NCBI RefSeq assembly: GCF_025457605.1
Contig: NZ_JAMZFY010000002.1
Span: 62,001-126,000, forward strand
Source: Haloarcula laminariae
GTDB taxonomy: Archaea; Halobacteriota; Halobacteria; Halobacteriales; Haloarculaceae
Reading direction: 5' to 3'
DNA length: 64,000 bases
Below the pieces are notes generated by a model, which was not told where the DNA came from, did not search any database, and saw nothing but the letters and a program-made list of their open reading frames with translations. Numbering within the stretch: position 1 is the stretch's first letter; every line of letters starts with the position of its first letter. Made by a program: the position numbers and the translations under genes. Positions 1 to 64,000 of the stretch are shown here, piece after piece.

Positions 1-630
1 CGCCCCATCCGGGACCCAGGTGTCGGCGTACACCCGCTCGCAGGGGGCGTCGACGAGCGAGGCGAGCATGTCGAGGTGATGGACGGCGCCGTCGAGGAGG
101 AGCATGTCCTCCATCTCGTGGACGTACGGCGAGTAGTGGCCCCGCTCGCGGACGTTCCCGGTAAAGCGGGCCGTCAGATAGTCCACGGGACTGGCCGCCT
201 CGACGGCCCGCCGGAACGTCGTCTTGTCCTGGTCGAACCGGTGGGTCATCGTCAGCCCCATCTTCGCGCCGGCTTGTTCGACCGCTCTGGCGATGCGTAC
301 GGAGCCCGCCAGAGTGTCGGCGATGGGCTTCTCCGAGAGGATGTCCAGGCCGTGGGCAAGCGCCGTCTCGACGACCGGTTCGTGGGCCGCCGGCGGCGTG
401 ACGACCGAACAGAAGTCGGCGTCGCGCTCGGTCAGCGCCGTATCGAGGTCGGTGTAACAGCGGTCCGGTGACAGTCCGAGTTCGGTCCGGGCCAGTTCGT
501 GTCGCCCCGGGTCGGTGTCGACCGCGGCGACGACCTCGAGTCGGCCCGCCTCGACGTTCGGGGGAATCGCCTCGGTGAGCCAGGTCCGCCCCTGCCCGCC
601 GAGCCCGACGTGAACCATCCGATAAGTCAT
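1..630 (-). CDS. Gfo/Idh/MocA family oxidoreductase, C-terminus cut by window edge
   Basis: This is an NAD(P)-dependent dehydrogenase of the Gfo/Idh/MocA family, usually acting on sugars, inositols or related polyols. Only the first 210 codons are visible; the gene runs off the left edge. The N-terminus shows the Rossmann GxGxxG motif (G9, G11, G14) and an acidic VDTD segment near residue 38. The family SEKP motif, with the substrate-site lysine, is near residues 99-102. The start is the ATG at 628-630, right before the Rossmann strand. The substrate cannot be told from this part. The next gene (rnz) is on the same strand, about 180 nt upstream, so shared transcription is uncertain. Confidence 0.85.
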   Translation of the reverse strand, partial: MTYRMVHVGLGGQGRTWLTEAIPPNVEAGRLEVVAAVDTDPGRHELARTELGLSPDRCYTDLDTALTERDADFCSVVTPPAAHEPVVETALAHGLDILSEKPIADTLAGSVRIARAVEQAGAKMGLTMTHRFDQDKTTFRRAVEAASPVDYLTARFTGNVRERGHYSPYVHEMEDMLLLDGAVHHLDMLASLVDAPCERVYADTWVPDGA

Positions 631-811
631 GCCTATCGATGCGTCCGGAAGCTTAAAGCTCGCACTATTGGCTTTTTGTCATGCATTACTGTTCCGGCAG
701 CGCGCGCTCTCTCGCCCGTTCGCGGCCGCGCTACTGGCGAGTGGCGGCGCCCATATCGCCGTTTCACTCCGAGGTCGCTCGGTCGCGCGCGACGGCTCGC
801 GGGTCGCCGCG

Positions 812-1729
812 CTACTCGGGGAACTGGACGTGGCGCTCCATTCCGTCCTCGGCGACGACGACCTCGCCGTCGAAGACCTCGCGCGCTTCGGCGCCGAGCT
901 TGTCGGCCTGGCCGGCGTAGCGCGTGGAGATGTGGGTCAGCGCGAGCGTCCGGACGCCGGCGTCGCGGGCCACTTCGGCGGCCTCCTTCGCGGTCGAGTG
1001 GGCCGTCGCCTCGGCGCGCTCTCTCCGGTCCTCGGCGAAGGTGGCGTCGTGGACGAGCAGGTCCGCGCCCTCGCTCTCCGCGACGACGTTGTTCGTCGGG
1101 AGGGTGTCGCCGGTGTAGACCATGGTGCGGCCGGGGCGGGGCGGCCCGACGACCTCCTCGGGTTCGACGGTCCGGCCGTCGTGTTCGATGGCCTCGCCGC
1201 GGTGGAGCTTCGAGTACTTCGGTCCCGGCGGGATGCCCAGTTCCTCCTCGGCCCTCTCCCGGTCGAACTCGCCCTTGCGGTCGTCCTCGGCGAGAACGTA
1301 GCCGACCGACGCACAGCGGTGCTCGGTCGCGATGGCCCGGACCTCGTACTCGGGCCGGTCCAGGACGGTGTCGCCGGCGGAGACCTCGTTGATACGGACC
1401 GGATAGGAGGGGGTCGTCCCGTTGGCCTCGATGAGCTGTTTGACGTTGCCCCGAGTGCCCGCCGGCGTGTGAATAGCCACGGGCCGCTCGCGGTCGTTGA
1501 AGTCGAACGTCTGTAGCAGGCCCGGAATCCCGAGGACGTGGTCGCCGTGCAGATGCGTCACGAACAGGTGGTCGACGGCGAACCCGGTCCCGTAGTGCAT
1601 CATCTGGCGCTGGGTGCCCTCGCCGCAGTCGAAGAGGAGGTAGTCGCCGTCGCGATTACAGAAGATACCGCTGGTGTTGCGCTGGGTCGTCGGGATGGCC
1701 CCGCTCGTCCCGAGAAACGTCACTCGCAT
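812..1729 (-). CDS. rnz: Ribonuclease Z (tRNA 3' endonuclease)
   Basis: RNase Z cuts the 3' trailer from tRNA precursors so that CCA can be added; this matters here because the tRNA at 17384 has no encoded CCA. The 305-residue protein has the normal length of the short archaeal form. It shows the zinc-binding metallo-beta-lactamase motif H59-x-H61-x-D63-H64 and a DATF segment. Further histidines lie in the AHST and LTHIS segments toward the C-terminus. A TATA-like element (gcctaaac, 1753-1760) lies about 27 nt before the ATG, which fits a leaderless transcript. The gene is divergent from the secreted repeat protein at 1898. Confidence 0.95.
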   Translation of the reverse strand: MRVTFLGTSGAIPTTQRNTSGIFCNRDGDYLLFDCGEGTQRQMMHYGTGFAVDHLFVTHLHGDHVLGIPGLLQTFDFNDRERPVAIHTPAGTRGNVKQLIEANGTTPSYPVRINEVSAGDTVLDRPEYEVRAIATEHRCASVGYVLAEDDRKGEFDRERAEEELGIPPGPKYSKLHRGEAIEHDGRTVEPEEVVGPPRPGRTMVYTGDTLPTNNVVAESEGADLLVHDATFAEDRRERAEATAHSTAKEAAEVARDAGVRTLALTHISTRYAGQADKLGAEAREVFDGEVVVAEDGMERHVQFPE

Positions 1730-1897
1730 ACTGTCCGTTGTCGGCCGCCGCCGCCTAAACGCGTGTCGAAAGTCGGCCGACCGCGCTCGGACGGTCGACG
1801 TTGGAGAGTGGTTACTCGTCGGTTGGCTACGGCTTCTGTTCTAAACGGTCGGCTTAGTTTATGAATCCGCCTTCTGTCCCCTCGTTTGCATTACAAG

Positions 1898-3067
1898 ATG
1901 AAACGGAACACGATACTCGCCGCCGTCGCCGTCGCGGTCGTGACAGCGGCCCTCACGGCACAGGCCGGCGCCGTAGCCGGTCCGGTAGCACAGCAGGAGA
2001 CGCCGACAGCAAACGAGACGCCGACCGACGGGGAGATGACTCCAACGGACGAGACGCCGACTGATGGAGAGATGACCCCGGCGGACGAGACGCCGACCGA
2101 CGGAGAGGTGACTCCGGAGAACGAGACGCCGACTGACGAGCCGACGACCCCGGAGAACGAGACGCCCACCGAGACGCCCGACGACGGTATCGGAATGGGC
2201 AACGAGACGAACGACACCGAGCAGCCGTCGCTGACCTTCGACGATCAGGAGACCAACGGGACGGCCGTCACCGTCACGAACGTGACGCTGAACCAGTCCG
2301 GCTACGTCGCCATCCACGACGGGAGCCTCGAAACGGGCCAGACCCTCGATAGCGTCATCGGCGTGTCGGATTACCTCCCTGCCGGGACCCACGACAACGT
2401 GACCGTCACGCTGTTTGACGTCCCCGGCGCGAACTACACGTCGGACGGCGTCCAGACGTCCGACGCGGTCGGCAACGAGTCGGCAAACGAGACGGAGCCG
2501 CAACTGCAAGGGACGCAGACGCTCACCGCGATGATCCACGTGGAGAGCACCCCGAGCGAGACGATGGACAACGGTACCCAGTCGACGGAAACGGAGACGA
2601 CCACCGAAACGCCGGCTTCGGGAACGGAGACACCCACTGAGACGCCGGCTTCGGGAACGGACACGCCGACCGAGACGCCGGAGTCCGACAACCAGACGAC
2701 GAGTACCGATAACGAGACGATGAGCACCGACAACCAGACGTTCGACTTCGTCGACACTGTCGGGCTGCTTGACCCGCCCGCGCTCGTCAACGACACGCCG
2801 GTCACGGACAACGCGACCGTCACTGTAAGCAACGAGACGGAGACCGGCAACGAGACGGAGACCGGCACCGAGACCGAAACAGAAACCGGCACTGAGACCG
2901 GTACCGAGACCGACACCGGGGACGGCCTGGGAACGCCGACCGAGACTGAAACCGGGGACGGTCTGGGAACGCCGACCGAGACTGAAACCGGGGACGGTCT
3001 GGGAACGCCGACCGAGACCGAACCGGCTCCAGCCGACAGCACGGAGACAGCAACCGACGGCCTGTGA
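1898..3067 (+). CDS. Secreted Thr/Glu/Pro-rich repeat protein with DUF7282-like domain
   Basis: A predicted exported surface protein. The ATG at 1898 gives a short basic start (MKRN), a hydrophobic Ala/Val stretch to about residue 25, and an AQAGA region that looks like a signal-peptidase site. Next come four to five copies of a 12-residue Thr/Pro/Glu repeat, then a compact domain at about residues 110-220. That domain has a VTVTNVTLNQSGYVAIHDG-type start and resembles haloarchaeal DUF7282. Two more Thr/Glu-rich stretches follow, the last with three copies of GDGLGTPTETET. Many N-x-T/S sites suggest S-layer-type N-glycosylation. I see no C-terminal membrane anchor. An in-frame TTG at 1886 lies about 28 nt after a TATA-like agtttatg and is the alternative start. 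Function unknown. Confidence 0.8.
   Translation: MKRNTILAAVAVAVVTAALTAQAGAVAGPVAQQETPTANETPTDGEMTPTDETPTDGEMTPADETPTDGEVTPENETPTDEPTTPENETPTETPDDGIGMGNETNDTEQPSLTFDDQETNGTAVTVTNVTLNQSGYVAIHDGSLETGQTLDSVIGVSDYLPAGTHDNVTVTLFDVPGANYTSDGVQTSDAVGNESANETEPQLQGTQTLTAMIHVESTPSETMDNGTQSTETETTTETPASGTETPTETPASGTDTPTETPESDNQTTSTDNETMSTDNQTFDFVDTVGLLDPPALVNDTPVTDNATVTVSNETETGNETETGTETETETGTETGTETDTGDGLGTPTETETGDGLGTPTETETGDGLGTPTETEPAPADSTETATDGL
2015..2158 (+). repeat. Tandem 36-nt repeats in coding sequence, N-terminal set
   Basis: About four imperfect 36-nt units encode ETPTDGEMTPTD-like 12-mers in the secreted repeat protein. The copies have diverged mainly in the last two residues (TD, AD, EN). Confidence 0.85.
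2918..3025 (+). repeat. Tandem 36-nt repeats in coding sequence, C-terminal set
   Basis: Three almost identical 36-nt units encode GDGLGTPTETET near the C-terminus of the same protein. Units 2 and 3 look identical and the first differs by a single base early in the unit, so the expansion is recent. The period matches that of the N-terminal repeats. Confidence 0.9.
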
Positions 3068-3200
3068 GCCGGTAATCGGACACCCCGTCCGTCGGTATCC
3101 GGTCCGAACCAATCGGCCCCATCCTATTCTCTTCGCGGTCGGTCCGCCAGCGGCCACGCGCTGACTGGCGCCGCGTACGACAACCCTGGTACACGTTCAC

Positions 3201-3208
3201 ATTTTTAA
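3201..3208 (+). promoter_or_regulatory. TATA-like element before trkA-type gene
   Basis: An A/T-rich box (atttttaa) lies about 27 nt before the ATG at 3232. It supports that start over the in-frame ATG at 3208, which would sit inside the promoter. Confidence 0.5.
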
Positions 3209-3231
3209 TGCTGGCTGTCGTAGCCGCTCCC

Positions 3232-3891
3232 ATGAAGTTCGTCATCGTCGGCTACGGTCGCGTCGGGACCCGGACGGCACACATTCTCCAGAGCGAGGGT
3301 CACGAGGTCGTTATCGTCGAGCGGTCCCGGGAGAAAGTCGACCGGGCGACAGCCGCCGGCTTCGAGGTAATCACCGGCGACGGGAGCGAGGAGTCGACGC
3401 TGGAGGCGGCGGGCATCGACGAGGCCGACGCCATCGGCGCGCTCACGGGCGACCTGAACACCAACTTCAGCGCCTGCATGATCGGCAAGGAACACGGCTG
3501 TCGCACCGTGTTGCGCATCGACGCCGACTACCGCGAGGAGATATACGACAAGTACGCCGCCGACGTCGACGATATCATCTACCCCGAGCGGCTCGGCGCC
3601 GCCGGCGCCAAGACCGCGCTGCTGGGCGGGGACTTCAACGTCCTCGCGGACCTGACCGAGCGGCTCTCTATCGCCTCCGTCGACGTTCCCGAGGGGTCGT
3701 CGGTCATCGGCAAGCGCGTCGTCGAGGTCTCCCTGCCCGGCGACGCCCACATCTACGCGCACGGCCGCGCCCACGAGTCGATGACGATTCCGCTGCCGCG
3801 GACCACCATCGAGGCCGGCGACAGTCTGGCCGTGATGACGAGCCACGACGGCATCGACGAGGTGCGGTCGGCGCTCAAGGCCGAAGCCTGA
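3232..3891 (+). CDS. TrkA-type potassium uptake regulator (RCK domain)
   Basis: A cytoplasmic nucleotide-binding regulator of Trk/Ktr potassium uptake; potassium is the main compatible ion in salt-in haloarchaea. The 219-residue protein starts directly in a Rossmann fold: GxGxxG at 7-12 (GYGRVG) and an acidic residue (E30) at the end of strand 2, as in NAD-binding TrkA_N domains. A TrkA_C-like domain fills roughly residues 140-215. No transporter subunit is adjacent, so it probably works with a Trk protein encoded elsewhere. Confidence 0.88.
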   Translation: MKFVIVGYGRVGTRTAHILQSEGHEVVIVERSREKVDRATAAGFEVITGDGSEESTLEAAGIDEADAIGALTGDLNTNFSACMIGKEHGCRTVLRIDADYREEIYDKYAADVDDIIYPERLGAAGAKTALLGGDFNVLADLTERLSIASVDVPEGSSVIGKRVVEVSLPGDAHIYAHGRAHESMTIPLPRTTIEAGDSLAVMTSHDGIDEVRSALKAEA

Positions 3892-4112
3892 CCCGACACC
3901 GACTCCGGCGGTGGGAGCGACTGCCGGGAGAGGCGTCTCAGAAGGGGTGGAAGTATCCGGGCGCGTGACAGGAGGATGGGACGTGCTACAGACGTAGCGA
4001 ACGTAGCTGCCAGTGCGCGCCCGTATCCGGGGCGAGGGAGCGATTCGACATAAACTCCCGTCAGACGGACGGCAGACGGCACGGCTTTTTGTCCGCGTTC
4101 CCTACGCCGGCC

Positions 4113-4217
4113 ATGGACTGGGCAGCCCTGTTCGAGCGCGCCAGCGACCACGAGACGACCGTCGAGACCGTCCGGGAGACGCTCGGGCGGCGGCGCGCGG
4201 AGGCCGAGGATGGGTGA
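4113..4217 (+). CDS. 34-residue micro-ORF upstream of PIN-like gene
   Basis: A short ORF with ATG at 4113 and TGA at 4215-4217. Its stop overlaps the start of the next gene (ATG at 4210) by 8 nt. A TATA-like gctttttg at 4084-4091 lies about 27 nt before the ATG, so this ORF, not the following gene, appears to be the first cistron. The product is charged and helical-looking (MDWAALFERASDHE..., ending in a basic-acidic tail). I do not recognise it. The arrangement resembles a small antitoxin or leader before a PIN toxin, but that is only inference. Confidence 0.5.
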   Translation: MDWAALFERASDHETTVETVRETLGRRRAEAEDG

Positions 4218-4680
4218 GAACACCCCCGCCCGCGTCGTCGCCGACGCCGACGTCCTCGCGGCGGACCTGCTGTGTGGCGGCGCGGCCCGGGCGGCCCTGG
4301 ACCACGTCCGGCGCCATTCCTGGGTCGCGCTCGTGGCCAGCGACGTCCTCCTCGACGACGCCGAAGCGGTCGTCGCCGAGCTGGCAGATTCGGACCTCGC
4401 GGCCGACTGGCGCGAGCGAATCGAACGCGAGCGCGAGCCGGTCGACCATCCCGAGGGGGACCATCCGGCGCTGGCCTCGGCCTACCGGGGCGAGGCCGGC
4501 CACGTGCTCAGCTACGACGAGGAGCTGCGGAGCGCGAAGACGGGGCTGGCGCTCAACGAGCACATGCAGGTCAGCGTTCGCACGCCCGACGCCTTCGCCG
4601 CCCTGTTCGACGCCGAAGCGCTGTACGAACTGGTCGAGGGGGGCGCGTATCCGGGGCCGGACCGGGACCCGCGGGCCTAG
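4210..4680 (+). CDS. PIN-like domain protein (DUF7384-like)
   Basis: A 156-residue protein that resembles a PIN-fold ribonuclease. An Asp-rich strand-turn at the N-terminus (D12-A-D14-V-L) matches the DTNVL start of PIN domains. D84 begins an HPALASA helix, and [10 protein letters not shown] (D103) resembles the vTxDkdL motif. I associate it with a haloarchaeal family named DUF7384, from memory. It is translationally coupled to the micro-ORF at 4113. Its stop overlaps the convergent MCP stop by 4 nt. Possible roles are a VapC-like toxin or an RNA-processing nuclease; neither is shown. Confidence 0.65.
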
Positions 4681-6377
4681 TCGTCCGCGCTGGGCGCGAA
4701 CACTTCGGTGGTCTGGCCGGTGTCGGTGTGGGCCGCCGTCACGTCGAACTGCTGGAGCAGGTCCCGGAGGTCGTCGGTTCGCTCGGCCACCGACTGGACC
4801 TCGCCGGTCACCTCGGAGATGGTCGCGGTCTGTTCCTCCGTCGCGGCGGCGACGGACTCGGCCTCCCGTTTCGTCTGCTCGCTGACTTCCGCCACCTCGT
4901 CGACGGCGGCGACCACGTCCTGGGTCGTCTCGGCCTGTTCGGCCGTCGCGTCCGATATCTCCTGGATGGCGTCGTTGACCTCGCCGAGCACGTCGACGAT
5001 GTCCTCGAAGTCCCGCAGCGTCGCCTCGATGCTGTCGGTGCTGTCGGCCACGCGCTCGTTCGTCTCCTCGACGTCCGCGACCGTCGCGCCGGCGCTCTCC
5101 TGGACCGACTCGATACGCTCGGAGATTTCCCCGGCGGCGTCCCGGGTCTCCTCCGCGAGGGATTTGACCTCGTCGGCCACGACGGCGAAGCCGTCGCCGT
5201 CGGCGTCAGCGCGGGCGGCCTCGATTGAGGCGTTCAGCGCCAGCATGTTCGTCTGTTCGGCCACCTCGGTGATGAGGTCGACAACCTCGTCTATCTCGGC
5301 TATCTCGTCGACCAGCCCCTCGACGGCGTCGGCAATCTCGTCGATGCGGGTCGTCATCAGTTCCAGTTCGTCGATAGCCGCGGCGGCCTCGGCCCGCCCG
5401 TCACGGCCCCGTTCGGCGGCCCGCTCGGCGGTCTCGGCGGCGTCGGTGGCCGTCGCCGCAATCTCCTCGACGGTGGCCGACAGCGTGTTCATATCGCCCG
5501 CCACGGCGCCGTGGCGGTCGGCCTGCTGGCTCGCGTCCGCGGAGATGTCCTGGACCGAACGCGCTATCTCGTCGCTCGCGCGGTCGATTTCGGCGACGCT
5601 CTCGGTGACGCGGTCGCTGGACTCCGCCACGTCGTCCGCGAAGGTCGCCACCTCGCCGATGGTGTCCGACAGCGTCTCCAGCAGGTCGTTGTAGTCAGTG
5701 ACGACCTGCTGGAACTGGTCGTCGACGCCCTCGAACTCCGCGTCGATAGTCGCCGTGAGGTCCCCGCCTTTGGCCTGCTCGGCGGCGTCGCCGAAGGCCG
5801 TGACGAGCTCCGAGAGCGCCGCCGACCGCTCCTCTAAGTCGGCGGTCATCTCCTGCAGTTCCGTGGTGTAGGACTCCATGTTGGTCGCCATCCGGTCCAG
5901 CGACTCCCCGAAGGTGCCGGGCACGTCCTTGTCGAGCACCGGGTCGTCGAACTCCTGGGCGGCCAGGGCGTCGGCCTGTCGGGCCACCGTCGCGAGCGTG
6001 GTCTGCATCGCCCCGAAGGAGGCGAGCAGGCTCGCCACCTCGTCATCACGCTCGCTGTCGGGGATGTCGACGTCGACCTCCCCGGCCGCGATGCGGTCGG
6101 CCCGCTCCGAGAGGGTGACGATGGGGTCGACCATGTCCTCGCGCGTGATGAACACTGTATTGGCAAAGGCCACAGTCGCACCGGCCAACAACAACCCGAT
6201 GAGAGCGAACTTGGTGATACCGCTGAACAGGACGGCCACGACGGCGAGGCCGACGGAGGCGCCGAACTGGAGGCCGACAGCCGCCAGCACTTTCCGCTCG
6301 ATGGACCCCGAGACGTGGAGGAGGTCAAGCGACTGGCGTATCAGCCCCTTGTACTGTTCGACGACGGGTCGTGTCAT
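4677..6377 (-). CDS. Methyl-accepting chemotaxis protein without extracellular sensor domain (Htr type)
   Basis: A transducer that passes signals to the CheA/CheW kinase to control archaellum switching. The 566-residue protein has a short cytoplasmic start and two close membrane segments (about 33-52 and 56-74) with almost no external loop, followed by a HAMP domain (about 75-130). A long coiled-coil signalling domain follows, with the conserved hairpin tip ([17 protein letters not shown]) around residues 368-395. Since no periplasmic domain exists, it may sense membrane state, respond to cytoplasmic cues, or work with a partner protein; no sensory rhodopsin or binding protein is adjacent. 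Glu/Gln pairs that could be methylated flank the tip. Confidence 0.92.
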
Positions 6378-6498
6378 GCGCCCTAGTTCAACACCGCCCT
6401 ACTTCAACCACACCTGTGATTATCGCTATCTGAAAACAACTGGGACGTCCGTTCCGGCGTCCCGCCCGGTAGCTGGGCGTCGATATCAGCCCTGAGAG

Positions 6499-7269
6499 CT
6501 ACCGGTCGCTGTTGACCCACGCCGCGACGCGGCGGACGACGGGGCGGGGCGCGATTCGGCCCAGGAGGTCGACGGCCCGCATCGCCCGGCTCGGGACGAC
6601 GACCGTCTCGCCGGCCACCAGCCCCTCGTAGGCGGCTTCGGCGACGGCGTCCGGGGTCGTCGAGAGCACCGCCCCGACCGCCGAGTCGCCCATGCCGGCG
6701 CGGCCCTGAAACTCCGTGTCGACCGGGCCAGGACAGACCAGCGTCACGGCCACGTCGCCACGCAGCTCCTCGGCGATGGCTTCGGTGAAGCTGTTGACGT
6801 AGGCCTTGCTCGCGTAGTAGGTCGACAGGCCCGGTCCGGGCTGGAACCCGGCCACCGAGCCCACGTTCAGGACGCGCCCGCCCCCCGTGAGCTCGTCCAG
6901 GAACAGCCTGGTGAGCTCCACCGGCAGGACGACGTTGAGACGGAGCTGGGTCCGCTCGGCGTCGAGGTCGCTGTCGGCGAAGGGGCCGTACGTCCCGACG
7001 CCAACGTTGTTGACGAGGATATCGATGTCGAGCCCGCGCGCCGCGACCTCGTCGTAGAGGTCCATCGCCGCCGTCGCGGTATCCAGGTCCATGGCGATTG
7101 GAGTCGCTGTCACGCCACCGGTCTCTAGCTCGTCGGCGAGCGCCCGGAGCCGCTCCTCGCGACGGGCCACGAGCACCACGTCGTGACCGTGAGCCGCGAA
7201 CTCGCGGGCCAGCGCCGCGCCGATGCCAGCCGAGGCGCCCGTGACGAGCGCGGTCCCGGGCCGGCTCAT
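6499..7269 (-). CDS. Short-chain dehydrogenase/reductase (SDR) family oxidoreductase
   Basis: A 256-residue classical SDR, NAD(P)-dependent, substrate unknown. It shows GxxxGxG at 11-17 (GASAGIG), NNVG at 87-90, the catalytic Ser in GSVAG near 138 and the catalytic pair Y151-xxx-K155. The arginine-rich VVLVARREER after strand 2 favours NADP(H). The region upstream holds three copies of the palindrome GTTGCAAC and a partial duplication of the ITPase end. Confidence 0.9.
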   Translation of the reverse strand: MSRPGTALVTGASAGIGAALAREFAAHGHDVVLVARREERLRALADELETGGVTATPIAMDLDTATAAMDLYDEVAARGLDIDILVNNVGVGTYGPFADSDLDAERTQLRLNVVLPVELTRLFLDELTGGGRVLNVGSVAGFQPGPGLSTYYASKAYVNSFTEAIAEELRGDVAVTLVCPGPVDTEFQGRAGMGDSAVGAVLSTTPDAVAEAAYEGLVAGETVVVPSRAMRAVDLLGRIAPRPVVRRVAAWVNSDR

Positions 7270-7362
7270 CGCCCCGTCGCCCCCCGAACGCGTCGCCGGG
7301 GTTGCAACAGCGTCACGTCACGTCGCCGCCGTAACCGCCGACAGGCGTCTCCGGGAGCGTCG

Positions 7363-7506
7363 GCCTCGCTCATCGCTCGGCGTACCACTCACCGCGTGTT
7401 CGCGGTTCGGGTTGCAACGCTTTCGCTTCGCTCCGCCGTTGCAACTTCCGAAAGGCGCTGGCGCGCCTTTCGACGCATGCCTCGCTCATCGCTCGGCATG
7501 CCACTC
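7363..7506. repeat. 28-nt direct repeat, one copy inside the ITPase 3' end
   Basis: Copy 1 (7363-7390) and copy 2 (7479-7506) both read gcctcgctcatcgctcgg followed by a near-identical tail, with 2 mismatches in 28 nt. Copy 2 covers the last codons and stop of the ITPase gene. Copy 1 is a non-coding duplicate 116 nt further downstream. Confidence 0.8.
7449..7472 (-). terminator. Hairpin after the ITPase gene
   Basis: A perfect 10-bp inverted repeat (cgaaaggcgc / gcgcctttcg, 4-nt loop) begins about 14 nt after the ITPase stop. It could end transcription or protect the 3' end. Archaeal termination usually relies on T-tracts and none follows here, so the role is uncertain. Confidence 0.4.
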
Positions 7507-8136
7507 CGCGAACTGCGCCAGCGCCCGCCCGCGGTGGGAGACGGCGTTTTTCTCGTCGGTGCTCATCTCCGCGAACGTGGTGCCGTCGTGCTCGAAGATG
7601 GGGTCGTAGCCGAAGCCGCCCTCGCCTCGGGGGGCGACGATTTCCCCGGGCACCCGGCCCTCGAACAGCTTGACCGGCAGCGCGTCCTCGCCGCCCGCCA
7701 CCTGGTCGTCGGTCGTCGCGCCGCCGCGCTCGTCGGCGCCGAGGTCCTGGCCCCGCCGGCCCTCGCGGTCCACCGGCTCCGGGGTCGCCGCGAACGCCTC
7801 GCCGTCGCAGTAGGCGATGACGGTTTTGAACGCCGCGCCGTGGTCGTCCTCGGGCTCGGTCAGCCGCCAGACGCGCTCGATGCCGACCCTGTCCTCGACG
7901 TACGAGGAGTAGGGCCCCGGAAAGCCGTCGAAGGCGTCGATGAACAGGCCCGCGTCGTCGACGATGACCGGGCCGTCGGCCGCCCGGTAGGCCTCGCGGG
8001 CGCCGTGGGCCGCCACCGCGCCGAGGTCGTCGGCCTGTACCTCGGGGTAGTCGAAGTCGAACTGGACCACCTCGTCGTCCAGGTAGGCCGTCGCCTCCCG
8101 GACCTTCCCGGGGTTGGTCGTCACGAAGTTGAGCAT
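7486..8136 (-). CDS. rdgB: Non-canonical purine NTP pyrophosphatase (ITPase/Ham1/RdgB family)
   Basis: Hydrolyses ITP, XTP and dITP to monophosphates and keeps deaminated purines out of nucleic acids. The 216-residue protein starts with the family motif TTNPGKVREA. It carries DDAGLFIDAFDGFPGPYSS for metal and base binding and ends with GFGYDPIF and SHRGRAL. An extra acidic, low-complexity segment (about residues 122-158, rich in Asp/Glu/Arg/Gly) sits between the usual strands and makes it longer than typical archaeal forms of about 185-190 residues. This looks like a salt-adapted insertion. Confidence 0.93.
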   Translation of the reverse strand: MLNFVTTNPGKVREATAYLDDEVVQFDFDYPEVQADDLGAVAAHGAREAYRAADGPVIVDDAGLFIDAFDGFPGPYSSYVEDRVGIERVWRLTEPEDDHGAAFKTVIAYCDGEAFAATPEPVDREGRRGQDLGADERGGATTDDQVAGGEDALPVKLFEGRVPGEIVAPRGEGGFGYDPIFEHDGTTFAEMSTDEKNAVSHRGRALAQFAEWHAER

Positions 8137-8215
8137 ACCGCTACACGAGCGGGCAGCCCCAAAAGAGGCGTCGAAACCGCGCGCCCGGCTTCGGCTGTAC
8201 CGCCGACGGGGACCG

Positions 8216-8491
8216 TCAGTCGACGACGACTTCGACCGGCTCGTCGGCCTCCTCGCCCCCGAACTCCTCGCCCTCGCCCCGGCGCTCCTGATACAGCATC
8301 GCGCCGGCGACCCCCAGCACGATCCACGCGCGCCAGTTCGCCAGGTTCAGCGTGTAGCCGATGCCGAACGGCTTCTCGACCAGCATCCCGTCGCCGGGCT
8401 GCCAGTACGAGGAGACGAGCCGCTTCAGGCTGGGCCGTTCGAAGTTGTACGGGACGCCGAACAGTTCCCCTGACTGGGGTTTGTCTACCAT
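8216..8491 (-). CDS. DUF5808 domain protein, single membrane segment
   Basis: A 91-residue conserved haloarchaeal protein. It has the DUF5808 signature (SGELFGVPYNFERPSLKR, then SYWQPGDGMLVEKPFG) and a short hydrophobic helix (ANWRAWIVLGVAGAMLY) before an acidic tail. Similar segments occur in bacterial and archaeal membrane proteins of unknown function. A role near the membrane is inferred only from the helix. Confidence 0.8.
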   Translation of the reverse strand: MVDKPQSGELFGVPYNFERPSLKRLVSSYWQPGDGMLVEKPFGIGYTLNLANWRAWIVLGVAGAMLYQERRGEGEEFGGEEADEPVEVVVD

Positions 8492-8612
8492 ATCTGTCCG
8501 TACTCGCGGGTAGACTAAATTCCTTCCCCCCGACCTTTTTCATCGTCGGGTGTCCTCGGGCCGCTTCGCGTCCCTGCGGGCACCGCTCCTCGAAAAACGT
8601 CGACGAAAAAGG

Positions 8613-8641
8613 CGCGAATCGCCACACCGTGGCGATTCGCG
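8613..8641. repeat. Perfect 13-bp hairpin
   Basis: Arms of 13 bp (cgcgaatcgccac / gtggcgattcgcg) enclose a 3-nt loop (acc) in the gap between the DUF5808 and EamA genes. A second smaller hairpin (7-bp arms ccggcgg/ccgccgg, 8646-8666) follows at once. The pair could be a transcript end or a small mobile-repeat relic. Confidence 0.7.
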
Positions 8642-8753
8642 TGAACCGGCGGTCTGTGGCCGCCGGATGCTCCCTCACACGCTTGTTCGCTTCGCGCCGG
8701 CGGCACCCTGCCTTTCCCCGGGTCGGCCGCAATCACGGCCGGCCACCGCACCG

Positions 8754-9170
8754 CTACTCCACAGACGTGAGATAGACGGCGGCGACGGCCAGCCCGATGC
8801 CCGCGGCTTTCCGGGCCGTGAGCGGTTCGTCGAGAAAGGCGATGCCGAGGATAGAGCTGGTGGCGATGAACATCCCGAAGATGGGGACGACGACGCTGAT
8901 GGGACCGGCCGCGAGCGCCCGGTAGTACGAGACGATACCGACGGTGAGGGCGATACCGGCACCGTAGGCGTAGACGGCCCGCTCGTGGGTGAGATAGGGC
9001 GTCACCGACACGTCGGCGGTGAGGATGATGCCGACGGCCGCGACGACGAGAATCCCGTTGGAGATGAGGACGACCACGTCGCTCGGGATGTCCACGGTCG
9101 CGAGTTTCACCAGCGGCGGGACCGCCGTGTAGCCAAGCAGTGCGATAACGGCCCAGACGAGATAGCGCAT
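8754..9170 (-). CDS. Half-size EamA/DMT family transporter
   Basis: A 138-residue membrane protein made of one EamA repeat: about four to five hydrophobic helices, with AGPISVVVPIFGMF and a FLDEPLTARKAAGIGLAVAAV end typical of the second half of an EamA unit. Full DMT exporters carry two repeats, so this probably acts as a dimer, as small DMT pumps do. The substrate is unknown. It is not obviously co-transcribed with the KEOPS gene below it (gap 43 nt, same strand), but that is possible. Confidence 0.82.
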   Translation of the reverse strand: MRYLVWAVIALLGYTAVPPLVKLATVDIPSDVVVLISNGILVVAAVGIILTADVSVTPYLTHERAVYAYGAGIALTVGIVSYYRALAAGPISVVVPIFGMFIATSSILGIAFLDEPLTARKAAGIGLAVAAVYLTSVE

Positions 9171-9213
9171 CCGGCGCGGCTACGGCGGCGAGAAAGGTGT
9201 GCGTTCGGGTTTG

Positions 9214-10944
9214 CTACTGGTACCGGCCGCGGCCCTCGATGTCGGCCAGGCTGTCGAAGACGGCGTCGGCGTGGCCCGACACGGCCCGGTAGGCCCCACA
9301 GGCCGCCTCGAACAGCGCCTCGGGGTCGTCAGCGGTGCCGGCCAGCGACTGGGCCAGCACGTGGAGGTCCATCGCGTGGTCTTCCGGTTCGTCGGTGTAG
9401 TAGCCCAGCCCGAAGTCGATGAGGAAGACGGACCGCTCGCGGGTCGCTTCGCTCTCCGCTCGCCCGTTCCGCGTCGCATCGTCGGGCGCGACGCGGACGT
9501 TCCGCGTCGTCGGGTCCCCGTGGACGAAGCCGGCGTCGTGGATGCGCGCGAGGTGCCCGCCGACGGTCCCCACGGTGTCGGCGTTGAGTCGCTCCCGGAG
9601 GTCGGCCTCGCCGACGCGCTGGAAGACGATGCGGGCCTCGGCGGGGTCCACGTCCAGCACCAGCGGCGTCGGGACGCCGTGCTTGCGGGCCTCGCTCGTC
9701 AGCCGGACCTCCTGGCGCGTGCGTTCGGTCCGCAGCCGCTCGTCGAGGGCCGGATGGCGGTAGCTCCGCGGGGTGCGCGCCTTGACGACGCGGTCGGCCT
9801 CGACGGTGACCGTCGCTTCGGCGCCCTGGACCTCGGTCTCGCCCCGGTCGCGCCGGTCCACGCTCTCGTCGGGACCGCGCCACGTGACCGGGACCTCGTC
9901 CGGCCGGAAGTTCGAGTCGATGGCCGAGGCCTCGATGGCGACGGTGTCGCCGGCGGCGTACATCTTCGCGCCCAGCATCGCTATCATCCCGGCGTTGTCC
10001 CGCAGAAAGCGGTTCTCGGGGGCGTAAAACGACGCACCGCGCTGGTCGCACATCTCGCCGAGCATCCCCTGGAGCCGTTCGTTCTGGCCGACGCCCCCGC
10101 CAAGGACCAGTTCGTCGGCGCCGGTCAGCGACAGCGCCCGCTCGGAGACCTCCGTCAGCATGCCGAAGACGGTCTCCTCCAGCCCCCGACAGACGTCGTC
10201 CACGGGCACGCCGTCGTCGACGGCCTGCTTGGCCGCGCTCATGACCCCCGAAAACGAGAAGTCCATCCCCTTGACGACGTAGGGCAGGGGGTGGTACTCG
10301 CCCTCGCGGGCGTGCTGTTCGACCTTCGGCCCGCCGGGGTGTTGCCAGCCGATATGCCGGGTGAACTTGTCGATGGCGTTGCCCGCGCCGGTGTCCATCG
10401 TCTCCCCCAGCACCCGGTAGCGGCCGTTCCGGTAGCCCAGCACGTGGGCGTTCGCGCCGGAGGCGTTCAGACAGACGGGCGAGTCAAAGCCCGAGCGGTG
10501 GCGGCCGACCTCCAGGTGGGCGACCATGTGGTTGACGCCGACGAGTGGCACGTCGAACCGCTGGGCGACCGCGCGGGCGGCGGTGGCGACGATGCGCAGA
10601 CAGGGGCCCAGCCCGGGGCCACGGGAGAACGCGACCGCGTCGAACGGCGGGTCGCCGTCCTCGCCGGCGCGCTCCCGGGCGTGGTCGATAGCCGTCTCGA
10701 CGACCCGCGGAATCGCCTCGCCCATGTGTTCGGCGGCCTCGCGCGGGTGAATGCCGCCGCTGTCGGGCTGGTAGGCGTCGGTCTCGATGAAGACGTGGTC
10801 GTCGCTGGTACTCGGCAGGCCGTCAGATTCGAAGACGCCGTCGGAACTGGCGTTCTGCCGGGCGTTCGAAACCGCCACGCTGTCGGTTTCGAAGACTGCA
10901 GCGCTAGCTGCCCACGCGGTGCCTTCGATACCGAGAATCCGCAT
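9214..10944 (-). CDS. Bifunctional Kae1-Bud32 KEOPS protein (tRNA t6A synthesis)
   Basis: A fusion of the tRNA threonylcarbamoyltransferase Kae1 and its regulatory kinase/ATPase Bud32, the two central KEOPS subunits that make t6A37 in ANN-decoding tRNAs. The Kae1 part (about 1-330) has the ASKHA-fold start, GIHPREAAEHM, and the metal-binding HMVAHLE (H139, H143). The Bud32 part (about 350-576) has the kinase-like FVHGDPTTRNV and FLIDFGLGY motifs. The fusion is normal for haloarchaea and some methanogens. Odd: the N-terminal part contains a roughly 30-residue insertion (about 22-52) in which a VFETD-like segment occurs three times. The gene follows rps27ae and rps24e in one operon, with 6 nt between stop and start. 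Confidence 0.95.
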   Translation of the reverse strand: MRILGIEGTAWAASAAVFETDSVAVSNARQNASSDGVFESDGLPSTSDDHVFIETDAYQPDSGGIHPREAAEHMGEAIPRVVETAIDHARERAGEDGDPPFDAVAFSRGPGLGPCLRIVATAARAVAQRFDVPLVGVNHMVAHLEVGRHRSGFDSPVCLNASGANAHVLGYRNGRYRVLGETMDTGAGNAIDKFTRHIGWQHPGGPKVEQHAREGEYHPLPYVVKGMDFSFSGVMSAAKQAVDDGVPVDDVCRGLEETVFGMLTEVSERALSLTGADELVLGGGVGQNERLQGMLGEMCDQRGASFYAPENRFLRDNAGMIAMLGAKMYAAGDTVAIEASAIDSNFRPDEVPVTWRGPDESVDRRDRGETEVQGAEATVTVEADRVVKARTPRSYRHPALDERLRTERTRQEVRLTSEARKHGVPTPLVLDVDPAEARIVFQRVGEADLRERLNADTVGTVGGHLARIHDAGFVHGDPTTRNVRVAPDDATRNGRAESEATRERSVFLIDFGLGYYTDEPEDHAMDLHVLAQSLAGTADDPEALFEAACGAYRAVSGHADAVFDSLADIEGRGRYQ

Positions 10945-10950
10945 CGCGCC

Positions 10951-11082
10951 CTACTTCCACTCGGTGTAGCCGCACTTCCCGCAGTGCTGGCGGTCGTCGT
11001 GGTCGGCGAGCACCGTGTCGCCACAGCGCGGACAGAGGTCCTTCGTCAGCTCGCCGTCGTCGTAGTAATCGGAGCGGGGCAT
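10951..11082 (-). CDS. rps27ae: 30S ribosomal protein S27ae
   Basis: A 43-residue zinc-ribbon ribosomal protein of the small subunit. It has CPRC at 17-20 and HCGKC ending at residue 37, giving four zinc cysteines (C17, C20, C34, C37). It starts with [16 protein letters not shown] and ends with YTEWK. The ATG (complement of 11080-11082) directly follows the S24e stop, and the stop is 6 nt before the Kae1-Bud32 start, so the three genes form one operon as in many archaea. Confidence 0.95.
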
Positions 11083-11391
11083 CTATGCTTCCTCCGCCTC
11101 TTCCTCGCCGTCGGCGACGATCTTGTTGCGCTCGAGCATGTGGTCCTGCTCGACGTCGCGGGCGTACTCCGGGCTGTCGTAGACCTTCGCGTAGCCGACC
11201 GTCTTTCGCATCCCGAACTTCGTGTCGAGCTTGTGGATGACGACCTCTTCGGCGTCCTTGTTCAGGGTCGCGGCCAGCGAATCACGCACGGAGAGCCGGG
11301 ACGGCGTGGCCTCGTCGTGGACGACCTCGAAGCGGACGTCCGTTCTGTGCAACATGGGATTTTCGTCTTCCTCGATGATGTCGATTTCCAT
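11083..11391 (-). CDS. rps24e: 30S ribosomal protein S24e
   Basis: A 102-residue small-subunit protein. The start at 11391 gives the conserved MEIDIIEEDENP N-terminus. The body has LLHR-like and TPSRLSVRDSLAATLN segments and a FGMRKTVGYAKVYDS core. The frame stays open further upstream to 11538, but that extension has no family similarity and crosses a promoter region. It is the first gene of the S24e-S27ae-Kae1/Bud32 operon. Confidence 0.95.
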   Translation of the reverse strand: MEIDIIEEDENPMLHRTDVRFEVVHDEATPSRLSVRDSLAATLNKDAEEVVIHKLDTKFGMRKTVGYAKVYDSPEYARDVEQDHMLERNKIVADGEEEAEEA

Positions 11392-11525
11392 GGTTCGTTG
11401 TCCATAGATTCCCGCCGTAGCGCCTAAAAGGATTTCGAAGCCGCCATTCGCGGTCTCGCGGGCCGCGACCCCACGGTCGGCGCCCAGCGCCGCGCCGCCG
11501 GCCGAACTGAACGCATAAGTGTCGG

Positions 11526-11981
11526 TTGTGCGAATCAACCGTCGAGGGGTTCCCTATCTACTCGCGAGACCACTTCGTCATCTCCGTCGCCGTCGGCCTG
11601 GTCGCCGGCCTGTACGCCGGGGTGGACCTGCTGACGGGGCTTGGCTGGGTCGCGTTCGCCGCCGTCGTCGGCGTCGGCATCGACTTCGACCACTTCCTGG
11701 TCGCCTGGTACAACACGGGCGAGCCGCGGGCGATTCGCTACTGCCTCCGGCATCCCCGTGCGGTGTTTACCGACCAGGCGGCGATATTCCACGAGTACGA
11801 ACTCGGCAAGCTCGACCGCCTGCTCAGTCACGTGCTCATCGGCGGGCCGCTGGTCGCCGCGCTCTGGGTGCTCGCCCCGCCGCTCGCGCTGCTGGCGGCC
11901 GCGACGCTGTACGCACACGTCGTGGCTGACCTCGCCCAGGACATCCGGGACGTGCGGGAGACGAACGCCCCGCTCGGCTGA
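11526..11981 (+). CDS. Membrane protein with DxDH and HE motifs (possible metal-dependent hydrolase-like)
   Basis: A 151-residue protein with three to four hydrophobic segments. The polar motif GIDFDHFLV (about residue 51) and HEYELGKLDRLLSHVL lie close to the membrane. Their His/Asp pattern recalls the DUF457/YdjM group of membrane metal-dependent hydrolases, but I am not certain of the family. The only in-frame start before the first helix is TTG at 11526, since a stop codon lies at 11508-11510. It ends 9 nt before the convergent RFC gene stop. Confidence 0.65.
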   Translation: MCESTVEGFPIYSRDHFVISVAVGLVAGLYAGVDLLTGLGWVAFAAVVGVGIDFDHFLVAWYNTGEPRAIRYCLRHPRAVFTDQAAIFHEYELGKLDRLLSHVLIGGPLVAALWVLAPPLALLAAATLYAHVVADLAQDIRDVRETNAPLG

Positions 11982-11990
11982 TAAGGGCAG

Positions 11991-12998
11991 TCAGAGCTGG
12001 CCGATATCCGCGAGCAGCCGCGAGAGGTGAATCCGCTCGTTGGCGGCTTCGGTCAGCGCCATGTCGGTCTCGCCCGCGAGCTCGTGGACCGTCGCCAGCC
12101 GCTGGCCGGAGTACCGCGAGCGGGCCACGTCCAGAATCTCCTCGATGACGTCGTCGGCGCCGTACCCCTCGTCGACGAGCAGGTCGTCAAGCTCCGAGCG
12201 GGCGTCGGTAAAGCGGCCCTCCTCGGCGGCCTCGACCATCGACTCCACGGCGTCGTCGGCCTCCAGCCCCTGGAGGGTCTCGTAGGCCGTCTCCATGGTC
12301 ACTGCGCCGGTCTCCTCGTAGGTGGTCTGGGCGGCCAGCACCGCCGTCCGGAGGTCGCCCTCCGCGTAGCCGGCGACGTACTCCAGCCCGTCCTCGTCGT
12401 AGTCGGCCCCCTCGGCGGCCACGATGTCGGAGAGGACGCCGACGGTCTCGTCGTGGGTCGGCGCCCGCATCACGACCGGGAAACACCGCGAGCGAATCGG
12501 CGGGATGAGCGCCGACGGCTGGCGCGTGGCGATGACGAACTGCGTCGCCTCGTAGTACTGCTCCATCACCCGGCGCAGCGCCTGCTGGAAGTCCTCGCGC
12601 ATCCCCTCGGCGTTGTCCAGCAGGATGGTCTTGTACGTCCCCGACATCGGCGAGTAGCTGGCCGACTCCTTCAGAACGTGGTTGATGAGGTCGGCCTTCG
12701 AGGACGTCCGGCGGCGCTTGCTGTCGATAAAGGACGAGAATCGGGGGTCGTTGGCGACCTCCTTTTTCGTCATGTCGAACACGTCGGCGACGTTGAGTTC
12801 GGTGAAGTCGGCGTCCGGGTTGTCGTGGACCTCGCGGGCGTAGGCCCGCACGGCGGCGGTCTTGCCCGCCCCCTTCGGCCCGTGGACCAGCAGGTTCATC
12901 GGCTCCTCGATGGCCCCCTGCAGGTGGTCGCGGGCCGCCGACTGGGGAACGTCTTCGAGTGCCGGCGCGTGCGTCTCGGTCCACAGCGGCGCGTCCAT
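11991..12998 (-). CDS. Replication factor C small-subunit-like ATPase (RfcC type)
   Basis: An AAA+ clamp-loader subunit that would help load PCNA on DNA. The 335-residue protein has Walker A GPKGAGKT at 40-47. Walker B is LLDNAE at 126-131, changed from the usual LDEAD. Sensor 1 lies around VIATRQ (156-160) and the RFC-box SRC at 170-172. Haloarchaea carry more than one RFC small subunit, and the DN Walker B and low similarity to standard RfcS suggest this is the third, specialised one. I infer this from the motifs alone. Confidence 0.88.
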   Translation of the reverse strand: MDAPLWTETHAPALEDVPQSAARDHLQGAIEEPMNLLVHGPKGAGKTAAVRAYAREVHDNPDADFTELNVADVFDMTKKEVANDPRFSSFIDSKRRRTSSKADLINHVLKESASYSPMSGTYKTILLDNAEGMREDFQQALRRVMEQYYEATQFVIATRQPSALIPPIRSRCFPVVMRAPTHDETVGVLSDIVAAEGADYDEDGLEYVAGYAEGDLRTAVLAAQTTYEETGAVTMETAYETLQGLEADDAVESMVEAAEEGRFTDARSELDDLLVDEGYGADDVIEEILDVARSRYSGQRLATVHELAGETDMALTEAANERIHLSRLLADIGQL

Positions 12999-13056
12999 CT
13001 GTCGTCCGGGCGTAGGCGAGGGGCCGACAAGTATCCCCCGCTTCCCCGCGTCCCGG

Positions 13057-15033
13057 CTACTCCCCGCTCACCGGTCTATCGGCCCGGTGCTCGCTGATAA
13101 TCTGGTCGACCATCTCGGCCTTCTGTTCCTGTCGGCGCTCCTCGGCCCGGTCGTGCCAGTCGTCGATGGCCTCCTCGACGGCCTCCTCGCGGGCGATGGC
13201 GAGCTCGTCGACCTCCTGGACGGGGACCATCTCGGCGGGGGCGACGGGTATCTCGTGGTCGAACAGCACCTCGTCGGCGGCGTCGGAGAGGGTCTCGTTG
13301 CGAAGCACCAGCCGCGGCTCGACCTCGGCCAGCCGCTGGGCCGTCGACCGGCCCGCGCCGGAGGCGTCCCGGAACATGACGATGTCGCCCGCCGCGAGCC
13401 CGAACTGCTCGTCGGCCTCGTCGATGGCGTCGCGGGTGAACTGCTCGACGACCTTCACCGGGACCAGCCCCTCCTCGTGTTCGGAGACGTCGGCGAAGTT
13501 CGAGTGGTCGAGCTTCCAGAGCTCCTTGAGCCGTTCCAGCTTCTCGGAGAGGGCCTCGCGTTTCTCTTTCTCCGTCTCGACCTCGCGTTCGAGGGCGTCG
13601 TTGCGCCGCTCCAGACGGGTGACCTCGCGGTCCTTGCGGACCTCGCGGCGGCCCTCCTGTCTGGCTTTCTCCAGTTGCTTGTCCTTCTCTTCGAGCTGTT
13701 CGTCCTTCCGCCGGATGGTCCCCTTGAGCTCCTCGACGTGGTCCTCCAGCCGGTCGATGCGGGCCTCCAGTCGTTTGATTTCCTTCTCGTCGGCGGTGAG
13801 TTCCCGGGGCTGGTGGCTGGCGGCCTCCTCATCGGGCTCGTCCTCGCCCTCGATGTCCCGGAGGACGCTCTCGACCGACTCCTCCCCGGCGACGACGCGG
13901 GCGACGACTGGGCCGACCTCGTGGCGCGGGGGGACCTTCTCGGCGACCCGCTCGAACTGGCTCTCGTGGTGGTCGAAGGCGTAGAGGGCGGCGGCCATCG
14001 CGTCACGTTCGTGGTCGTTGTCGTACCCCTCGTGGCGGGTGCGGTGTTTCTTCTCGTCGACCGGGAGGTCGCGCTCTGGCGCCCACCCCGCCGCGTCGAA
14101 CGAGCGGCGGAACTTCTCGACGGTCTCGGGCATCGGCTGGACGTCGGCGGCGACGACGACGGGCCGGCCCCGCTCGATTATCCACTCGATGACGGCGGCC
14201 TGGTCGCTCGTGCGGGAGGAGTAGACGTCAAGCACCTCGCCGTCCAGGCCGACGATGGCGACCGCCGTCGTGGTGCCGGGGTCGACGCCGACGACGACGT
14301 GGTCCCGGCGTTTCGCCAGCGGGCGAAACTCGATGCCGTCCCGCCGGACGCGCTCGATTTCGATGCGGGTGTCGCCCGACCGGTGCGTCGAGACCGGGAT
14401 GTCCCCCGGTCGGGCTTTCACGCGAAAGACCGCGTTCGAGAAGCCGCCGTACTTCTCGGTCACGTCCCGCTCGTACTCCAGCCCCGCGGCGTCGAGTTCG
14501 GACTCGACCTCGCGGGCCTGGCTCTTGACCGCGCCGTGGATTCGGCGCGTGTAGCGGTCCTCGGACCAGCCCCCCTTCCCGGTCGAGCGGCCCCGCGAGA
14601 CCTTCACCTCCGTCGTGTCGGTAAAGGCGGACACCTCCTGGCCGACGTTGGCGGCGGCGAGCCTGGCGGCGGCTTCGGCCTCCTGCATCGGCTCCTTGCC
14701 GTACGGGACGCCGTGGCGCTTGGCCACCCGCGAGAGCGGTTCGGGCCGCTCGTCGCCGGTGACCTGCACCAGTTTCGTCTCATCGGGCAGCGACCCCAGG
14801 AAGTGGACCAGCCGGTCCTTGTCGGCGGCCAGTTCGTACATGTTGTCCGTCGCCACGATGGCGGGCGCCTCGCTCTCGATTCGCCGCCGGAGCTTCCGCC
14901 GCGAGACGACGTCCCGCTCTAGCTCGTCGCCGTCGAAGACCACCAGCGCGTAGGAGGGCGCGTCACCGCGGACGTCGCCGCTCTGGATGTCCACCCCGAA
15001 GACGACGGCGTCGAGCGCTGCCGTGCGATTCAC
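13057..15033 (-). CDS. DUF460 family RNase H-like protein with long coiled coil
   Basis: An archaeal COG2433-type protein of unknown exact role, thought to be a RuvC/RNase H-like nuclease or nucleic-acid binding factor. I chose the GTG at 15033 (658 residues). A TATA-like element (ctaataaa, 15055-15062) lies about 27 nt before it, and the residues after it match the family start (FGVDIQSGDVRG). An RNase H-fold core appears around residues 245-330, with GVDPGTTTAVAIVG as strand 1 carrying the catalytic-type Asp. A charged coiled coil spans about 410-510 and a C-terminal globular part follows. The frame stays open to 15171 without family similarity. Confidence 0.85.
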   Translation of the reverse strand: MNRTAALDAVVFGVDIQSGDVRGDAPSYALVVFDGDELERDVVSRRKLRRRIESEAPAIVATDNMYELAADKDRLVHFLGSLPDETKLVQVTGDERPEPLSRVAKRHGVPYGKEPMQEAEAAARLAAANVGQEVSAFTDTTEVKVSRGRSTGKGGWSEDRYTRRIHGAVKSQAREVESELDAAGLEYERDVTEKYGGFSNAVFRVKARPGDIPVSTHRSGDTRIEIERVRRDGIEFRPLAKRRDHVVVGVDPGTTTAVAIVGLDGEVLDVYSSRTSDQAAVIEWIIERGRPVVVAADVQPMPETVEKFRRSFDAAGWAPERDLPVDEKKHRTRHEGYDNDHERDAMAAALYAFDHHESQFERVAEKVPPRHEVGPVVARVVAGEESVESVLRDIEGEDEPDEEAASHQPRELTADEKEIKRLEARIDRLEDHVEELKGTIRRKDEQLEEKDKQLEKARQEGRREVRKDREVTRLERRNDALEREVETEKEKREALSEKLERLKELWKLDHSNFADVSEHEEGLVPVKVVEQFTRDAIDEADEQFGLAAGDIVMFRDASGAGRSTAQRLAEVEPRLVLRNETLSDAADEVLFDHEIPVAPAEMVPVQEVDELAIAREEAVEEAIDDWHDRAEERRQEQKAEMVDQIISEHRADRPVSGE

Positions 15034-15212
15034 GGCCCTCGCTAGGGGATGCGTGCTAATAAATGTCGTTCCGCGTCCGGGAACTGCGTACGGTTTTTCG
15101 AGGATGAGGCAACACAGCCTGAAAGCCCGCTGGCTAAACTTGGGAGCTTTCTGGATGTTGGCGACAGCCACTGTCCCAACTCACGGGTCGCCGACAGAGA
15201 CGAAAGATGGAT

Positions 15213-15923
15213 TTACCGAACCGGGTTCTCGGGACCGCGGCCGAGGAACTCCGAGAGGAACGCGTGGACGGTCTGAGCGTCGTAGCTGTCCATGTACATG
15301 CGGTTGCGCCACGCCGTCAGGACGAAGTCGGACTCGGCGCTCTCGTTTTCGTTCGGGACGACGATGACGCTGCGCCAGGTCCCGGTGTGGGTGCTGGCGA
15401 ACTCCTGGAGGCTGTTGCGGGCCGATTCGTTCATCGCGCTCTCGTCGTAGTAGATGACGACGGCACCGTGTTCCAGCGCGTGGACGATGTTACCCGCGGG
15501 CTGGGACTCCTCGTAGAACCCCCCCTCCGTCGGCGTGTTGTAGTGGGGCCCAGACAGGGGCGGGGACTGTTCGTAGTCGACGTCCCGGCTCTCCGGGACG
15601 TGCTGGGTCCCCTCGCTGGGGAACTGCTCGACCGCCGAGAGCCGCTCGCTGTCGCCGGAGTCGTCGAGTGCCGCGGCCTCGATACCGTCGCCACCGCCGC
15701 CGCCGCTCAACTGCGTGACATAGACGACGGCGCCGAGTGCGATGACGGCCCCGACGACGCCCGCCACCACAGCGAGCGAGACGCCGCCGTCGTCGTCGCT
15801 CGCGCGGCCCTCGACGCGCCGCCGGTCGATAGCGCCGAGTTCCCCTCCGTGCTCGTCGGCGAGGTGGTCCAGATACGCGTCCTCGCCGTCGAACGACGCC
15901 TCACAGTACTCGCAGTCAACCAT
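15213..15923 (-). CDS. DUF3105 membrane-anchored protein with N-terminal C2H2 zinc finger
   Basis: A 236-residue protein. The N-terminus is a C2H2-like finger (C4-x2-C7-x12-H20-x4-H25), followed by one membrane helix (about 47-69) and a glycine linker. A DUF3105 domain fills the rest, shown by the HVPE...VDY...PPLSGPHYNTP pattern and GGFYEE. Bacterial DUF3105 proteins are exported or membrane-anchored, so this one likely has a cytoplasmic finger and an outer domain. The combination is unusual outside haloarchaea. The role is unknown. Confidence 0.85.
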   Translation of the reverse strand: MVDCEYCEASFDGEDAYLDHLADEHGGELGAIDRRRVEGRASDDDGGVSLAVVAGVVGAVIALGAVVYVTQLSGGGGGDGIEAAALDDSGDSERLSAVEQFPSEGTQHVPESRDVDYEQSPPLSGPHYNTPTEGGFYEESQPAGNIVHALEHGAVVIYYDESAMNESARNSLQEFASTHTGTWRSVIVVPNENESAESDFVLTAWRNRMYMDSYDAQTVHAFLSEFLGRGPENPVR

Positions 15924-15962
15924 TGGCCCGACCGTATGCGGCGGGAGGGTTTGAACGTATTG

Positions 15963-16643
15963 CTACGAGAACTCCGCCGTCTCGACCAGGTCGGCAAAGG
16001 CCGCCCGCTCGCGCTCGTCGCCGGTCGCCTGGTCGGTGTCGTCCCGGAGCCGACGTTTCAGCGTCCGGAGCGCGTCGTGGTCGACCGCGGCCAGCTCGTC
16101 GGCCACGGCGCGGGGGTCGTCGGTGACCCGCGAGACGAGCCCCATCCGCAGCGCCGCCTCGGCGCCGACGGTCCGACCCGACAGCGCGAGGTCCATCGCC
16201 TCGCCCTCGCCGACGACGCGGGGGAGCCGCGTCGTCCCGCCCCACGCGCCGAACAGCCCCAGTTTCACCCCGGTCTCGGCGAACGTCGCCCCGGGCGTGG
16301 CGACCCGCAGGTCACAGGCCAGGGCCAGCTCGACGCCGCCGCCCCTGGCCGCCCCGTCGATACCGGCGACGACGGCGCCGTCGTAGGCCGCCAGTTCGTT
16401 CGCGACCCGCTGGCCCAGCGCGGCGAAGTCGGCCGCCGCGTCGTCGTCGAGGTCCCGCACCACCTCCAGGTCCGCGCCGGCACAGAACGCCCTCCCCTCG
16501 CCGTGGAGATAGAGGACCGGTTCGCTCGCCTCGGCCACGGCGTCCGACAGTGCAGACAGGGCGTCCCTGTCGAGCGCGTTGCGCCGCGCCGGCCGCGACA
16601 GCGTCAGCACGCGCACGTCTCCCTCGGCCGTTGTCCGGACCAT
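15963..16643 (-). CDS. Enoyl-CoA hydratase/isomerase family protein
   Basis: A crotonase-fold enzyme likely acting on acyl-CoA thioesters, for example in fatty-acid or amino-acid breakdown. The start at 16643 gives 226 residues, with RPARRNALDRDAL (CoA binding) near the start. GRAFCAGADLEV and AARGGGVELALACDLRVA form the oxyanion hole. The upstream in-frame ATG (16670) would add nine residues without similarity. The protein is somewhat short for the family (usually about 255), mostly at the C-terminus, so reaction type cannot be assigned. Confidence 0.85.
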   Translation of the reverse strand: MVRTTAEGDVRVLTLSRPARRNALDRDALSALSDAVAEASEPVLYLHGEGRAFCAGADLEVVRDLDDDAAADFAALGQRVANELAAYDGAVVAGIDGAARGGGVELALACDLRVATPGATFAETGVKLGLFGAWGGTTRLPRVVGEGEAMDLALSGRTVGAEAALRMGLVSRVTDDPRAVADELAAVDHDALRTLKRRLRDDTDQATGDERERAAFADLVETAEFS

Positions 16644-16704
16644 GCCCCTGCTTGCTGGTGGTGTTTCCAAAGGTCTTTGCCCTTGCCTCCGCTAGAGCGC
16701 GCCA

Positions 16705-17328
16705 ATGGAGGAAGTGGCGGCGGTCCGTCGAGCCGCGCTGGCAGGCGTCGACGACATCGAGCCCGAGCGGCTCCACGACCGCCTCGCCGCCCGGCTGGAC
16801 GACGCTTCGTTCGCGCCGGGCGTGTTGACCCTCGTCGCCGAGGCGGCCGCTCGCGATCAGGCGGTCGACGACAGCGACGCGGACCGCGCCGCCGGCGTCC
16901 AGCTCATCTACGAGGGGCTCGCGCTGACCCGCCGGCTCGCCCACGACGACCCCTGGACCACCGGCGACCGCGACGCCGCCGACCTGGACATCCTCATCGC
17001 CGACATCCTCGTCTCCCGGGGGTTCTATCTGCTGGCCCGCACCGGAGCCGCCGAGGCCGCCGTCGACGTGGTCCGGGAGTTCGGCAAGGACCAGACCGAA
17101 CTCCGGGCGACCGGCAACGACGACCTCGACGGCAACCTGGAGGCGGACATCTGCGAACTCGCCGTCGTCGCCGGCGTCACCGCCGCCGGCCACGAGCCGA
17201 CGGCGGCGCTGCGCGCGGTCGGTCCCGACCTGGCGAGCGACGGGCTTCCCGCGGTCGACACCCTGCTGAGCGGCGAGGTCGCCGACCGGCTGACCGGTCA
17301 CGACAGTCAGGCCGCCGCCGACCACTGA
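16705..17328 (+). CDS. Conserved haloarchaeal helical protein (DUF7114-like)
   Basis: A 207-residue, almost all-helical, acidic protein. I believe it belongs to a haloarchaeal family called DUF7114. It has no signal peptide or membrane helix. The segment from about 75 to 125 (YEGLALTR, then DADLDILIADILVSRGFYLLA) faintly resembles the helices of isoprenoid synthase partner subunits, but the metal-binding DDxxD motifs are absent. It lies just upstream of tRNA-Thr on the same strand. Function unknown. Confidence 0.7.
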   Translation: MEEVAAVRRAALAGVDDIEPERLHDRLAARLDDASFAPGVLTLVAEAAARDQAVDDSDADRAAGVQLIYEGLALTRRLAHDDPWTTGDRDAADLDILIADILVSRGFYLLARTGAAEAAVDVVREFGKDQTELRATGNDDLDGNLEADICELAVVAGVTAAGHEPTAALRAVGPDLASDGLPAVDTLLSGEVADRLTGHDSQAAADH

Positions 17329-17383
17329 TTCTCGGTCGGAATCGAAACGCCTAAAGACAACTGCCGGATACAGATGAGTGCGT

Positions 17384-17455
17384 GCCTGGGTAGCTTAGCG
17401 GTAAAGCGCGTCCTTGGTAAGGACGAGACCCCGGATTCAAATTCCGGCCTAGGCT
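17384..17455 (+). tRNA. tRNA-Thr (anticodon GGT)
   Basis: A 72-nt cloverleaf. The acceptor arms are gcctggg and cctaggc (one G-U pair). The anticodon stem cgtcc/ggacg encloses the 7-nt loop ttggtaa, with anticodon GGT for ACC/ACU. The T arm is ccgga-ttcaaat-tccgg. The discriminator base is T and CCA is not encoded. No intron is visible. A TATA-like gcctaaag (17349-17356) lies about 30 nt upstream. Confidence 0.95.
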
Positions 17456-17763
17456 TTTGCCGACTACACTTCTGCGAGGCGCTCCGTCGCCGAGCGACTG
17501 CTGTGGTCGACAAACCGGCAGCGGGATTTGAATCCCTGGAAGTCACAGCCCGCGCGGTCGAGCGTCACGAGACGAGCAGGAATGTCTTCCTCCGGGTTCA
17601 AATTCCGGCCTATGCTTTCTCGGAACAACCGACTCAGAGCATCTGCGACCGGTCCGGGGTGCGTGGAATTTCGGCTTGGGCTCGTTCTACACACCAACTG
17701 CGAGCGGCGTGGGCACCGTTAACGACAAACCGGCCCAACAGTGGGCCGGCCACGACGGGGCCG
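17456..17763 (+). other. Gene-free region with degenerate tRNA 3'-end copies
   Basis: This stretch has no convincing gene. It holds a near-perfect second copy of the tRNA-Thr 3' end (17592-17618). A T-arm-like gggattcaaatccc lies on the minus strand at 17523-17536. A weaker third tRNA-like end is seen around 17665-17682. Tyrosine recombinases of viruses and plasmids often use tRNA 3' ends as attachment sites, so these look like remains of past insertions and excisions. No integrase gene is left nearby. Confidence 0.55.
17592..17618 (+). repeat. att-like direct repeat of the tRNA-Thr 3' end
   Basis: This 27-nt segment matches the tRNA-Thr T arm and acceptor end (17431-17457) at 25 of 27 positions, including the ttcaaattccggccta core. 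The distance between copies is 161 nt. Confidence 0.75.
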
Positions 17764-18018
17764 TCAGACGCCCCAGGAGATACGGTCCCAGACCCGTTCG
17801 TACCCGTAGTACGTCCCTGTCTTGACGACGTTCGCCACGAGACCGATGCTCAGTGCCTGGCCGGTGTCGCCAGTGACGGACAGCGCGACTAGGACGGTGA
17901 TGACGATCATAAGCGTCCGGTACAGTAACGTCTTGACCAGCGCACGGGACACCCGCTGGTGTGGTGACCGCGTCAGAAGGCCGGCCAGGGCCGCTCGAAT
18001 TGACGCGAGAGGCGACAC
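17764..18018 (-). CDS. DUF2061 membrane protein
   Basis: An 84-residue protein with two membrane helices in the DUF2061 layout: KTLLYRTLMIVITVLVALSVTG, then ALSIGLVANVVKTGTYYGYERVWDRI. Such small proteins are widespread in bacteria and archaea but have no firm function. The gene is on the far side of the tRNA relic region from tRNA-Thr. Confidence 0.82.
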   Translation of the reverse strand: MSPLASIRAALAGLLTRSPHQRVSRALVKTLLYRTLMIVITVLVALSVTGDTGQALSIGLVANVVKTGTYYGYERVWDRISWGV

Positions 18019-18078
18019 TGTCTATGCGGACGGGCGCCAGTCATGAAATAGTTCCGCGCCCGTGCATTCGCGACGCGC

Positions 18079-18522
18079 TCACTCCCGGCTCGGTTCCTCG
18101 GCGAGGGCCTTCTCGCGGAGCCTCTTGCACTTCTCGCCCCCGACCTGGAGGTCCGGGACCGGAGTCGGCTTGCCGTCCTCGACGGCGACGAACGTGGCGT
18201 AGGCCGAGGTGGTGGACTCGGTCTCGCCGGTGTGGGGGTTCTCGGCGCTGACGTCGATGCGCACGCGGACGCTCGTCCGGCCCGTCTCGTAGGCGTAGGA
18301 CTCGACGAGAGCGTTGTCGCCGATGGGGATGGGGCGCTCGAAGTCGACGCTCGACATCTGGGCGGTGACACAGGACTCCTCGGCGGCCCGCATCGCGGAC
18401 ATCGCGCCGATTTCGTCCATCCACTTCATCACGATGCCCCCGTGGGCGCTGTTGTAGTTGTTGGCGTGGGTGGGCTGGACGCGCTCGCGGTTGACGATGT
18501 GCGTATCGGCAATCTTGGGCAT
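18079..18522 (-). CDS. Acyl-CoA thioesterase (hotdog fold, YciA/BFIT-like)
   Basis: A 147-residue single-hotdog thioesterase likely hydrolysing acyl-CoA. It has NNYNSAHGGIVMKWMDE, the helix start with the conserved Asn and His-Gly-Gly, and VTAQMSSVDFERPIPIGD, the core strand with the acidic residue. The tail has the GEKCKRLREKA pattern. Hotdog thioesterases act as hexamers or tetramers. The physiological acyl chain is unknown. Confidence 0.88.
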   Translation of the reverse strand: MPKIADTHIVNRERVQPTHANNYNSAHGGIVMKWMDEIGAMSAMRAAEESCVTAQMSSVDFERPIPIGDNALVESYAYETGRTSVRVRIDVSAENPHTGETESTTSAYATFVAVEDGKPTPVPDLQVGGEKCKRLREKALAEEPSRE

Positions 18523-18567
18523 GGGCCCGCGTAGACGGGCCGGAGGTAAAAACGGGGCGTCGTCGGG

Positions 18568-19242
18568 CTACTGCTGTTGGCCCGGGTTGCCTTCCTCGAA
18601 GGGCTGGACGACGACGAAGCCGTCGGGGTTGGTGAACTCGAGCTGGTACTGCTCGCCGGAGGACTGACCGACCATGTCCGAGAGGCTGCGGTTGACGCTG
18701 CTGGAGGGGGAGTTGTCGGCGCTCCAGGCCACCGTCGCCTGCGGGTCCGTCTTGACCGGCGGGGTGAGCACGAGCGGACTCCCGTGGGTCGTGATGGCGA
18801 TGTGGCCCGGCCCTTCGAGGAAGACGTTCGTCAGGCCGCCCGCGGAGGCCCCCGAGAGGCTCCCGATGGTCGAGATGCTGTAGTCGACGCTCGACTCGAA
18901 GGCGAGGACGTCGTTGCCGTTGACCGAGATGGACTCGTCGGCGTCGAGGTCCATTATCTGTATCTCCTTGGCGTCGTCGGCGACGTAGAGGTGGCCGGTC
19001 CCCTCGACCTCCATCACGGGGGTCCCCTCGCTGGTCGCCTTCGACTTGATGAACCCCGTGAGACCGCCCTCGGCGTTCGAACTGCCGGTAAAGGAGAGGT
19101 CCCCCTCGTAGGCGACCATCGAGCCGGCCTTGGCCGTGACAGTCCCGTCGACGGCGATGTCGAGGAGCTTGCTGTTCTCTAGCTGGAAGGTGTCGCCACC
19201 CTCCTCCGGTCCGTTATCGGTGATGAACTGGTCGATATCCAT
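18568..19242 (-). CDS. AIM24 family protein
   Basis: A 224-residue protein of the AIM24/TerD-like beta-roll group. It has KAGSMVAYEGDLSFTG near the start, GEGTGHLYVAD-like repeats, and GLTNVFLEGPGHIAITTHGSPLVL. The start at 19242 removes 27 upstream residues that have no family match. AIM24 proteins are abundant in archaea and bacteria without a known activity; the yeast relative affects mitochondrial inner membrane structure. A Gln/Pro tail (GNPGQQQ) ends the protein. Confidence 0.85.
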   Translation of the reverse strand: MDIDQFITDNGPEEGGDTFQLENSKLLDIAVDGTVTAKAGSMVAYEGDLSFTGSSNAEGGLTGFIKSKATSEGTPVMEVEGTGHLYVADDAKEIQIMDLDADESISVNGNDVLAFESSVDYSISTIGSLSGASAGGLTNVFLEGPGHIAITTHGSPLVLTPPVKTDPQATVAWSADNSPSSSVNRSLSDMVGQSSGEQYQLEFTNPDGFVVVQPFEEGNPGQQQ

Positions 19243-19352
19243 GTGTATTTCGGCCAAACGGTCGGCCGCTACCGCCGCGTTCGTCGGGGGAGTATGAAAC
19301 TTTTGTCCCGCTGTCCGGTACATTTACTCTCCGACGTGGGAAAAATACCCCC

Positions 19353-20327
19353 TCAAAATGGCAGCGGGAACGGGACCGAGCCCCGCGAGTACCCCTCGAC
19401 CCGGCCGTCGGGCCGGTAGCGGAAGACGACGAGCGGCTCGTAGCCGACGCTCGGCTTTTCGGCGTGGACCCGCCGCCACTCGTCGTCGCGGAAGGAGGTG
19501 CAGTCGACGGCGAGGACGGCGCCGGGGTGGGCCGCCAGCTGGTCGCGGGTCTTGGCGTCGCCGGAGGCCTTCAGCGCGCCGATGGCGGTGTCTATCTGGC
19601 GGCGGCTCGGCGGCCGCGGCCGCGTCACCTCGACGAGGGTGTCGTCGACGCGGAAGTCGACGGAGTGGCCCGAGTCCAGTTCGACCTCGGGGACGATGTC
19701 GTTGCCCGCGTCGACGAGCAGCTTCGCGGCGTTGAACTCGCCCATCGTCGCCCGCATCCGCGAGAGGTCAAAGCCCTCGCTGGTCCCCAGTTTGCTGGCC
19801 ATCGTGTAGCGGTAGTCGTCCAGCACGCCGGTCGCGAGGAAGTCGTCGTAGAACCGCAGGCCGTCCTCGCGGTCGGCGTCGGGGAAGCCGGCGGCGTGGT
19901 CGCGGAAGAAGGTCCGCGTGGAGTCGCGGCCGTCCTTCGAGAGGAAGACGGGCAGGAAGAAGTGCGCGAGCGCCTCGTACTCGGTGAGCCACGGGTCCTC
20001 GACCTCCAGCTGGGCGAGCAGTTCCCGCTGGGCCCACTCGGCTATGGGGCCGGGGCTGTGTTCGAACGTGTACTTGTCCGTCCGCCAGAGGGTCTCGGGC
20101 GTCTGTGTGTTCCCGAGCCAGTAGGCCTCCTGTCCGTTCCAGATGAAAAGCGCAAGGTCGCCGTTGTCCATCTCCAGCCGGCGGGCCGCCCACCCCTCGG
20201 GCGGGGCGAACCACGGGCCGGTCAGTTCGGCGCCGAAGGTGTCCTCGAGCGGGGAGAGCAAGTCACGCCGGACGCGGTCCTCGTTCCAGCGTTCCGTCGA
20301 ATGTCGGAATCGAAGCGGGCCAGCCAC
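19353..20327 (-). CDS. DUF5784-like haloarchaeal protein, possible restriction-endonuclease fold
   Basis: A 324-residue soluble protein that I associate with haloarchaeal DUF5784. Residues about 215-255 form FNAAKLLVDAG, then DSGHSVDFRVDDTLVEVTRP. This order of helix, D-x(n)-E-x-T resembles a PD-(D/E)xK nuclease core with the Lys replaced by Thr. That reading is inference. Tyr/Trp-rich segments at 60-100 (LFIWNGQEAYWLGN) precede it. No neighbour hints at a role; citrate synthase lies upstream with a 41-nt gap. Confidence 0.7.
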   Translation of the reverse strand: MAGPLRFRHSTERWNEDRVRRDLLSPLEDTFGAELTGPWFAPPEGWAARRLEMDNGDLALFIWNGQEAYWLGNTQTPETLWRTDKYTFEHSPGPIAEWAQRELLAQLEVEDPWLTEYEALAHFFLPVFLSKDGRDSTRTFFRDHAAGFPDADREDGLRFYDDFLATGVLDDYRYTMASKLGTSEGFDLSRMRATMGEFNAAKLLVDAGNDIVPEVELDSGHSVDFRVDDTLVEVTRPRPPSRRQIDTAIGALKASGDAKTRDQLAAHPGAVLAVDCTSFRDDEWRRVHAEKPSVGYEPLVVFRYRPDGRVEGYSRGSVPFPLPF

Positions 20328-20368
20328 GGTGGCTTATAAACGGCCGACGCTCTTGTGCGTTCCGCTGG

Positions 20369-21514
20369 CTATCGGTCCGCGAGCGGAACGAACGTCGTCT
20401 CGTCGGGGTCCGGTCCGGTGTAGCGCGCGCGGGGCCGGATGAGGCGGTTGTCCTCGATGTACTCGGCGACGTGGGCGACCCAGCCGCCGACGCGGGACAT
20501 CGCGAAGATGGGGGTGTAGATGTCGATGGGGATGCCCATCTGGTAGTACGTCGACGCCGAGTAGAAGTCGACGTTCGGGGCGAGCCCCTTCTCCTCCATG
20601 AGGTAGTCCTCGATGGTGGTGGACATCTCGTACCACTTCAGCGAGCCGGCGGCCTCGCCCAGCTCCTTCGAGCGCTCGCCGAGAATCTTCGCGCGGGGGT
20701 CCTTGACGTTGTAGACACGGTGGCCGAAGCCGGACACCCGCCGGCCCTCGTCGAGGGCGGTCTTGACCCAGTCCAGGGGGTCCATCTCGGCGTCGTCGAC
20801 CTCCTTGAGCATCTCCATGACGTCCTGGTTGGCGCCGCCGTGGAGCGGCCCCTTCAGGGTGCCGATGGCCGACGTGACGGCGCTGTGGAGGTCCGAGAGG
20901 GTAGAGGCGGTGACGATCGACGAGAACGTCGAGGCGTTGAGGCCGTGGTCGGCGTGCAGCACCAGCGCCTGGTCGAAGACGTCGGCCAGCACGTCGTCGG
21001 GTTCCTCGTCGTTGAGCATGTAGAGGAAGTTCGCGGCGTGGCTCAGGTCCTCTCGGGGCTCGATGGGTTCGTCGCCGTCGCGGATGCGGGCGAAGGCGGC
21101 GATGATCGTCGGAATCTTCGCGGTGATACGGCGGCCCGTAGCGAGATTGACCGCCTCGTCTGTCGGGTCGGCGTCCTCGGGCGCGGGGTCGAATCCGGAG
21201 AGCATCGACACCGCTGTCCGGAGCGCGGCCATCGGGTCCTCGTCGGCCTCGGCCAGCCCGCGGACCGTCGCGAGCACGGCGTCGTCGACCGCCCGCTCAC
21301 TCGCCATCTCCGACTCGAAGTCGTCGAGTTCGGACTGGTCGGGGAGGTGCCCATGCCAGAGGAGATACAGGACCTCCTCGTAGCTGGCGCCGTTCGCGAG
21401 GTCCTCGATAGTGTACCCCCGGTAAACGAGTTTACCCGCGTCACCGTCAATCACACTGAGACCGGATTCGGCGACGAGGACTCCCTCCAGCCCTTTCTTG
21501 AGGTTGTCGGACAT
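20369..21514 (-). CDS. Citrate synthase
   Basis: Condenses acetyl-CoA with oxaloacetate to citrate, the first step of the TCA cycle. The ATG at 21514 gives 381 residues, the size of archaeal and Gram-positive type enzymes. Catalytic segments are HGGANQDVMEML, VLHADHGLNAST (citrate and CoA histidines) and FGHRVYNVKDPRA (catalytic Asp). A TTG two codons upstream is unlikely to be used. The final TGPDPDETTFVPLADR is a normal end. A 10-bp palindrome (tgaacgttca, 21591-21600) lies about 80 nt upstream. Confidence 0.95.
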   Translation of the reverse strand: MSDNLKKGLEGVLVAESGLSVIDGDAGKLVYRGYTIEDLANGASYEEVLYLLWHGHLPDQSELDDFESEMASERAVDDAVLATVRGLAEADEDPMAALRTAVSMLSGFDPAPEDADPTDEAVNLATGRRITAKIPTIIAAFARIRDGDEPIEPREDLSHAANFLYMLNDEEPDDVLADVFDQALVLHADHGLNASTFSSIVTASTLSDLHSAVTSAIGTLKGPLHGGANQDVMEMLKEVDDAEMDPLDWVKTALDEGRRVSGFGHRVYNVKDPRAKILGERSKELGEAAGSLKWYEMSTTIEDYLMEEKGLAPNVDFYSASTYYQMGIPIDIYTPIFAMSRVGGWVAHVAEYIEDNRLIRPRARYTGPDPDETTFVPLADR

Positions 21515-21743
21515 ACCCAAACCGTATCCAACCTGCCGGGAAAAACATTTTCTTTCCGGTCGTAAGTGTCACCCCTCTGCGGTGGGAAAGTGAACGTTCA
21601 GTCACCAATTACCACCGCGTTCCGTCGATACCCAACTAGCCGCCTGTCGAACCGACACGCCGCCGCCGGCCCGTGAGCGAACGGCTGTGGGAAAGGACAG
21701 CACGGAGCGAACGCTTTTCACGGGTGGTGGCAAATCGGGGGAT

Positions 21744-22976
21744 ATGGAGTCTACGGGCACGGTGGAGTACGAGCCGGTGAGCGTCAAGGCGGTGCTCTCG
21801 GAGATGAAAGACACCGCCGAGCTACTTATCGACCTCTCGTACTCGGCCGTACTGCTGGGCAGCGACGACGTGGCCAGCGAGGTGCTGGAACTGGAGGCCA
21901 AGATGGACGTACTCCAGCTCCGGGCCCGCATGAGCCTGCTTATGGCCTGTCGGTCGACCGAGGACGCCGAGTCGCTGGCGCCGGTGCTGGGGATGGTCGG
22001 CGCCGCCGAGAAGATAAGCGACGCCGCCGGCGACATCGCGAAAGTCGTCCTGGAGGACATCGGCCTGCCGGACACGATGCGGGCGGCCCTGCCCGAGGCC
22101 GTCGAGACGCTGGTGCGTGCGACCGTCGCCGCCGATTCGCCGCTGGCCGGCCAGAGCCTGGGCGCGCTGAACCTCGAAACCGAGACCGGCGTGCGTGCGC
22201 TGGCTATTCGCCGTCAGGGGAGCTGGCTGCTCAACCCCACCCGGGAGACGGAGCTACAGGCCGAGGACGTGGTCCTCCTGCGCGGTCCCGAGGACGGCGT
22301 CAGCGAGGTGTACCAGGACGCCACGGGCGACCCGTACGAGCCGCCGGAACCGCCACAGGGAGACACACAGGACCTGGAGCGAGCCATCGACTCAATCGTC
22401 CTGATGAAAGACATGGGTGAGCTCGCGGTAGACCTGGCCTACGGCGCCGTGCTCTTCGACAGCGAGGCCGTCGCCGAGGAAGTCGTCGAACTCGAAGCCG
22501 AGGTGGACGCGCTGCAGTCGCGGTTCGAGGCGTGGACGCTCCGGGCGGCCGCCGACATGGACGACCCCGTCTCCCTGCGCGGGCTGGTCCATCTGGCCCG
22601 CTCGACGGAGGTCATCTCCGACGCCGCCCTCGAGATCAGCGAGGGCGTGTTGCGGGGGCTCTCGACCCACCCCGTCGTCGCCGAGGCCGTGCGGGAGTCC
22701 GACGAGATACTCGTCCGGGCGACGGTGGCCGAGGAGAGCGACCTGGCCGGCCGGACCATCGGCGACGTCGCCGTGAAGACCGAGACGGGGATGCGCATCA
22801 TCGCCATCCGGCGGCCGGCCGGCGAGAGCGACCGCACCGGCCGCGAAGGCGGCGAGTGGGTCGTCTCGCCCGGCCCGGAGACGCCGCTGATGGCCGGCGA
22901 CGTACTGCTGGCGAAAGGGACCCGCACGGGCGGCGAACGGCTGGACGCGCTCACGGGGCCGAGCGGGCGAGCCTGA
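21744..22976 (+). CDS. Duplicated PhoU/TrkA_C-domain potassium regulator without channel domain
   Basis: A 410-residue cytoplasmic protein built from two similar halves. Each half has a PhoU-like helical part (LSEMKDTAELLIDLSYSAVL and MKDMGELAVDLAYGAVLF), then a TrkA_C-like beta domain (LVRATVAADSPLAGQSLG and LVRATVAEESDLAGRTIG). No membrane segment or Rossmann domain is present. Such proteins probably sense a nucleotide or ion and control a potassium or phosphate transporter. I chose the ATG at 21744, which follows a TATA-like gcttttca about 30 nt upstream. The frame extends to 21687 without similarity. It overlaps the convergent small membrane gene by 26 nt. Confidence 0.85.
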   Translation: MESTGTVEYEPVSVKAVLSEMKDTAELLIDLSYSAVLLGSDDVASEVLELEAKMDVLQLRARMSLLMACRSTEDAESLAPVLGMVGAAEKISDAAGDIAKVVLEDIGLPDTMRAALPEAVETLVRATVAADSPLAGQSLGALNLETETGVRALAIRRQGSWLLNPTRETELQAEDVVLLRGPEDGVSEVYQDATGDPYEPPEPPQGDTQDLERAIDSIVLMKDMGELAVDLAYGAVLFDSEAVAEEVVELEAEVDALQSRFEAWTLRAAADMDDPVSLRGLVHLARSTEVISDAALEISEGVLRGLSTHPVVAEAVRESDEILVRATVAEESDLAGRTIGDVAVKTETGMRIIAIRRPAGESDRTGREGGEWVVSPGPETPLMAGDVLLAKGTRTGGERLDALTGPSGRA

Positions 22977-23232
22977 CCGCCGAGACGACGGTGAAAAGCG
23001 CCGTCAGCAGGCCGCCAAGTGAGACGACCAGCACGAACGCCAGCGCGCCGTAGAGGTAGGTCGGCCGGGCGGTCCCGGGGAGGACGAAGAGCGCGACCAG
23101 CCCCGCCGTCAGGAGGACGGACAGCGAGAAGCCGTACTTGGCGTTCCGCGGGACGTTCAGCGCGGCGACCATCGCCGCCGCGCCACTCTCCGGTTCGGAC
23201 TCGGACACGCCCCCCGATAGGGGCGGGGACAA
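22951..23232 (-). CDS. Small two-helix membrane protein (DUF7536-like)
   Basis: A 93-residue protein with a polar acidic start, the motif AALNVPRNAKYGF, and two long hydrophobic helices (about 34-52 and 59-85). I think it matches a haloarchaeal family named DUF7536, from memory. Its end overlaps the 3' end of the opposite PhoU/TrkA_C gene by 26 nt. Function unknown. Confidence 0.7.
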   Translation of the reverse strand: MSPPLSGGVSESEPESGAAAMVAALNVPRNAKYGFSLSVLLTAGLVALFVLPGTARPTYLYGALAFVLVVSLGGLLTALFTVVSAVRLARSAP

Positions 23233-23324
23233 AAAGACCCCATCGGTGTCGTCACGGGGCCACGGGGCGGTTTCGCCGCGGGAAATCCGAACCAGTAAAG
23301 TCGGACAACCCGAATGGGCGCGTA

Positions 23325-24281
23325 ATGGTAACTCTCGGTACGGCGAGTGCCGCTCCCGGTGAGATAGACACCGGGCGTCTGGAGGTCGGCGAGAGCCGCG
23401 ACGGCAGCCCCGTCGGGCTACCCGTCGCGGTCATCAACGGGTCACAGGACGGGAAGACGCTCTACATGCAGGCCGCGAGCGACGGCGACGAGCTGAACGG
23501 CGTCGGCGTCATCCAGCGGGTCGTCCCGCAGCTGGACCCGACCGAGCTCTCGGGGACGATTCTCGTCTGTGGCATCGTCAACTACCACGCCTTCCAGGTG
23601 GCCGAACACCGCAACCCCATCGACGACACGAAGATGAACCGGGCCTACCCGGGCGACGCCTCGGGCACCTCCAGCGAACGCATCGCCGCGGCGACCCACG
23701 ACGCCGCCGTCAGCGCCGACCTCGTCGTGGACCTGCACCAGGGCTCTACCTCCCGGATGATAGAGGAGGTCCGGGTGCGGTGTGGCTCCCGGCACCGCCT
23801 CCACGAGCAGTGCCTCGAACTCGCGAAGGTGTTCGACTGCGGCTACATCCTGGACCAGAAAGGCCCGGACGGCCAGCTCGCCCGGACCGCGCCGGACGAG
23901 GGCGTCCCGACCATCGACCCCGAACTCGGGGGCTGTGTGGGCTGGGACGAGCAGTCGATTCGGGCCGGCGTCGACGGCGTCTTCAACGTGCTCCGGTACT
24001 ACGGCTTCCTGCCCGGCGCGTACACGCCGTCGCCACAGACCCGCGCGACCGGCTTCGAACAGTACGGCTCGCCGGTCGGCGGGCTCGTGGACTTCCACCC
24101 GAACCTGGGCGACCGCGTGAGCCGCGGGGACACGCTGTTCGAGGTGACCGACGTGTTCGGCGGGACGAAAGCCGAGGTGACGGCCGAGTCGTCCGGTATC
24201 TTCTGGCGCTCGCGGCGGCTCCCGCAGGTCGCAACCGGCGAGTACGTCTGCTCTCTCGGGACGAACATCGACACGTACTAG
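23325..24281 (+). CDS. Succinylglutamate desuccinylase/aspartoacylase family hydrolase
   Basis: A zinc carboxypeptidase-fold (M14 AstE/AspA) hydrolase that would cleave an N-acyl amino acid. The ATG at 23325 gives 318 residues. Conserved parts are DGDELNG (the HGDE position), NRAYPGD after IDDTKM (Arg for substrate carboxylate), and VDLHQGS (second zinc His). A C-terminal beta domain (GFEQYGSPVGGLVDFHPNLGD) follows. Odd: the first zinc His of HGDE is Asp here (ASDGDE). The Glu and second His are kept, so activity is possible but not certain. Its stop overlaps the end of the convergent small gene by 4 nt. Confidence 0.85.
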   Translation: MVTLGTASAAPGEIDTGRLEVGESRDGSPVGLPVAVINGSQDGKTLYMQAASDGDELNGVGVIQRVVPQLDPTELSGTILVCGIVNYHAFQVAEHRNPIDDTKMNRAYPGDASGTSSERIAAATHDAAVSADLVVDLHQGSTSRMIEEVRVRCGSRHRLHEQCLELAKVFDCGYILDQKGPDGQLARTAPDEGVPTIDPELGGCVGWDEQSIRAGVDGVFNVLRYYGFLPGAYTPSPQTRATGFEQYGSPVGGLVDFHPNLGDRVSRGDTLFEVTDVFGGTKAEVTAESSGIFWRSRRLPQVATGEYVCSLGTNIDTY

Positions 24282-24481
24282 CGCCACAACACCAGCGACA
24301 CGGGCGTGTCGGCGTCGACCGAGACCCACTGTGAGTCGACCTCGGCCGGGTCGACGTCGACGGCGTAGCAGATGTACCGCTCAGTCCCATCCGAGCGGCT
24401 GCGGACGACCGCCGGCAGGACGCCTTCGTCGGGGTCCGGCGAGGGCGTCCCGCCGGACGCTTCCTGGTGCTCAGTGCCCAT
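24278..24481 (-). CDS. Small DUF7511-like protein, copy 1
   Basis: A 67-residue acidic protein. Its second half (RYICYAVDVDPAEVDSQWVS, ending in LVLWR) matches the pattern of the next gene (24539) and resembles haloarchaeal DUF7511, which ends with a hydrophobic stretch and a terminal Arg. Function unknown. It overlaps the AstE-like gene by 4 nt. Confidence 0.6.
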   Translation of the reverse strand: MGTEHQEASGGTPSPDPDEGVLPAVVRSRSDGTERYICYAVDVDPAEVDSQWVSVDADTPVSLVLWR

Positions 24482-24538
24482 AGACGGGCTGTAGCCGGGT
24501 ATCGGTATTGTTACCGGTCGATTATGCGCCCGAAGGCG

Positions 24539-24754
24539 TCACCGAATGCCGTCGAGGTCGACGAGAAGCCCCTCGGGGACCGCGAGCCAGTGGGTCGCCA
24601 TCTCCACGTCCGGTTTGTCGGTGGGGTACAGCAGGGCGCGCTGCCCGCCGTCGGCGGTCGGCTCCAGTTCGCTGGTGAGCAACGCCTCGCTGAATTCGTC
24701 CTGCGGAAGTGGGTGTCTCGTTTCGATGTCCGACGGCGACGACTCGCTGCTCAT
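24539..24754 (-). CDS. Small DUF7511-like protein, copy 2
   Basis: A 71-residue protein with a Ser/Asp-rich start and a compact end (RALLYPTDKPDVEMATHWLA, then LLVDLDGIR). That layout (strand, DxxxxE/DxxxxW, hydrophobic strand, final Arg) is shared with the 67-residue gene 57 nt downstream. I read the two as a tandem paralogous pair. Function unknown. Confidence 0.65.
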   Translation of the reverse strand: MSSESSPSDIETRHPLPQDEFSEALLTSELEPTADGGQRALLYPTDKPDVEMATHWLAVPEGLLVDLDGIR

Positions 24755-24918
24755 AGGCTCTCTACCGGGTCGAGACCCATTGTTATAGACGACATAATCG
24801 CGGACCGACGGGTTTGGGTCGGCTTACTTCGCGGGCCGTCGAGGCGGCCGTCCCGACGAGGACTCTAACACGGTCGTGCTGTTCCGGCGGGATGGCGGCC
24901 ACGGGCCGCCGTACGCCC

Positions 24919-26235
24919 CTACCGCTCGGGATGCGTCATCCCGTCGAACCCGCCCCGAACGAGCGGTTTCGAGATGTGGCGCCGCGCCACCGGCGGCACC
25001 TCGTACCAGCCGGGTTCGAGGTCGCGCTCTATCGGGCGGTCGACCTTGCCGTCGGCGCTGGTCGAGCAGTCGCGGCAGCGATAGCCCTGCCCGCGCCCCG
25101 CCGAGGACATCGTGCCCCCGCAGTCCGGACAGGTCGGGGTGGCCGGCTCGGTTCGGACCAGCTCCCGGACCGCGAACTTCTCCAGTTTCAGCGTCCCGTC
25201 GGCCACCTCGCCGCAGACGGTGACGCGGTCGCCCACACGAAGCGCCCGCACGCGGTCGCGGAACCGCTTCGTCGGCTCGAACGCGGCACACTGGAGCCGG
25301 GCGTCGCCGTCGGATCCGGGGTCCGCCGGGACTCGCGACCCTTCAGGTCGCTCACCGCCGTCCGCGACGGACAGGAAGACGTGGCCGCCCTCGCGGGTCT
25401 CGGGCGCCGCGGCGACGGTCCCGTCGATGCGGTAGGCGCTGTCGTCGGCCACCGTTTCCACGGTGCCGTCCTGCAGGTGGACGTCGGTCCCCTGATTCGT
25501 CACGAACGTCGCCCGGCGGTCGACGGGCTCGCTTTCGATGGCGTCGGCGACCGCGCGGCAGGCGTCGGGGTCGTCGCCCCGAATCCCGTAGAGGATGGGA
25601 CAGGGCGTGCGGGGGACACAGACCGGGTACCCCGAGGCGCGGTCGACGGTGTCCCACACCGCCGGGTACCGGCTGTCCGCCGCGGCACGGACGCTCTCGG
25701 CGTCGACGCAGCGGTCGCTGCCCCAGCGCTCGGGCTCGCGGTAGGCGATGTGTTCGTAGGTCCAGTCGGAGAGGGCGGACCACGCGCCGACGGCCGCCAG
25801 CGCGCCGACGAGCCCGCGGCCGTCGCCCCGCTGAAAGCGGGCGAAACCGGCGGTGTCCGCGAGCAGCGTCGCCGTCGTCGGGTCCTGTATCTCCCGAATC
25901 GCGTCGAGCGCGAAGTCGGCGACCCGCGCCGGAACGCCGTCGGGCGCGCAGTCGGCGACGACGGCGCCGGGGTTCGTCTTCGGGTCGTCGGTCTGTGCGA
26001 GGTCGAGCGTCTCGCGGGCCAACGGCGCCGCCCGGTCGGCGTCGAGGTCCGTATGCACCGCCAGCGCGGCGTTGCCGCGGGTCTTGTGCTCGACCGCCGG
26101 GTTGAGCCGCACGAGGAGCAGGCGCTCGACCGTCCCGCCGGCGTCGCGTATCCGCTCGGCCAGGTCGGCGGCGGCGTAGGTCGTACACATCCCCGTCTCC
26201 CGGGAGTCCGTATCGTCCAGTCCGACGACAGTCAC
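24919..26235 (-). CDS. tiaS: tRNA(Ile2) 2-agmatinylcytidine synthetase TiaS
   Basis: Modifies C34 of the CAU anticodon tRNA-Ile with agmatine and ATP so that it reads AUA; essential in archaea. I chose the GTG at 26235 because the family start (VTVVGLDDTDSRETGMCTTY) follows directly. The product is 438 residues. It has the DDTDS nucleotide-site motif at 7-11, a middle domain with YGIRGDDP, a C-terminal OB-like segment (GTVAAAPETREGGHVFL) and a zinc ribbon with CPDC and CRDC near residues 378-400. The frame remains open 52 codons further upstream with basic low-complexity sequence, probably not translated. Confidence 0.93.
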   Translation of the reverse strand: MTVVGLDDTDSRETGMCTTYAAADLAERIRDAGGTVERLLLVRLNPAVEHKTRGNAALAVHTDLDADRAAPLARETLDLAQTDDPKTNPGAVVADCAPDGVPARVADFALDAIREIQDPTTATLLADTAGFARFQRGDGRGLVGALAAVGAWSALSDWTYEHIAYREPERWGSDRCVDAESVRAAADSRYPAVWDTVDRASGYPVCVPRTPCPILYGIRGDDPDACRAVADAIESEPVDRRATFVTNQGTDVHLQDGTVETVADDSAYRIDGTVAAAPETREGGHVFLSVADGGERPEGSRVPADPGSDGDARLQCAAFEPTKRFRDRVRALRVGDRVTVCGEVADGTLKLEKFAVRELVRTEPATPTCPDCGGTMSSAGRGQGYRCRDCSTSADGKVDRPIERDLEPGWYEVPPVARRHISKPLVRGGFDGMTHPER

Positions 26236-26433
26236 AGACCCGGCTACTGGACTCGTCCGGATAGCGGTTTCGTCGCGGACTGGCGGCGTCCCCCGGCTCA
26301 CCCTGGGCCGACGCCGGCAGCACGGACCGCGGTGGCAGTTCGCCCCGTTTACAGCGGTACGTAGCGGGAGCCTACCCCGAAGACGGCACAACGCATATAT
26401 GGGGTGACTGGCTTAACCCTCAGTAGAGAAACG

Positions 26434-27405
26434 ATGTCAAGGTCGGCACTGGTAGGCAACGTAACCGCCATGCTCGAGGACGCCGGGTTCCTCGTGAGCG
26501 ACCGGTGTGCGATTCGACCGAAGAGCTTCGACATCGCGGCCCGCCGCGGCGAGGACGTGTTGCTCGTGAAGATACTGGGCAACATCGACGCCTTCGACGC
26601 CCGGACCGGCGCGGAGATGCGCCGGCTGGGCACCTACCTCAACGCGACGCCCATCGTCGTCGGCCTTCGCACCCGCGACGAGGAGCTGAAACCGGGCGTC
26701 GTCTACTTCCGCAACGGCGTCCCCGTCCTCTCGCCCGACACGGCGCTCGACCTCTTCGTCGAGGAGGTCCCGCCGCTCATCTACGCCGCGCCGGGCGGGC
26801 TGTACGTCAACATCGACTCCGAGGTCCTGGCGGACATCCGCGAGGAGAAGGAGTGGTCGCTCGGCAAGCTCGCGAAGGAGCTCGGCGTCTCCCGGCGCAC
26901 GGTCTCGAAGTACGAGGACGGGATGGACGCCTCCGTGGAGATAGCGGCCGAGCTCGAAGACCTCTTCGACGCGCCGCTGACCTCGCCGGTCAGCGTGCTG
27001 GACGGGGCCGAGGAGATACGCGACGAGGAGCCGACGCCGGAGGACCCCGACGTGGCGCCGGAGGACGAGCCCATCGCCACGGTCTTCACCCGCATCGGCT
27101 TCGAGGTCCACCCGACCAACCGGGCGCCGTTCAAGACGGTCAACGAGAACGCCAAACGGCGCGAGCAGGTGTTGACCGGCCACTCGGCCTTTACCGAGGC
27201 CGCCGAGAAGCGCGCCCGCATCATGTCCTCGGTCGGCGAGGTCACGCGGACCCGCTCCGTCTACGTCGTCGACGAGCTCACCCGCGAATCCGTCGACGGG
27301 ACGGCGCTCATCGAAAAGACGGAGATGGAGGAGATACAGGACGCAGACGACCTCCGGGACCTCATCATGGAACGCGGCGAGGAACCCCAGGAAGACGCGG
27401 CCTGA
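26434..27405 (+). CDS. Archaeal XRE-type HTH transcriptional regulator (COG1395-like)
   Basis: A conserved archaeal DNA-binding regulator. The ATG at 26434 gives 323 residues; the upstream ATG (26404) adds ten residues inside the likely promoter (gcttaacc at 26411-26418). The N-terminal domain (1-125) resembles a nuclease-like fold without obvious catalytic residues: [20 protein letters not shown] Cro/XRE helix-turn-helix follows around 135-170 ([21 protein letters not shown]). The C-terminal domain (about 215-300) is another conserved module. Targets are unknown. Confidence 0.88.
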
Positions 27406-27513
27406 GGCCGGCCCCGAAACGATGTTTGGGCAGCGGTCCACTTATCCAGAACGACATGGACAGCTAGCGAGCTGCAGTAAGAACATGAGCGAAAAAGCAG
27501 TCCGCGAGCGGCC

Positions 27514-27762
27514 TTACGCGCCGTACGTCTCTTCGAGGTACTCCACGATGTCGTCGGACTCGGGCATCCCCTCGACGCCGTGTTCCTTGTCCACGAGCAC
27601 CGGGACGCCCGTCTGGCCCGACACTTCCTCGACCTCGGTGCGCTCGCTGTGGGAGCGTGGCACCATGTGTGACTCGTAGTCGAGCTCCAGCTCGTCGAGT
27701 TTCTCGATGACCTTCGCGCAGTACGGACAGCCTTCCAGTTCGTAGAGTTCGAGGTTTGCCAT
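27514..27762 (-). CDS. Glutaredoxin-like thiol protein
   Basis: An 82-residue thioredoxin-fold protein with a CPYC active site at 12-15 and the cis-Pro in TGVPVLVD. The acidic linker (EVEEVSGQ) fits salt adaptation. Haloarchaea mostly use gamma-glutamylcysteine rather than glutathione, so the true reductant may differ from classic glutaredoxin. It lies alone between two divergent or convergent units. Confidence 0.9.
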   Translation of the reverse strand: MANLELYELEGCPYCAKVIEKLDELELDYESHMVPRSHSERTEVEEVSGQTGVPVLVDKEHGVEGMPESDDIVEYLEETYGA

Positions 27763-27819
27763 TACGCAAGTTAGTACGGGGTCGACCCGAAAAAGCGCGT
27801 CGGTGGTGTGTACCGGCTC

Positions 27820-29250
27820 TCAGAGCGCGCCGCCGATGATGCCGCTCGTCCGGACGAAGAAGTAGAAGACGAACGCGCCGGCCAGTATCCACTGGCCGAC
27901 GTGGATGTCACGCGCCTCGCCCTGTGCGAGCTTCACGATGGGGTAGGCGATGATACCGGCGGCGATACCGTAGGAGATGGAGTAGGTAAACGGCATGATG
28001 AAGATGGTCAGCCCGGCCGGGATAGCGTGGCTCAGGTCGTCCCAGTCGATGTCGACGATGTTGCGCAGCATGAGCACGGCGACGACCACCAGGGCGATGT
28101 GGGAGGCGTGCAGGGGGACGGCGGCCGCAAGCGGGACCAGGGCGAGCGAGGCGAGAAAGAGCAGCGCGACCACGAGCGCGGTCAGGCCCGTCCGGCCGCC
28201 CTCCTCGACGCCGGTCGAGGACTCGATGTAGGTCGTCACCGTCGAGGTGCCGATGATGCCGCCGACGGTGGTGCCGATGGCGTCGGCCAGCAGCGGCTTG
28301 TCCATCTCGGGGAGGTTACCCTCATCGTCGAGAAAGCCAGCTATCTGGGAGACGCCGGTGAGCGTCCCGGCGGTGTCGAAGAAGTCCACGAAGAAGAACG
28401 TGAACACGATGAGCGAAAAGCCCAGGGCGTCGACGTTCGAGAAACCCTCGATGAACGCGCCGACGAGCGGCGTGATGTCGTAGCCCGCCGCCGAGTAGAC
28501 GATGTCGGTCTGCCCGGTCAGGCTGGCGGGCGTGTACAGCGAGACGCCCTCCGCGACCTGTGGGTCCGTCGCCGTGTAGCCGAGCGCGCTGGCGACGTAG
28601 GACATCACCGTCGTGATGACGATACCGAGGATGATAGAGCCCGGCACGTCGGCCGAGTACAGCGCGAACGTGAGAAAGAGGCCGATGACGGAGATGATGG
28701 CTATCGGGTCGGTCGCGAAGACGGGGTTGAACTGCAGGAAGGTCGCGGGGTCGGAGGCGACGACGTGCATCGCCTCCAGCCCGATGATGGCAAGGAACAG
28801 GCCGATACCGCCCCCGACGGCGAACTTCACCGGTTCGGGGAACAGTTTGATGAGGTACTCGCGCGCGCCGACGACGGTCAGCAGGGTGAACAGAATCCCC
28901 TGAACGACGACGGCGGCAAGCGCCGTCTGCCACGGCACGCCCAGTCCGAGAACGACCGTGAAGGCGAAGAAGGCGTTCAGCCCCAGCCCCGGGGCCTGGG
29001 CGAACGGTCGGTTCGCGTACAGGGCCATAATCAGCGTGGCGACGGCCGCGGAGATGATTGTCACCACGGCCAGCATCTGAATCGTCTGGCCGCTCGTTCG
29101 CCCGTCCACGGAGATGGCGGCACTGAGGATAGCGGGGTTGACGATGACGATGTAGCTCATCGTCAGGAACGTCGTCAGGCCCGCGAGTATCTCGGTCCGG
29201 ACGTCGGTGTCGTGGTCGTCGAGGTCGAAGAATTGCTCCAGCGTACCCAT
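27820..29250 (-). CDS. NCS2 (AzgA/PbuG-type) purine/uracil permease
   Basis: A proton-coupled nucleobase importer with about 12-14 membrane segments. The ATG at 29250 gives 476 residues and the family start (MGTLEQFFDLDDHDTDVRTE, then AGLTTFLTMSYIVIVNPAIL). Signature parts are GLGLNAFFAFTVV, FVDFFDTAGTLTGV and GGIIGTSTVTTYIESSTG. The last two mark the hypoxanthine/adenine/guanine branch of NCS2. The frame runs open to 29937 behind it, in antisense to pyrE. A TATA-like agttaagc lies about 27 nt upstream of the ATG. It sits next to pyrE, which suggests salvage linked to pyrimidine synthesis, though they are not clearly one operon. Confidence 0.93.
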   Translation of the reverse strand: MGTLEQFFDLDDHDTDVRTEILAGLTTFLTMSYIVIVNPAILSAAISVDGRTSGQTIQMLAVVTIISAAVATLIMALYANRPFAQAPGLGLNAFFAFTVVLGLGVPWQTALAAVVVQGILFTLLTVVGAREYLIKLFPEPVKFAVGGGIGLFLAIIGLEAMHVVASDPATFLQFNPVFATDPIAIISVIGLFLTFALYSADVPGSIILGIVITTVMSYVASALGYTATDPQVAEGVSLYTPASLTGQTDIVYSAAGYDITPLVGAFIEGFSNVDALGFSLIVFTFFFVDFFDTAGTLTGVSQIAGFLDDEGNLPEMDKPLLADAIGTTVGGIIGTSTVTTYIESSTGVEEGGRTGLTALVVALLFLASLALVPLAAAVPLHASHIALVVVAVLMLRNIVDIDWDDLSHAIPAGLTIFIMPFTYSISYGIAAGIIAYPIVKLAQGEARDIHVGQWILAGAFVFYFFVRTSGIIGGAL

Positions 29251-29333
29251 TACGGTGGCGTTGCCAGCGGACGAGTTAAGCGTAACGAGTCGCGAAAATA
29301 GTGTCGATTTGACAACAGCGCCGCGCTCTGACC

Positions 29334-29873
29334 TTACCGTTCGCCGCCTTCGTCCGCGTCCGCGAGCAGGTCCGAGGCGGTCACGAGCGACTCCAGTTCG
29401 AGGCCGTGGTCGGCGAGGTTCTCGCTTGCGCCCTCCTCGCGGTCGACGACCACGAGCACGCGCTCGACGACGGCGCCGGCCTCCCGCAGCGCCTCGGCGG
29501 CGTCGACGGCGCTCTGGCCGGTCGTCGCGATGTCCTCGATGACGACGACCTCCTCGCCCTCGGTCAGTTCGCCCTCGACTAAGTTCGCGGTGCCGTACTC
29601 CTTTTGCTGTTTGCGGGCGATGACGTAGGGGAGGCCGGTCTCGACGCTGGTGACCGCGACCAGCGGTACCCCGCCCAGCGCGACGCCGGCCAGTTTGTCG
29701 TCGCCGAGCCGTTCGGCGAAGGCCGCGGCGATGAGCTCCAGGCATCGGGGGTCCGTCTCGAAGACGTACTTGTCGACGTAGTAGTCCGACGTGCCGCCGT
29801 GAGAGAGCTCGAACTCCCCGTACTTGACCGCGTCCGCCTCGCGCAGCGCCGCAATGAGTTCCTGATTGGCCAT
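29334..29873 (-). CDS. pyrE: Orotate phosphoribosyltransferase
   Basis: Converts orotate and PRPP to OMP in pyrimidine synthesis. The start at 29873 gives 179 residues with the family N-terminus ([23 protein letters not shown]). The PRPP-binding motif [14 protein letters not shown] is at about residues 104-117, and a SDYYVDK strand is present. Upstream codons in frame to 30068 are antisense to glmM-type gene promoter sequence. A TATA-like ggctaatgg (29894-29902) lies about 27 nt before the ATG. Confidence 0.94.
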
Positions 29874-29989
29874 ATCTGCTGTCTGGGGCCCGGTGGCTAA
29901 TGGCTGTTGGAACGGGGACGTATCGACCGAGCGACACCGGTTGTTACTGTCGACATTCATAAGCCGGTCGGCGACGCAGTTCCCCACGA

Positions 29990-31348
29990 ATGCACGTGTT
30001 CGGGTCGAGCGGCGTTCGGGGCGTCGCGGGCGAAGAGCTGACGCCGGGGGACGCCATGCAGGTCGCACAGGCCGCGGGGAGCGTGTGGGCCGCCGACACC
30101 GACCGGGTCGCCGTCGCCCGGGACACCCGAACCACCGGACGGACCTACGAGAACGCGGTGACGAGCGGGTTCACCGGACTGGGTTTCGACGTCGACAGAC
30201 TGGGCGTCGTCCCGACGCCGGGGCTGCAGGCGTACTGCGAGGGCGAGGGCGTCCCGGGGCTGATGGTGACGGCGAGCCACAACCCGCCGGCGTACAACGG
30301 CATCAAGCTCGTCGGCGCCGACGGGGTCGAGCTGAGCCGCGAGAACTTGGACGAGGTCGAGCGGGCACTGACTGCGGAGCCCGGCTACGCGACCTGGGAC
30401 CGGATGGGGACCGACCGGCGCGTCGAGCGAGCCAGGCGCGACTACGAGGCCGGCGTCCTCGCCGCCGTCGACCGCCGGCGCATCGCCGACGCCGACCTCA
30501 CCGTCGTCGTCGACCCGGGCCACGGCGCGGGCTCGCTGGTCAGCCCGGAGCTGTTCCGCGAGCTCGGCTGTACGGTCCACACGGTCAACGCCCAGCCAGA
30601 CGGCCACTTCCCCGGCCGGAACCCCGAGCCGGTCGCCGCGACGCTGGGAGACCTCCGGAGCTACGTCAGGGCGACCGGCGCGGACCTCGGCATCGCCCAC
30701 GACGGCGACGCGGACAGGGCGATGTTCGTCGACGAGCGGGGCGAACACGTCGACGGCAGCGCGATGTTCGCGGCGCTTGCCGCCGCGGAACTGCGGGCGG
30801 GCGACGGGGTCGTCAGCGCGGTCAACGCCTCCCAGCGAATCGTCGACGTGGTCGAGGAGGCCGGCGCGACCCTCTCGCTCACCCCCATCGGCTCGACCTA
30901 CATCGTCAGCCGCATCAGGGACCTCCAGGCCGAGGGGACCCACGTGGCCATCGCGGGCGAGGGCAACGGCGGCATCCTCTTTCCTGACTACCGCATCGCC
31001 CGCGACGGCGCTTACACAGCCGCCCGCTTCTGTGAGCTGCTCGCCGACCGGCCCGCAAGCGAGCTGGTGGCCCCCTACGATGACTACTACAACGTCCGCC
31101 GGAACCTCCACGTCGACGGCGAGGCCGACCGCGAAGCGATGCTGTCCGGCATCGAGGGCCACGCCACCGGGGCCGCCGCCGACCTCGACACGACCGACGG
31201 CTGGCGGCTCGACTACGGCGACGGCTGGGTGCTCGCCCGCCCGTCGGGCACCGAGCCCGTGGTACGGGTGTACGCGGAAGCGCGGACGCCCGAGCGCGCG
31301 GAGGAACTCGCCGGCCAGATGGTCGGTGCGGCGGAACGGGGCGGGTAG
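29990..31348 (+). CDS. Phosphoglucosamine mutase/phosphomannomutase family enzyme
   Basis: Interconverts hexose 6- and 1-phosphates (glucosamine, mannose or glucose), feeding nucleotide-sugar synthesis for surface glycans. The 452-residue protein shows the phosphoserine loop TASHNPP (S96), the metal loop DGDADR at 238-243, the sugar loop GEGNGG near 325, and the phosphate loop RPSGTEP near 415. The substrate specificity cannot be read from these motifs; archaeal members of this group are often GlmM. A TATA-like element (attcataag, 29957-29965) sits about 29 nt upstream. Confidence 0.93.
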
Positions 31349-31708
31349 TCCTGCGGTCGTATTTGGCGTAGCGCGGACCGAACAGCGATGGCAGACGGCA
31401 AATCGGTCTTGATGACACCCGACAGGTTCCAGTGGCCGTAGTGAATAGACAGTGTGTATCGTACACAAGTTCGCGAACTACCCACATCTGCCGAATGTGA
31501 CAGATTCAGTATACAGTTCACAGCCGAGATGATATAGTCGTATCTCTCTTGATGAGACGGCGGCCGCTGATGTTCGAGAGTTACTTGAGCTATCGGTTAT
31601 TGTCAAAGCGTCTGGGTGGGAGCTATTGGAAACCGCGGGAGGGTTCGATGCAATGTCCAGCCTTCGGCGCCCAACAGAGCGAGCATGAACGGCACAGCGG
31701 TCGGCAAC
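31349..31708 (+). other. Lower-GC gap with ORF remnant
   Basis: A 360-nt gap whose base composition is clearly less GC-rich than its left neighbour. It contains the open-frame remnant at 31533-31688 and no complete gene that I can support. The drop in GC continues through the histidine kinase gene. Confidence 0.5.
31533..31688 (+). pseudogene. Coding-like ORF fragment without start
   Basis: A frame between stop codons encodes about 51 residues of normal-looking composition (DETAAADVRELLELSV, then KASGWELLETAGGF) and ends at TGA 31686-31688. No ATG, GTG or TTG begins it, so it may be the 3' end of a decayed gene. I do not recognise the family. Confidence 0.3.
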
Positions 31709-33382
31709 TCAGTTTTGCGATGAGGTCGTGGTGAAAGTCACGCCGCTAAATGTAAATCGTGCCCCACCACTACGACTCGCTGAGATATCGATACGCCACT
31801 GGTGTGCCTCGGCAATTTCTGCAACGATATGTAGGCCGTATCCAGTACCATCGGTGGTTGACGTATGTCCAAATTTGAGGACGTCGGCACGCTCGCTCTC
31901 CGGGATGCCGGGCCCATCGTCACTCACATAAAATCCGTCACCCGTGCGGCCGACAGTGACAGCGACGTCCTCGCCGCAGTGTTCTATGGCGTTACGAAAT
32001 AGGTTCTCGAATATCTGTTCCACTCGGCTTACGTCTGCCCGGAATTCTCCGTCATCAACCACTGTCAGTGACGCGCCGCCGGTTTCGACACGGTCCCAAC
32101 AGCGGTGGCTCACAGTATCCAGTCTGACAGTCTCTGTCTCGGCGACGGTCTGTCCTTGTTTGGCGAGCGTTAGCGTCTCACTGATAAGTGTATCAATACG
32201 GTCCAGAGCGTCCACAATCGGGGGGAGGTGCTCACTGTCGGTTTCATCGGCAAGCAGTGTCGCTCGCCCTTTGGCCACGCTCAGCGGATTCCGAATATCG
32301 TGGCTGATGGTTCCTGTGAACTTTTCGAGTCGTTCGTTTTGCCGTGTCAGCTGCTGTTCCCGTTGCTTGAGTTCCGTTATATCCTTTAGGACGAGTACAC
32401 GTGCCATTGCGCCAGTGCCGTACTCTACTGTCGAGAGTTCGGCTTCGAAATACCGCTCCATATCAGCTGGTGAGACGGTACCAGACCAATCGGATGTCCC
32501 GGAACGGAACGCTTCAGTAAGGCCTTGCGTATCAGGGAAGATGTCGGCCACGTTCTGTCCGATCAATCTATCCGCTTCGATTATGTCACCCAAGTGTGTA
32601 TTCATATCAATGACCATGCCATGGCGATTGGTGATAAGAATGGCCTCGTCGATGATATCGAATGCGTGCTCACGCCCAGGCCCCAATTCTAACCGGTGGT
32701 TGGCGTTCCCGCGCAGCGCGTAGAAAAATACGCCGCCGGTAACGAAGAGCGCAAGCGGGGTGGCGTCTACATAATCCGGAACGAATCCAGTGGTGTGTAA
32801 CACGGGGGGAATAGCCATCAGAAGCGTGCCAGTGAGCAACGTCGCGGATAGTTCGACCTGTTTCCGTTGACCCGTCAGTAGACTCCCCGTCCAGAGCGCG
32901 ATTGCAGCGAGTATGAGCCCATAGCCAAAGATATGGAGGTCAAATGCAAGCCACGGTCCGAGGTTGTTGTAGAACACGCCACGGTCGTCGACATAGCTGT
33001 CTGCCGTGTAGAGAAGCGTCGGTCGGGCGAGACCGATGAATTGGGTAGCCAGTGGCACCGAGAGGAGCCCAGCGAACACATATTGTGAGACGGGCTGTCG
33101 AAACACCGATTCTACTGCCATGAGGAACCAGCAGATTGCAACCAACGAAATACAGAAAATAATGACACGGTCAAAAAATATCGTCAGACTTGGACTGTTT
33201 GTAAACAATGCAGCCCCCCGAGAGAGCGTCCAGAGTCCGAGGCCACCCATTGCGATGATGAACCACCGGAATGCCGGTTGGTGTCGATAATTCCAGGCGA
33301 CCCAAATCAGAAGTCCGATGGGTATCAGACCAAGCCACGTTAAAATAGTTAGCAAATTAAGTCCCGTTGGGACAAACATCAC
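31709..33382 (-). CDS. Sensor histidine kinase with 7TM N-terminal region and PAS domain
   Basis: A membrane two-component sensor kinase of 557 residues. The first 225 residues hold about seven membrane helices of the haloarchaeal 7TM histidine-kinase N-terminal type. A PAS-like domain follows (about 235-340, AFDIIDEAILITNRHG). The HisKA domain has SHDIRNPL with the phosphorylated His near 358, and the HATPase domain has N box NLFRNAIEH, G1 DDGPGIP and G2 GTGYGLHI. The base composition and codon use (many a/t third positions) differ from neighbours, so lateral gain is likely. No response regulator is adjacent. An A/T-rich promoter (33400-33435) precedes the ATG. Confidence 0.92.
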   Translation of the reverse strand: MMFVPTGLNLLTILTWLGLIPIGLLIWVAWNYRHQPAFRWFIIAMGGLGLWTLSRGAALFTNSPSLTIFFDRVIIFCISLVAICWFLMAVESVFRQPVSQYVFAGLLSVPLATQFIGLARPTLLYTADSYVDDRGVFYNNLGPWLAFDLHIFGYGLILAAIALWTGSLLTGQRKQVELSATLLTGTLLMAIPPVLHTTGFVPDYVDATPLALFVTGGVFFYALRGNANHRLELGPGREHAFDIIDEAILITNRHGMVIDMNTHLGDIIEADRLIGQNVADIFPDTQGLTEAFRSGTSDWSGTVSPADMERYFEAELSTVEYGTGAMARVLVLKDITELKQREQQLTRQNERLEKFTGTISHDIRNPLSVAKGRATLLADETDSEHLPPIVDALDRIDTLISETLTLAKQGQTVAETETVRLDTVSHRCWDRVETGGASLTVVDDGEFRADVSRVEQIFENLFRNAIEHCGEDVAVTVGRTGDGFYVSDDGPGIPESERADVLKFGHTSTTDGTGYGLHIVAEIAEAHQWRIDISASRSGGARFTFSGVTFTTTSSQN

Positions 33383-33399
33383 AGATATCAGATTGGTTA

Positions 33400-33435
33400 G
33401 CTTATACTAAATATATATATCTTATGATATTATTC
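33400..33435 (-). promoter_or_regulatory. Very A/T-rich promoter region of the histidine kinase
   Basis: A run of A/T with ttatactaaatatatatat-type sequence lies about 20-50 nt before the kinase ATG. The part nearest the gene fits an archaeal TATA box. It is among the most A/T-rich stretches in the window. The rest of the 298-nt gap up to 33680 holds no gene that I can support. Confidence 0.55.
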
Positions 33436-33680
33436 AGTATCAAGTACGGTATTCGAGGTGGCTTTTTTACAAAATATTGTACAGCCGACCAACACAGATT
33501 CCTCCCGCCGCCTTCATCGAACCAGGACAGCCGTTTTACAATCTGTGTTTATAGGGGTGGTAAATACGCTTTTTCAGGAGATGAGCCAAATAAGCAGCCG
33601 ATGCAACAGAATGTATACAGCGGACGAGAATCCACTGTGTTCGACCCACTGCTGGATTCAACAGCCAGTGCGTCCCGGGA

Positions 33681-34793
33681 TTACAACGACTCGTGTTCCG
33701 CTAGCGCGTCCTCGATAGCCGCTTTCTCCTCACGGGCCTCCCGCAGTTCCGCCGCCACCGCGCCGCTGGCCAGCCGCTCGCGCTCGTCGGCGGCCAGTTC
33801 AGCCCGGGCGAGCGCGCTCTCGCGTAGCCGGTCGTAGTCCTCTCGGCGGGCCAGCGCCCGCACGTCACGCAGGCGCTCGACTACCTCGTCATCGGCGAAC
33901 GTCGAGACCACCGACCGGTACTCGCGGGCGAGCCACGGCAGGCGGTCGGCCGGCGGCGGGGGCCACCCGACCGTCAGCGGTTCGGCGTCGAGGTTGCGGA
34001 GGTATGTCCGCCGGGTGCCGACGGCCCGCTTGAGCGCCTCAGTGTCGTCGACGTAGTGGTCGAGCTTCGAGGCGGAGTAGTCGGCGTATTCGAGCAGCGT
34101 CGGAATCGTCTCGGTGCCGGCGTCGTATCGCTCGACGTAGCCGACCAGGTCCTCGGGCGGCGACTGGAACTCGACCAGCGGGTACGCATCGGCTCGGGAC
34201 AGGGCCGACAGCACCTCACGGGCCGGCGCCGACGAGCGGAACTCGCTGAACGCCGCGCGCACGCGCTCGTCGTAGGCCTCGATGGGGTCCCGGAGCCGCT
34301 CGACCGGCGCGTCGAGGTCCGCCTCGCCGAGGCGCTGGAGCCGCTCCAGCTCCTCGATTCGGTCGTCCAGTTTGTTCAGCCGCTTGCGGGCGTCCCGGCG
34401 GGCCTCCCGGTAGCGCTCGCGGGCCTGCTCCCACTCGTCCAGCCGGCCGGCCACGTCGCCGGCCGGTTCGAGCTTCCGCCGGGCGGTCTCGAAGTCGGAC
34501 TCGCTGAGCCGTCGCTGCTGGAGGTAGTCGTCGACGGCCTCGAACGTCTCCTTCTCGGGGAGGTCGTCGTCGAGGTCGTCGGTCAGTTCGGCGACCCGCC
34601 CCTCGAACTCCGTGAACGCCTGGAAGTTCCCGCTCCCGGTCGCGGTGTCCTCGTAGCGGTCGAGCAGGTCGTGTAGCTCCCGGAAGCGGTCCCGACAGCG
34701 GCGCAACTCGTCCTCGCCGACGGCTTCGACCCGTTCGCGGGCCCGCTCTCGCTCGGCGGCCGCCTCCCGGAGCGCCCCGGCAGCGTCCGTCAT
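33681..34793 (-). CDS. Conserved haloarchaeal coiled-coil protein (DUF7118-like)
   Basis: A 370-residue, Arg/Glu-rich, helical protein with long coiled coils (about 1-60, 110-160 and 320-365) around a central globular part (about 190-290). The central segment contains PPPADRLPWLAREYRS. I link it from memory to the haloarchaeal DUF7118 group. Its start overlaps the hisI stop by 1 nt (TGATG), so the two genes are translationally coupled. No link with histidine synthesis is known to me. Confidence 0.72.
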   Translation of the reverse strand: MTDAAGALREAAAERERARERVEAVGEDELRRCRDRFRELHDLLDRYEDTATGSGNFQAFTEFEGRVAELTDDLDDDLPEKETFEAVDDYLQQRRLSESDFETARRKLEPAGDVAGRLDEWEQARERYREARRDARKRLNKLDDRIEELERLQRLGEADLDAPVERLRDPIEAYDERVRAAFSEFRSSAPAREVLSALSRADAYPLVEFQSPPEDLVGYVERYDAGTETIPTLLEYADYSASKLDHYVDDTEALKRAVGTRRTYLRNLDAEPLTVGWPPPPADRLPWLAREYRSVVSTFADDEVVERLRDVRALARREDYDRLRESALARAELAADERERLASGAVAAELREAREEKAAIEDALAEHESL

Positions 34794-35155
34794 CAGTAGA
34801 CGTCGTCGGGGTCGAACACCTTCTCGCCGACGTCCTCGCCGTCGAGGGTCCGGTAGAAGCAGGACTCGTAGCCGGTGTGGCAGGCGCCGCCGGACTGGTC
34901 GATGCGGTACAGCAGGGCGTCGCCGTCACAGTCGACCCGGATCTCCTCTATCTCCTGGGTGTGACCGCTGGTCCCGCCCTTCTTCCAGAGCTCGTCCCGG
35001 CTGCGGGAGTAGTAGTGGGCGTAGCCCGTCTCGCGCGTCTTTTCGAGGGCCGCCTCGGTGACGTAGGCGAGCATCAGTACCTCGCCGGACTCGGCGTCCT
35101 GGGCGACCGCCGGGAGGTACTCGTTGTCGTCGAAGGCGAGCGTGACGTCGGTCAT
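34793..35155 (-). CDS. hisI: Phosphoribosyl-AMP cyclohydrolase
   Basis: Opens the purine ring of PR-AMP, the third step of histidine synthesis. The 120-residue single-domain form shows the zinc/magnesium site: [21 protein letters not shown] with cysteines and aspartates, then ESCFYR. The N-terminus has [31 protein letters not shown]-like agataggt lies about 27 nt upstream of the ATG. The hisE pyrophosphohydrolase is not fused. hisA lies 4 kb away on the other strand. Confidence 0.95.
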
Positions 35156-35197
35156 AGTTCGAGCGTCGCCTGTCCGGAAGATAGGTCTTTTGCACGG

Positions 35198-36199
35198 TCA
35201 CGCGAGCCCGAGCGCCGACAGCAGCGCGTACAGCACGTCGCCGTAGACCAGCGCCGCGACCAGCCCGACGAACATCGGGACGAGGAAGGGGATACCGGGC
35301 GAGACCCACACCTCGTCGGCGTCGGCGAGCAGTTCCAGCCCCGCCCGCAGCGTCTCGGGGTCGGTGCCGTAGGCCGACCCCTCGACGTCGTCGAGGAACC
35401 GCTCGGCGCCCCAGGGGTCGGCCGTGCCGACAGTGCCGAACTGGTCGGCCGACCCCGAAGCGGGGACGCCGCCGTCCGTGACGACGGAGCCGTCCCCCGG
35501 CGGGTTCGGGTCGGCGGGCAGCGAGTCGGGGTTCCGGTGGGCGTCCGGGGCGGCCCGAAGCTCCGACAGGCTCGCGCCACGCCACTGGAGGTACATCCGG
35601 AGCGCGTCGAGGTCAAGCCCCGAGCGCGTGAACCCGTCGGCGTCCTCCAGCAGGCGGCCGTACTCCTCGGGGAGGCGCTCGACGGCGACGGGCTTGCCGA
35701 GGAACATCGCCCAGGAGAAGCGCCCCCGGACGAGGTTGCCGGCCGCGACGCCCAGCGGGTAGACGACCCCCGCTAGAACGGTGTTCGAGAGGATGGTCAG
35801 CGAGAAGACGCCGACCGGTGACCGCTCCAGCGGGAGTGCCTCAAACGGGAGGTAATAGATAGGGAACACCGGAAAGAGGACCGCGACGAGCATGAACGCC
35901 TTGGCGTCGGCGCCGCCGAAGCCGCCGATGAGCCAGAACCCGTAGGCCAGCGGCGCGACAAATCCTAGGCTGATAGTGACTTGGAGGAAGAACAAGCGGT
36001 CAGTGACCCTGGTTGGCCGCCCGAACGCGCCGCCGTTCAGGACGGCGTAGGTGTCCCAGAGCAACAGCACGACGGCCAGGGCGGCCAGCGGGAGCCACGT
36101 CTTGTTCGGGACCCGCCGGGTCTCGATATCGCGGTAGGCCGCCCAGCCGAACACGGGGACGGCGAGCAGTCGCAACAGGTCCGGTATCGACCCCAGCAC
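35198..36199 (-). CDS. Prepilin/archaellin signal peptidase (A24 family)
   Basis: An aspartyl membrane protease that removes class III signal peptides from archaellins and type IV pilins. The catalytic aspartates are in [10 protein letters not shown] near the N-terminus and GGADAKAF (GxGD-like) near residue 95. Six or more hydrophobic helices surround them. I chose the GTG at 36199 because a TATA-like cctaatgg lies about 27 nt upstream; another GTG at 36214 and the ATG at 36268 are in frame. A soluble insert of about 130 residues (205-300, rich in Asp/Pro/Gly) separates the membrane regions, so the protein is longer than typical FlaK/PibD. Confidence 0.88.
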
Positions 36200-36354
36200 G
36201 ACTCCCCATGCCACGCCGACGGCCCTAATGGTTCCGGAACACCGGGCGTCCGGCGTCGGCCGTCCCACGGGGGGTCCAGCGGCTACCCGTGGTGGAGAGA
36301 CGGGAACGTGAGTCCCCGAAGAATCGCGCGTTCAGCGAACGCACGTGTCCGTGT

Positions 36355-36744
36355 TTATATGACGCGGTTCTGCAGGTAGTCGAGGTGTTTGGCGTTGTAG
36401 ACGATCTTGACCTCGTCGGCGTCGGGGCTGCCGATACAGGTCAGTCGGACGTTCTTCTCGTCGACTTCCTCGTCGCTGAGAATCTGCTGCATGTCCATGT
36501 CGATGTCGCCTTCGAGGACAATGGCGGCGCAGTTCGCACAGGCACCGGCGCGACAGGAGAAGGGCCAGTCGTAGCCCTGTGCCTCCGCCGCTTCGAGGAT
36601 ATACTCGCCCTCGTTGACTTCGAGCGAGCCGTAGTCCTCGTCGTCGAGGTCCATGTCCTGGGCCTCGCCGAAGACGTCGTCGTCGTACATGTCCCAGCCG
36701 TTGTCGTCCACTACTTCGTAGTTTAGGTACTCTACCGTGGGCAT
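36355..36744 (-). CDS. Halophilic 2Fe-2S ferredoxin
   Basis: A plant-type 2Fe-2S ferredoxin, the main soluble electron carrier of haloarchaea, serving 2-oxoacid oxidoreductases and nitrate/nitrite enzymes. The 129-residue product (Met included) carries the extra acidic N-terminal domain ([15 protein letters not shown]) known to bind water in Haloarcula ferredoxin. Cluster ligands are C64, C69, C72 and C103. An ATG one codon earlier (36747) is possible, but the mature protein starts [10 protein letters not shown] 12-bp palindrome lies directly upstream. Confidence 0.96.
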
Positions 36745-36751
36745 CATAGCC

Positions 36752-36763
36752 GGGTTCGAACCC
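36752..36763 (-). promoter_or_regulatory. 12-bp palindrome between TATA and start of the ferredoxin gene
   Basis: The perfect palindrome gggttcgaaccc sits 8-19 nt before the ATG at 36744. The likely TATA (tctaaca-type, about 36770-36777) lies just beyond it, so the palindrome would overlap the transcription start. A repressor bound here could block initiation. It resembles a tRNA T arm only by chance. Confidence 0.45.
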
Positions 36764-36825
36764 CGTCTTGTTAGACTTTGCCCTTCGAACAGGCCGAACG
36801 GACAATTGTGACGGACGGAGCGGGG

Positions 36826-38031
36826 TCAGAACACCGGCAGGAAGCGGAAGACGAGATAGGCGGCGACGGTCGCGATGGAGGGGACGACGTTCTGGAGGAA
36901 GATGACGCGGGCGGTCGTGGCCGGTTCGAACAGGTCAGAGGCCTTCGGGAGGTCCTCCCGGGACTCCTCGCCGATGGGCTCGGTGTCCTTCGGTTCGGGC
37001 GTCCCCTTCTGCCCGCCGACGGTCGGGGCGTCGTCGGCGTCGGCGGTCAGCGCGCCGACCGAGACGTCGGGCGCCTCGCGCTTGGTCACCGTCTCCGAGA
37101 GGCGGGTCATCCGCGTCGCCCGCCCCCACCCCAGCCCGACGATGCTCATCGTGGCGATGATGACGAAGCTGGCGGGGATACCCAGCGCCGAGAGGAAGGT
37201 GACGATGGTCGAGGCGACCGTCGCCACGACGATGGCCGCGACCAGCGGCAGGTCGGTGAGGTCGTTGCCCACCGTGTCCATCGTCCGGCGAGCGATGGTG
37301 AACGCGCCGAGCCCGATGGCGGCCCCGCCCAGCAGGATGGCCGGGTAGAGGTCGAGCGAGCCGTTACCCACCAGCGGCGCGACGGCGTTGGCGACGTTCG
37401 ACGCGCCGGCGGAAAAGCCCATGTAACAACCGATGCCGATGACGACGACCGTGCCGACGAACTCCCGCTGTGTGGTGTTCTCGCCCAGCGAGGGGCGGGG
37501 AATCGCGCCCGACCGGTCGAAGTCGAGCAGCGACCCCTCGCTCTGTGAGACGGCGAACCACGCGACCAGCTTGGGGTAGAAATACCGCCCGATGACGCCG
37601 CTGACCCAGAACGCGAGGATGGGCGAGACGAGCCACCAGACGACGATTTCCAGCATCAGCCCCGCGTTGAGCGTCCCGCGAGCGAGCCCGAGGCCGGCGA
37701 TGGCGCCGACGGCCGTCATCGACGTCGAGGCGGGGACGCCGACGACGTTCGAGAGGAACAGCGCGATACCGATGAAAAACAGGACGACGATGCTGATGAG
37801 CGGCGAGAACTGCGTGGCGACGAGGTCGCTCCCGAGGCTCTTGACGACCGCGGGGCCGACGATGAGCCCCCCGGCCATCGCGAACACGGTCATCAGCGCC
37901 GCCGCCGACAGCTTCGAGAGAGTGTTCGACCCGACGGCCGGGCCGAAGGCGACCCCCGTCGAGGACCCACCGATGTTGAACCCGACGAAGATAGCGACGA
38001 TAATACCGAGCGCGAAGAGAACCTCGACCAT
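36826..38031 (-). CDS. Inorganic phosphate transporter, PiT family
   Basis: A sodium- or proton-coupled phosphate permease of 401 residues. The two PiT repeats are visible: FNIGGSSTGVAFGPAVGSNTLS at the start and GFSAGASNVANAVAPLVG near 210. About ten membrane helices occur, with a soluble acidic loop (about 285-355). A TATA-like element (gttaaagatt, about 38054-38063) precedes the ATG at 38031. No PhoU gene is adjacent. Confidence 0.93.
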   Translation of the reverse strand: MVEVLFALGIIVAIFVGFNIGGSSTGVAFGPAVGSNTLSKLSAAALMTVFAMAGGLIVGPAVVKSLGSDLVATQFSPLISIVVLFFIGIALFLSNVVGVPASTSMTAVGAIAGLGLARGTLNAGLMLEIVVWWLVSPILAFWVSGVIGRYFYPKLVAWFAVSQSEGSLLDFDRSGAIPRPSLGENTTQREFVGTVVVIGIGCYMGFSAGASNVANAVAPLVGNGSLDLYPAILLGGAAIGLGAFTIARRTMDTVGNDLTDLPLVAAIVVATVASTIVTFLSALGIPASFVIIATMSIVGLGWGRATRMTRLSETVTKREAPDVSVGALTADADDAPTVGGQKGTPEPKDTEPIGEESREDLPKASDLFEPATTARVIFLQNVVPSIATVAAYLVFRFLPVF

Positions 38032-38109
38032 ACCGATTCGAGACCGTGACGCCGTTAAAGATTACCGCCTCAGTGACCCTGTGGGCCGAGTGAGCAGGTC
38101 ACAGCGAAC

Positions 38110-38874
38110 TCACGCCGCGTCGTCGTTCTCGTCGTCCGCGAGCCGCTCGCGCTTCTCTGCGGCGGTCTCCTCGACCTCGCTTGCAGTCTCCTTTGCCGCC
38201 TCGACTTCCTCCGTGACCGACTCGGCGGTCTGTTTCGCGTCGCTGGTCTTGTCTTTCACTTCGGTCGTCTTGTCCTTGGCCTCGGTCACCGTCTCGACGG
38301 CGTCGCGGTCGCCGGTCTGGGCCGCCGTCTGCTCGACCTCGTCGGCCGTCTGCTCGACCTCGTCTGCGGACTGTTCAACCGCGTCCGCGGACTGTTCGAC
38401 CTCGTCGGCCGTCTGCTCGACCGCGTCCGCGGACTGTTCGACCTCGTCCGCGGTCCGCTCGACGTCCTCGGCGGCCTCGTCGACGACCTCGGCCGCGGTC
38501 TCGACCTCGGTCGCGGTCGTCTCTATCTCCTCGGCGGTCTGTTCGAGCTGCTCGGCGGCCTGTTCGAGTTCGGCGGCCTTGGTCGCGACGTCGTGGTTCG
38601 TCCGTTCGAGCACGTCCGCCATCACGAGAAACTGCAGGATGCCGACCAGGACGAACGCCGAGATAGCGACGCTCGCGGCGGTCGCGAGCACCGACGCGGT
38701 CGTGTCCCCGACCGGGACGACGCCGACGGCGACGAGCGCCCACGCGAGCGCCAGCCCGATAGCGACGGCGGTGACGGCCTGCTCGAACAGGCGGTACTTC
38801 CGTTCGTGTGGGCCGAACATCACGGCCTCCAGCCGTCGAGCGAATGGCGTGAGAAACAGGATTCCAGCGGACAT
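38110..38874 (-). CDS. Membrane protein with tandem heptad-repeat coiled coil
   Basis: A 254-residue protein. The ATG at 38874 gives MSAGILFLTPFARRLEAVMFG, two membrane helices (about 35-55 and 62-85), and a long cytoplasmic coiled coil. The helix contains a run of 7-residue repeats (EQSADEV, EQTADEV) from about 135 to 180. The tail is Glu/Lys-rich. A TATA-like ccttatcg lies about 27 nt upstream. Similar haloarchaeal proteins exist, but I know no function; the layout suggests a membrane-tethered rod or scaffold. Confidence 0.75.
   Translation of the reverse strand: MSAGILFLTPFARRLEAVMFGPHERKYRLFEQAVTAVAIGLALAWALVAVGVVPVGDTTASVLATAASVAISAFVLVGILQFLVMADVLERTNHDVATKAAELEQAAEQLEQTAEEIETTATEVETAAEVVDEAAEDVERTADEVEQSADAVEQTADEVEQSADAVEQSADEVEQTADEVEQTAAQTGDRDAVETVTEAKDKTTEVKDKTSDAKQTAESVTEEVEAAKETASEVEETAAEKRERLADDENDDAA
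38335..38470 (-). repeat. 21-nt tandem repeats in heptad coiled coil
   Basis: Imperfect 21-nt units (for example gactgttcgacctcgtcggcc on the plus strand) repeat about six times within the coiled-coil gene. Each unit encodes one heptad. The repeats are coding and not CRISPR: they are in phase with the reading frame and have no spacers. Confidence 0.75.
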
Positions 38875-38999
38875 AGTAGCGAATGCTTGTCGGGCCCGAT
38901 AAGGGTGTGGGGTGAGCGCCCCGGCCGGGAGCGGGCGTCCGCCGGGGCGGAACCGCCGGGACCGACACGCTTTCGACCGGGGCCGTCCCACCCACAGCC

Positions 39000-39734
39000 A
39001 TGTTCCCGACCTTCGAGGTCGTCCCGGCGGTCGACATGCAGGACGGACAGGTGGTCCAGCTCGTCGGCGGCGAGCGCGGCACCGAGAAGACCTACGGCGA
39101 CCCCGTCGCGGCGGCACAGCGGTGGGTCGAGGCCGGCGCCGACACCCTCCACCTGGTCGACCTGGACGGCGCCTTCGAAGGCGAGCGCGCGAACGCCGAC
39201 GCCATCGACGCGGTGCTCGACGCGGTCGGGACGGGCGTCGACGTGCAACTGGGCGGGGGTATCCGCACCGCCGACGACGCTATCTCGCTGCTGGACCGCG
39301 GTGTCGACCGGGTCATCCTGGGGACCGCGGCCGTCGAGAACCCCGACATCGTCGCGGAGATAAGTCGGACACATCCCGACAGCGTCCTCGTCAGCCTCGA
39401 CGCGAAGGGCGGCGAGGTCGTCGTCTCGGGGTGGACCGAAGGCACCGGGCTGGACCCCGCCGAGGCCGCCCGGCGCTACGCCGACCTCGGCGCCGCCGGG
39501 ATTCTCTTTACCGACGTGGACGTGGAGGGGCAACTGGCGGGCGTCCGAACCGACCCCGTCGAGCGGCTGGTGGAGGCCGTCGACATCCCCGTTATCGCCA
39601 GCGGCGGCGTCGCCACCGTCGACGACGTGCTGGCCCTCGAAGCCGCGGGCGCGGCGGCCGTCGTCGTCGGCTCCGCGTTATACGAGGGCGAGTTCACGCT
39701 CGAAGCGGCCCAGCGCGCCGTCGACGAGCGGTAG
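39000..39734 (+). CDS. hisA: HisA: ProFAR isomerase of histidine synthesis
   Basis: A TIM-barrel Amadori isomerase (1-(5-phosphoribosyl)-5-[(5-phosphoribosylamino)methylideneamino]imidazole-4-carboxamide isomerase). The 244-residue protein has catalytic D12 (AVDMQDG) and D134 (SLDAKGG), phosphate-binding GGGIRT at 85-90, and a second phosphate loop ASGGVA near 200. The next gene starts one base after its stop, so they are co-transcribed. Confidence 0.95.
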   Translation: MFPTFEVVPAVDMQDGQVVQLVGGERGTEKTYGDPVAAAQRWVEAGADTLHLVDLDGAFEGERANADAIDAVLDAVGTGVDVQLGGGIRTADDAISLLDRGVDRVILGTAAVENPDIVAEISRTHPDSVLVSLDAKGGEVVVSGWTEGTGLDPAEAARRYADLGAAGILFTDVDVEGQLAGVRTDPVERLVEAVDIPVIASGGVATVDDVLALEAAGAAAVVVGSALYEGEFTLEAAQRAVDER

Positions 39735-40964
39735 ATGGGGGACTCGGCCGCGGGGACGGAGGGGGGTCTGGCGGGGTCGGCTGCGAGCGAACGAACCGGC
39801 GGGGCCGGCGAGCGCGGTGACACCGGCCGGCGCTGGTGGACGGTCGCTATCTTCGCGTACATCGCACTGGAGGGCGCCGGCCTGCAGATGCGGGGGGCGG
39901 TCATCCCCGCGCTCCGGCGGAGCTTCGACGTGCCCGAGTGGCAGCTGGGACTGGTCGCGCCGGCCGGCACGGTCGGCTACGTCCTCGCCGCCGTCCTCGT
40001 CGGCGCCGTGGCGGGCCGGCTCGACACGAGGCGGCTCCTGGTGGTCGGCTTCGTCGGCACCGGCGCCGGCATCCTGCTGATGGGGCTCGCGCCCTCCTTC
40101 GGCCTCTTCCTCGCGGCGTTGCTCGGCCGGGGGCTCTTTACCGGCGTCGGCCGGGGGACCGACCGGCCGCTACTGTCGCATCTCTACCCCCGCCAGCGCG
40201 GCCGAATCTTCGGCTTCTACGACATGATGTGGGCCGTCGGCGCGACGGTCGGCCCGCTGCTCGTGGCCGCCGCCGTCGCCGCCGGGGACTGGCGGCTGGC
40301 GTACTACGCGCTCGCGCTCGCGTTCGTCCCCGTCGTCGCGCTGGCCGTCGCGCTGCCGACACCGGAGGTCGACGGCGGCGACGACGCGCTGGGGTGGGCC
40401 GAACTCCGCCGCATCACGCGCCAGCCGCCGGTCCTGACGATGGCGGTCGCGCTCTTCCTGTCGACGGGGTTCGAGGGCGGGCTGTTCACCTGGGTGACGA
40501 CCTACGCGCAGGGCCGGCTCCCGGAAACGCTCGCGACGGGGTCGCTGTCCGTGATGCTCGCGGCCTACGTCCCCGGGCGCTTCGCCTCCGGCTGGCTCTC
40601 CGAGCGGCTGGGTTACGTCCGCCTCGCCGCCGCGCTGGTCGGGCTGACGATTCCGGCCTTCTGCTACACGTTCTTCCTCGCGGAGGGGTACGGCCTGCTC
40701 GTCGGCCTCTTCGTCGTCGGGCTGGGGCTCTCGGGGATGTACCCCACGCTGCTGGCCTACGCGACCGAGGCCGTCCCCGAACACAGCGCCCCGGTCAACG
40801 CGGCGGCCGCCGTCACGAGCGCCGCCGGTATCGCCGTCGTCCCCGCCGCGATGGGCTTTGTCATCAGCGACACGGGCGTCGTCGGTGCCATGCGGCTGCT
40901 CGCCGTCCCCCTGGCCCTGCTCGCGCTGGTCCTGTCGTACGCGCTGTATCGGACTGGTAGGTAG
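39735..40964 (+). CDS. MFS transporter, tightly linked to hisA
   Basis: A 409-residue major facilitator with 12 predicted membrane helices. The loop-2 motif region reads GRLDTRRLLVVG, and the central loop is acidic (VDGGDDALGWAEL). The ATG at 39735 follows the hisA stop without a gap, giving a coupled pair. The N-terminus has an acidic, glycine-rich extension of about 35 residues before the first helix. Substrate unknown. Confidence 0.88.
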   Translation: MGDSAAGTEGGLAGSAASERTGGAGERGDTGRRWWTVAIFAYIALEGAGLQMRGAVIPALRRSFDVPEWQLGLVAPAGTVGYVLAAVLVGAVAGRLDTRRLLVVGFVGTGAGILLMGLAPSFGLFLAALLGRGLFTGVGRGTDRPLLSHLYPRQRGRIFGFYDMMWAVGATVGPLLVAAAVAAGDWRLAYYALALAFVPVVALAVALPTPEVDGGDDALGWAELRRITRQPPVLTMAVALFLSTGFEGGLFTWVTTYAQGRLPETLATGSLSVMLAAYVPGRFASGWLSERLGYVRLAAALVGLTIPAFCYTFFLAEGYGLLVGLFVVGLGLSGMYPTLLAYATEAVPEHSAPVNAAAAVTSAAGIAVVPAAMGFVISDTGVVGAMRLLAVPLALLALVLSYALYRTGR

Positions 40965-41060
40965 CTGCTGGGACTGTGCCGTTTCCGACCTCTCTGGTAG
41001 CGACGGCTCCTGCGACCGGCGACACGAGACGGTAGTACAGGCGATTACCGGGCGCTGTCC

Positions 41061-42149
41061 TCACACATCACCGGGCGCGGGCCGGTTGGTGAGCGTCACG
41101 GTCACTTGTTCCCGTTGCCCGTTGCGGAGGACGGTGAGCCGGACGGGGTCGCCGGGTGAGCCTTCAACGGCGAGATATCTCGCCATATCCGCCGGCGTGT
41201 CGACCGGTTGCCCGTCGATACTCACGATCACGTCACCGCCGACAGGGACTCGCATTCCCTCTGTCGCCTCGAATCGATTGCTCTCCTGGAGCTCCGCGCT
41301 GGCCGGCGTCCCGCCCTGAGTGTTCAAGACGATCACGCCCTCCGTAGCGTTGAGGTCGTTGGCCTGGGCGATTAGCGGGCTTACTTCGGCGACTTGTACG
41401 CCCATGTATGAATGCTCGTAGTCCCCTTCCGCGATGAGTTGCGGGACGACCCGTTCGACGATAGAGGCGGGAACGGCGAAGCCGATGTTCTCTCCACCGC
41501 CGAGGGTGTTCACGCCGACGACGGCGCCGCTATTGCACGAGACGAGCGGTCCGCCGCTGTTCCCCGGATTGATGGGGGCATCCGTCTGAATCGTGTTCGG
41601 GACATCGAAGGCCCGTTGCGTCGGCACTGACCGGTTCACCCCGCTAATTATGCCCGACGTAATAGTGCTCCTGAGCCCGAACGGGCTCCCGAGTGCGGCG
41701 ACGCGCTCGCCGGGCCGAGGTGGGCTGTCGGCCAATTGAATCTGCTCGGCGGTTTCGGGCGTCTCGTTCACTCTGACAACGGCAAGGTCCGCAACGGCGT
41801 CAGTCCCGATGACAGTTCCCGGCACCGCCTCGCTCCCGGTGAACGTTACCTGAACTCGTGCCGTATCGTTGACGACGTGGTTGTTGGTGATAACGTAGCC
41901 CGTCCGGTTCTCCGAAACGTTGTACAAAAACCCGGACCCGAGCCCGCCCTGCGTTTGAATCAACGCGACCGAGCTAATCGTCTCGCTGTACAACTGCTCG
42001 TAATTACACCCCTGCTGGGCCGTGCTGAGAGACGAACCAGTACGACTCTCCTCGTCCTGGGCTGTCAACGACGTGCCGAGCGCCGGTGCAGTCGTAAGGC
42101 CGACGAGGGCGAGGAGGACGAAAATGAGGTGGAGTCCGTTGCGTTGCAT
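41061..42149 (-). CDS. Secreted HtrA/DegP-like serine protease with PDZ domain
   Basis: A trypsin-fold S1C protease that likely handles damaged proteins outside the cytoplasm. The 362-residue protein has a hydrophobic signal or anchor segment (about 5-28). The catalytic triad is His in TNNHVV, Asp in DAVADLAVV and Ser in GNSGGPLV. A C-terminal PDZ domain follows (about 240-340, HSYMGVQVAEVSPL, then GDVIVSIDGQPVDTPADM). The signal segment lacks a clear twin-Arg or lipobox, so Sec export or membrane anchoring is likely. Confidence 0.92.
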   Translation of the reverse strand: MQRNGLHLIFVLLALVGLTTAPALGTSLTAQDEESRTGSSLSTAQQGCNYEQLYSETISSVALIQTQGGLGSGFLYNVSENRTGYVITNNHVVNDTARVQVTFTGSEAVPGTVIGTDAVADLAVVRVNETPETAEQIQLADSPPRPGERVAALGSPFGLRSTITSGIISGVNRSVPTQRAFDVPNTIQTDAPINPGNSGGPLVSCNSGAVVGVNTLGGGENIGFAVPASIVERVVPQLIAEGDYEHSYMGVQVAEVSPLIAQANDLNATEGVIVLNTQGGTPASAELQESNRFEATEGMRVPVGGDVIVSIDGQPVDTPADMARYLAVEGSPGDPVRLTVLRNGQREQVTVTLTNRPAPGDV

Positions 42150-42444
42150 ACACGTTTGTCGTTAACAGGAATCAAGAAAAGGGGGAAACACCGTTTTTTC
42201 CGCTCCTCTCCCGGGACGAGAAGTAAGCCCCGGTTGACGAGCGTCGAGCTGACGTACCGATAGTCGGCAAGTTCCCGGTCACCCCTCTCACGACACCTCT
42301 AACGCCGAAATATCGGGTACGGGATGCCTATTGACGTACCGGACACCGTGTGTTTTCTCGGGGGTGGTCAGATACAGCGTCCCGCCGAGCGGCCGTCCCC
42401 AGCCCTCGGTCCCCGATACCTGCTACGACGCGCTCAGTCCCATA
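42150..42444. other. Gap upstream of the protease gene
   Basis: This roughly 300-nt gap holds the protease promoter and a possible broken ORF on the minus strand (42288-42422). I see no intact gene in it. Confidence 0.5.
42288..42422 (-). pseudogene. Possible 3' remnant of a decayed gene
   Basis: A 44-residue open frame with protein-like composition (EGWGRPLGGTLYLTTPEKTH, then VNRHPVPDISALEVS) ends in TGA. It is bounded upstream by TAG and has no start codon. It may be the end of a gene whose 5' part is lost, or chance. Confidence 0.25.
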
Positions 42445-42684
42445 ATGAGTCCTATCGACCACCGGAACAGTGATTGGAACATGTTTTCTAACCACGATAT
42501 GGTTCGACTCAAGTTTGCGTTCGCCGCCGGTATTTTTGCGATGCTTGGGGCCGCAATCACTCAGTTCATACATCTGACGTTCATCGAATCGACTGTGGCG
42601 AATATAGCGTTAGAGGCTCTTTTCGTGGGAGCAGTCGTCTACATCGGCCTCAAAGCTCTTGAACGGTCTGTGGATACGCAGTAG
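42445..42684 (+). CDS. Small two-helix membrane protein
   Basis: A protein of about 79 residues with two hydrophobic helices (FAFAAGIFAMLGAAITQFI and NIALEALFVGAVVYIGL) and a polar end. ATGs at 42445 and 42481 are both possible; the frame also stays open upstream without similarity. The A/T content is higher than in nearby genes. Not recognised; it stands alone between the protease and the DUF123 gene. Confidence 0.5.
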   Translation: MSPIDHRNSDWNMFSNHDMVRLKFAFAAGIFAMLGAAITQFIHLTFIESTVANIALEALFVGAVVYIGLKALERSVDTQ

Positions 42685-42918
42685 TTACCACGCAGTACGG
42701 TGAGCACGGACTACACGCGCCCGCACTGAGTGGCTGATTCAACAACGAGTGTCTGAAAGGGAGAATCGCGCTGTGCTGACTGTATCCTCTGTATCCAGCA
42801 AGCAGTTCCCGGGGTGTCCCAACGAGGGGGCCCTGAGTATGATACAGTCGTATTCTGCTTTTGTCATCCGCGTGCGCGTAGCTGGTCGGGGCTTTATACC
42901 TGCCACACTGCCCTCGAA
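42685..42918. other. Non-coding gap with possible IS-end remnants
   Basis: The gap contains short inverted arms (tgctg/cagca around 42774-42800) and a gattcaacaacgag segment that resembles sequence near 33650. This could be an insertion-sequence remnant, but no transposase fragment can be translated with confidence. Confidence 0.25.
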
Positions 42919-43347
42919 CTAGCCGCTCTCACTGGTAACCACGTCGTGAGCCCGTTCGACAGCCGTCACCAGCTCCTCGCTGTCGTCACATCCGACGAGA
43001 TGCGAGTCGCAGGCACAGTCCGAACAGCCGAAATCCGGGACCGTCCGGTCCGCTGAATCGGCGAGGTGCTGTGCGACGGCACACTCGACGTCCGCGGCGG
43101 TCGTCACGACCGTCTCGACGCTGGTCGCGTCGTCGCCCAGCAGGTAGTCGACGTGCCAGTGGCGGGCGCCGTTCTCGCCGCTCGCGACGGCGCGGTGGCG
43201 CTCGACGCGGGAGAAACCCCCCGAGCCCAGTGCGCTCCCGGTGTAGGCGTACCAGCCGGCCGGAAAGTCGATATCGCCCAGCGCGCCCACCTCGATGGGG
43301 CCGTCGCTCGCACGCTCTAAGACGAGCGTGTACGTCCCGCCGGTCAC
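42919..43347 (-). CDS. DUF123/GIY-YIG-like nuclease family protein
   Basis: A 142-residue protein with a DUF123 core, a GIY-YIG-related fold. Its start is TYTLVLE, then GDIDFPAGWYAYTGSA (the GWYAYTG strand-turn) and SRVERHR. A Cys-rich segment (CSDCACDSHLVGC) follows and could bind a metal. DUF123 proteins are near DNA-repair endonucleases but lack a proven activity. It is 3 nt downstream of the next gene (43351), so one transcript is likely. Confidence 0.82.
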   Translation of the reverse strand: MTGGTYTLVLERASDGPIEVGALGDIDFPAGWYAYTGSALGSGGFSRVERHRAVASGENGARHWHVDYLLGDDATSVETVVTTAADVECAVAQHLADSADRTVPDFGCSDCACDSHLVGCDDSEELVTAVERAHDVVTSESG

Positions 43348-43350
43348 CGT

Positions 43351-43641
43351 TCAGCCCGTGATGGTCGGGTCAGCCGCGAACGGGCCGGGGCCCTCGATGC
43401 GGAACTCCCGGGAGTCCGTGCAGTCCTCGTTGGCGGCGGCGAGGTCTCCCACGAGCCAGTTGAACGCGCGGCGGAAGTCGGCGTGGGGAGCCTCGGCGTA
43501 GCGGTCGATGACGGCCTCGCTCGTGAGCTCCTCGTCGTACTGCTCGGCGAACTCGGCGATGTTCTCGGCGGCCGTTGCTGCGGTGTCGGCGTCGGTCTCC
43601 TCGCCGAATGCCTCGGCGAGTGCGTCGGTGAGGTCGGACAT
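43351..43641 (-). CDS. Small acidic helical protein, unknown
   Basis: A 96-residue acidic protein (MSDLTDALAEAFGEETDADT...) with helical stretches and ending in EGPGPFAADPTITG. I do not recognise the family. The start at 43641 is preferred to the longer frame (43770), which would include basic low-complexity sequence. It is co-transcribed with the DUF123 gene. Confidence 0.65.
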   Translation of the reverse strand: MSDLTDALAEAFGEETDADTAATAAENIAEFAEQYDEELTSEAVIDRYAEAPHADFRRAFNWLVGDLAAANEDCTDSREFRIEGPGPFAADPTITG

Positions 43642-43751
43642 ACGCGGAACAACAGGCCCGAGCCACCTATGCGTTCTGGAACCGGTCAGTACGGCTCCCC
43701 ACTGCGGTTTCCCAACCCTTTTGCGCGGATTCGGCTTAGTCGGCGACACAC

Positions 43752-45008
43752 ATGGAGACCGAGCCCTCAAACGGTCTGGCCCGAGCTATCGACCGCGTTC
43801 GGGGCCAGCGGGCCGTCGTCTGGGCGGTCATCACGAGTACGTTCTTCATCGGCTTCGGCGGCGGCGTCGTCTACCCCATCCTGCCGAACCTGGGGGCCGT
43901 GCTGGGGATTTCGCCGTGGCTCGTCGGCGCTATCCTCTCCGCCAACCGCTTCTCGCGGCTGGTCGCGAACGCGCCGGCGGGCGGGCTCGTCGACCGGGTC
44001 GGCACGCGGACGCCCTTCGTCGTGGGGATGGTCGTCCAGGCCGTCGCCACCGGCACCTACGTCGTCGCGATGGTCGCACCGTTCCCGGAGGCGTGGTTCA
44101 TGGTCGCGCGAGTCGGCTGGGGCGTCGGGAGCGCCCTCGTCTTCGCGACGGCCTACACCATCGCCGCGGACGTCAGCGACGGCGGCTCGCGGGGCGCGAA
44201 CATGGGTCTCATCAGGGGCGGAGTCCTCTTTGGCTTCCCGACTGGCGTGGTCATCGGCGGCATCGTGAGCGAGGTCGCCGGCACCGTGACGGCGTTTTCG
44301 GTCGCTACGGCCTTTGCCGCCCTCGCCAGCGTCGTCGCCTACTGGGCGGTCCCGGAGACCCACGTCGAGGGGGAGCGCAGCCAGTCGGTCAAGCCCTGGG
44401 ACGTCAACACCAGCCTGCCGGCGCTGACGGTCGGCACGGTGAACTTCGCCGTCTTCTTCGTCTACATCGGGGCGTTCTTCGCGGTGCTCGTGCTCTTTCT
44501 CGACCAGGCCCAGCTTCGCGTGTTCGGCTTCGACGCGCAGGGCTCCTCGGGCATCTTCATGGGCATCACGGTCGTCGCCGCCGGCGTCTCGATGTACACG
44601 AGCGGCGCCATCAGCGACCGTCGGCAGTCGCGGGTCCCGACGCTACTTGTCTTTCTGGTCGCTACGTCGCTGGGCTTCCTGCTCCTGGCCGCCGTCGAGA
44701 GCCTCCCCGTGCTGGTCGTCGCCTGCCTCCTGATAGGCGCCGGCCAGGGCGGGACGAGCGGGCCGTTGATGGCGCTTTTGGGCGACCTCGTCCCCGACGC
44801 GGAGATGGGGCGAGCCGTCGGCACGAACAACGTCCTCGGGGACCTCGGCGGCGGATTCGGCCCCATCGTTACGCTCCCGCTGGTCGAGACGGCCGGGTTC
44901 GACCCCATCTTCGTCGCCTGTGCGGCCCTGCCGCTGCTGGCCGGCGGGCTCCTGCTGGCCGGCGTCCGCCGGGAGACCGGTCAGTTCGTCCCCCGCGTCG
45001 AGTCCTAG
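43752..45008 (+). CDS. MFS transporter
   Basis: A 418-residue major facilitator with 12 helices. The first helices are NRFSRLVANAPAGGLVDRVGTRTPF (motif A is GLVDRVGTRTPF, for the loop between helices 2 and 3). The second half begins near VNTSLPALTVGTVN. The protein resembles multidrug or sugar efflux members, but specificity cannot be assigned. A TATA-like aaccctttt lies about 30 nt upstream. Confidence 0.88.
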   Translation: METEPSNGLARAIDRVRGQRAVVWAVITSTFFIGFGGGVVYPILPNLGAVLGISPWLVGAILSANRFSRLVANAPAGGLVDRVGTRTPFVVGMVVQAVATGTYVVAMVAPFPEAWFMVARVGWGVGSALVFATAYTIAADVSDGGSRGANMGLIRGGVLFGFPTGVVIGGIVSEVAGTVTAFSVATAFAALASVVAYWAVPETHVEGERSQSVKPWDVNTSLPALTVGTVNFAVFFVYIGAFFAVLVLFLDQAQLRVFGFDAQGSSGIFMGITVVAAGVSMYTSGAISDRRQSRVPTLLVFLVATSLGFLLLAAVESLPVLVVACLLIGAGQGGTSGPLMALLGDLVPDAEMGRAVGTNNVLGDLGGGFGPIVTLPLVETAGFDPIFVACAALPLLAGGLLLAGVRRETGQFVPRVES

Positions 45009-45150
45009 AGCGAACTGCCGTGTCGCGTCCCGCACGAGACACCCGAACAGCCCGAAAGAGCTTGCGCTGCGAACCGCCGTAGCGAACCCCAACGCCGGCG
45101 ACCGACCAGCGAGCCCGACCTTCTTGTACGCAGACGGCCAACTGTCCCGT

Positions 45151-45780
45151 ATGCGCCCCCTCCGGCAGAGCCCGACCGTCGTGACGCTGGCGCTCGTGCT
45201 GGCGGTGTTCGCCTGCCAACAGGTCGCCGGCCTCCTCGGCTGGCGGGGGCTGTTCGCGCTGTCGAACCCGCTGCTGGCGCGGCCGTGGACGCTGGTGACG
45301 AGCGTTTACGCCCACGAGAACGTCTCACATCTGGTCGCCAACGCCCTCGCGCTGGCGCTCGGCGGCTTGCTGGTGGAGCGGGCGACGACCGGCGCGCGCT
45401 TTCACGCCTTCTTCGTCGGCGTCGGCGCCCTCGCCGGGGCGACACAGGTCGCCGTCGCGGGCCTCGTCGGGCCGGTGGTCCCGGGACTCCCCGCAAAGGT
45501 CACCGTGCTGGGCGCGAGCGGGGCCGTCTTCGGCCTCTATGGCTATCTGCTGGGGGCGAACCGCCTCACGGAGTGGGTCGTCGCGGGCGTCGAGCTCGCC
45601 CCACGAGTCCAGCTCGCGCTCGGGGTCGTGCTGGCGGCGGTCGTCACGCTGTTGACGGCCAACCCCGGCGCGGCGCTCATCGCCCACTTCACGGGCCTGC
45701 TGGTGGGGTTTCTGGCCGGTCGCGGACACCTGCTGGCGCCGAGCGAACGGCCCCGGGAGCGCCGCCCGACAGTGGAGTGA
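45151..45780 (+). CDS. Rhomboid family intramembrane serine protease
   Basis: A 209-residue membrane protease that cuts other proteins within the bilayer. Six helices are visible. HLVANALALALGG follows HENVS (conserved H-x3-N), the nucleophile is in GASGAVFGLYG, and the general-base His is in IAHFTGLLVGFLAG. The ATG at 45151 sits directly before the first helix. It ends in an Arg/Pro/Glu tail. A hairpin (45877-45907) lies between this gene and the convergent exonuclease-like gene. Confidence 0.9.
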   Translation: MRPLRQSPTVVTLALVLAVFACQQVAGLLGWRGLFALSNPLLARPWTLVTSVYAHENVSHLVANALALALGGLLVERATTGARFHAFFVGVGALAGATQVAVAGLVGPVVPGLPAKVTVLGASGAVFGLYGYLLGANRLTEWVVAGVELAPRVQLALGVVLAAVVTLLTANPGAALIAHFTGLLVGFLAGRGHLLAPSERPRERRPTVE

Positions 45781-45876
45781 GCGCCCCGCTGGCTCTACGG
45801 GTCGCTTCGCTCACGGCTGCACCGTTCGCCGTCGAGGCGTTCCCGCCGGTCACGCCTCGTACTCCCCGTTCCGCTT

Positions 45877-45907
45877 CGAGGAACGCTCCCGTTGGTCGCG
45901 TTCCTCG
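45877..45907. terminator. Convergent-gene hairpin
   Basis: A perfect 10-bp inverted repeat (cgaggaacgc / gcgttcctcg, 11-nt loop) abuts the stop of the RNase H-like gene (45908) and lies about 100 nt after the rhomboid stop. It can act for both converging transcripts. Confidence 0.55.
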
Positions 45908-46642
45908 CTAGATAAAGACCTGCTCGTCTAACTGCGCCGTCACCTCGTCGGCCAAGGTCCGGAGGTTGACGGTGTCCTCGCGGTTGTAGGAGATGAGCGT
46001 CTCCAGGGAGCCGTCCTGGCCCCGTTCGTGTTCGCGCCAGAGCCGGACCGCGTCCTGCCCGGAGATGTCGGGCCGGTCGCGCTCGATGCCGATGTCCTTC
46101 TCGACCTGCTTGAGCCCGCCCGAGAGCCCGATTTTCTTGCAGGTGTACATCAGGTCGAGGTGGGGTCGCTGGAGGTCGATATCGAAGTTCGCTTCCAGGA
46201 AGGGGACGTCGAAGCGCTTCCCGTTGAACGTCACCAGCAGGTCGGCGTCGGCGAAGGCCGCCCGGAGGTTCCCGGCGGTGAGGTCGTCGCCGGCGACGAG
46301 CGTCTCGGTCTCGCCGGCCTGGTGCAGTGAGACGGTCGTCACCTGATTGCGGCGCTCGTCCAGCCCGGTGGTCTCGATGTCGAAGAAACACGCGCGGTCG
46401 TCGAAAGTCTCGTAGAGGCGCCACTGCTCGCTGCTGGGGAACTGCCGGTCGAAGTAGGCCACGTCTGCCGCGTCGAGGTACTCGCGACCCTCGGCGATGA
46501 ACTGGTCGATACGGTCGCCCCGCTTCCCGCCGACGACACCCGGTTCGAACTCGTCCCAGTGGGTGACACCCTGCTCCCAGATGGACCGCTCTGTCTGCTC
46601 GCCGACGCCGTCGACCCCGATGAAACTGTTCTCGACGCGCAC
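45908..46642 (-). CDS. RNase H-like exonuclease (YprB/predicted 3'-5' exonuclease type)
   Basis: A 244-residue protein with a DnaQ-like core. CFFDIETTGLD holds the DE of ExoI, FNGKRFDVPFLEANF ExoII and NREDTVNL the last Asp. It matches the archaeal/bacterial YprB-type ribonuclease H-like family. I chose the GTG at 46642 because a TATA-like gtttacata (about 46664-46672) lies 27 nt upstream; the frame to 46816 has no match. Residues 1-75 form a distinct domain (VGEQTERSIWEQGVTHWDEF). Substrate unknown. Confidence 0.85.
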   Translation of the reverse strand: MRVENSFIGVDGVGEQTERSIWEQGVTHWDEFEPGVVGGKRGDRIDQFIAEGREYLDAADVAYFDRQFPSSEQWRLYETFDDRACFFDIETTGLDERRNQVTTVSLHQAGETETLVAGDDLTAGNLRAAFADADLLVTFNGKRFDVPFLEANFDIDLQRPHLDLMYTCKKIGLSGGLKQVEKDIGIERDRPDISGQDAVRLWREHERGQDGSLETLISYNREDTVNLRTLADEVTAQLDEQVFI

Positions 46643-46814
46643 GTGCTCCGGTAGTGGCGGGTGCGTATGTAAACCTCTCGGGTAGCGGGGAAACGACCGC
46701 AGGGAGCTTCCCCCGAATCGCGAGCGGGGAGGAACGACCCGCGAGCAGCGGCGAAGCGCCCTCGAAACCGAGCGGGCCGAAACCCCGAAAGGCTCGGGCC
46801 GCCCAAGGGGAGCC

Positions 46815-47192
46815 ATGACCGACTACCTCGTCGCCACCGCCTCGGTCCACGTGACCGCCGCGGCGGCCGACTACCTGCAAGCGCGCCTCGACCCGAGCGA
46901 AGACAGCGTCGTCGTGGTCGGCGTTCGGGAACCCGGGCGCCACGAGCGCGACGCCGGCGACGCGGCCAACGTCGCCCGGTCGCGGCTGGCGGCGGCGATA
47001 CCCGAAACCGAGGTCCGGGAGGGCGACGCGACGACCGAACTGCTGGCGGCACTCGACGACCACGACCCCGACGTGGTACTCGTCGGGGCCAACGCCGGGA
47101 CCGAGGGGGCCAGCGGCGTGGGCTCGACGGCGACGGCGCTGCTTGCGGACGCCGACCGGCCCGTGGTCGTCGTGCCGCTGCCCGAGCTCTAG
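46815..47192 (+). CDS. Universal stress protein (UspA) family
   Basis: A 125-residue alpha/beta protein with the UspA fold: start DYLVATASVHVT, strand VVVVGVRE, LVGANAGTEGASGVGSTA (ATP-loop-like G-x2-G-x9-G-S/T) and the end VVVVPLPEL. It is slightly short. The stop overlaps the convergent ParA-like gene by 4 nt. It may bind nucleotides. Confidence 0.88.
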   Translation: MTDYLVATASVHVTAAAADYLQARLDPSEDSVVVVGVREPGRHERDAGDAANVARSRLAAAIPETEVREGDATTELLAALDDHDPDVVLVGANAGTEGASGVGSTATALLADADRPVVVVPLPEL

Positions 47193-47917
47193 CCGAGGCG
47201 GTCGAGCAGCCCCGGCTCCTCGAAGTCCAGGTCCAGGTCGACCTCCAGCAGTGCCTCGACGGCAGCGGCGACGGCGGGAGCGAGCGCCGACTCCGGGTCG
47301 AGCGCGTCCGGCCCGACCGGGTCGCCGGCGGGGAGGGCGTGGTCGGCGCCCTCGACGCTGACCGCGTCGGGGGCGTCGGTTCGGGTGGCGACGACGGCGT
47401 CGGCAGGGGCGTCGAGGTCCCGCAGCCGCCCGCGCTGTCTGGGCAGCAAGTCGGCGCCCCGCCGGGTCGCGGGAGCGACGAGCGCGTGCCGGTCCACCGC
47501 CGTGAGCGCTTCGACGGCCGGATTGGCCGCGACGGGCGGAACGTCCACCAGTACGTGGTCGAACCGGTCGGCGGCGTCGGCGACGGCGGTTCCGAGGGCC
47601 CGCGCGGCGTCGGGCGCCTTCGCGCGGGCGAGGCGTTCGAAGGGCGCGTGGGCCGGGCAGAACGACACCCGCCCCGGCACGTCGTAGTCGGCGTCGTACA
47701 GCGCGGTCTCGAAAGCGGTCTCGCCGACGGCGACGGCGGTCACGTCGTCGGTGATTCGGCCCCTGACGTGGGTCGCGAGCCCCTGTGTCCCGAAGGCGGC
47801 GTCGAGCACGGCGACCGAGCGGCCGGCCCGGCCCAGCGTCGCCGCCATCTCCACGGTCGTTCTGGTCGTCCCGGCGCCGCCGGCAACGCCGACCAGCGCG
47901 AGCGTCGGTGTGCTCAT
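47189..47917 (-). CDS. ParA/MinD-like protein with lysine-less P-loop
   Basis: A 242-residue ParA/MinD-like protein. The deviant Walker A reads AGGAGTTRTT (A12-T21), with neither the signature lysine (A12) nor the P-loop lysine (T17). The Walker-B-like LVDVPP segment is near 119, and the tail is acidic (DLDLDFEEPGLLDRLG). ATP binding is therefore doubtful and a regulatory or structural role is more likely. A TATA-like element (aataaaaag, 47941-47949) lies 27 nt upstream and a palindrome (47985-48002) further up. The family is typical for haloarchaea. Confidence 0.8.
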   Translation of the reverse strand: MSTPTLALVGVAGGAGTTRTTVEMAATLGRAGRSVAVLDAAFGTQGLATHVRGRITDDVTAVAVGETAFETALYDADYDVPGRVSFCPAHAPFERLARAKAPDAARALGTAVADAADRFDHVLVDVPPVAANPAVEALTAVDRHALVAPATRRGADLLPRQRGRLRDLDAPADAVVATRTDAPDAVSVEGADHALPAGDPVGPDALDPESALAPAVAAAVEALLEVDLDLDFEEPGLLDRLG

Positions 47918-47984
47918 ACTATAGTCGAGACTCCCCCTGAAATAAAAAGTTCAGTACGGCGGCGCGTATGGTTGTGTTCCTGAT

Positions 47985-48002
47985 TGATAAGAATACTTAT
48001 CA
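47985..48002. promoter_or_regulatory. Palindrome in divergent promoter region
   Basis: The perfect inverted repeat tgataag-aata-cttatca lies between the ParA-like gene and the Tat lipoprotein gene, upstream of both TATA boxes (47941-47949 on minus, about 48012-48018 on plus). It could be a regulator site serving both directions. Confidence 0.5.
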
Positions 48003-48041
48003 TATACTCGGCCGTATAGCGGTATCAAGTGGAAACCAAAC

Positions 48042-48869
48042 ATGACAGGTGAGCAAAATAGCGGTACGTGGGACCGACGGACGTTTCTCCAGCTGACGGG
48101 CGCCGCGGCCGGTGCGGGGCTGCTCGCGGGCTGTAGCGAGGTGACAGACCAGGAGTTCGTCGCCGACGCGGTCGTCCTCCCGGAAGACGACCAGGAGGCA
48201 CTCGGGTTCGCCCCGGTCGCCGAGCGGACCGAGCGCCGGGAGTTCTCGGAGACCGTCGGCGGACAGGACGTGACGGCGACAGTGGAGAGCGCCGTCTCGG
48301 TGTACGTGTCTGCCGACGTCGATATCGATTTCACGACCGAAACCGGGACGGCGACGGGGACGGCGACGAACGGGACCGGCTCGGTGGACGACGTGAGCGC
48401 CGAAACGCTCTCGGGTGGCCAGCTCAGCGTCGGCGTGCTCAGCACGCCCGCCGCGACCATCGCCGGCGAGTCGCTGAACCCGCTGGCCCGGCTGGGGCTG
48501 GCGGACCTGCTGACCAGCGACCAGGCGGAGTCGTTCCTGACCGCCGCCGGCGTCGGCGAGGGCGACGGCGTCGACTGGCAACGGGGCCCGACAGAGCTCT
48601 CGACGGCCGATGGGACCCTGCTGGAGCAGGACGTGACGGTCGAGACCCACGCCGGCGTCATCAGCGGCGAGACGCCCAACGCCACCTACCTCCACATGGC
48701 CCGCGTGGAAAACGACAACAGCGTCGTCATCGCGGTCGGCATCCAGAGCTTCGACGTCGAGGACACCTCGAAAGAGCTCGTCGGCCCGGACGGCTACATG
48801 AGCGAGAGCGAACTCGAAGAGGCCCGCTCGACGGTGGTCGGCGTCGACGAGGCCCTGGTCGTCGAGTAG
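48042..48869 (+). CDS. Tat-exported lipoprotein, DUF6517-like
   Basis: A 275-residue exported lipoprotein. The signal has RRTFLQL (twin-Arg) at about 12-18, a hydrophobic stretch (AAAGAGLLAG) and a lipobox ending in Cys near 32 (LLAGC). It likely sits on the outer face through a lipid. The body matches my memory of haloarchaeal DUF6517: ADAVVLPEDDQEALGFAP, then YLHMARVENDNSVVIAVGIQ. Function unknown. Promoter: tata at 48015-48018 about 26 nt before the ATG. Confidence 0.85.
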   Translation: MTGEQNSGTWDRRTFLQLTGAAAGAGLLAGCSEVTDQEFVADAVVLPEDDQEALGFAPVAERTERREFSETVGGQDVTATVESAVSVYVSADVDIDFTTETGTATGTATNGTGSVDDVSAETLSGGQLSVGVLSTPAATIAGESLNPLARLGLADLLTSDQAESFLTAAGVGEGDGVDWQRGPTELSTADGTLLEQDVTVETHAGVISGETPNATYLHMARVENDNSVVIAVGIQSFDVEDTSKELVGPDGYMSESELEEARSTVVGVDEALVVE

Positions 48870-49286
48870 CTACCCGCTGATTTCGGCCGCGATGTCGTCG
48901 AGTTCCTCGTCGCTCAGGTCGGGCCGGTCGCTGACCAGCGCGTGGATGGGGCGGCCGCCGTCGTCCTCGAACCGGGGGACTATGTGGCCGTGGACGTGGG
49001 GAACCTCCTGACCGGCGGCCTCGCCGTTGTTGAACGCCACCGTGCTCGCGGGCGCGTCGACGGCGTCCTCGACGGCCGGCGTCAGTCGGTGCAGCACCGA
49101 CATGACCTCGCTACCCAGTTCTTCGGGGAGAGCGTTCAGCGACTCGTGGTGGTCCTTGGGGATGACGAGCGTGTGCCCCGGCGCCAGCGGGTTCGCGTCG
49201 AGGAAGGCGAGCACGTCGTCGTCCTCGTACACCGTTCTGCTGGGGATGTCACCGGCGACTATCTGACAGAAGATGCAGTCGTCCAT
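48870..49286 (-). CDS. HIT family hydrolase
   Basis: A nucleotide hydrolase or transferase of the histidine triad family (Hint-like), 138 residues. C4 and C7 (DCIFC) with His residues bind zinc. The triad motif is H97-V-H99-G-H101-I-V. FCQIVAGDIPSRTVYEDDD is the family start. The upstream ATG (49313) adds nine residues without match. The stop faces the lipoprotein stop without a gap. Confidence 0.93.
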   Translation of the reverse strand: MDDCIFCQIVAGDIPSRTVYEDDDVLAFLDANPLAPGHTLVIPKDHHESLNALPEELGSEVMSVLHRLTPAVEDAVDAPASTVAFNNGEAAGQEVPHVHGHIVPRFEDDGGRPIHALVSDRPDLSDEELDDIAAEISG

Positions 49287-49332
49287 GGTCGTCGGTGCGG
49301 CCGGCGCGGCCATGAAAGTTTCTCCGCGGCGG

Positions 49333-49956
49333 TCACCCGTCCGTCGCCCGCTTGACGGTCGCCCCTATCGCCTCGACGTACCCCTCGTAGCTGTACCCCA
49401 GCCGCGAGAGCCACACCTCCTGATAGCTCGGGTGGAGCAGGGGAACGACCGGAACACCGAGCGCGTCGCTCCCCCGCGGTTCCAGCACGCTGTCGAGAAA
49501 GCCGTCCAGTTCGTCGCCGTCGAGGGCGAAAACCGTCTCCGTGGCGTGCTTGCCGGTCGTGACCACCGCCTGCGGCGTGACGGCCTCGACTTCCGCGACG
49601 AGATAGGGCCGGCAGTTGGCCAGTTCCTCGCCCGTCGGGTCCCGGTTCCCCGGCGGATGGCATTTGACGGCGTTCGTGTAGTAGCAGTCCTCGTGGCCGA
49701 AGCCGGCGTCCGAGAGGAGAGACCGTATCTTCCGGCCCGAGGCGCGGGAGGTGTAGGCCATCCCCGTCAGGTTGCCGCCCCGCCACTGGTCGGCTCCGGG
49801 GTCGCCCTCGGCGGGGGCCTCACCGACGACGACCACGTCGGCGTCGAGCGGTCCGTTCCCCCAGGAGAGACAGGTCCGGCTCTCGACCAGTTCCGGACAG
49901 CGGCGGCAGTCGGCGGCGAGGGCGTTCCGGCTGTCGTCGTCGGGAAACGGCGGCAT
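49333..49956 (-). CDS. Uracil-DNA glycosylase (Fe-S type)
   Basis: Removes uracil from DNA, a frequent lesion by cytosine deamination in high-GC genomes. The ATG at 49956 gives 207 residues. Three Fe-S cysteines are at the start (C17, C20, C29), and the fourth is probably near ELANCRPYL. GEAPAEGDPGADQW is the catalytic loop, resembling family 4/5 enzymes. LLHPSYQEVW near the end is the DNA-binding loop. It starts 8 nt after the proA stop, so it is probably transcribed with the proline operon. Confidence 0.92.
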   Translation of the reverse strand: MPPFPDDDSRNALAADCRRCPELVESRTCLSWGNGPLDADVVVVGEAPAEGDPGADQWRGGNLTGMAYTSRASGRKIRSLLSDAGFGHEDCYYTNAVKCHPPGNRDPTGEELANCRPYLVAEVEAVTPQAVVTTGKHATETVFALDGDELDGFLDSVLEPRGSDALGVPVVPLLHPSYQEVWLSRLGYSYEGYVEAIGATVKRATDG

Positions 49957-49964
49957 CCAGCGAG

Positions 49965-51296
49965 TTATTCGTCGGCCAGCTGTCCCGGCGTCCACTCGCC
50001 GTCGAACTCCCGGTGGGTAAAGGGCAGCGCGTCCTCGCCGGCGTAGCTGGCGACGAGCTGGCCGTCGCCCTCCAGGTAGTACTTGTAGGTCGTCAGCCCC
50101 TCCAGGCCGACGGGCCCGCGGGCGTGAATCTTGCCCGTCGAGATGCCGACCTCGGCGCCGAGGCCGTAGCGGTAGCCGTCGGCAAAGCGGGTCGAGGCGT
50201 TGTGGAAGACGCTGGCGGCGTCGATGCCGGTCATGAACGTCTCGGCGGCGTCGGCGTCCTCGGTGACGATGGACTCGGTGTGTTTCGAGCCGTTCTCGTT
50301 GATGTGGTCGACGGCGTCGTAGACGTCCTCGACGACCTTGATGGCGAGTTCGAGGTCGCCGTACTCCGCGCGCCAGTCGTCGTCGGTGACAGGGTCGACG
50401 TCGACGACCTCGCGGGTCGCTTCGTCGCCCCGAAGGGTAACGCCCTCCTCGCGGTAGCGCTCCACGGCGCCCGGGAGGAAGTCGGCGGCCACGGCCTCGT
50501 TGACCAGCAGCGTCTCGACGGCGTTACAGACCGCGGGGTACTGGACCTTCGCGTCCAGCGCGATGTCCTCGGCCATCGCCAGGTCGGCCGCCTCGTCGAC
50601 GTAGACGTGACAGACGCCCTCGGTGTGTCCGAGCACCGGAATCTGTGTGTTCTCCTCGATGTAGGAGACGAACTCAGAGGAGCCACGGGGCATCACGAGG
50701 TCGACCATGTCGTCCATCGAAAGCAGGCGGTCGACCTCCTCGTGGGCCTCGATGAGGGTGGCCCAGCCCTCGGGCAGGTCGGCCGCGGCGTCCATGATGG
50801 TCTCGTACAGCACCCGGTTGGACTCGCTGGCCTCGCTGCCGCCCTTGAGGATGACGGCGTTGCCGGATTTGAGCGCCAGGGCGGCTATCTGGACCAGCGC
50901 GTCGGGCCGGGACTCGAAGATGGTGCCGACGACACCGATGGGGACCGAGAGCTTGTACAGTTCGAGGTCCTCGTCCAGTTCCCTGGCAGCGAGGGTCTCC
51001 CCCAGCGGGTCGTCCTGTCCGGCGACGGACTCGACCATCCCGGCGATGCTTTCTAGCTTCCCCTCGTCGAGTTTGAGCCGGTCGACCAGCGCCTGCGTGT
51101 ACTCGCCCTCGGCGAGCATGGCCTCGGCCTCCTCGACGTCGGTCTCGTTGGCCGCGAGGATGGCCTCGCTGTTCTCGCGGATGGCGTCGGCGATGTCGGC
51201 GAGGGTGGCGTTTCGCCGCGCCTCGTCGACGTTCGCGAGCCGCAGCGCGGCCCGGTTGGCCTGTCGAACCTGTTCGTGTGTGTCTGTCTCAGTCAT
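49965..51296 (-). CDS. proA: Glutamate-5-semialdehyde dehydrogenase
   Basis: Reduces gamma-glutamyl phosphate to glutamate semialdehyde in proline synthesis. The 443-residue protein has the family core: [39 protein letters not shown] holds the catalytic Cys. It overlaps proB by 8 nt, giving a translationally coupled proC-proB-proA operon. Confidence 0.94.
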
Positions 51297-52128
51297 CTAC
51301 CTCTCCGTTGATAGGGACGAATATTGTGCCCACCGATTCCGCGTCGGCGACCCTTCGGAGCACGTCCGGCTCGGCCGACCCCGCGATGACCGCGGGGATG
51401 CCGTGTTCGGCCACGTCGCGGGCGCCGCGGACCTTGGTCCGGATGCCGCCGAAGCCGCCGGTGGCGCTCTCGCTGACGATGTCCTCGACGGCCCCGTAGT
51501 TGCGGCCGACGGCCTCGATGCGCTCGGCCCCGGAATCCTCCTTCGGGTTGCCGGTGTAGACGCCGTCGACGTCGGTGAGCGTCACCAGCAGGTCGACCTC
51601 GACGCCGACGGCGATAGAGGCCGATATCATGTCGTTGTCGCCGATGCGGAGCTCCTCGGTGGCGATGGCGTCGTTCTCGTTGATTATCGGGACGATGCCC
51701 CAGTCCAGCAGGGTCTCGACCGTGTTGCGGAAGTTGGTGAACCGCTCGGGGTTGTCGAGGTCGTGTTCGGTGATGAGAATCTGGGCGACTTTCCGGTCGT
51801 AGCGCTCGAAGCTCTCGGTGTACCGGCGCATCAGGTGGCTCTGGCCGACCGTCGAGAGCGCCTGGGACTCCTCCAGGGTCCCAGTGTCCTGACCCACCCC
51901 GACGCGACCGATACCGGCCCCGACCGCGCCCGAGGAGACCAGCAGGACCTCCTTGCCCCGCGAGAGCAGGTCCTCGATGTCGTCGACCAGCTTGTCGAGC
52001 TTGGCGTCGTCGAGGTTCGACTCGTCGTCGGTCAGGGAGTTCGTCCCGGCCTTGACGATGACCCGCTCGGCGTCGGCGGCCAGCGTCCGGGTCGCGGCGA
52101 GCGTCCCGTCGGAGACGCCGTCACTCAT
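51289..52128 (-). CDS. proB: Glutamate 5-kinase
   Basis: Phosphorylates glutamate at the first step of proline synthesis. The 279-residue protein lacks the PUA domain of bacterial ProB (about 367 residues). It has the amino-acid kinase core: [25 protein letters not shown] and [20 protein letters not shown]. It overlaps proC by 8 nt. Confidence 0.93.
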
Positions 52129-52894
52129 CGTCGAAGTCGGCCGCCAGCTCCTCCGAACGGCGTTCGGCGGCGGCGACGGCGTCTTTCAGCGCCGTGTCGG
52201 CGTCGCTGTCCCACAGCACTTCCATGCCCTCGATGGTCGTCCCGTTGGGCGAGCAGACCGCGTCGATGAGCTCGTCGGCCGAGCGGTCGTCCCGCAGCAC
52301 CGTCTCGGCGGCGCCCTTGAACGTCTGGGCGGCCAGTGTCTGGGCCTCCTCGTGGTCGAGTCCGCCCGCGACGCCGGCCTCGGTCATGGCCTTGATGAAA
52401 TAGAAGACGAAGGCCGGCCCGCTCCCGTTGACCGCCGTGGCGATGTCCATCCGCGACTCCTCGATTTCGGCGAACTCGCCGACGTCCGCCAGCAGGGCGC
52501 GGACCTCGTCGGTGAGGTCACCGGTCGCGGCGGCGGCCATGTCGCGCGTCTCGGCTGCGAGGTTCGGCATGATGCGTACGACGCGGGCGTCGGTGCGGGC
52601 CTGGACGAAGTCGGTGGGGACGCCGGCGGCGATGGTGACGAGCGTCTGGTCGGCCGAGAGGTCGAGGTCCGCGAGGACGGCCTCGACGATGTCGGGCTTG
52701 ACCGCGACGAAGACCACGTCCGCCTCGGCCGCTTTCGAGATGTCGTCGGTCGTCTCGTCGGCGTAGTCGGCCACCGCGGCGAGCGCGTCCGGGTCCAGGT
52801 CACACGCGACGATAGTGTGTCCCCCGGCCTTCGAGAGCCCGGTGACCAGCGCACTGCCCATGTTCCCGCAACCGATGACGCTCGTATGTACCAT
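52121..52894 (-). CDS. proC: Pyrroline-5-carboxylate reductase
   Basis: Reduces P5C to proline with NAD(P)H, the last step of the pathway. The 257-residue protein begins with the Rossmann GCGNMGSAL and carries the family signature region ([21 protein letters not shown]). It is the promoter-proximal gene of proC-proB-proA, and a TATA-like element ttactatc (about 52925-52932) precedes it. Confidence 0.94.
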
Positions 52895-53146
52895 TGGTAG
52901 TAGCTCAACACACGAACGACAGATAGTAACTACGTTTTCCTCCGGCGACGTGGCGCGAACCAGCCGGAGTGGTGTGCCACGGTCCGTACACGGTCGGGAC
53001 GAGCTCCGAGAGCCCGTCTCACCCGCCCGCCGGCGCGGCCGCGCTGGCGAGCCGGCAGTGTACGGCGTCGGTTCCGCCGCCGGAACCGCGCGTGGTCCCG
53101 CCAGCGGTCGACGGGTAAGCGGGGGCGCCGCTCCGTCCGGGTAGCG

Positions 53147-53512
53147 TTACCGACCGTTCCAGTCTTCCAGGGCCTCGACGACGGGCATATCGAGCCACTC
53201 CTGGCCTTCCAGAGGCAGGTCGTCGCTCGAAACCACCCGCCGCTGTGGGTCGTACCGGACCAGTCCGGCGGCCGAGAGCGGCGGGATATCGACGTGGTGG
53301 AGCCGTACCTTGGCGCGCTCGCGCTCGGACTCCGTGACCGCCTCGGTCGACTGCTCCGCCCCGTCCGCGGCGAGTTGGCCGGCGAGCCAGTCGAGCGGGA
53401 CCGCGCCGTCGGCCTCGCTTACCCGTGCGAGCAGGACTCGTCGGCGGCGGCTGCCAAGGAGGTCGAACGGGTTACCCGCGTCGTCGGCGAGTGGCGGTTT
53501 TGATAGCATCAC
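53147..53512 (-). CDS. DUF7344-like winged-helix protein
   Basis: A 121-residue protein with a winged-helix-like pattern: PFDLLGSRRRRVLLARVSE at the start, a charged recognition helix region, and RLHHVDIPPLSAAGLVRYD. This matches the haloarchaeal DUF7344 family as I remember it. It may be a transcription factor. It is divergent from ileS. Confidence 0.78.
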   Translation of the reverse strand: MMLSKPPLADDAGNPFDLLGSRRRRVLLARVSEADGAVPLDWLAGQLAADGAEQSTEAVTESERERAKVRLHHVDIPPLSAAGLVRYDPQRRVVSSDDLPLEGQEWLDMPVVEALEDWNGR

Positions 53513-53653
53513 ATAGAGGGACGCCGCGTATCGGCATGAGTTCCCTGCCGGAAGAATCAGAGCCGCAAGTGGTACCGACGGTCGGCACCGCTGGTCCGTG
53601 CCGCGGGCGGTGTAACCGATTCCCCTTTAATGCCGGCGGCGAATAAGCCCGGT

Positions 53654-56600
53654 ATGGAACGGTTCGCCGCGGTCGACGACCAGTACGACCCCGAGAGCGT
53701 GGAGTCGGGGGTCTTCGACTACTGGGACGACGTCGACGCCTACGAGCAGACCAAGCAGCACCGGGCCGACGGGGAGGACTTCTTCTTCGTCGACGGGCCG
53801 CCCTACACCTCCGGGGCCGCCCACATGGGGACGACCTGGAACAAGACGCTGAAGGACTGCTACATCCGCTATCTCCGCATGCAGGGGTACGACGTGACCG
53901 ACCGGCCGGGCTACGACATGCACGGCCTCCCCATCGAGACCAAGGTCGAGGAGCGCCTGGACTTCGAGAACAAGAAGGACATCGAGGAGTTCGGCGAGGA
54001 GAACTTCATCCAGGAGTGCAAATCCTTCGCCAACGAGCAGTTAGAGGGACTCCAGAGCGACTTCCAGGACTTCGGCGTCTGGATGGACTGGGACGACCCC
54101 TACAAGACGCTCTCGCCGGAGTACATGGAGTCGGCCTGGTGGGGGTTCCAGCAGGCCCACGAGCGCGGGCTGGTCGAACAGGGCAAGCGCTCCATCAACC
54201 AGTGTCCCCGGTGTGAGACGGCTATCGCCAACAACGAGGTCGAGTATCACGACGTCGGCAAGCCATCTATCTACGTGAAGTTCCCTCTGGCCGAACGTGA
54301 CGGCTCCCTCGTCATCTGGACGACGACGCCCTGGACCATCGTCGCCAACACGTTCGTCGCCGCCGACGGCGACCTCGAATACGTCGGCGTCGACGCCACG
54401 AAAGACGGCGAGACAGAGCGCCTCTACCTCGCCGAACCCTGCGTCGAGGACGTGCTGAAGGCCGGCCGCTACGACGACTACGAGGTCGCCGAGGAACTCA
54501 CCGGAGAGGACCTCGTCGGCTGGGAGTACGACCACCCGCTGGCCGAGGAAGTGCCCGACCACGCGCAGGCCGAGGGGTCCGGCCAGGTGTACACGGCCGA
54601 CTACGTCGAGGCCGACCGCACGGGGCTGGTCCACTCCGCGCCGGGCCACGGTGAGGAGGACTTCGAGCGCGGGCAGGAGCTCGACCTCGAAATCTTCTGT
54701 CCGGTCGACAGCGACGGGACCTACACCGACGCTGCGGGGAAATACGCCGGCGCCTTCGTCCGCGACGCCAACGACGACGTCATCGCCGACCTCGACGCGA
54801 ACGGCTACCTGCTCTCCAGCGAGCAGGGCCACACGGTGCGAGAGGGACAGTGCTGGCGCTGTGACACCGATATCGTCCGCATCGTCACCGACCAGTGGTT
54901 CATCACGGTCACCGACATCAAAGACGAGCTGCTTGAGAACATCGAGGATTCGGAGTGGTACCCCCAGTGGGCCCGCGACAACCGCTTCCGCGATTTCGTC
55001 GAGGAGGCGCCGGACTGGAACGTCTCCCGGCAGCGCTACTGGGGGATTCCCATCCCCATCTGGCTCCCGGAAGACTGGAGCGGCGACATGGACGACGCCA
55101 TCGTCGTCGGCGACCGCGAGGAGCTCGCCGAGCGCGTCGACCAGGACATAGCGCCCGAGGACGTGGACCTCCACAAGGGGACCGTCGACGAGCTGACCAT
55201 CACCGAGGACGGCACCACCTACAGCCGCGTCGGCGACGTCTTCGACGTCTGGCTCGACTCCTCCGTCGCGACGTGGGGCACTGTCGACTACCCCGCCGAG
55301 ACCGAGGGCTTCGAGGAGCTGTGGCCCGCCGACCTCATCATGGAGGCCCACGACCAGACCCGCGGCTGGTTCTGGTCCCAGCTGGGCATGTCGACGGCGG
55401 CCACCGGCGAGGTTCCCTACAAGCAGGTGCTGATGCACGGCTACGCCAACATGCCCGACGGCCGCGGGATGTCAAAGTCAAAGGGTATCCTCGTCGACCC
55501 CCACGAGGTCATCGAGAAACACGGCCGGGACCCGATGCGGCTGTTCCTGCTGTCGGTGAACGCCCAGGGCGAGGACATGAACTTCTCGTGGGAGGAGACC
55601 GGCGAGATGCAACGGCGGCTCAACATCCTCTGGAACGTCGCCCGCTTCCCGCTACCGTACATGCGGGCGGACGGCTTCGACCCCGAGGAGACGACGGTCG
55701 AATCGACGCGTGACTCGCTCGAACTCGTCGACGAGTGGGTCCTCTCGCGGCTCCAGACCGTGAAGTCGGCCATGACCGACCACATGGACGACTACGAGAA
55801 CGACAAGGCCGTCGGCGAGCTGCTCGATTTCGTCGTCGAGGACGTCTCCCGCTTCTACATCCAGGTCGTCCGCGAGCGGATGTGGGAGGAGGAAGACAGC
55901 GGTTCGAAGCAGGCCGCCTACGCCACGCTGTACCGCGTGCTTGAGGAAGCGGCCGCGCTCTTTGCGCCCTTCACGCCGTTCGTCGCCGAGGAAGTGTACA
56001 GCTCGCTGACCGGCGACGCGGGCCACCCGACGGTCCACATGTGCGACTGGCCCGAGGCCGACGACTCGCTCCACCAACCCGAACTGGAAGACGAAATCGA
56101 GGTGGTTCGGGAAGTCGAGGAAGCGGGCTCGAACGCCCGCCAGCAGGCCGAGCGGAAACTGCGCTGGCCCGTCACCCGCGTCGTGGTCGACACCGACAGC
56201 GACGCCGTGGCCGCGGCCGTCGAGTCCCAGTCGGCCATCGTCGCCGACCGGCTCAACTCGCGTGCAGTCGAAGTGGTGGGCGCCGGCGACCAGTGGGGCG
56301 AGCTCCGCTACTCGGCCGAGGCGGACATGAGCGAACTCGGTCCCGCCTTCGGCGACGACGCCGGCCGCGTGATGAACGCCATGAACGAGGCCAGCATCGA
56401 CGAGCCGTCCCTGGCGACGCTCCAGGAGTCGGTCGTCGATACGCTGGGGGAGGAGGTCGAGCTGACCGAGGAGATGGTCACCTTCCGCCGGGAGACGCCC
56501 GAGGGCGTCACCGGCACGGAGTTCGAGGCGCTGGACGGCGGCGGCGTCGTCTACGTCGACACGGCGCTGACCGAGGACATCGAGAGCGAGGGGTACGCCC

Positions 56601-56857
56601 GCGAGGTCATCCGCCGCGTCCAGGAGATGCGCAAGGACATGGAGCTGGACATCGAGGCCCGCATCGTCGCGGACCTCGCCATCGACGACGAGCGCGTGGA
56701 CGGTCTCGTTCGGGAACACGAGGACCTCATCAAGGAGGAGGTCCGGGCCGACGAACTCGACGGCGTCGAGGGCGGCCACCGCAAGACGTGGGACGTGGAG
56801 GGCGTGGAGATGGAGATAGCGATTGCGCCCGTCGCGGCGGCGGAAGCGTCCGAGTAG
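53654..56857 (+). CDS. ileS: Isoleucyl-tRNA synthetase
   Basis: Charges tRNA-Ile; with TiaS it allows AUA decoding. The start at 53654 (TATA-like cctttaat at 53622-53629, about 25 nt upstream) gives 1067 residues; an earlier ATG at 53630 overlaps the promoter. Motifs: PPYTSGAAHMGT (HIGH) near residue 50 and GMSKSKGI (KMSKS) near 605. The CP1 editing domain and the C-terminal anticodon-binding part are both present. Archaeal/eukaryal type. Confidence 0.96.
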   Translation: MERFAAVDDQYDPESVESGVFDYWDDVDAYEQTKQHRADGEDFFFVDGPPYTSGAAHMGTTWNKTLKDCYIRYLRMQGYDVTDRPGYDMHGLPIETKVEERLDFENKKDIEEFGEENFIQECKSFANEQLEGLQSDFQDFGVWMDWDDPYKTLSPEYMESAWWGFQQAHERGLVEQGKRSINQCPRCETAIANNEVEYHDVGKPSIYVKFPLAERDGSLVIWTTTPWTIVANTFVAADGDLEYVGVDATKDGETERLYLAEPCVEDVLKAGRYDDYEVAEELTGEDLVGWEYDHPLAEEVPDHAQAEGSGQVYTADYVEADRTGLVHSAPGHGEEDFERGQELDLEIFCPVDSDGTYTDAAGKYAGAFVRDANDDVIADLDANGYLLSSEQGHTVREGQCWRCDTDIVRIVTDQWFITVTDIKDELLENIEDSEWYPQWARDNRFRDFVEEAPDWNVSRQRYWGIPIPIWLPEDWSGDMDDAIVVGDREELAERVDQDIAPEDVDLHKGTVDELTITEDGTTYSRVGDVFDVWLDSSVATWGTVDYPAETEGFEELWPADLIMEAHDQTRGWFWSQLGMSTAATGEVPYKQVLMHGYANMPDGRGMSKSKGILVDPHEVIEKHGRDPMRLFLLSVNAQGEDMNFSWEETGEMQRRLNILWNVARFPLPYMRADGFDPEETTVESTRDSLELVDEWVLSRLQTVKSAMTDHMDDYENDKAVGELLDFVVEDVSRFYIQVVRERMWEEEDSGSKQAAYATLYRVLEEAAALFAPFTPFVAEEVYSSLTGDAGHPTVHMCDWPEADDSLHQPELEDEIEVVREVEEAGSNARQQAERKLRWPVTRVVVDTDSDAVAAAVESQSAIVADRLNSRAVEVVGAGDQWGELRYSAEADMSELGPAFGDDAGRVMNAMNEASIDEPSLATLQESVVDTLGEEVELTEEMVTFRRETPEGVTGTEFEALDGGGVVYVDTALTEDIESEGYAREVIRRVQEMRKDMELDIEARIVADLAIDDERVDGLVREHEDLIKEEVRADELDGVEGGHRKTWDVEGVEMEIAIAPVAAAEASE

Positions 56858-56861
56858 GGCG

Positions 56862-57716
56862 TTAGAGTTCTCCTGCGACCACGGGCGCGGCGCTGACCTC
56901 GCTGACCGCCCGCTCCAAGGTATCGGTGCCGTAGACGGCTTCGACGCCGGCGCTCGATAGCTTCGTCAGGGCGTTGCTCGCGAGCATCGGGTGGACGCAG
57001 GTGACGAACACGCGCTTGGCGTCGCGGTCGCGCAGGACGGCGACGGACTCGCTCATGGTCGAGCCGGTCGCGATGATGTCGTCGACCAGCACCACGTCCC
57101 GCCCCGCGACGGCGGCGTCGCTCGGGCGTATCTCGATGTCGCCGCTGTCGTAGTCGCGGTCCTTCTCGAAGAAGTCCGTCTCGCCCCCGCCGTACTCGTC
57201 GCGGACGGTCGTGGCGAGTTCGACGGCGCCCTCGTCGGGCGAGAGAAAGAGCGGGTCCGTGAGGTCGGCCGGCAGGGGGTCGGCCAGCACCGACGCGGCG
57301 TCGACGTGGGTCGTCGGCACGGTGAAGAAATCACAGACAGCGGGCTCGTGTGGGTTGACCGTAATCACGCGGTCGGTCCCCGTCGAGACGGCGCGGGCCA
57401 CCGCCCGCGAGGAGACCGGCTCGCCCGGTTTGAACGCCTGGTCCTGGCGGGCATAGCCCATGTACGGCAGGACGGTGACGACCTCGCTGGCGCCGGCCTC
57501 GCGGACCGCGTCCTGGAGCTGGAGCACCTGGACGTGGGCGTCCGAATCGACCGTCGAGGCGACGACGACCGCGCGCTCGCCCGCGACGGCCTCGGGGACG
57601 CGGACGACGTGCTCCCCGTCGGCGAACTGTTCGTACTCGACCCGTCCCAGCGGCTCGTCGGCCGCCTCGGACAGCGCCGCCGCAAAGGCCTGTGTCTCCG
57701 CGCCGGGGATAATCAT
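56862..57716 (-). CDS. prs: Ribose-phosphate diphosphokinase (PRPP synthase)
   Basis: Makes PRPP from ribose 5-phosphate and ATP, for nucleotide, histidine and NAD synthesis. The start at 57716 gives 284 residues. VLPYMGYARQDQAF is the flexible loop, NPHEP the ribose site, and DVVLVDDIIATGSTM the PRPP-binding motif. A TATA-like ggctaaac (about 57737-57744) supports the start. The upstream open frame to 57899 is not coding. Confidence 0.94.
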   Translation of the reverse strand: MIIPGAETQAFAAALSEAADEPLGRVEYEQFADGEHVVRVPEAVAGERAVVVASTVDSDAHVQVLQLQDAVREAGASEVVTVLPYMGYARQDQAFKPGEPVSSRAVARAVSTGTDRVITVNPHEPAVCDFFTVPTTHVDAASVLADPLPADLTDPLFLSPDEGAVELATTVRDEYGGGETDFFEKDRDYDSGDIEIRPSDAAVAGRDVVLVDDIIATGSTMSESVAVLRDRDAKRVFVTCVHPMLASNALTKLSSAGVEAVYGTDTLERAVSEVSAAPVVAGEL

Positions 57717-57826
57717 GTGTGGGGGGTAACTGGCCGGGCTAAACCGCTTTTCGATTCTCGGGCCGATAACCGTGTGGAGGTTCGTCGGTATGAACTCCAG
57801 CGCCACTGCAAACAGACAGAAAGCCC

Positions 57827-57913
57827 CACGGCACTGGCGGCCGCTCAGCGACATCTCCTCGCTTCGCTCGGAGAGGGGTCGCTGAGGCGACCACGGCACG
57901 CGCCAGCGCCGTG
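57827..57913. repeat. Large nested inverted repeat upstream of prs
   Basis: Outer arms cacggcactggcg (57827-57839) and cgccagcgccgtg (57901-57913) pair with one mismatch. Inner arms ctcagcgac (57844-57852) and gtcgctgag (57878-57886) pair perfectly. A short central stem (tctcc/ggaga) completes a long hairpin in the roughly 270-nt gap between prs and the propeller gene. Confidence 0.75.
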
Positions 57914-57986
57914 CCTCTTTCGGTCCCGCCCAATCGGTTGTGTCAACAGCAGAGACCCGTCGGCCGATTCACCGACTGAAAGCCAC

Positions 57987-58865
57987 TCAGGCCACCGCCA
58001 CGCCGACGACCTCGGGCACACCCAGCGACCGGGACCGCCAGCCGCCCCGACCGTCGGCGGTGGCGTCGTCGGCCGTGTTCACGAGGAAGGTGCCGTCCGC
58101 CGTGATGGCGTAGGTGTCGTCGCCGTAGGCCACGTCGACGACCCGCTCGCGAACCGGGAGGTCGCAGGGCTGCCAGTGTGGCTCCGGGCCGGCGCCGGCG
58201 CGGTCGGTCAGTTCGTAGAGCGTGTCCACGTCGGCGGCGTGTACACGCCCCACGTCACTTGCTTCGGGGGGCCGGCTCCGGCCGTCGTCGGTCGCGACGA
58301 GGCCGTGAGCGCCGGACCGAACGGCCGCCCAGTTCTCCCTGGGGCCGACGGTGCCCTCCTGGGGGTCGCGCCTGTAGAGCCCGTCGGCGGTGGCGGCGAA
58401 GGGACCGGCCACGTCGGCGGCGTCGTGGAGCCCCAGATACGCACAGCCGGGCAGCCCGTAGACGCCGTCGGCGGCCGCGACGAGGTCGTCGGAAAGGGCC
58501 CGCACGTCGGCGACCTCGCCCATCTCCCACCACTCGCCGTCGTCGTAGCGGGCGACCCGTCCCTCGCCCGCGGCGACCAGCCCGTCGGCGTCGTATCCCA
58601 CGGCCGTCGCTGGGCCAAAGCCCGTCGGCTCGAAGCCCTCGTCGGTCGATATCAACACCGCCTCCTCGGTGGCGACCGCTATCTCGCCGTTCGCGCCGGC
58701 GATGTCACGGGCCGCACAGCGGTGGGCGAGGGTGAACCGGCCTATCTGCCCGCCGGCGGTCTCGACGCGAGTCACGCCCAGGCCGGAGCCGACGTAGGCG
58801 TGGGTCTCCGGGCGCGTCTGGCCGTACATCCGCTTTTCGGACAGCGTGAGGACGTCGTCGGTCAT
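57987..58865 (-). CDS. HVO_0234-type beta-propeller protein
   Basis: A 292-residue protein built of repeated strands ending in GV/GL-A/V-D/E patterns ([22 protein letters not shown]-like). I recognise it as the haloarchaeal HVO_0234 family beta-propeller found next to hemL. It has no signal peptide. It overlaps hemL by 4 nt, which implies translational coupling and a possible role in tetrapyrrole synthesis. Confidence 0.78.
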
Positions 58866-60199
58866 ATGGCCGTTTTGTAGGCTTCCAGCGTTTCCTCGAT
58901 GTCTTCCTCGGTGTGGGCGTCACAGACGAACTGGGACTCGAACTGGTTGGCGGTGAGGAACACACCCTGCTCTTTCATCGCGGGCCAGAAGAGCCGCTCC
59001 CAGCGCTCGGTCTCGGCGCGTTTCACGTCGCCGCCGTTCTTCGGGCAGTGGTCGTAGCGGGGACAGGACTCGCGCTGTCGGCAGCCGGCCTCGCAGTGGC
59101 CGTCGAAGCTGTCCGGGGCGTCGCGCGTGAAGATTACCTTGAACATCGAGTCCGTCCCGACGACCGTGTACTGTGGCGCCTGGTCTTCGAGGATGTCCTG
59201 CAGGCCCGAACGGAGCCGGTCGGCCAGCCCGTTGACGTGGTCGTACACGTCGTTTTCGGCCGCGTACCGCAGGGTTTCGAGGCCGGCGGCCATCCCGACC
59301 GGGTGGCCGGAGTAGGTGCCGGACTGGAACACGTCGCCGGCGGGGGTGAACTGCTCGATGATCTCGCTTTTCCCGCCGACGGCCGCCACCGGGAAGCCGC
59401 CGCCGACTATCTTCCCGAGGGTGGTGATGTCGGGGTCGACGTCGAACTTGCCCTGGGCACACTGGAGCCCGCCGACGCGGAAGCCGGTGATGACCTCGTC
59501 GAAGATGAGGAGCGAGCCGTGGTCGTCACACAGCTCTTCGAGCGTCTCGTGGAACCCCTCGACGGGGTGGACGATACCGTAGTTCCCGAGGATGGGCTCG
59601 GTGAGGACGGCGGCGATGTCGTCGCCGTGTTCGGCGAACACCTCCCGGGCGGCCTCGCTGTCGTTGAACGGAATCGTCAGGGTGTGGTCGGCGAAGCTCT
59701 CGGGAATCCCGGGACTGGAGGGGGTGGTGTGGTCGCCCTCGCCCTCGACCAGCGTGGACTCCTGGGCGCCGTGGTAGCCGCCCTGCATCACGACGATCTT
59801 GTCGCGGCCGGTGTACCCCCGGGCCAGCCGGACCGCCGAGACGGTCGCCTCGGTGCCGGAGTTGACGAATCGGGTCATCTCGACGCTCGGGACGTGGCGG
59901 GCGACGAACTCCGCGAGTTCGACCTCGACCTCCGTGGGCGCGCCGTACATCGGCCCCTCGGCGGCCCGCTGTTGGACCGCGGACTGGACGGCTTCGGGCT
60001 GGTCGTGACCCAACAGCAGCGGGCCGTACCCCATCACGTAGTCGATGTAGCGGTTGCCGTCGGCGTCGACGACGTAGCCGCCGTCGCCCTTCTCGACGAA
60101 GAAGGGGTAGGGACGGATGGCCCGCACGGAGGAGTTGACGCCGCCGGGCATCACGGAGAGCGCCCGGTCGTACAGGTCGCGTGACTGCTCGTGGTTCAT
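58862..60199 (-). CDS. hemL: Glutamate-1-semialdehyde 2,1-aminomutase
   Basis: Forms 5-aminolevulinate for heme and cobalamin. The 445-residue PLP enzyme shows GGVNSSVRA, the SGTEA phosphate site, and the catalytic Lys in [10 protein letters not shown] near 266. It has an odd Cys-rich insert near 365-385 (C-x3-C-x5-C-x5-[19 protein letters not shown]) not found in standard HemL. A short inverted repeat (ccgcc/ggcgg, 60201-60216) precedes the start. Confidence 0.94.
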
Positions 60200-60371
60200 A
60201 CCGCCGGCTTTGGCGGCAGGGTGAAAGAAACTGTTGGGTCAGCGGGCCGTCGTGTCGTGGTCGGAGCGGACCGGTTCGCGGGCAGTTCGTCGTCGGTACT
60301 TCGCGACGCCGGGCCCGTCAGTCGGACCGGTCGTCGCCACAGCGCAAAAGGCGTCCGCGCCGAAGCGGCGG

Positions 60372-61205
60372 TCAGTCGTCGCTGATAGTCGTCCCGGTGA
60401 CGACGTTGTCGTCCATGCTCCAGTCCCACTCGAAGCCGTACGAGGAGGAGATGTAGTAGTACGCAGCGCCCATGAACAGGACGCCGCTGGCGACGTTGCC
60501 GACGGTGACGACGGCCAGGTTGTACCCCATGCCGGCCCAGGAGACCGCTTCGGCGCCCGGGGCGGCGACGTTGGCGGCGAACAGGATGGTCATGTTCGCG
60601 ACGCTGTGTTCGTAGCCCGACCCGATGAAAGCGAGCAGGCACCACCAGATCATGATGAGCTTCGCGGACGTGTTCTCCAGCTGGAAGTTGCTCCAGACGG
60701 CCAGACAGACGAGCCAGTTACACAGCATCGCCCGCAGGAACAGCGGGACGAGGTCGCGGGTCATCTTCGCGCCGCCGACGGCCTCGAGCAGCGGTGCCGC
60801 ACTGCCCAGCACGCCGGCCTGCCAGGCCATCGCGCCCACGAGGATAGAGCCCAGGAAGTTCCCGACCCAGGACCAGGTCCACACCTTCAGGGTGCCGGAC
60901 CCGTCGACGCGGCCCGAGAGCAGCCCCATGGTCATGATCATGTTGTTCCCGGTGAACAGCTCGGAGCCGGCGACGATGACCAGGCTCAGTGCTCCGCCGA
61001 AGACGGCGGCCATGACGAACCCGCGCATGGGTTCGAACGCGGTCTCGAACATTGCACCGCCGAAGAGGAACGTCATGACCACGATGAGCCCGAGATACGC
61101 CCCGGCCATCGCGGAGTGAATGATGTACGCCGGAAGGCTCTTCTCTATCAGTTCTACCTGTGCCGCAGCCGCCTTGCTAATCGAAGTGACGCTCTCCTGG
61201 TACAT
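60372..61205 (-). CDS. Formate/nitrite transporter (FNT) family channel
   Basis: A 277-residue membrane channel of the FNT family (formate, nitrite, or small weak acids). Six helices with GSELFTGNN near 82-90 and the gating His in GYEHSVANM are visible. The substrate is unclear: nitrite, formate, or possibly cyanate or bicarbonate from the cyanase next door. An inverted repeat overlaps its TATA region (61231-61248). Confidence 0.9.
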   Translation of the reverse strand: MYQESVTSISKAAAAQVELIEKSLPAYIIHSAMAGAYLGLIVVMTFLFGGAMFETAFEPMRGFVMAAVFGGALSLVIVAGSELFTGNNMIMTMGLLSGRVDGSGTLKVWTWSWVGNFLGSILVGAMAWQAGVLGSAAPLLEAVGGAKMTRDLVPLFLRAMLCNWLVCLAVWSNFQLENTSAKLIMIWWCLLAFIGSGYEHSVANMTILFAANVAAPGAEAVSWAGMGYNLAVVTVGNVASGVLFMGAAYYYISSSYGFEWDWSMDDNVVTGTTISDD

Positions 61206-61706
61206 CTACGCTCCCCCCTCGGGCGTGTATGAAAAAGTCGAATTTTTCTCGCTTATATCTGGGCGTTCATCTGAATTTGATGCCGATAACCCATCGATGA
61301 GATGGCTAACTCCGGTCATTGTGCAACAAAAGTCTCTTCGGAAGAGGTGATATATAAACGTAGTTCTTCGATAGGGTTTCAGACTTTAGAATATACTAGG
61401 AGTATGGTCATATATACCGCCAACCTCAGCCAGATAGGGCCTGAATTTCTGTTTTATCCATATTTCTCTCCAAAGAGAGTAAATATAGATATTCTAAGTC
61501 AATCCACAGCGTCGCTTCCCATCTCGGCCCGTCTCGCGGCTGTGAGAGAGCGTTTCGGATGATAGGCATCCATTTCTATCTAGTTCGCTAGTATAATATG
61601 GTTAAACTGTGCCCATGTGTTGTCTGTATTTCCACCGCTATTAGGAGAATTCTTTAATATCACCAATCTCACCCTCCACCCGGGACATCGTCCCAGAACG
61701 CAACCT
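61206..61706. other. 500-nt A/T-rich region between FNT and cynS
   Basis: This divergent gap is strongly A/T-rich and holds no gene that I can support. It contains several small inverted repeats: gaaaaa/tttttc (61231-61248) and atact/agtat (61393-61405). A TATA-like tttaatat (about 61652-61659) lies before cynS. Regulated expression seems likely. Confidence 0.6.
61231..61248 (-). promoter_or_regulatory. Inverted repeat over the FNT TATA region
   Basis: gaaaaa-gtcgaa-tttttc lies 26-43 nt before the FNT start and overlaps the place of its TATA box. It may be both promoter and repressor site. Confidence 0.45.
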
Positions 61707-62192
61707 ATGACAGTAGACCGCACTGATATGGAGCCGTACTCGGACCGTGGGGAAATGCGAAGCAAGATTATCGCCGCCAAGGAGGAGGAGGGGCTCAAGT
61801 TCTCCGACCTCGAAGAGATAACCGGAATCGACAAGACGTACATCGCCTCTGCCGTCTACGACGGCGCAAGCACAACGGAGGACGAGGCGCTGGCCATCGC
61901 CGAAGCGCTCGGTCTCGAAGGTGACAAAGACGTCGTCAACGGTCTCCAGATGCCGCCGATGAAAGGCGAGGAGGAGCCGACCATCCCGTCGGACCCCGCG
62001 CTGTACCGATTCTACGAGGTCCCACAGGTGTACGGGCCCGCGATGAAGGCGATCATGCACGAGGAGTTCGGCGACGGTATCATGAGCGCGATCGACTTCG
62101 AAGTCAGCGTCGACAAGGAGATTCAGGACGGCGAGGAACACGTCGTCATCACCTACGACGGCAAGTTCCTCCCGTACAAGAAGTTCCCGTAA
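61707..62192 (+). CDS. cynS: Cyanase (cyanate hydratase)
   Basis: Converts cyanate plus bicarbonate to carbamate, which breaks down to ammonia and CO2. The 161-residue protein has an N-terminal HTH-like part and the catalytic C-terminal domain. Catalytic R101, E104 (LYRFYEVPQ) and S127 (GDGIMSAIDFEV) match R96, E99, S122 of the E. coli enzyme with a constant +5 shift. Start at 61707; an alternative ATG lies seven codons on. Divergent from FNT and convergent with DabA. Confidence 0.95.
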   Translation: MTVDRTDMEPYSDRGEMRSKIIAAKEEEGLKFSDLEEITGIDKTYIASAVYDGASTTEDEALAIAEALGLEGDKDVVNGLQMPPMKGEEEPTIPSDPALYRFYEVPQVYGPAMKAIMHEEFGDGIMSAIDFEVSVDKEIQDGEEHVVITYDGKFLPYKKFP

Positions 62193-62311
62193 CCGAACAG
62201 CTGAGCAGTTTTTTCGGCTCGATACGCGGCCGGACAGCGGCGTCGCTGTGCGGTATCGACTGCAAAACGGCGTGAGACGCGTACTACGATAGTCGGAGCC
62301 GGCGTCCCGTC

Positions 62312-64000
62312 TCAGTCCGTACTCGGGACCGTTATCCTGGTCGTGAGCGTCGCGTCCAGCGGCTCCCACTCCATGCCCGGCTGGTACCGGAAGGTGGTGT
62401 CGTCCTGCGTGGGGTCGATGACCAGCAGGGAGAGCCAGTTGTTGTCGAGCAGCGCCGCCAGGTCGGCGTTGCGGTCGAGGATGTCGGTGACGGTGTCGAC
62501 CGGCGCGTGGATGACCGTCGAGAGCCGGACGGGCGTGTGGTAGGTCGTCCGGTCGTCGGCGTACAGCGACTGGAGGGGCAACCCCATCTGCAGGTCGCCG
62601 CCGTTGCCCTGCAGGACGCCGACGTTGCCCACGGCGTTGTGGGTCGTCTTCGAGCCGCTCCCGTAGGTCTCGTTGTCGACCGTCGAGAAGTAGTACTGGG
62701 CGTTTATCATCTGGCAGACGACCAGCGGCCCCGCCATGATGTTCTCCAGGGCCTCGCCCTCCGGGTCGTTGTTCCAGTCGTAGGAGTGGAGGAACGACCG
62801 ACCGTCGAGGTCGACATCGGCGGTCAACGCCCGGGGCCCGATGACGAAGCCGGCGTTGCCGGACAGCCCGATTTCGGGCCGGGGCTGGGCCCAGTCCTCC
62901 GTGCGGGTCTCGACCTCACGGACGCCGTCGTCAGCGTCGACGTCCAGCGTCTCCAGTCGCTCCTCGGCCGCGCCGGCCTGGGCCCGTTCGAGGTCCTCGC
63001 GGAGGTCGCCGACGACGGTCCGCTGGCGCTCGGTGAGGTCGTGGCCCTCGGTGTAGACGGTCACCTCGTCGGTCGTGGTGTTGTGCCGGCCGGCGAGGAA
63101 GACGGTGTCGTCCGGGACCTCGATACCGCGTTCGGCGAGCCGCTCGCGGACCTCGGGGTCGTTGCAGATGCTCGCGAGCACGCGCGCGTTCGGCGTGCCG
63201 GGGCTTCCGGAACAGGCCCCGCAGTCGATGCTGGACTTGTAGGGGTTGTTGACCGTCTCGCTCTCGTGGCCGGTGAACACGACCACGGGGGCGAAGTCGT
63301 CCCAGCCCATCAGGTCGAAAGCCGCCTCGGCGTAGAAGACCTTCTGGTCGGTGGAGATACCCATGGCGGGGGAGCGCTCGTCGTCGTCGTCCGGCTCATC
63401 GAGCGTCACCGACGAGAACCGCGCGGGGTGGTCCGGGCCGAGGCGCCCCCGCGCGTCGTGGACTTTCGACGGGAACAGCGTCCGGGACGCGAGCGCGGCC
63501 CCGAAGAACGTCCCGGAGGCCTCGACGAAGCCGAAGGCCGCGGCCAGGTCGTTTTTCAGGGCCTTGAGGAACTTGTTGCCGTCCGCCTTCAGCCGGTGCC
63601 AGCGCTCGTAGGACGCCGTCGCCGGGTCCTCGGCCGGCGGCCGCTCGGTGACGTGGTGTTTCGGGTCGACCATCACCGGGCAGGAGTCGGTCTGGACCTT
63701 GGACTCGTGGCCGCTGTACTCGATGGGGACGCCGAAGAAGCCGGCGTACCCGTGGGTCTCGTAGGCCCCGGTCGCTTCCAGGTGTCGCCGGATTATCTCC
63801 GACCGGGTGTCGATACAGAAGACCAGCTGGGCGTCGGGCCGGTCGGCGTCCAGTTCGGTGTTCGACGCCGCCAGCCCCTTGTTGATGTCCTCCAGCAGGT
63901 CCTCCTGATAGCTGCGCTCCCAGGCCGTCAGCCATATCTCCTGGAGGCGGAAGTCCGCCTGTTTGGGCCGCTCGGCGCCGTCGGTCTCGGGCAGTATCTC
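62312..64000 (-). CDS. dabA: DabA-family inorganic carbon protein (UPF0753/DUF2309), N-terminus beyond window
   Basis: The C-terminal 562 residues of a DabA-like protein, cut by the right edge. DabA is the beta-carbonic-anhydrase-like subunit of the DAB complex, which works with a DabB NuoL-like membrane partner for energy-coupled CO2 hydration to bicarbonate. The metal-site Cys and Asp are in FCIDTRSE (about 63806-63820). The His and Cys are in GHESETVNNPY and DCGAC (about 63215-63275). A DabB gene is expected upstream, outside the window. Confidence 0.88.
   Translation of the reverse strand, partial: EILPETDGAERPKQADFRLQEIWLTAWERSYQEDLLEDINKGLAASNTELDADRPDAQLVFCIDTRSEIIRRHLEATGAYETHGYAGFFGVPIEYSGHESKVQTDSCPVMVDPKHHVTERPPAEDPATASYERWHRLKADGNKFLKALKNDLAAAFGFVEASGTFFGAALASRTLFPSKVHDARGRLGPDHPARFSSVTLDEPDDDDERSPAMGISTDQKVFYAEAAFDLMGWDDFAPVVVFTGHESETVNNPYKSSIDCGACSGSPGTPNARVLASICNDPEVRERLAERGIEVPDDTVFLAGRHNTTTDEVTVYTEGHDLTERQRTVVGDLREDLERAQAGAAEERLETLDVDADDGVREVETRTEDWAQPRPEIGLSGNAGFVIGPRALTADVDLDGRSFLHSYDWNNDPEGEALENIMAGPLVVCQMINAQYYFSTVDNETYGSGSKTTHNAVGNVGVLQGNGGDLQMGLPLQSLYADDRTTYHTPVRLSTVIHAPVDTVTDILDRNADLAALLDNNWLSLLVIDPTQDDTTFRYQPGMEWEPLDATLTTRITVPSTD

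Follow-up and report, generated by a model that had tools for sequence, protein, structure and literature searches.

The window, that is, the whole stretch of 64,000 nucleotides that was analysed (G000:C2:62001-126000), belongs to a 3.69 Mb genome of the genus Haloarcula. Close to its right end, a preliminary description had recognised an FNT-family channel, a cyanase (CynS) with its three catalytic residues and a DabA protein with its metal-site motifs, and family models and alignments find all of them as described. The features of the locus, including those located to the right of the window (window-equivalent positions), are the following:

58862-60199, minus strand: class-III aminotransferase, hemL-like, left border of the block (PF00202)
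60372-61205, minus strand: FNT-family channel, NirC-like, 277 aa (Pfam PF01226 Form_Nir_trans, 198 bits)
61206-61706, no strand: divergent FNT/cynS intergenic region, about 500 bp, AT-rich (alignment of three Haloarcula species)
61707-62192, plus strand: cynS, cyanase, 161 aa (PF02560/PF21291; TIGR00673; alignment with solved cyanases)
62312-64000, minus strand: dabA, in-window part (PF10070; catalytic residues)
window-equivalent 64748-65017, right of the window: dabA/dabB intergenic region
window-equivalent 65018-66466, plus strand: dabB (Proton_antipo_M/N; match to DabB2 9rd0_B)
window-equivalent 66748-68514, plus strand: nirA, ferredoxin-nitrite reductase (NIR_SIR; the best matches of known structure are the plant enzymes)
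window-equivalent 71034-71396, minus strand: glnK, PII protein (P-II)
window-equivalent 71389-72723, minus strand: amt (Ammonium_transp)

The aminotransferase of the left border would be of the glutamate-1-semialdehyde aminomutase type. The cynS frame spans 61617-62192 (+), with the start that agrees with its relatives at 61707. Its product carries the Cyanate_lyase and CYNS_N domains (Pfam), scores 164.6 bits against the TIGR00673 cynS equivalog (cut-off 113.3), and contains R101, E104 and S127 (motifs YR.YE and DGI.SAI), which are invariant among relatives. Cyanases consume bicarbonate and cyanate, releasing CO2 and ammonia. The presence of cyanate lyase in some Haloarcula has been noted previously (PMC12029414).

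The in-window part of dabA encodes the final 562 residues of a protein of about 811 aa, whose complete gene extends to approximately window-equivalent 64747, and which matches the Pfam DabA model at full length (856 bits, model positions 1-747 of 747). Thus, a broken dabA was ruled out, the gene being complete in the genome and interrupted solely by the window end. A missing or distant dabB was also discarded, since a NuoL-like dabB, the partner that the preliminary description had looked for to the right of position 64000, adjoins dabA in divergent orientation.

In the structure of DabA2 (PDB 9rd0), the key residues are C351, D353, R355, H524 and C539, together with E444 in the proton-coupling finger (PMC13144422). 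Alignment to DabA2 and to relatives reveals that the zinc ligands C351/H524/C539, the D353-R355 dyad and E444 are all kept in the DabA of this locus. DabB matches DabB2 (9rd0_B) at 3.5e-29, and its H225, K275, S281, H304, H308 and K312 reproduce the spacing of H260, K310, S316, H339, H343 and K347 of DabB2, as in a NuoL-like proton subunit with a His/Lys path, though it is encoded divergently from dabA. Both proteins of this putative CO2 hydrator, which would be driven by the proton-motive force (PMF), retain the residues needed in DAB2 (PMC13144422). A second dabB-dabA pair, in the ordinary tandem order, is located on another contig of the genome, the two DabAs being about 51-53% identical; a prediction of dabAB also exists for Haloferax volcanii (PMC8305020).

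Taking into account that FNT, cynS and dabA lie on alternating strands (-,+,-) and that dabB (+) diverges from dabA, a single operon is ruled out in Haloarcula. The genes may be co-regulated. Within the FNT/cynS intergenic region (window 61230-61700), three Haloarcula species share an unusually conserved block close to the FNT gene, and a further block immediately 5' of cynS. An Rfam scan of this region gave zero family matches, and an RNA element was thus rejected. No 9-mer (one mismatch allowed) common to all three promoter regions (cynS/FNT, dabA/dabB and nirA) was found, and any pairwise resemblance between cyn and dab promoters is only apparent.

Past the window, the gene order continues with dabB, nirA, an SBF-type transporter, CheC-like and AsnC-like genes, PII and Amt. 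The combined cyanate and carbon capture unit imagined in the preliminary description does not therefore hold as a whole, since nirA, PII and Amt beside dabB reveal a larger nitrogen island and not a free-standing module.

Conservation and origin of the block

More than one lineage has kept this neighbourhood. Hence two of the three refutations foreseen in the preliminary description, absence of dabB and lack of conservation in relatives, did not come true. The order FNT-cynS-dabA/dabB-nirA is kept in three Haloarcula species (G000, G301 and G375, the latter being H. rara SHR3), and it appears shuffled in G062 and G070, which belong to a different family and where FNT-cynS-(one small gene)-dabB-dabA-nirA is found, with the dab genes inverted. 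For each of the five cynS genes of this type, dabAB and nirA lie no more than about 6 kb away. Some local variation was observed: G070 contains two tandem FNT genes 5' of cynS (L053:7005-9192), G062 having one, and in G301 a PIN-domain (VapC-like) gene is placed between cynS and dabA (L046:10544-10933), which G000 does not have.

The co-occurrence of these genes, whose count had been suggested in the preliminary description, was established in 392 haloarchaeal genomes: cynS is present in 10 (4 of 95 genera), and the DabA lineage of this nitrogen locus (N-locus DabA) in six, five of which also have cynS. In obtaining the latter number, 60 lower-scoring DabAs were checked, zero of them belonging to the lineage, and higher-scoring ones were judged via their coordinates relative to nirA and a tree sample; the DabAs near nirA in G090 and G172 were rejected, being ordinary dabBA copies some 9-10 kb off. 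In the DabA tree, the six N-locus proteins constitute one clade (SH-aLRT 100%), distinct from the ordinary dabBA copies, which the cluster genomes carry as well. As a separate observation, a divergent beta-carbonic anhydrase gene directly adjoins dabA at G250:C1:2445609-2448489.

The CynS proteins of the five clusters likewise constitute a single clade (99/97). Together, the CynS and DabA clades suggest that the cluster probably had one origin and was retained while its gene order was shuffled. It follows that the cynS and dabA counts are not independent events, and Fisher tests overstate their independence. In the five cynS genomes outside the cluster, no dab was found within the 20 kb fetched; in four of them the CynS belongs to a different clade, and in the fifth (G376) cynS is split into two pieces (L014/L015, G376:C2:101798-102056), a possible frameshift or pseudogene. 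A search for cynS-dabA linkage in bacteria (tblastn, DabA HMM) found none in 76 cynS loci, many of which end at contig ends; the DabA query employed does recover bacterial DabAs elsewhere, with 31-39% identity.

In other Haloarcula, direct reading of the slot between hemL and nirA (L174, L177) reveals nasA, encoding the assimilatory nitrate reductase, and narK. These genes precede nirA, usually with the same CheC-AsnC-PII-Amt block, and a homologue of hemL borders the locus; nasA is at most about 2.5 kb from nirA in G177, G218, G020, G201, G162, G131, G241 and G091, and in G395 hemL directly adjoins nirA, with nas/narK a few kb off. NasA is absent from four of the five cluster genomes, while in G301 nasA is about 10 kb from the locus. 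Its absence from these four is consistent with an island fed by nitrite and cyanate.

The sixth N-locus genome, G384, also a Haloarcula, shows the arrangement nasA-narK-dabA-dabB-narK-nirA, with neither cynS nor FNT in the 20 kb fetched, and is an informative intermediate or relict. Thus, this dab accompanies the nitrite locus even where cynS is absent, and it is not strictly bound to cyanase. The assembly is just 80% complete, and its DabA branches beside those of cynS-bearing Haloarcula, so cynS may have been lost in this strain. The position of its dabA-dabB between two narK genes (L165, G384:C1:111901-131900, 5939-17964) resembles a duplication-flanked insertion.

The FNT channel

It had been supposed that the FNT could carry cyanate, nitrite or bicarbonate, and the evidence gathered favours nitrite. 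Among proteins of known structure, the hydrosulfide channel 3tdo and NirC 4fc4 come closest, and the protein has F90, T91, K156 and H209 (FocA numbering). In an unrooted tree with two reference proteins, all haloarchaeal FNTs group with E. coli NirC; the score against the NirC equivalog is 208 bits, under the cut-off of 293, and therefore indicates subfamily resemblance only. Outside Haloarcula, close relatives (58-63%) were found in four genomes only, G062, G070, G370 and G296, and in the last two the FNT gene is directly upstream of nirA, without cynS or dab. The grouping with NirC and these FNT-nirA pairs make a NirC-like nitrite channel more likely than a cyanate channel.

A cyanate channel, as supposed for the nitrifier FNT encoded beside cynS, appears improbable here, and it would be compatible with either reading of the DAB discussed below. 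The FNT gene adjoins cynS in the five clusters, FNT genes flank 9 of 76 bacterial cynS loci, and the idea has been published for nitrifiers, where it was proposed from gene adjacency only (PMC10753782). It has also been indicated that nitrate/nitrite transporters of one Pseudomonas may import cyanate (PMC6627978). However, the bacterial cynS-linked FNTs belong to another subfamily (K156R, F90L, L79F), on the opposite side of a 100/99 split, so that the tree rules out the window FNT as one of its members, and cyanate did not inhibit a nirA-type FNT that transports nitrite in a cyanobacterium (PMC4390861). This split narrows the question of which FNTs carry cyanate. The Arg-for-Lys156 subfamily next to bacterial cynS (L100, L106, L114, L116, L123, L130, L131, L145 and L164) is itself a candidate cyanate channel.

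Role proposed for the DAB

We propose, with about as much reason to accept the idea as to doubt it, that the locus is a nitrogen-assimilation island for nitrite and cyanate, having its own DAB to resupply CynS with bicarbonate. Nitrite, and perhaps some cyanate, would enter via the NirC-like FNT; NirA would reduce nitrite to ammonium, and CynS would transform cyanate and bicarbonate into ammonia and CO2. DabA-DabB would then use the PMF to convert CO2 back to bicarbonate inside the cell, offsetting its use by CynS during ammonium assimilation. A narrower version, in which this distinct DAB lineage is a dedicated supplier of bicarbonate to CynS, a PMF-driven counterpart of CynT with a role in nitrogen assimilation and not in carbon fixation, is advanced more tentatively, with prospects somewhat short of even.

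The coupling of CynS and DAB envisaged in the preliminary description is thus upheld in part. The shared neighbourhood and the separate DabA clade speak for it, and the rarity of N-locus DabA (6 of 392 genomes), with cynS in five of those six, supports it. Against it stand the same dab lineage without cynS in G384 and the Halosegnis-type (g9) cynS genomes, which manage without a neighbouring dab. The larger size of the unit, the NirC-like FNT and G384 indicate that the DAB belongs with the nitrogen island, its link to the cyanase itself being no more than probable. Moreover, each of the five cluster genomes has a gene for a beta-carbonic anhydrase, so bicarbonate could arise without the DAB, which need not serve cyanase; the substitution of the DAB for an absent carbonic anhydrase is for the same reason unsupported.

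A different, and rather unlikely, possibility is that the DAB serves nitrite/nitrate or general ammonium assimilation, cynS being merely co-located; the complex would provide bicarbonate for anaplerotic carboxylation and protons against the alkalinisation due to nitrite reduction. This would agree with the location of dabAB less than 4 kb from nirA in all six genomes, including G384 with no cynS nearby, and with the extension of the locus into PII and Amt. It accounts poorly for the presence of cynS on site in five of the six, cynS being rare (10 of 392), and ordinary haloarchaeal nir loci have no DAB; G384, judging from its DabA position in the tree and its partial assembly, may simply have lost cynS. 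It could also be argued that these genes are chance neighbours in an acquired island, the DAB being uncoupled from the nitrogen enzymes, as the single origin of the cluster, the alternating strands and G384 would allow. That is decidedly improbable, since two families retain the gene set although its order is shuffled and the dab genes are inverted, and a rough estimate gives a probability of about 0.6% per genome that dabA falls by chance less than 5 kb from cynS.

Of the 392 haloarchaeal genomes sampled, mostly from heterotrophic archaea, 219 encode DABs, which is over half. The lineage of the nitrite/cyanate island would tie a DAB to a specific bicarbonate-consuming enzyme, giving it a testable role in non-photosynthetic archaea. 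If this were true, a soluble carbonic anhydrase partner would have been replaced by an energy-coupled one, and the use of cyanate would itself be energy-coupled.

Comparison with known systems

A cyanase with a CO2-hydrating partner is already known, and the DAB as that partner would be the new combination; among the open-access papers searched, none names both cyanase and DabA. In E. coli, cynT, which encodes a carbonic anhydrase, adjoins cynS, and CynT is held to prevent the bicarbonate depletion caused by cyanase (PMC7321114). By analogy, a DAB could fill this role with energy from the PMF. The cynTSX operon and the haloarchaeal island share a gene for a CO2-hydrating enzyme, putative in the island, beside that of cyanase, which in E. 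coli is held to restore the bicarbonate consumed by CynS (PMC7321114). However, CynT is a soluble beta-carbonic anhydrase, whereas here an energy-coupled DabA-DabB membrane complex is encoded, and the island has neither cynR nor cynX and gathers nirA, FNT and dabAB on both strands. No beta-carbonic anhydrase gene was found next to cynS, those of this genome being on contig C1; in bacteria, CynT-like genes flank 11 of 76 cynS loci, and DabA none.

The FNT-cynS pairs of nitrifiers and proteobacteria (PMC10753782) coincide in the FNT gene adjoining cynS, and differ in the FNT subfamily (in those examined) and in having neither dab nor NirA. The haloarchaeal nasA-narK-nirA locus has in common the hemL-nirA slot and nirA, but contains nitrate reductase and NarK where three Haloarcula carry FNT-cynS-dabAB. 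The Halosegnis-type (g9) cynS also encodes a cyanase with intact motifs, although of a separate CynS clade and with no dab nearby; it is accompanied by a pyridine-nucleotide-disulphide oxidoreductase-like gene (L048-L051, about 8.4-10.4 kb), perhaps a sulfur/thiocyanate link. Finally, Halothiobacillus DAB2 (DabA2-DabB2, 9rd0) is alike in family, zinc site, Asp-Arg dyad, Glu444 and the proton-path residues of DabB, but it serves carbon fixation in an autotroph, whereas the DAB described here is part of a haloarchaeal nitrogen island, with dabA and dabB divergent in Haloarcula.
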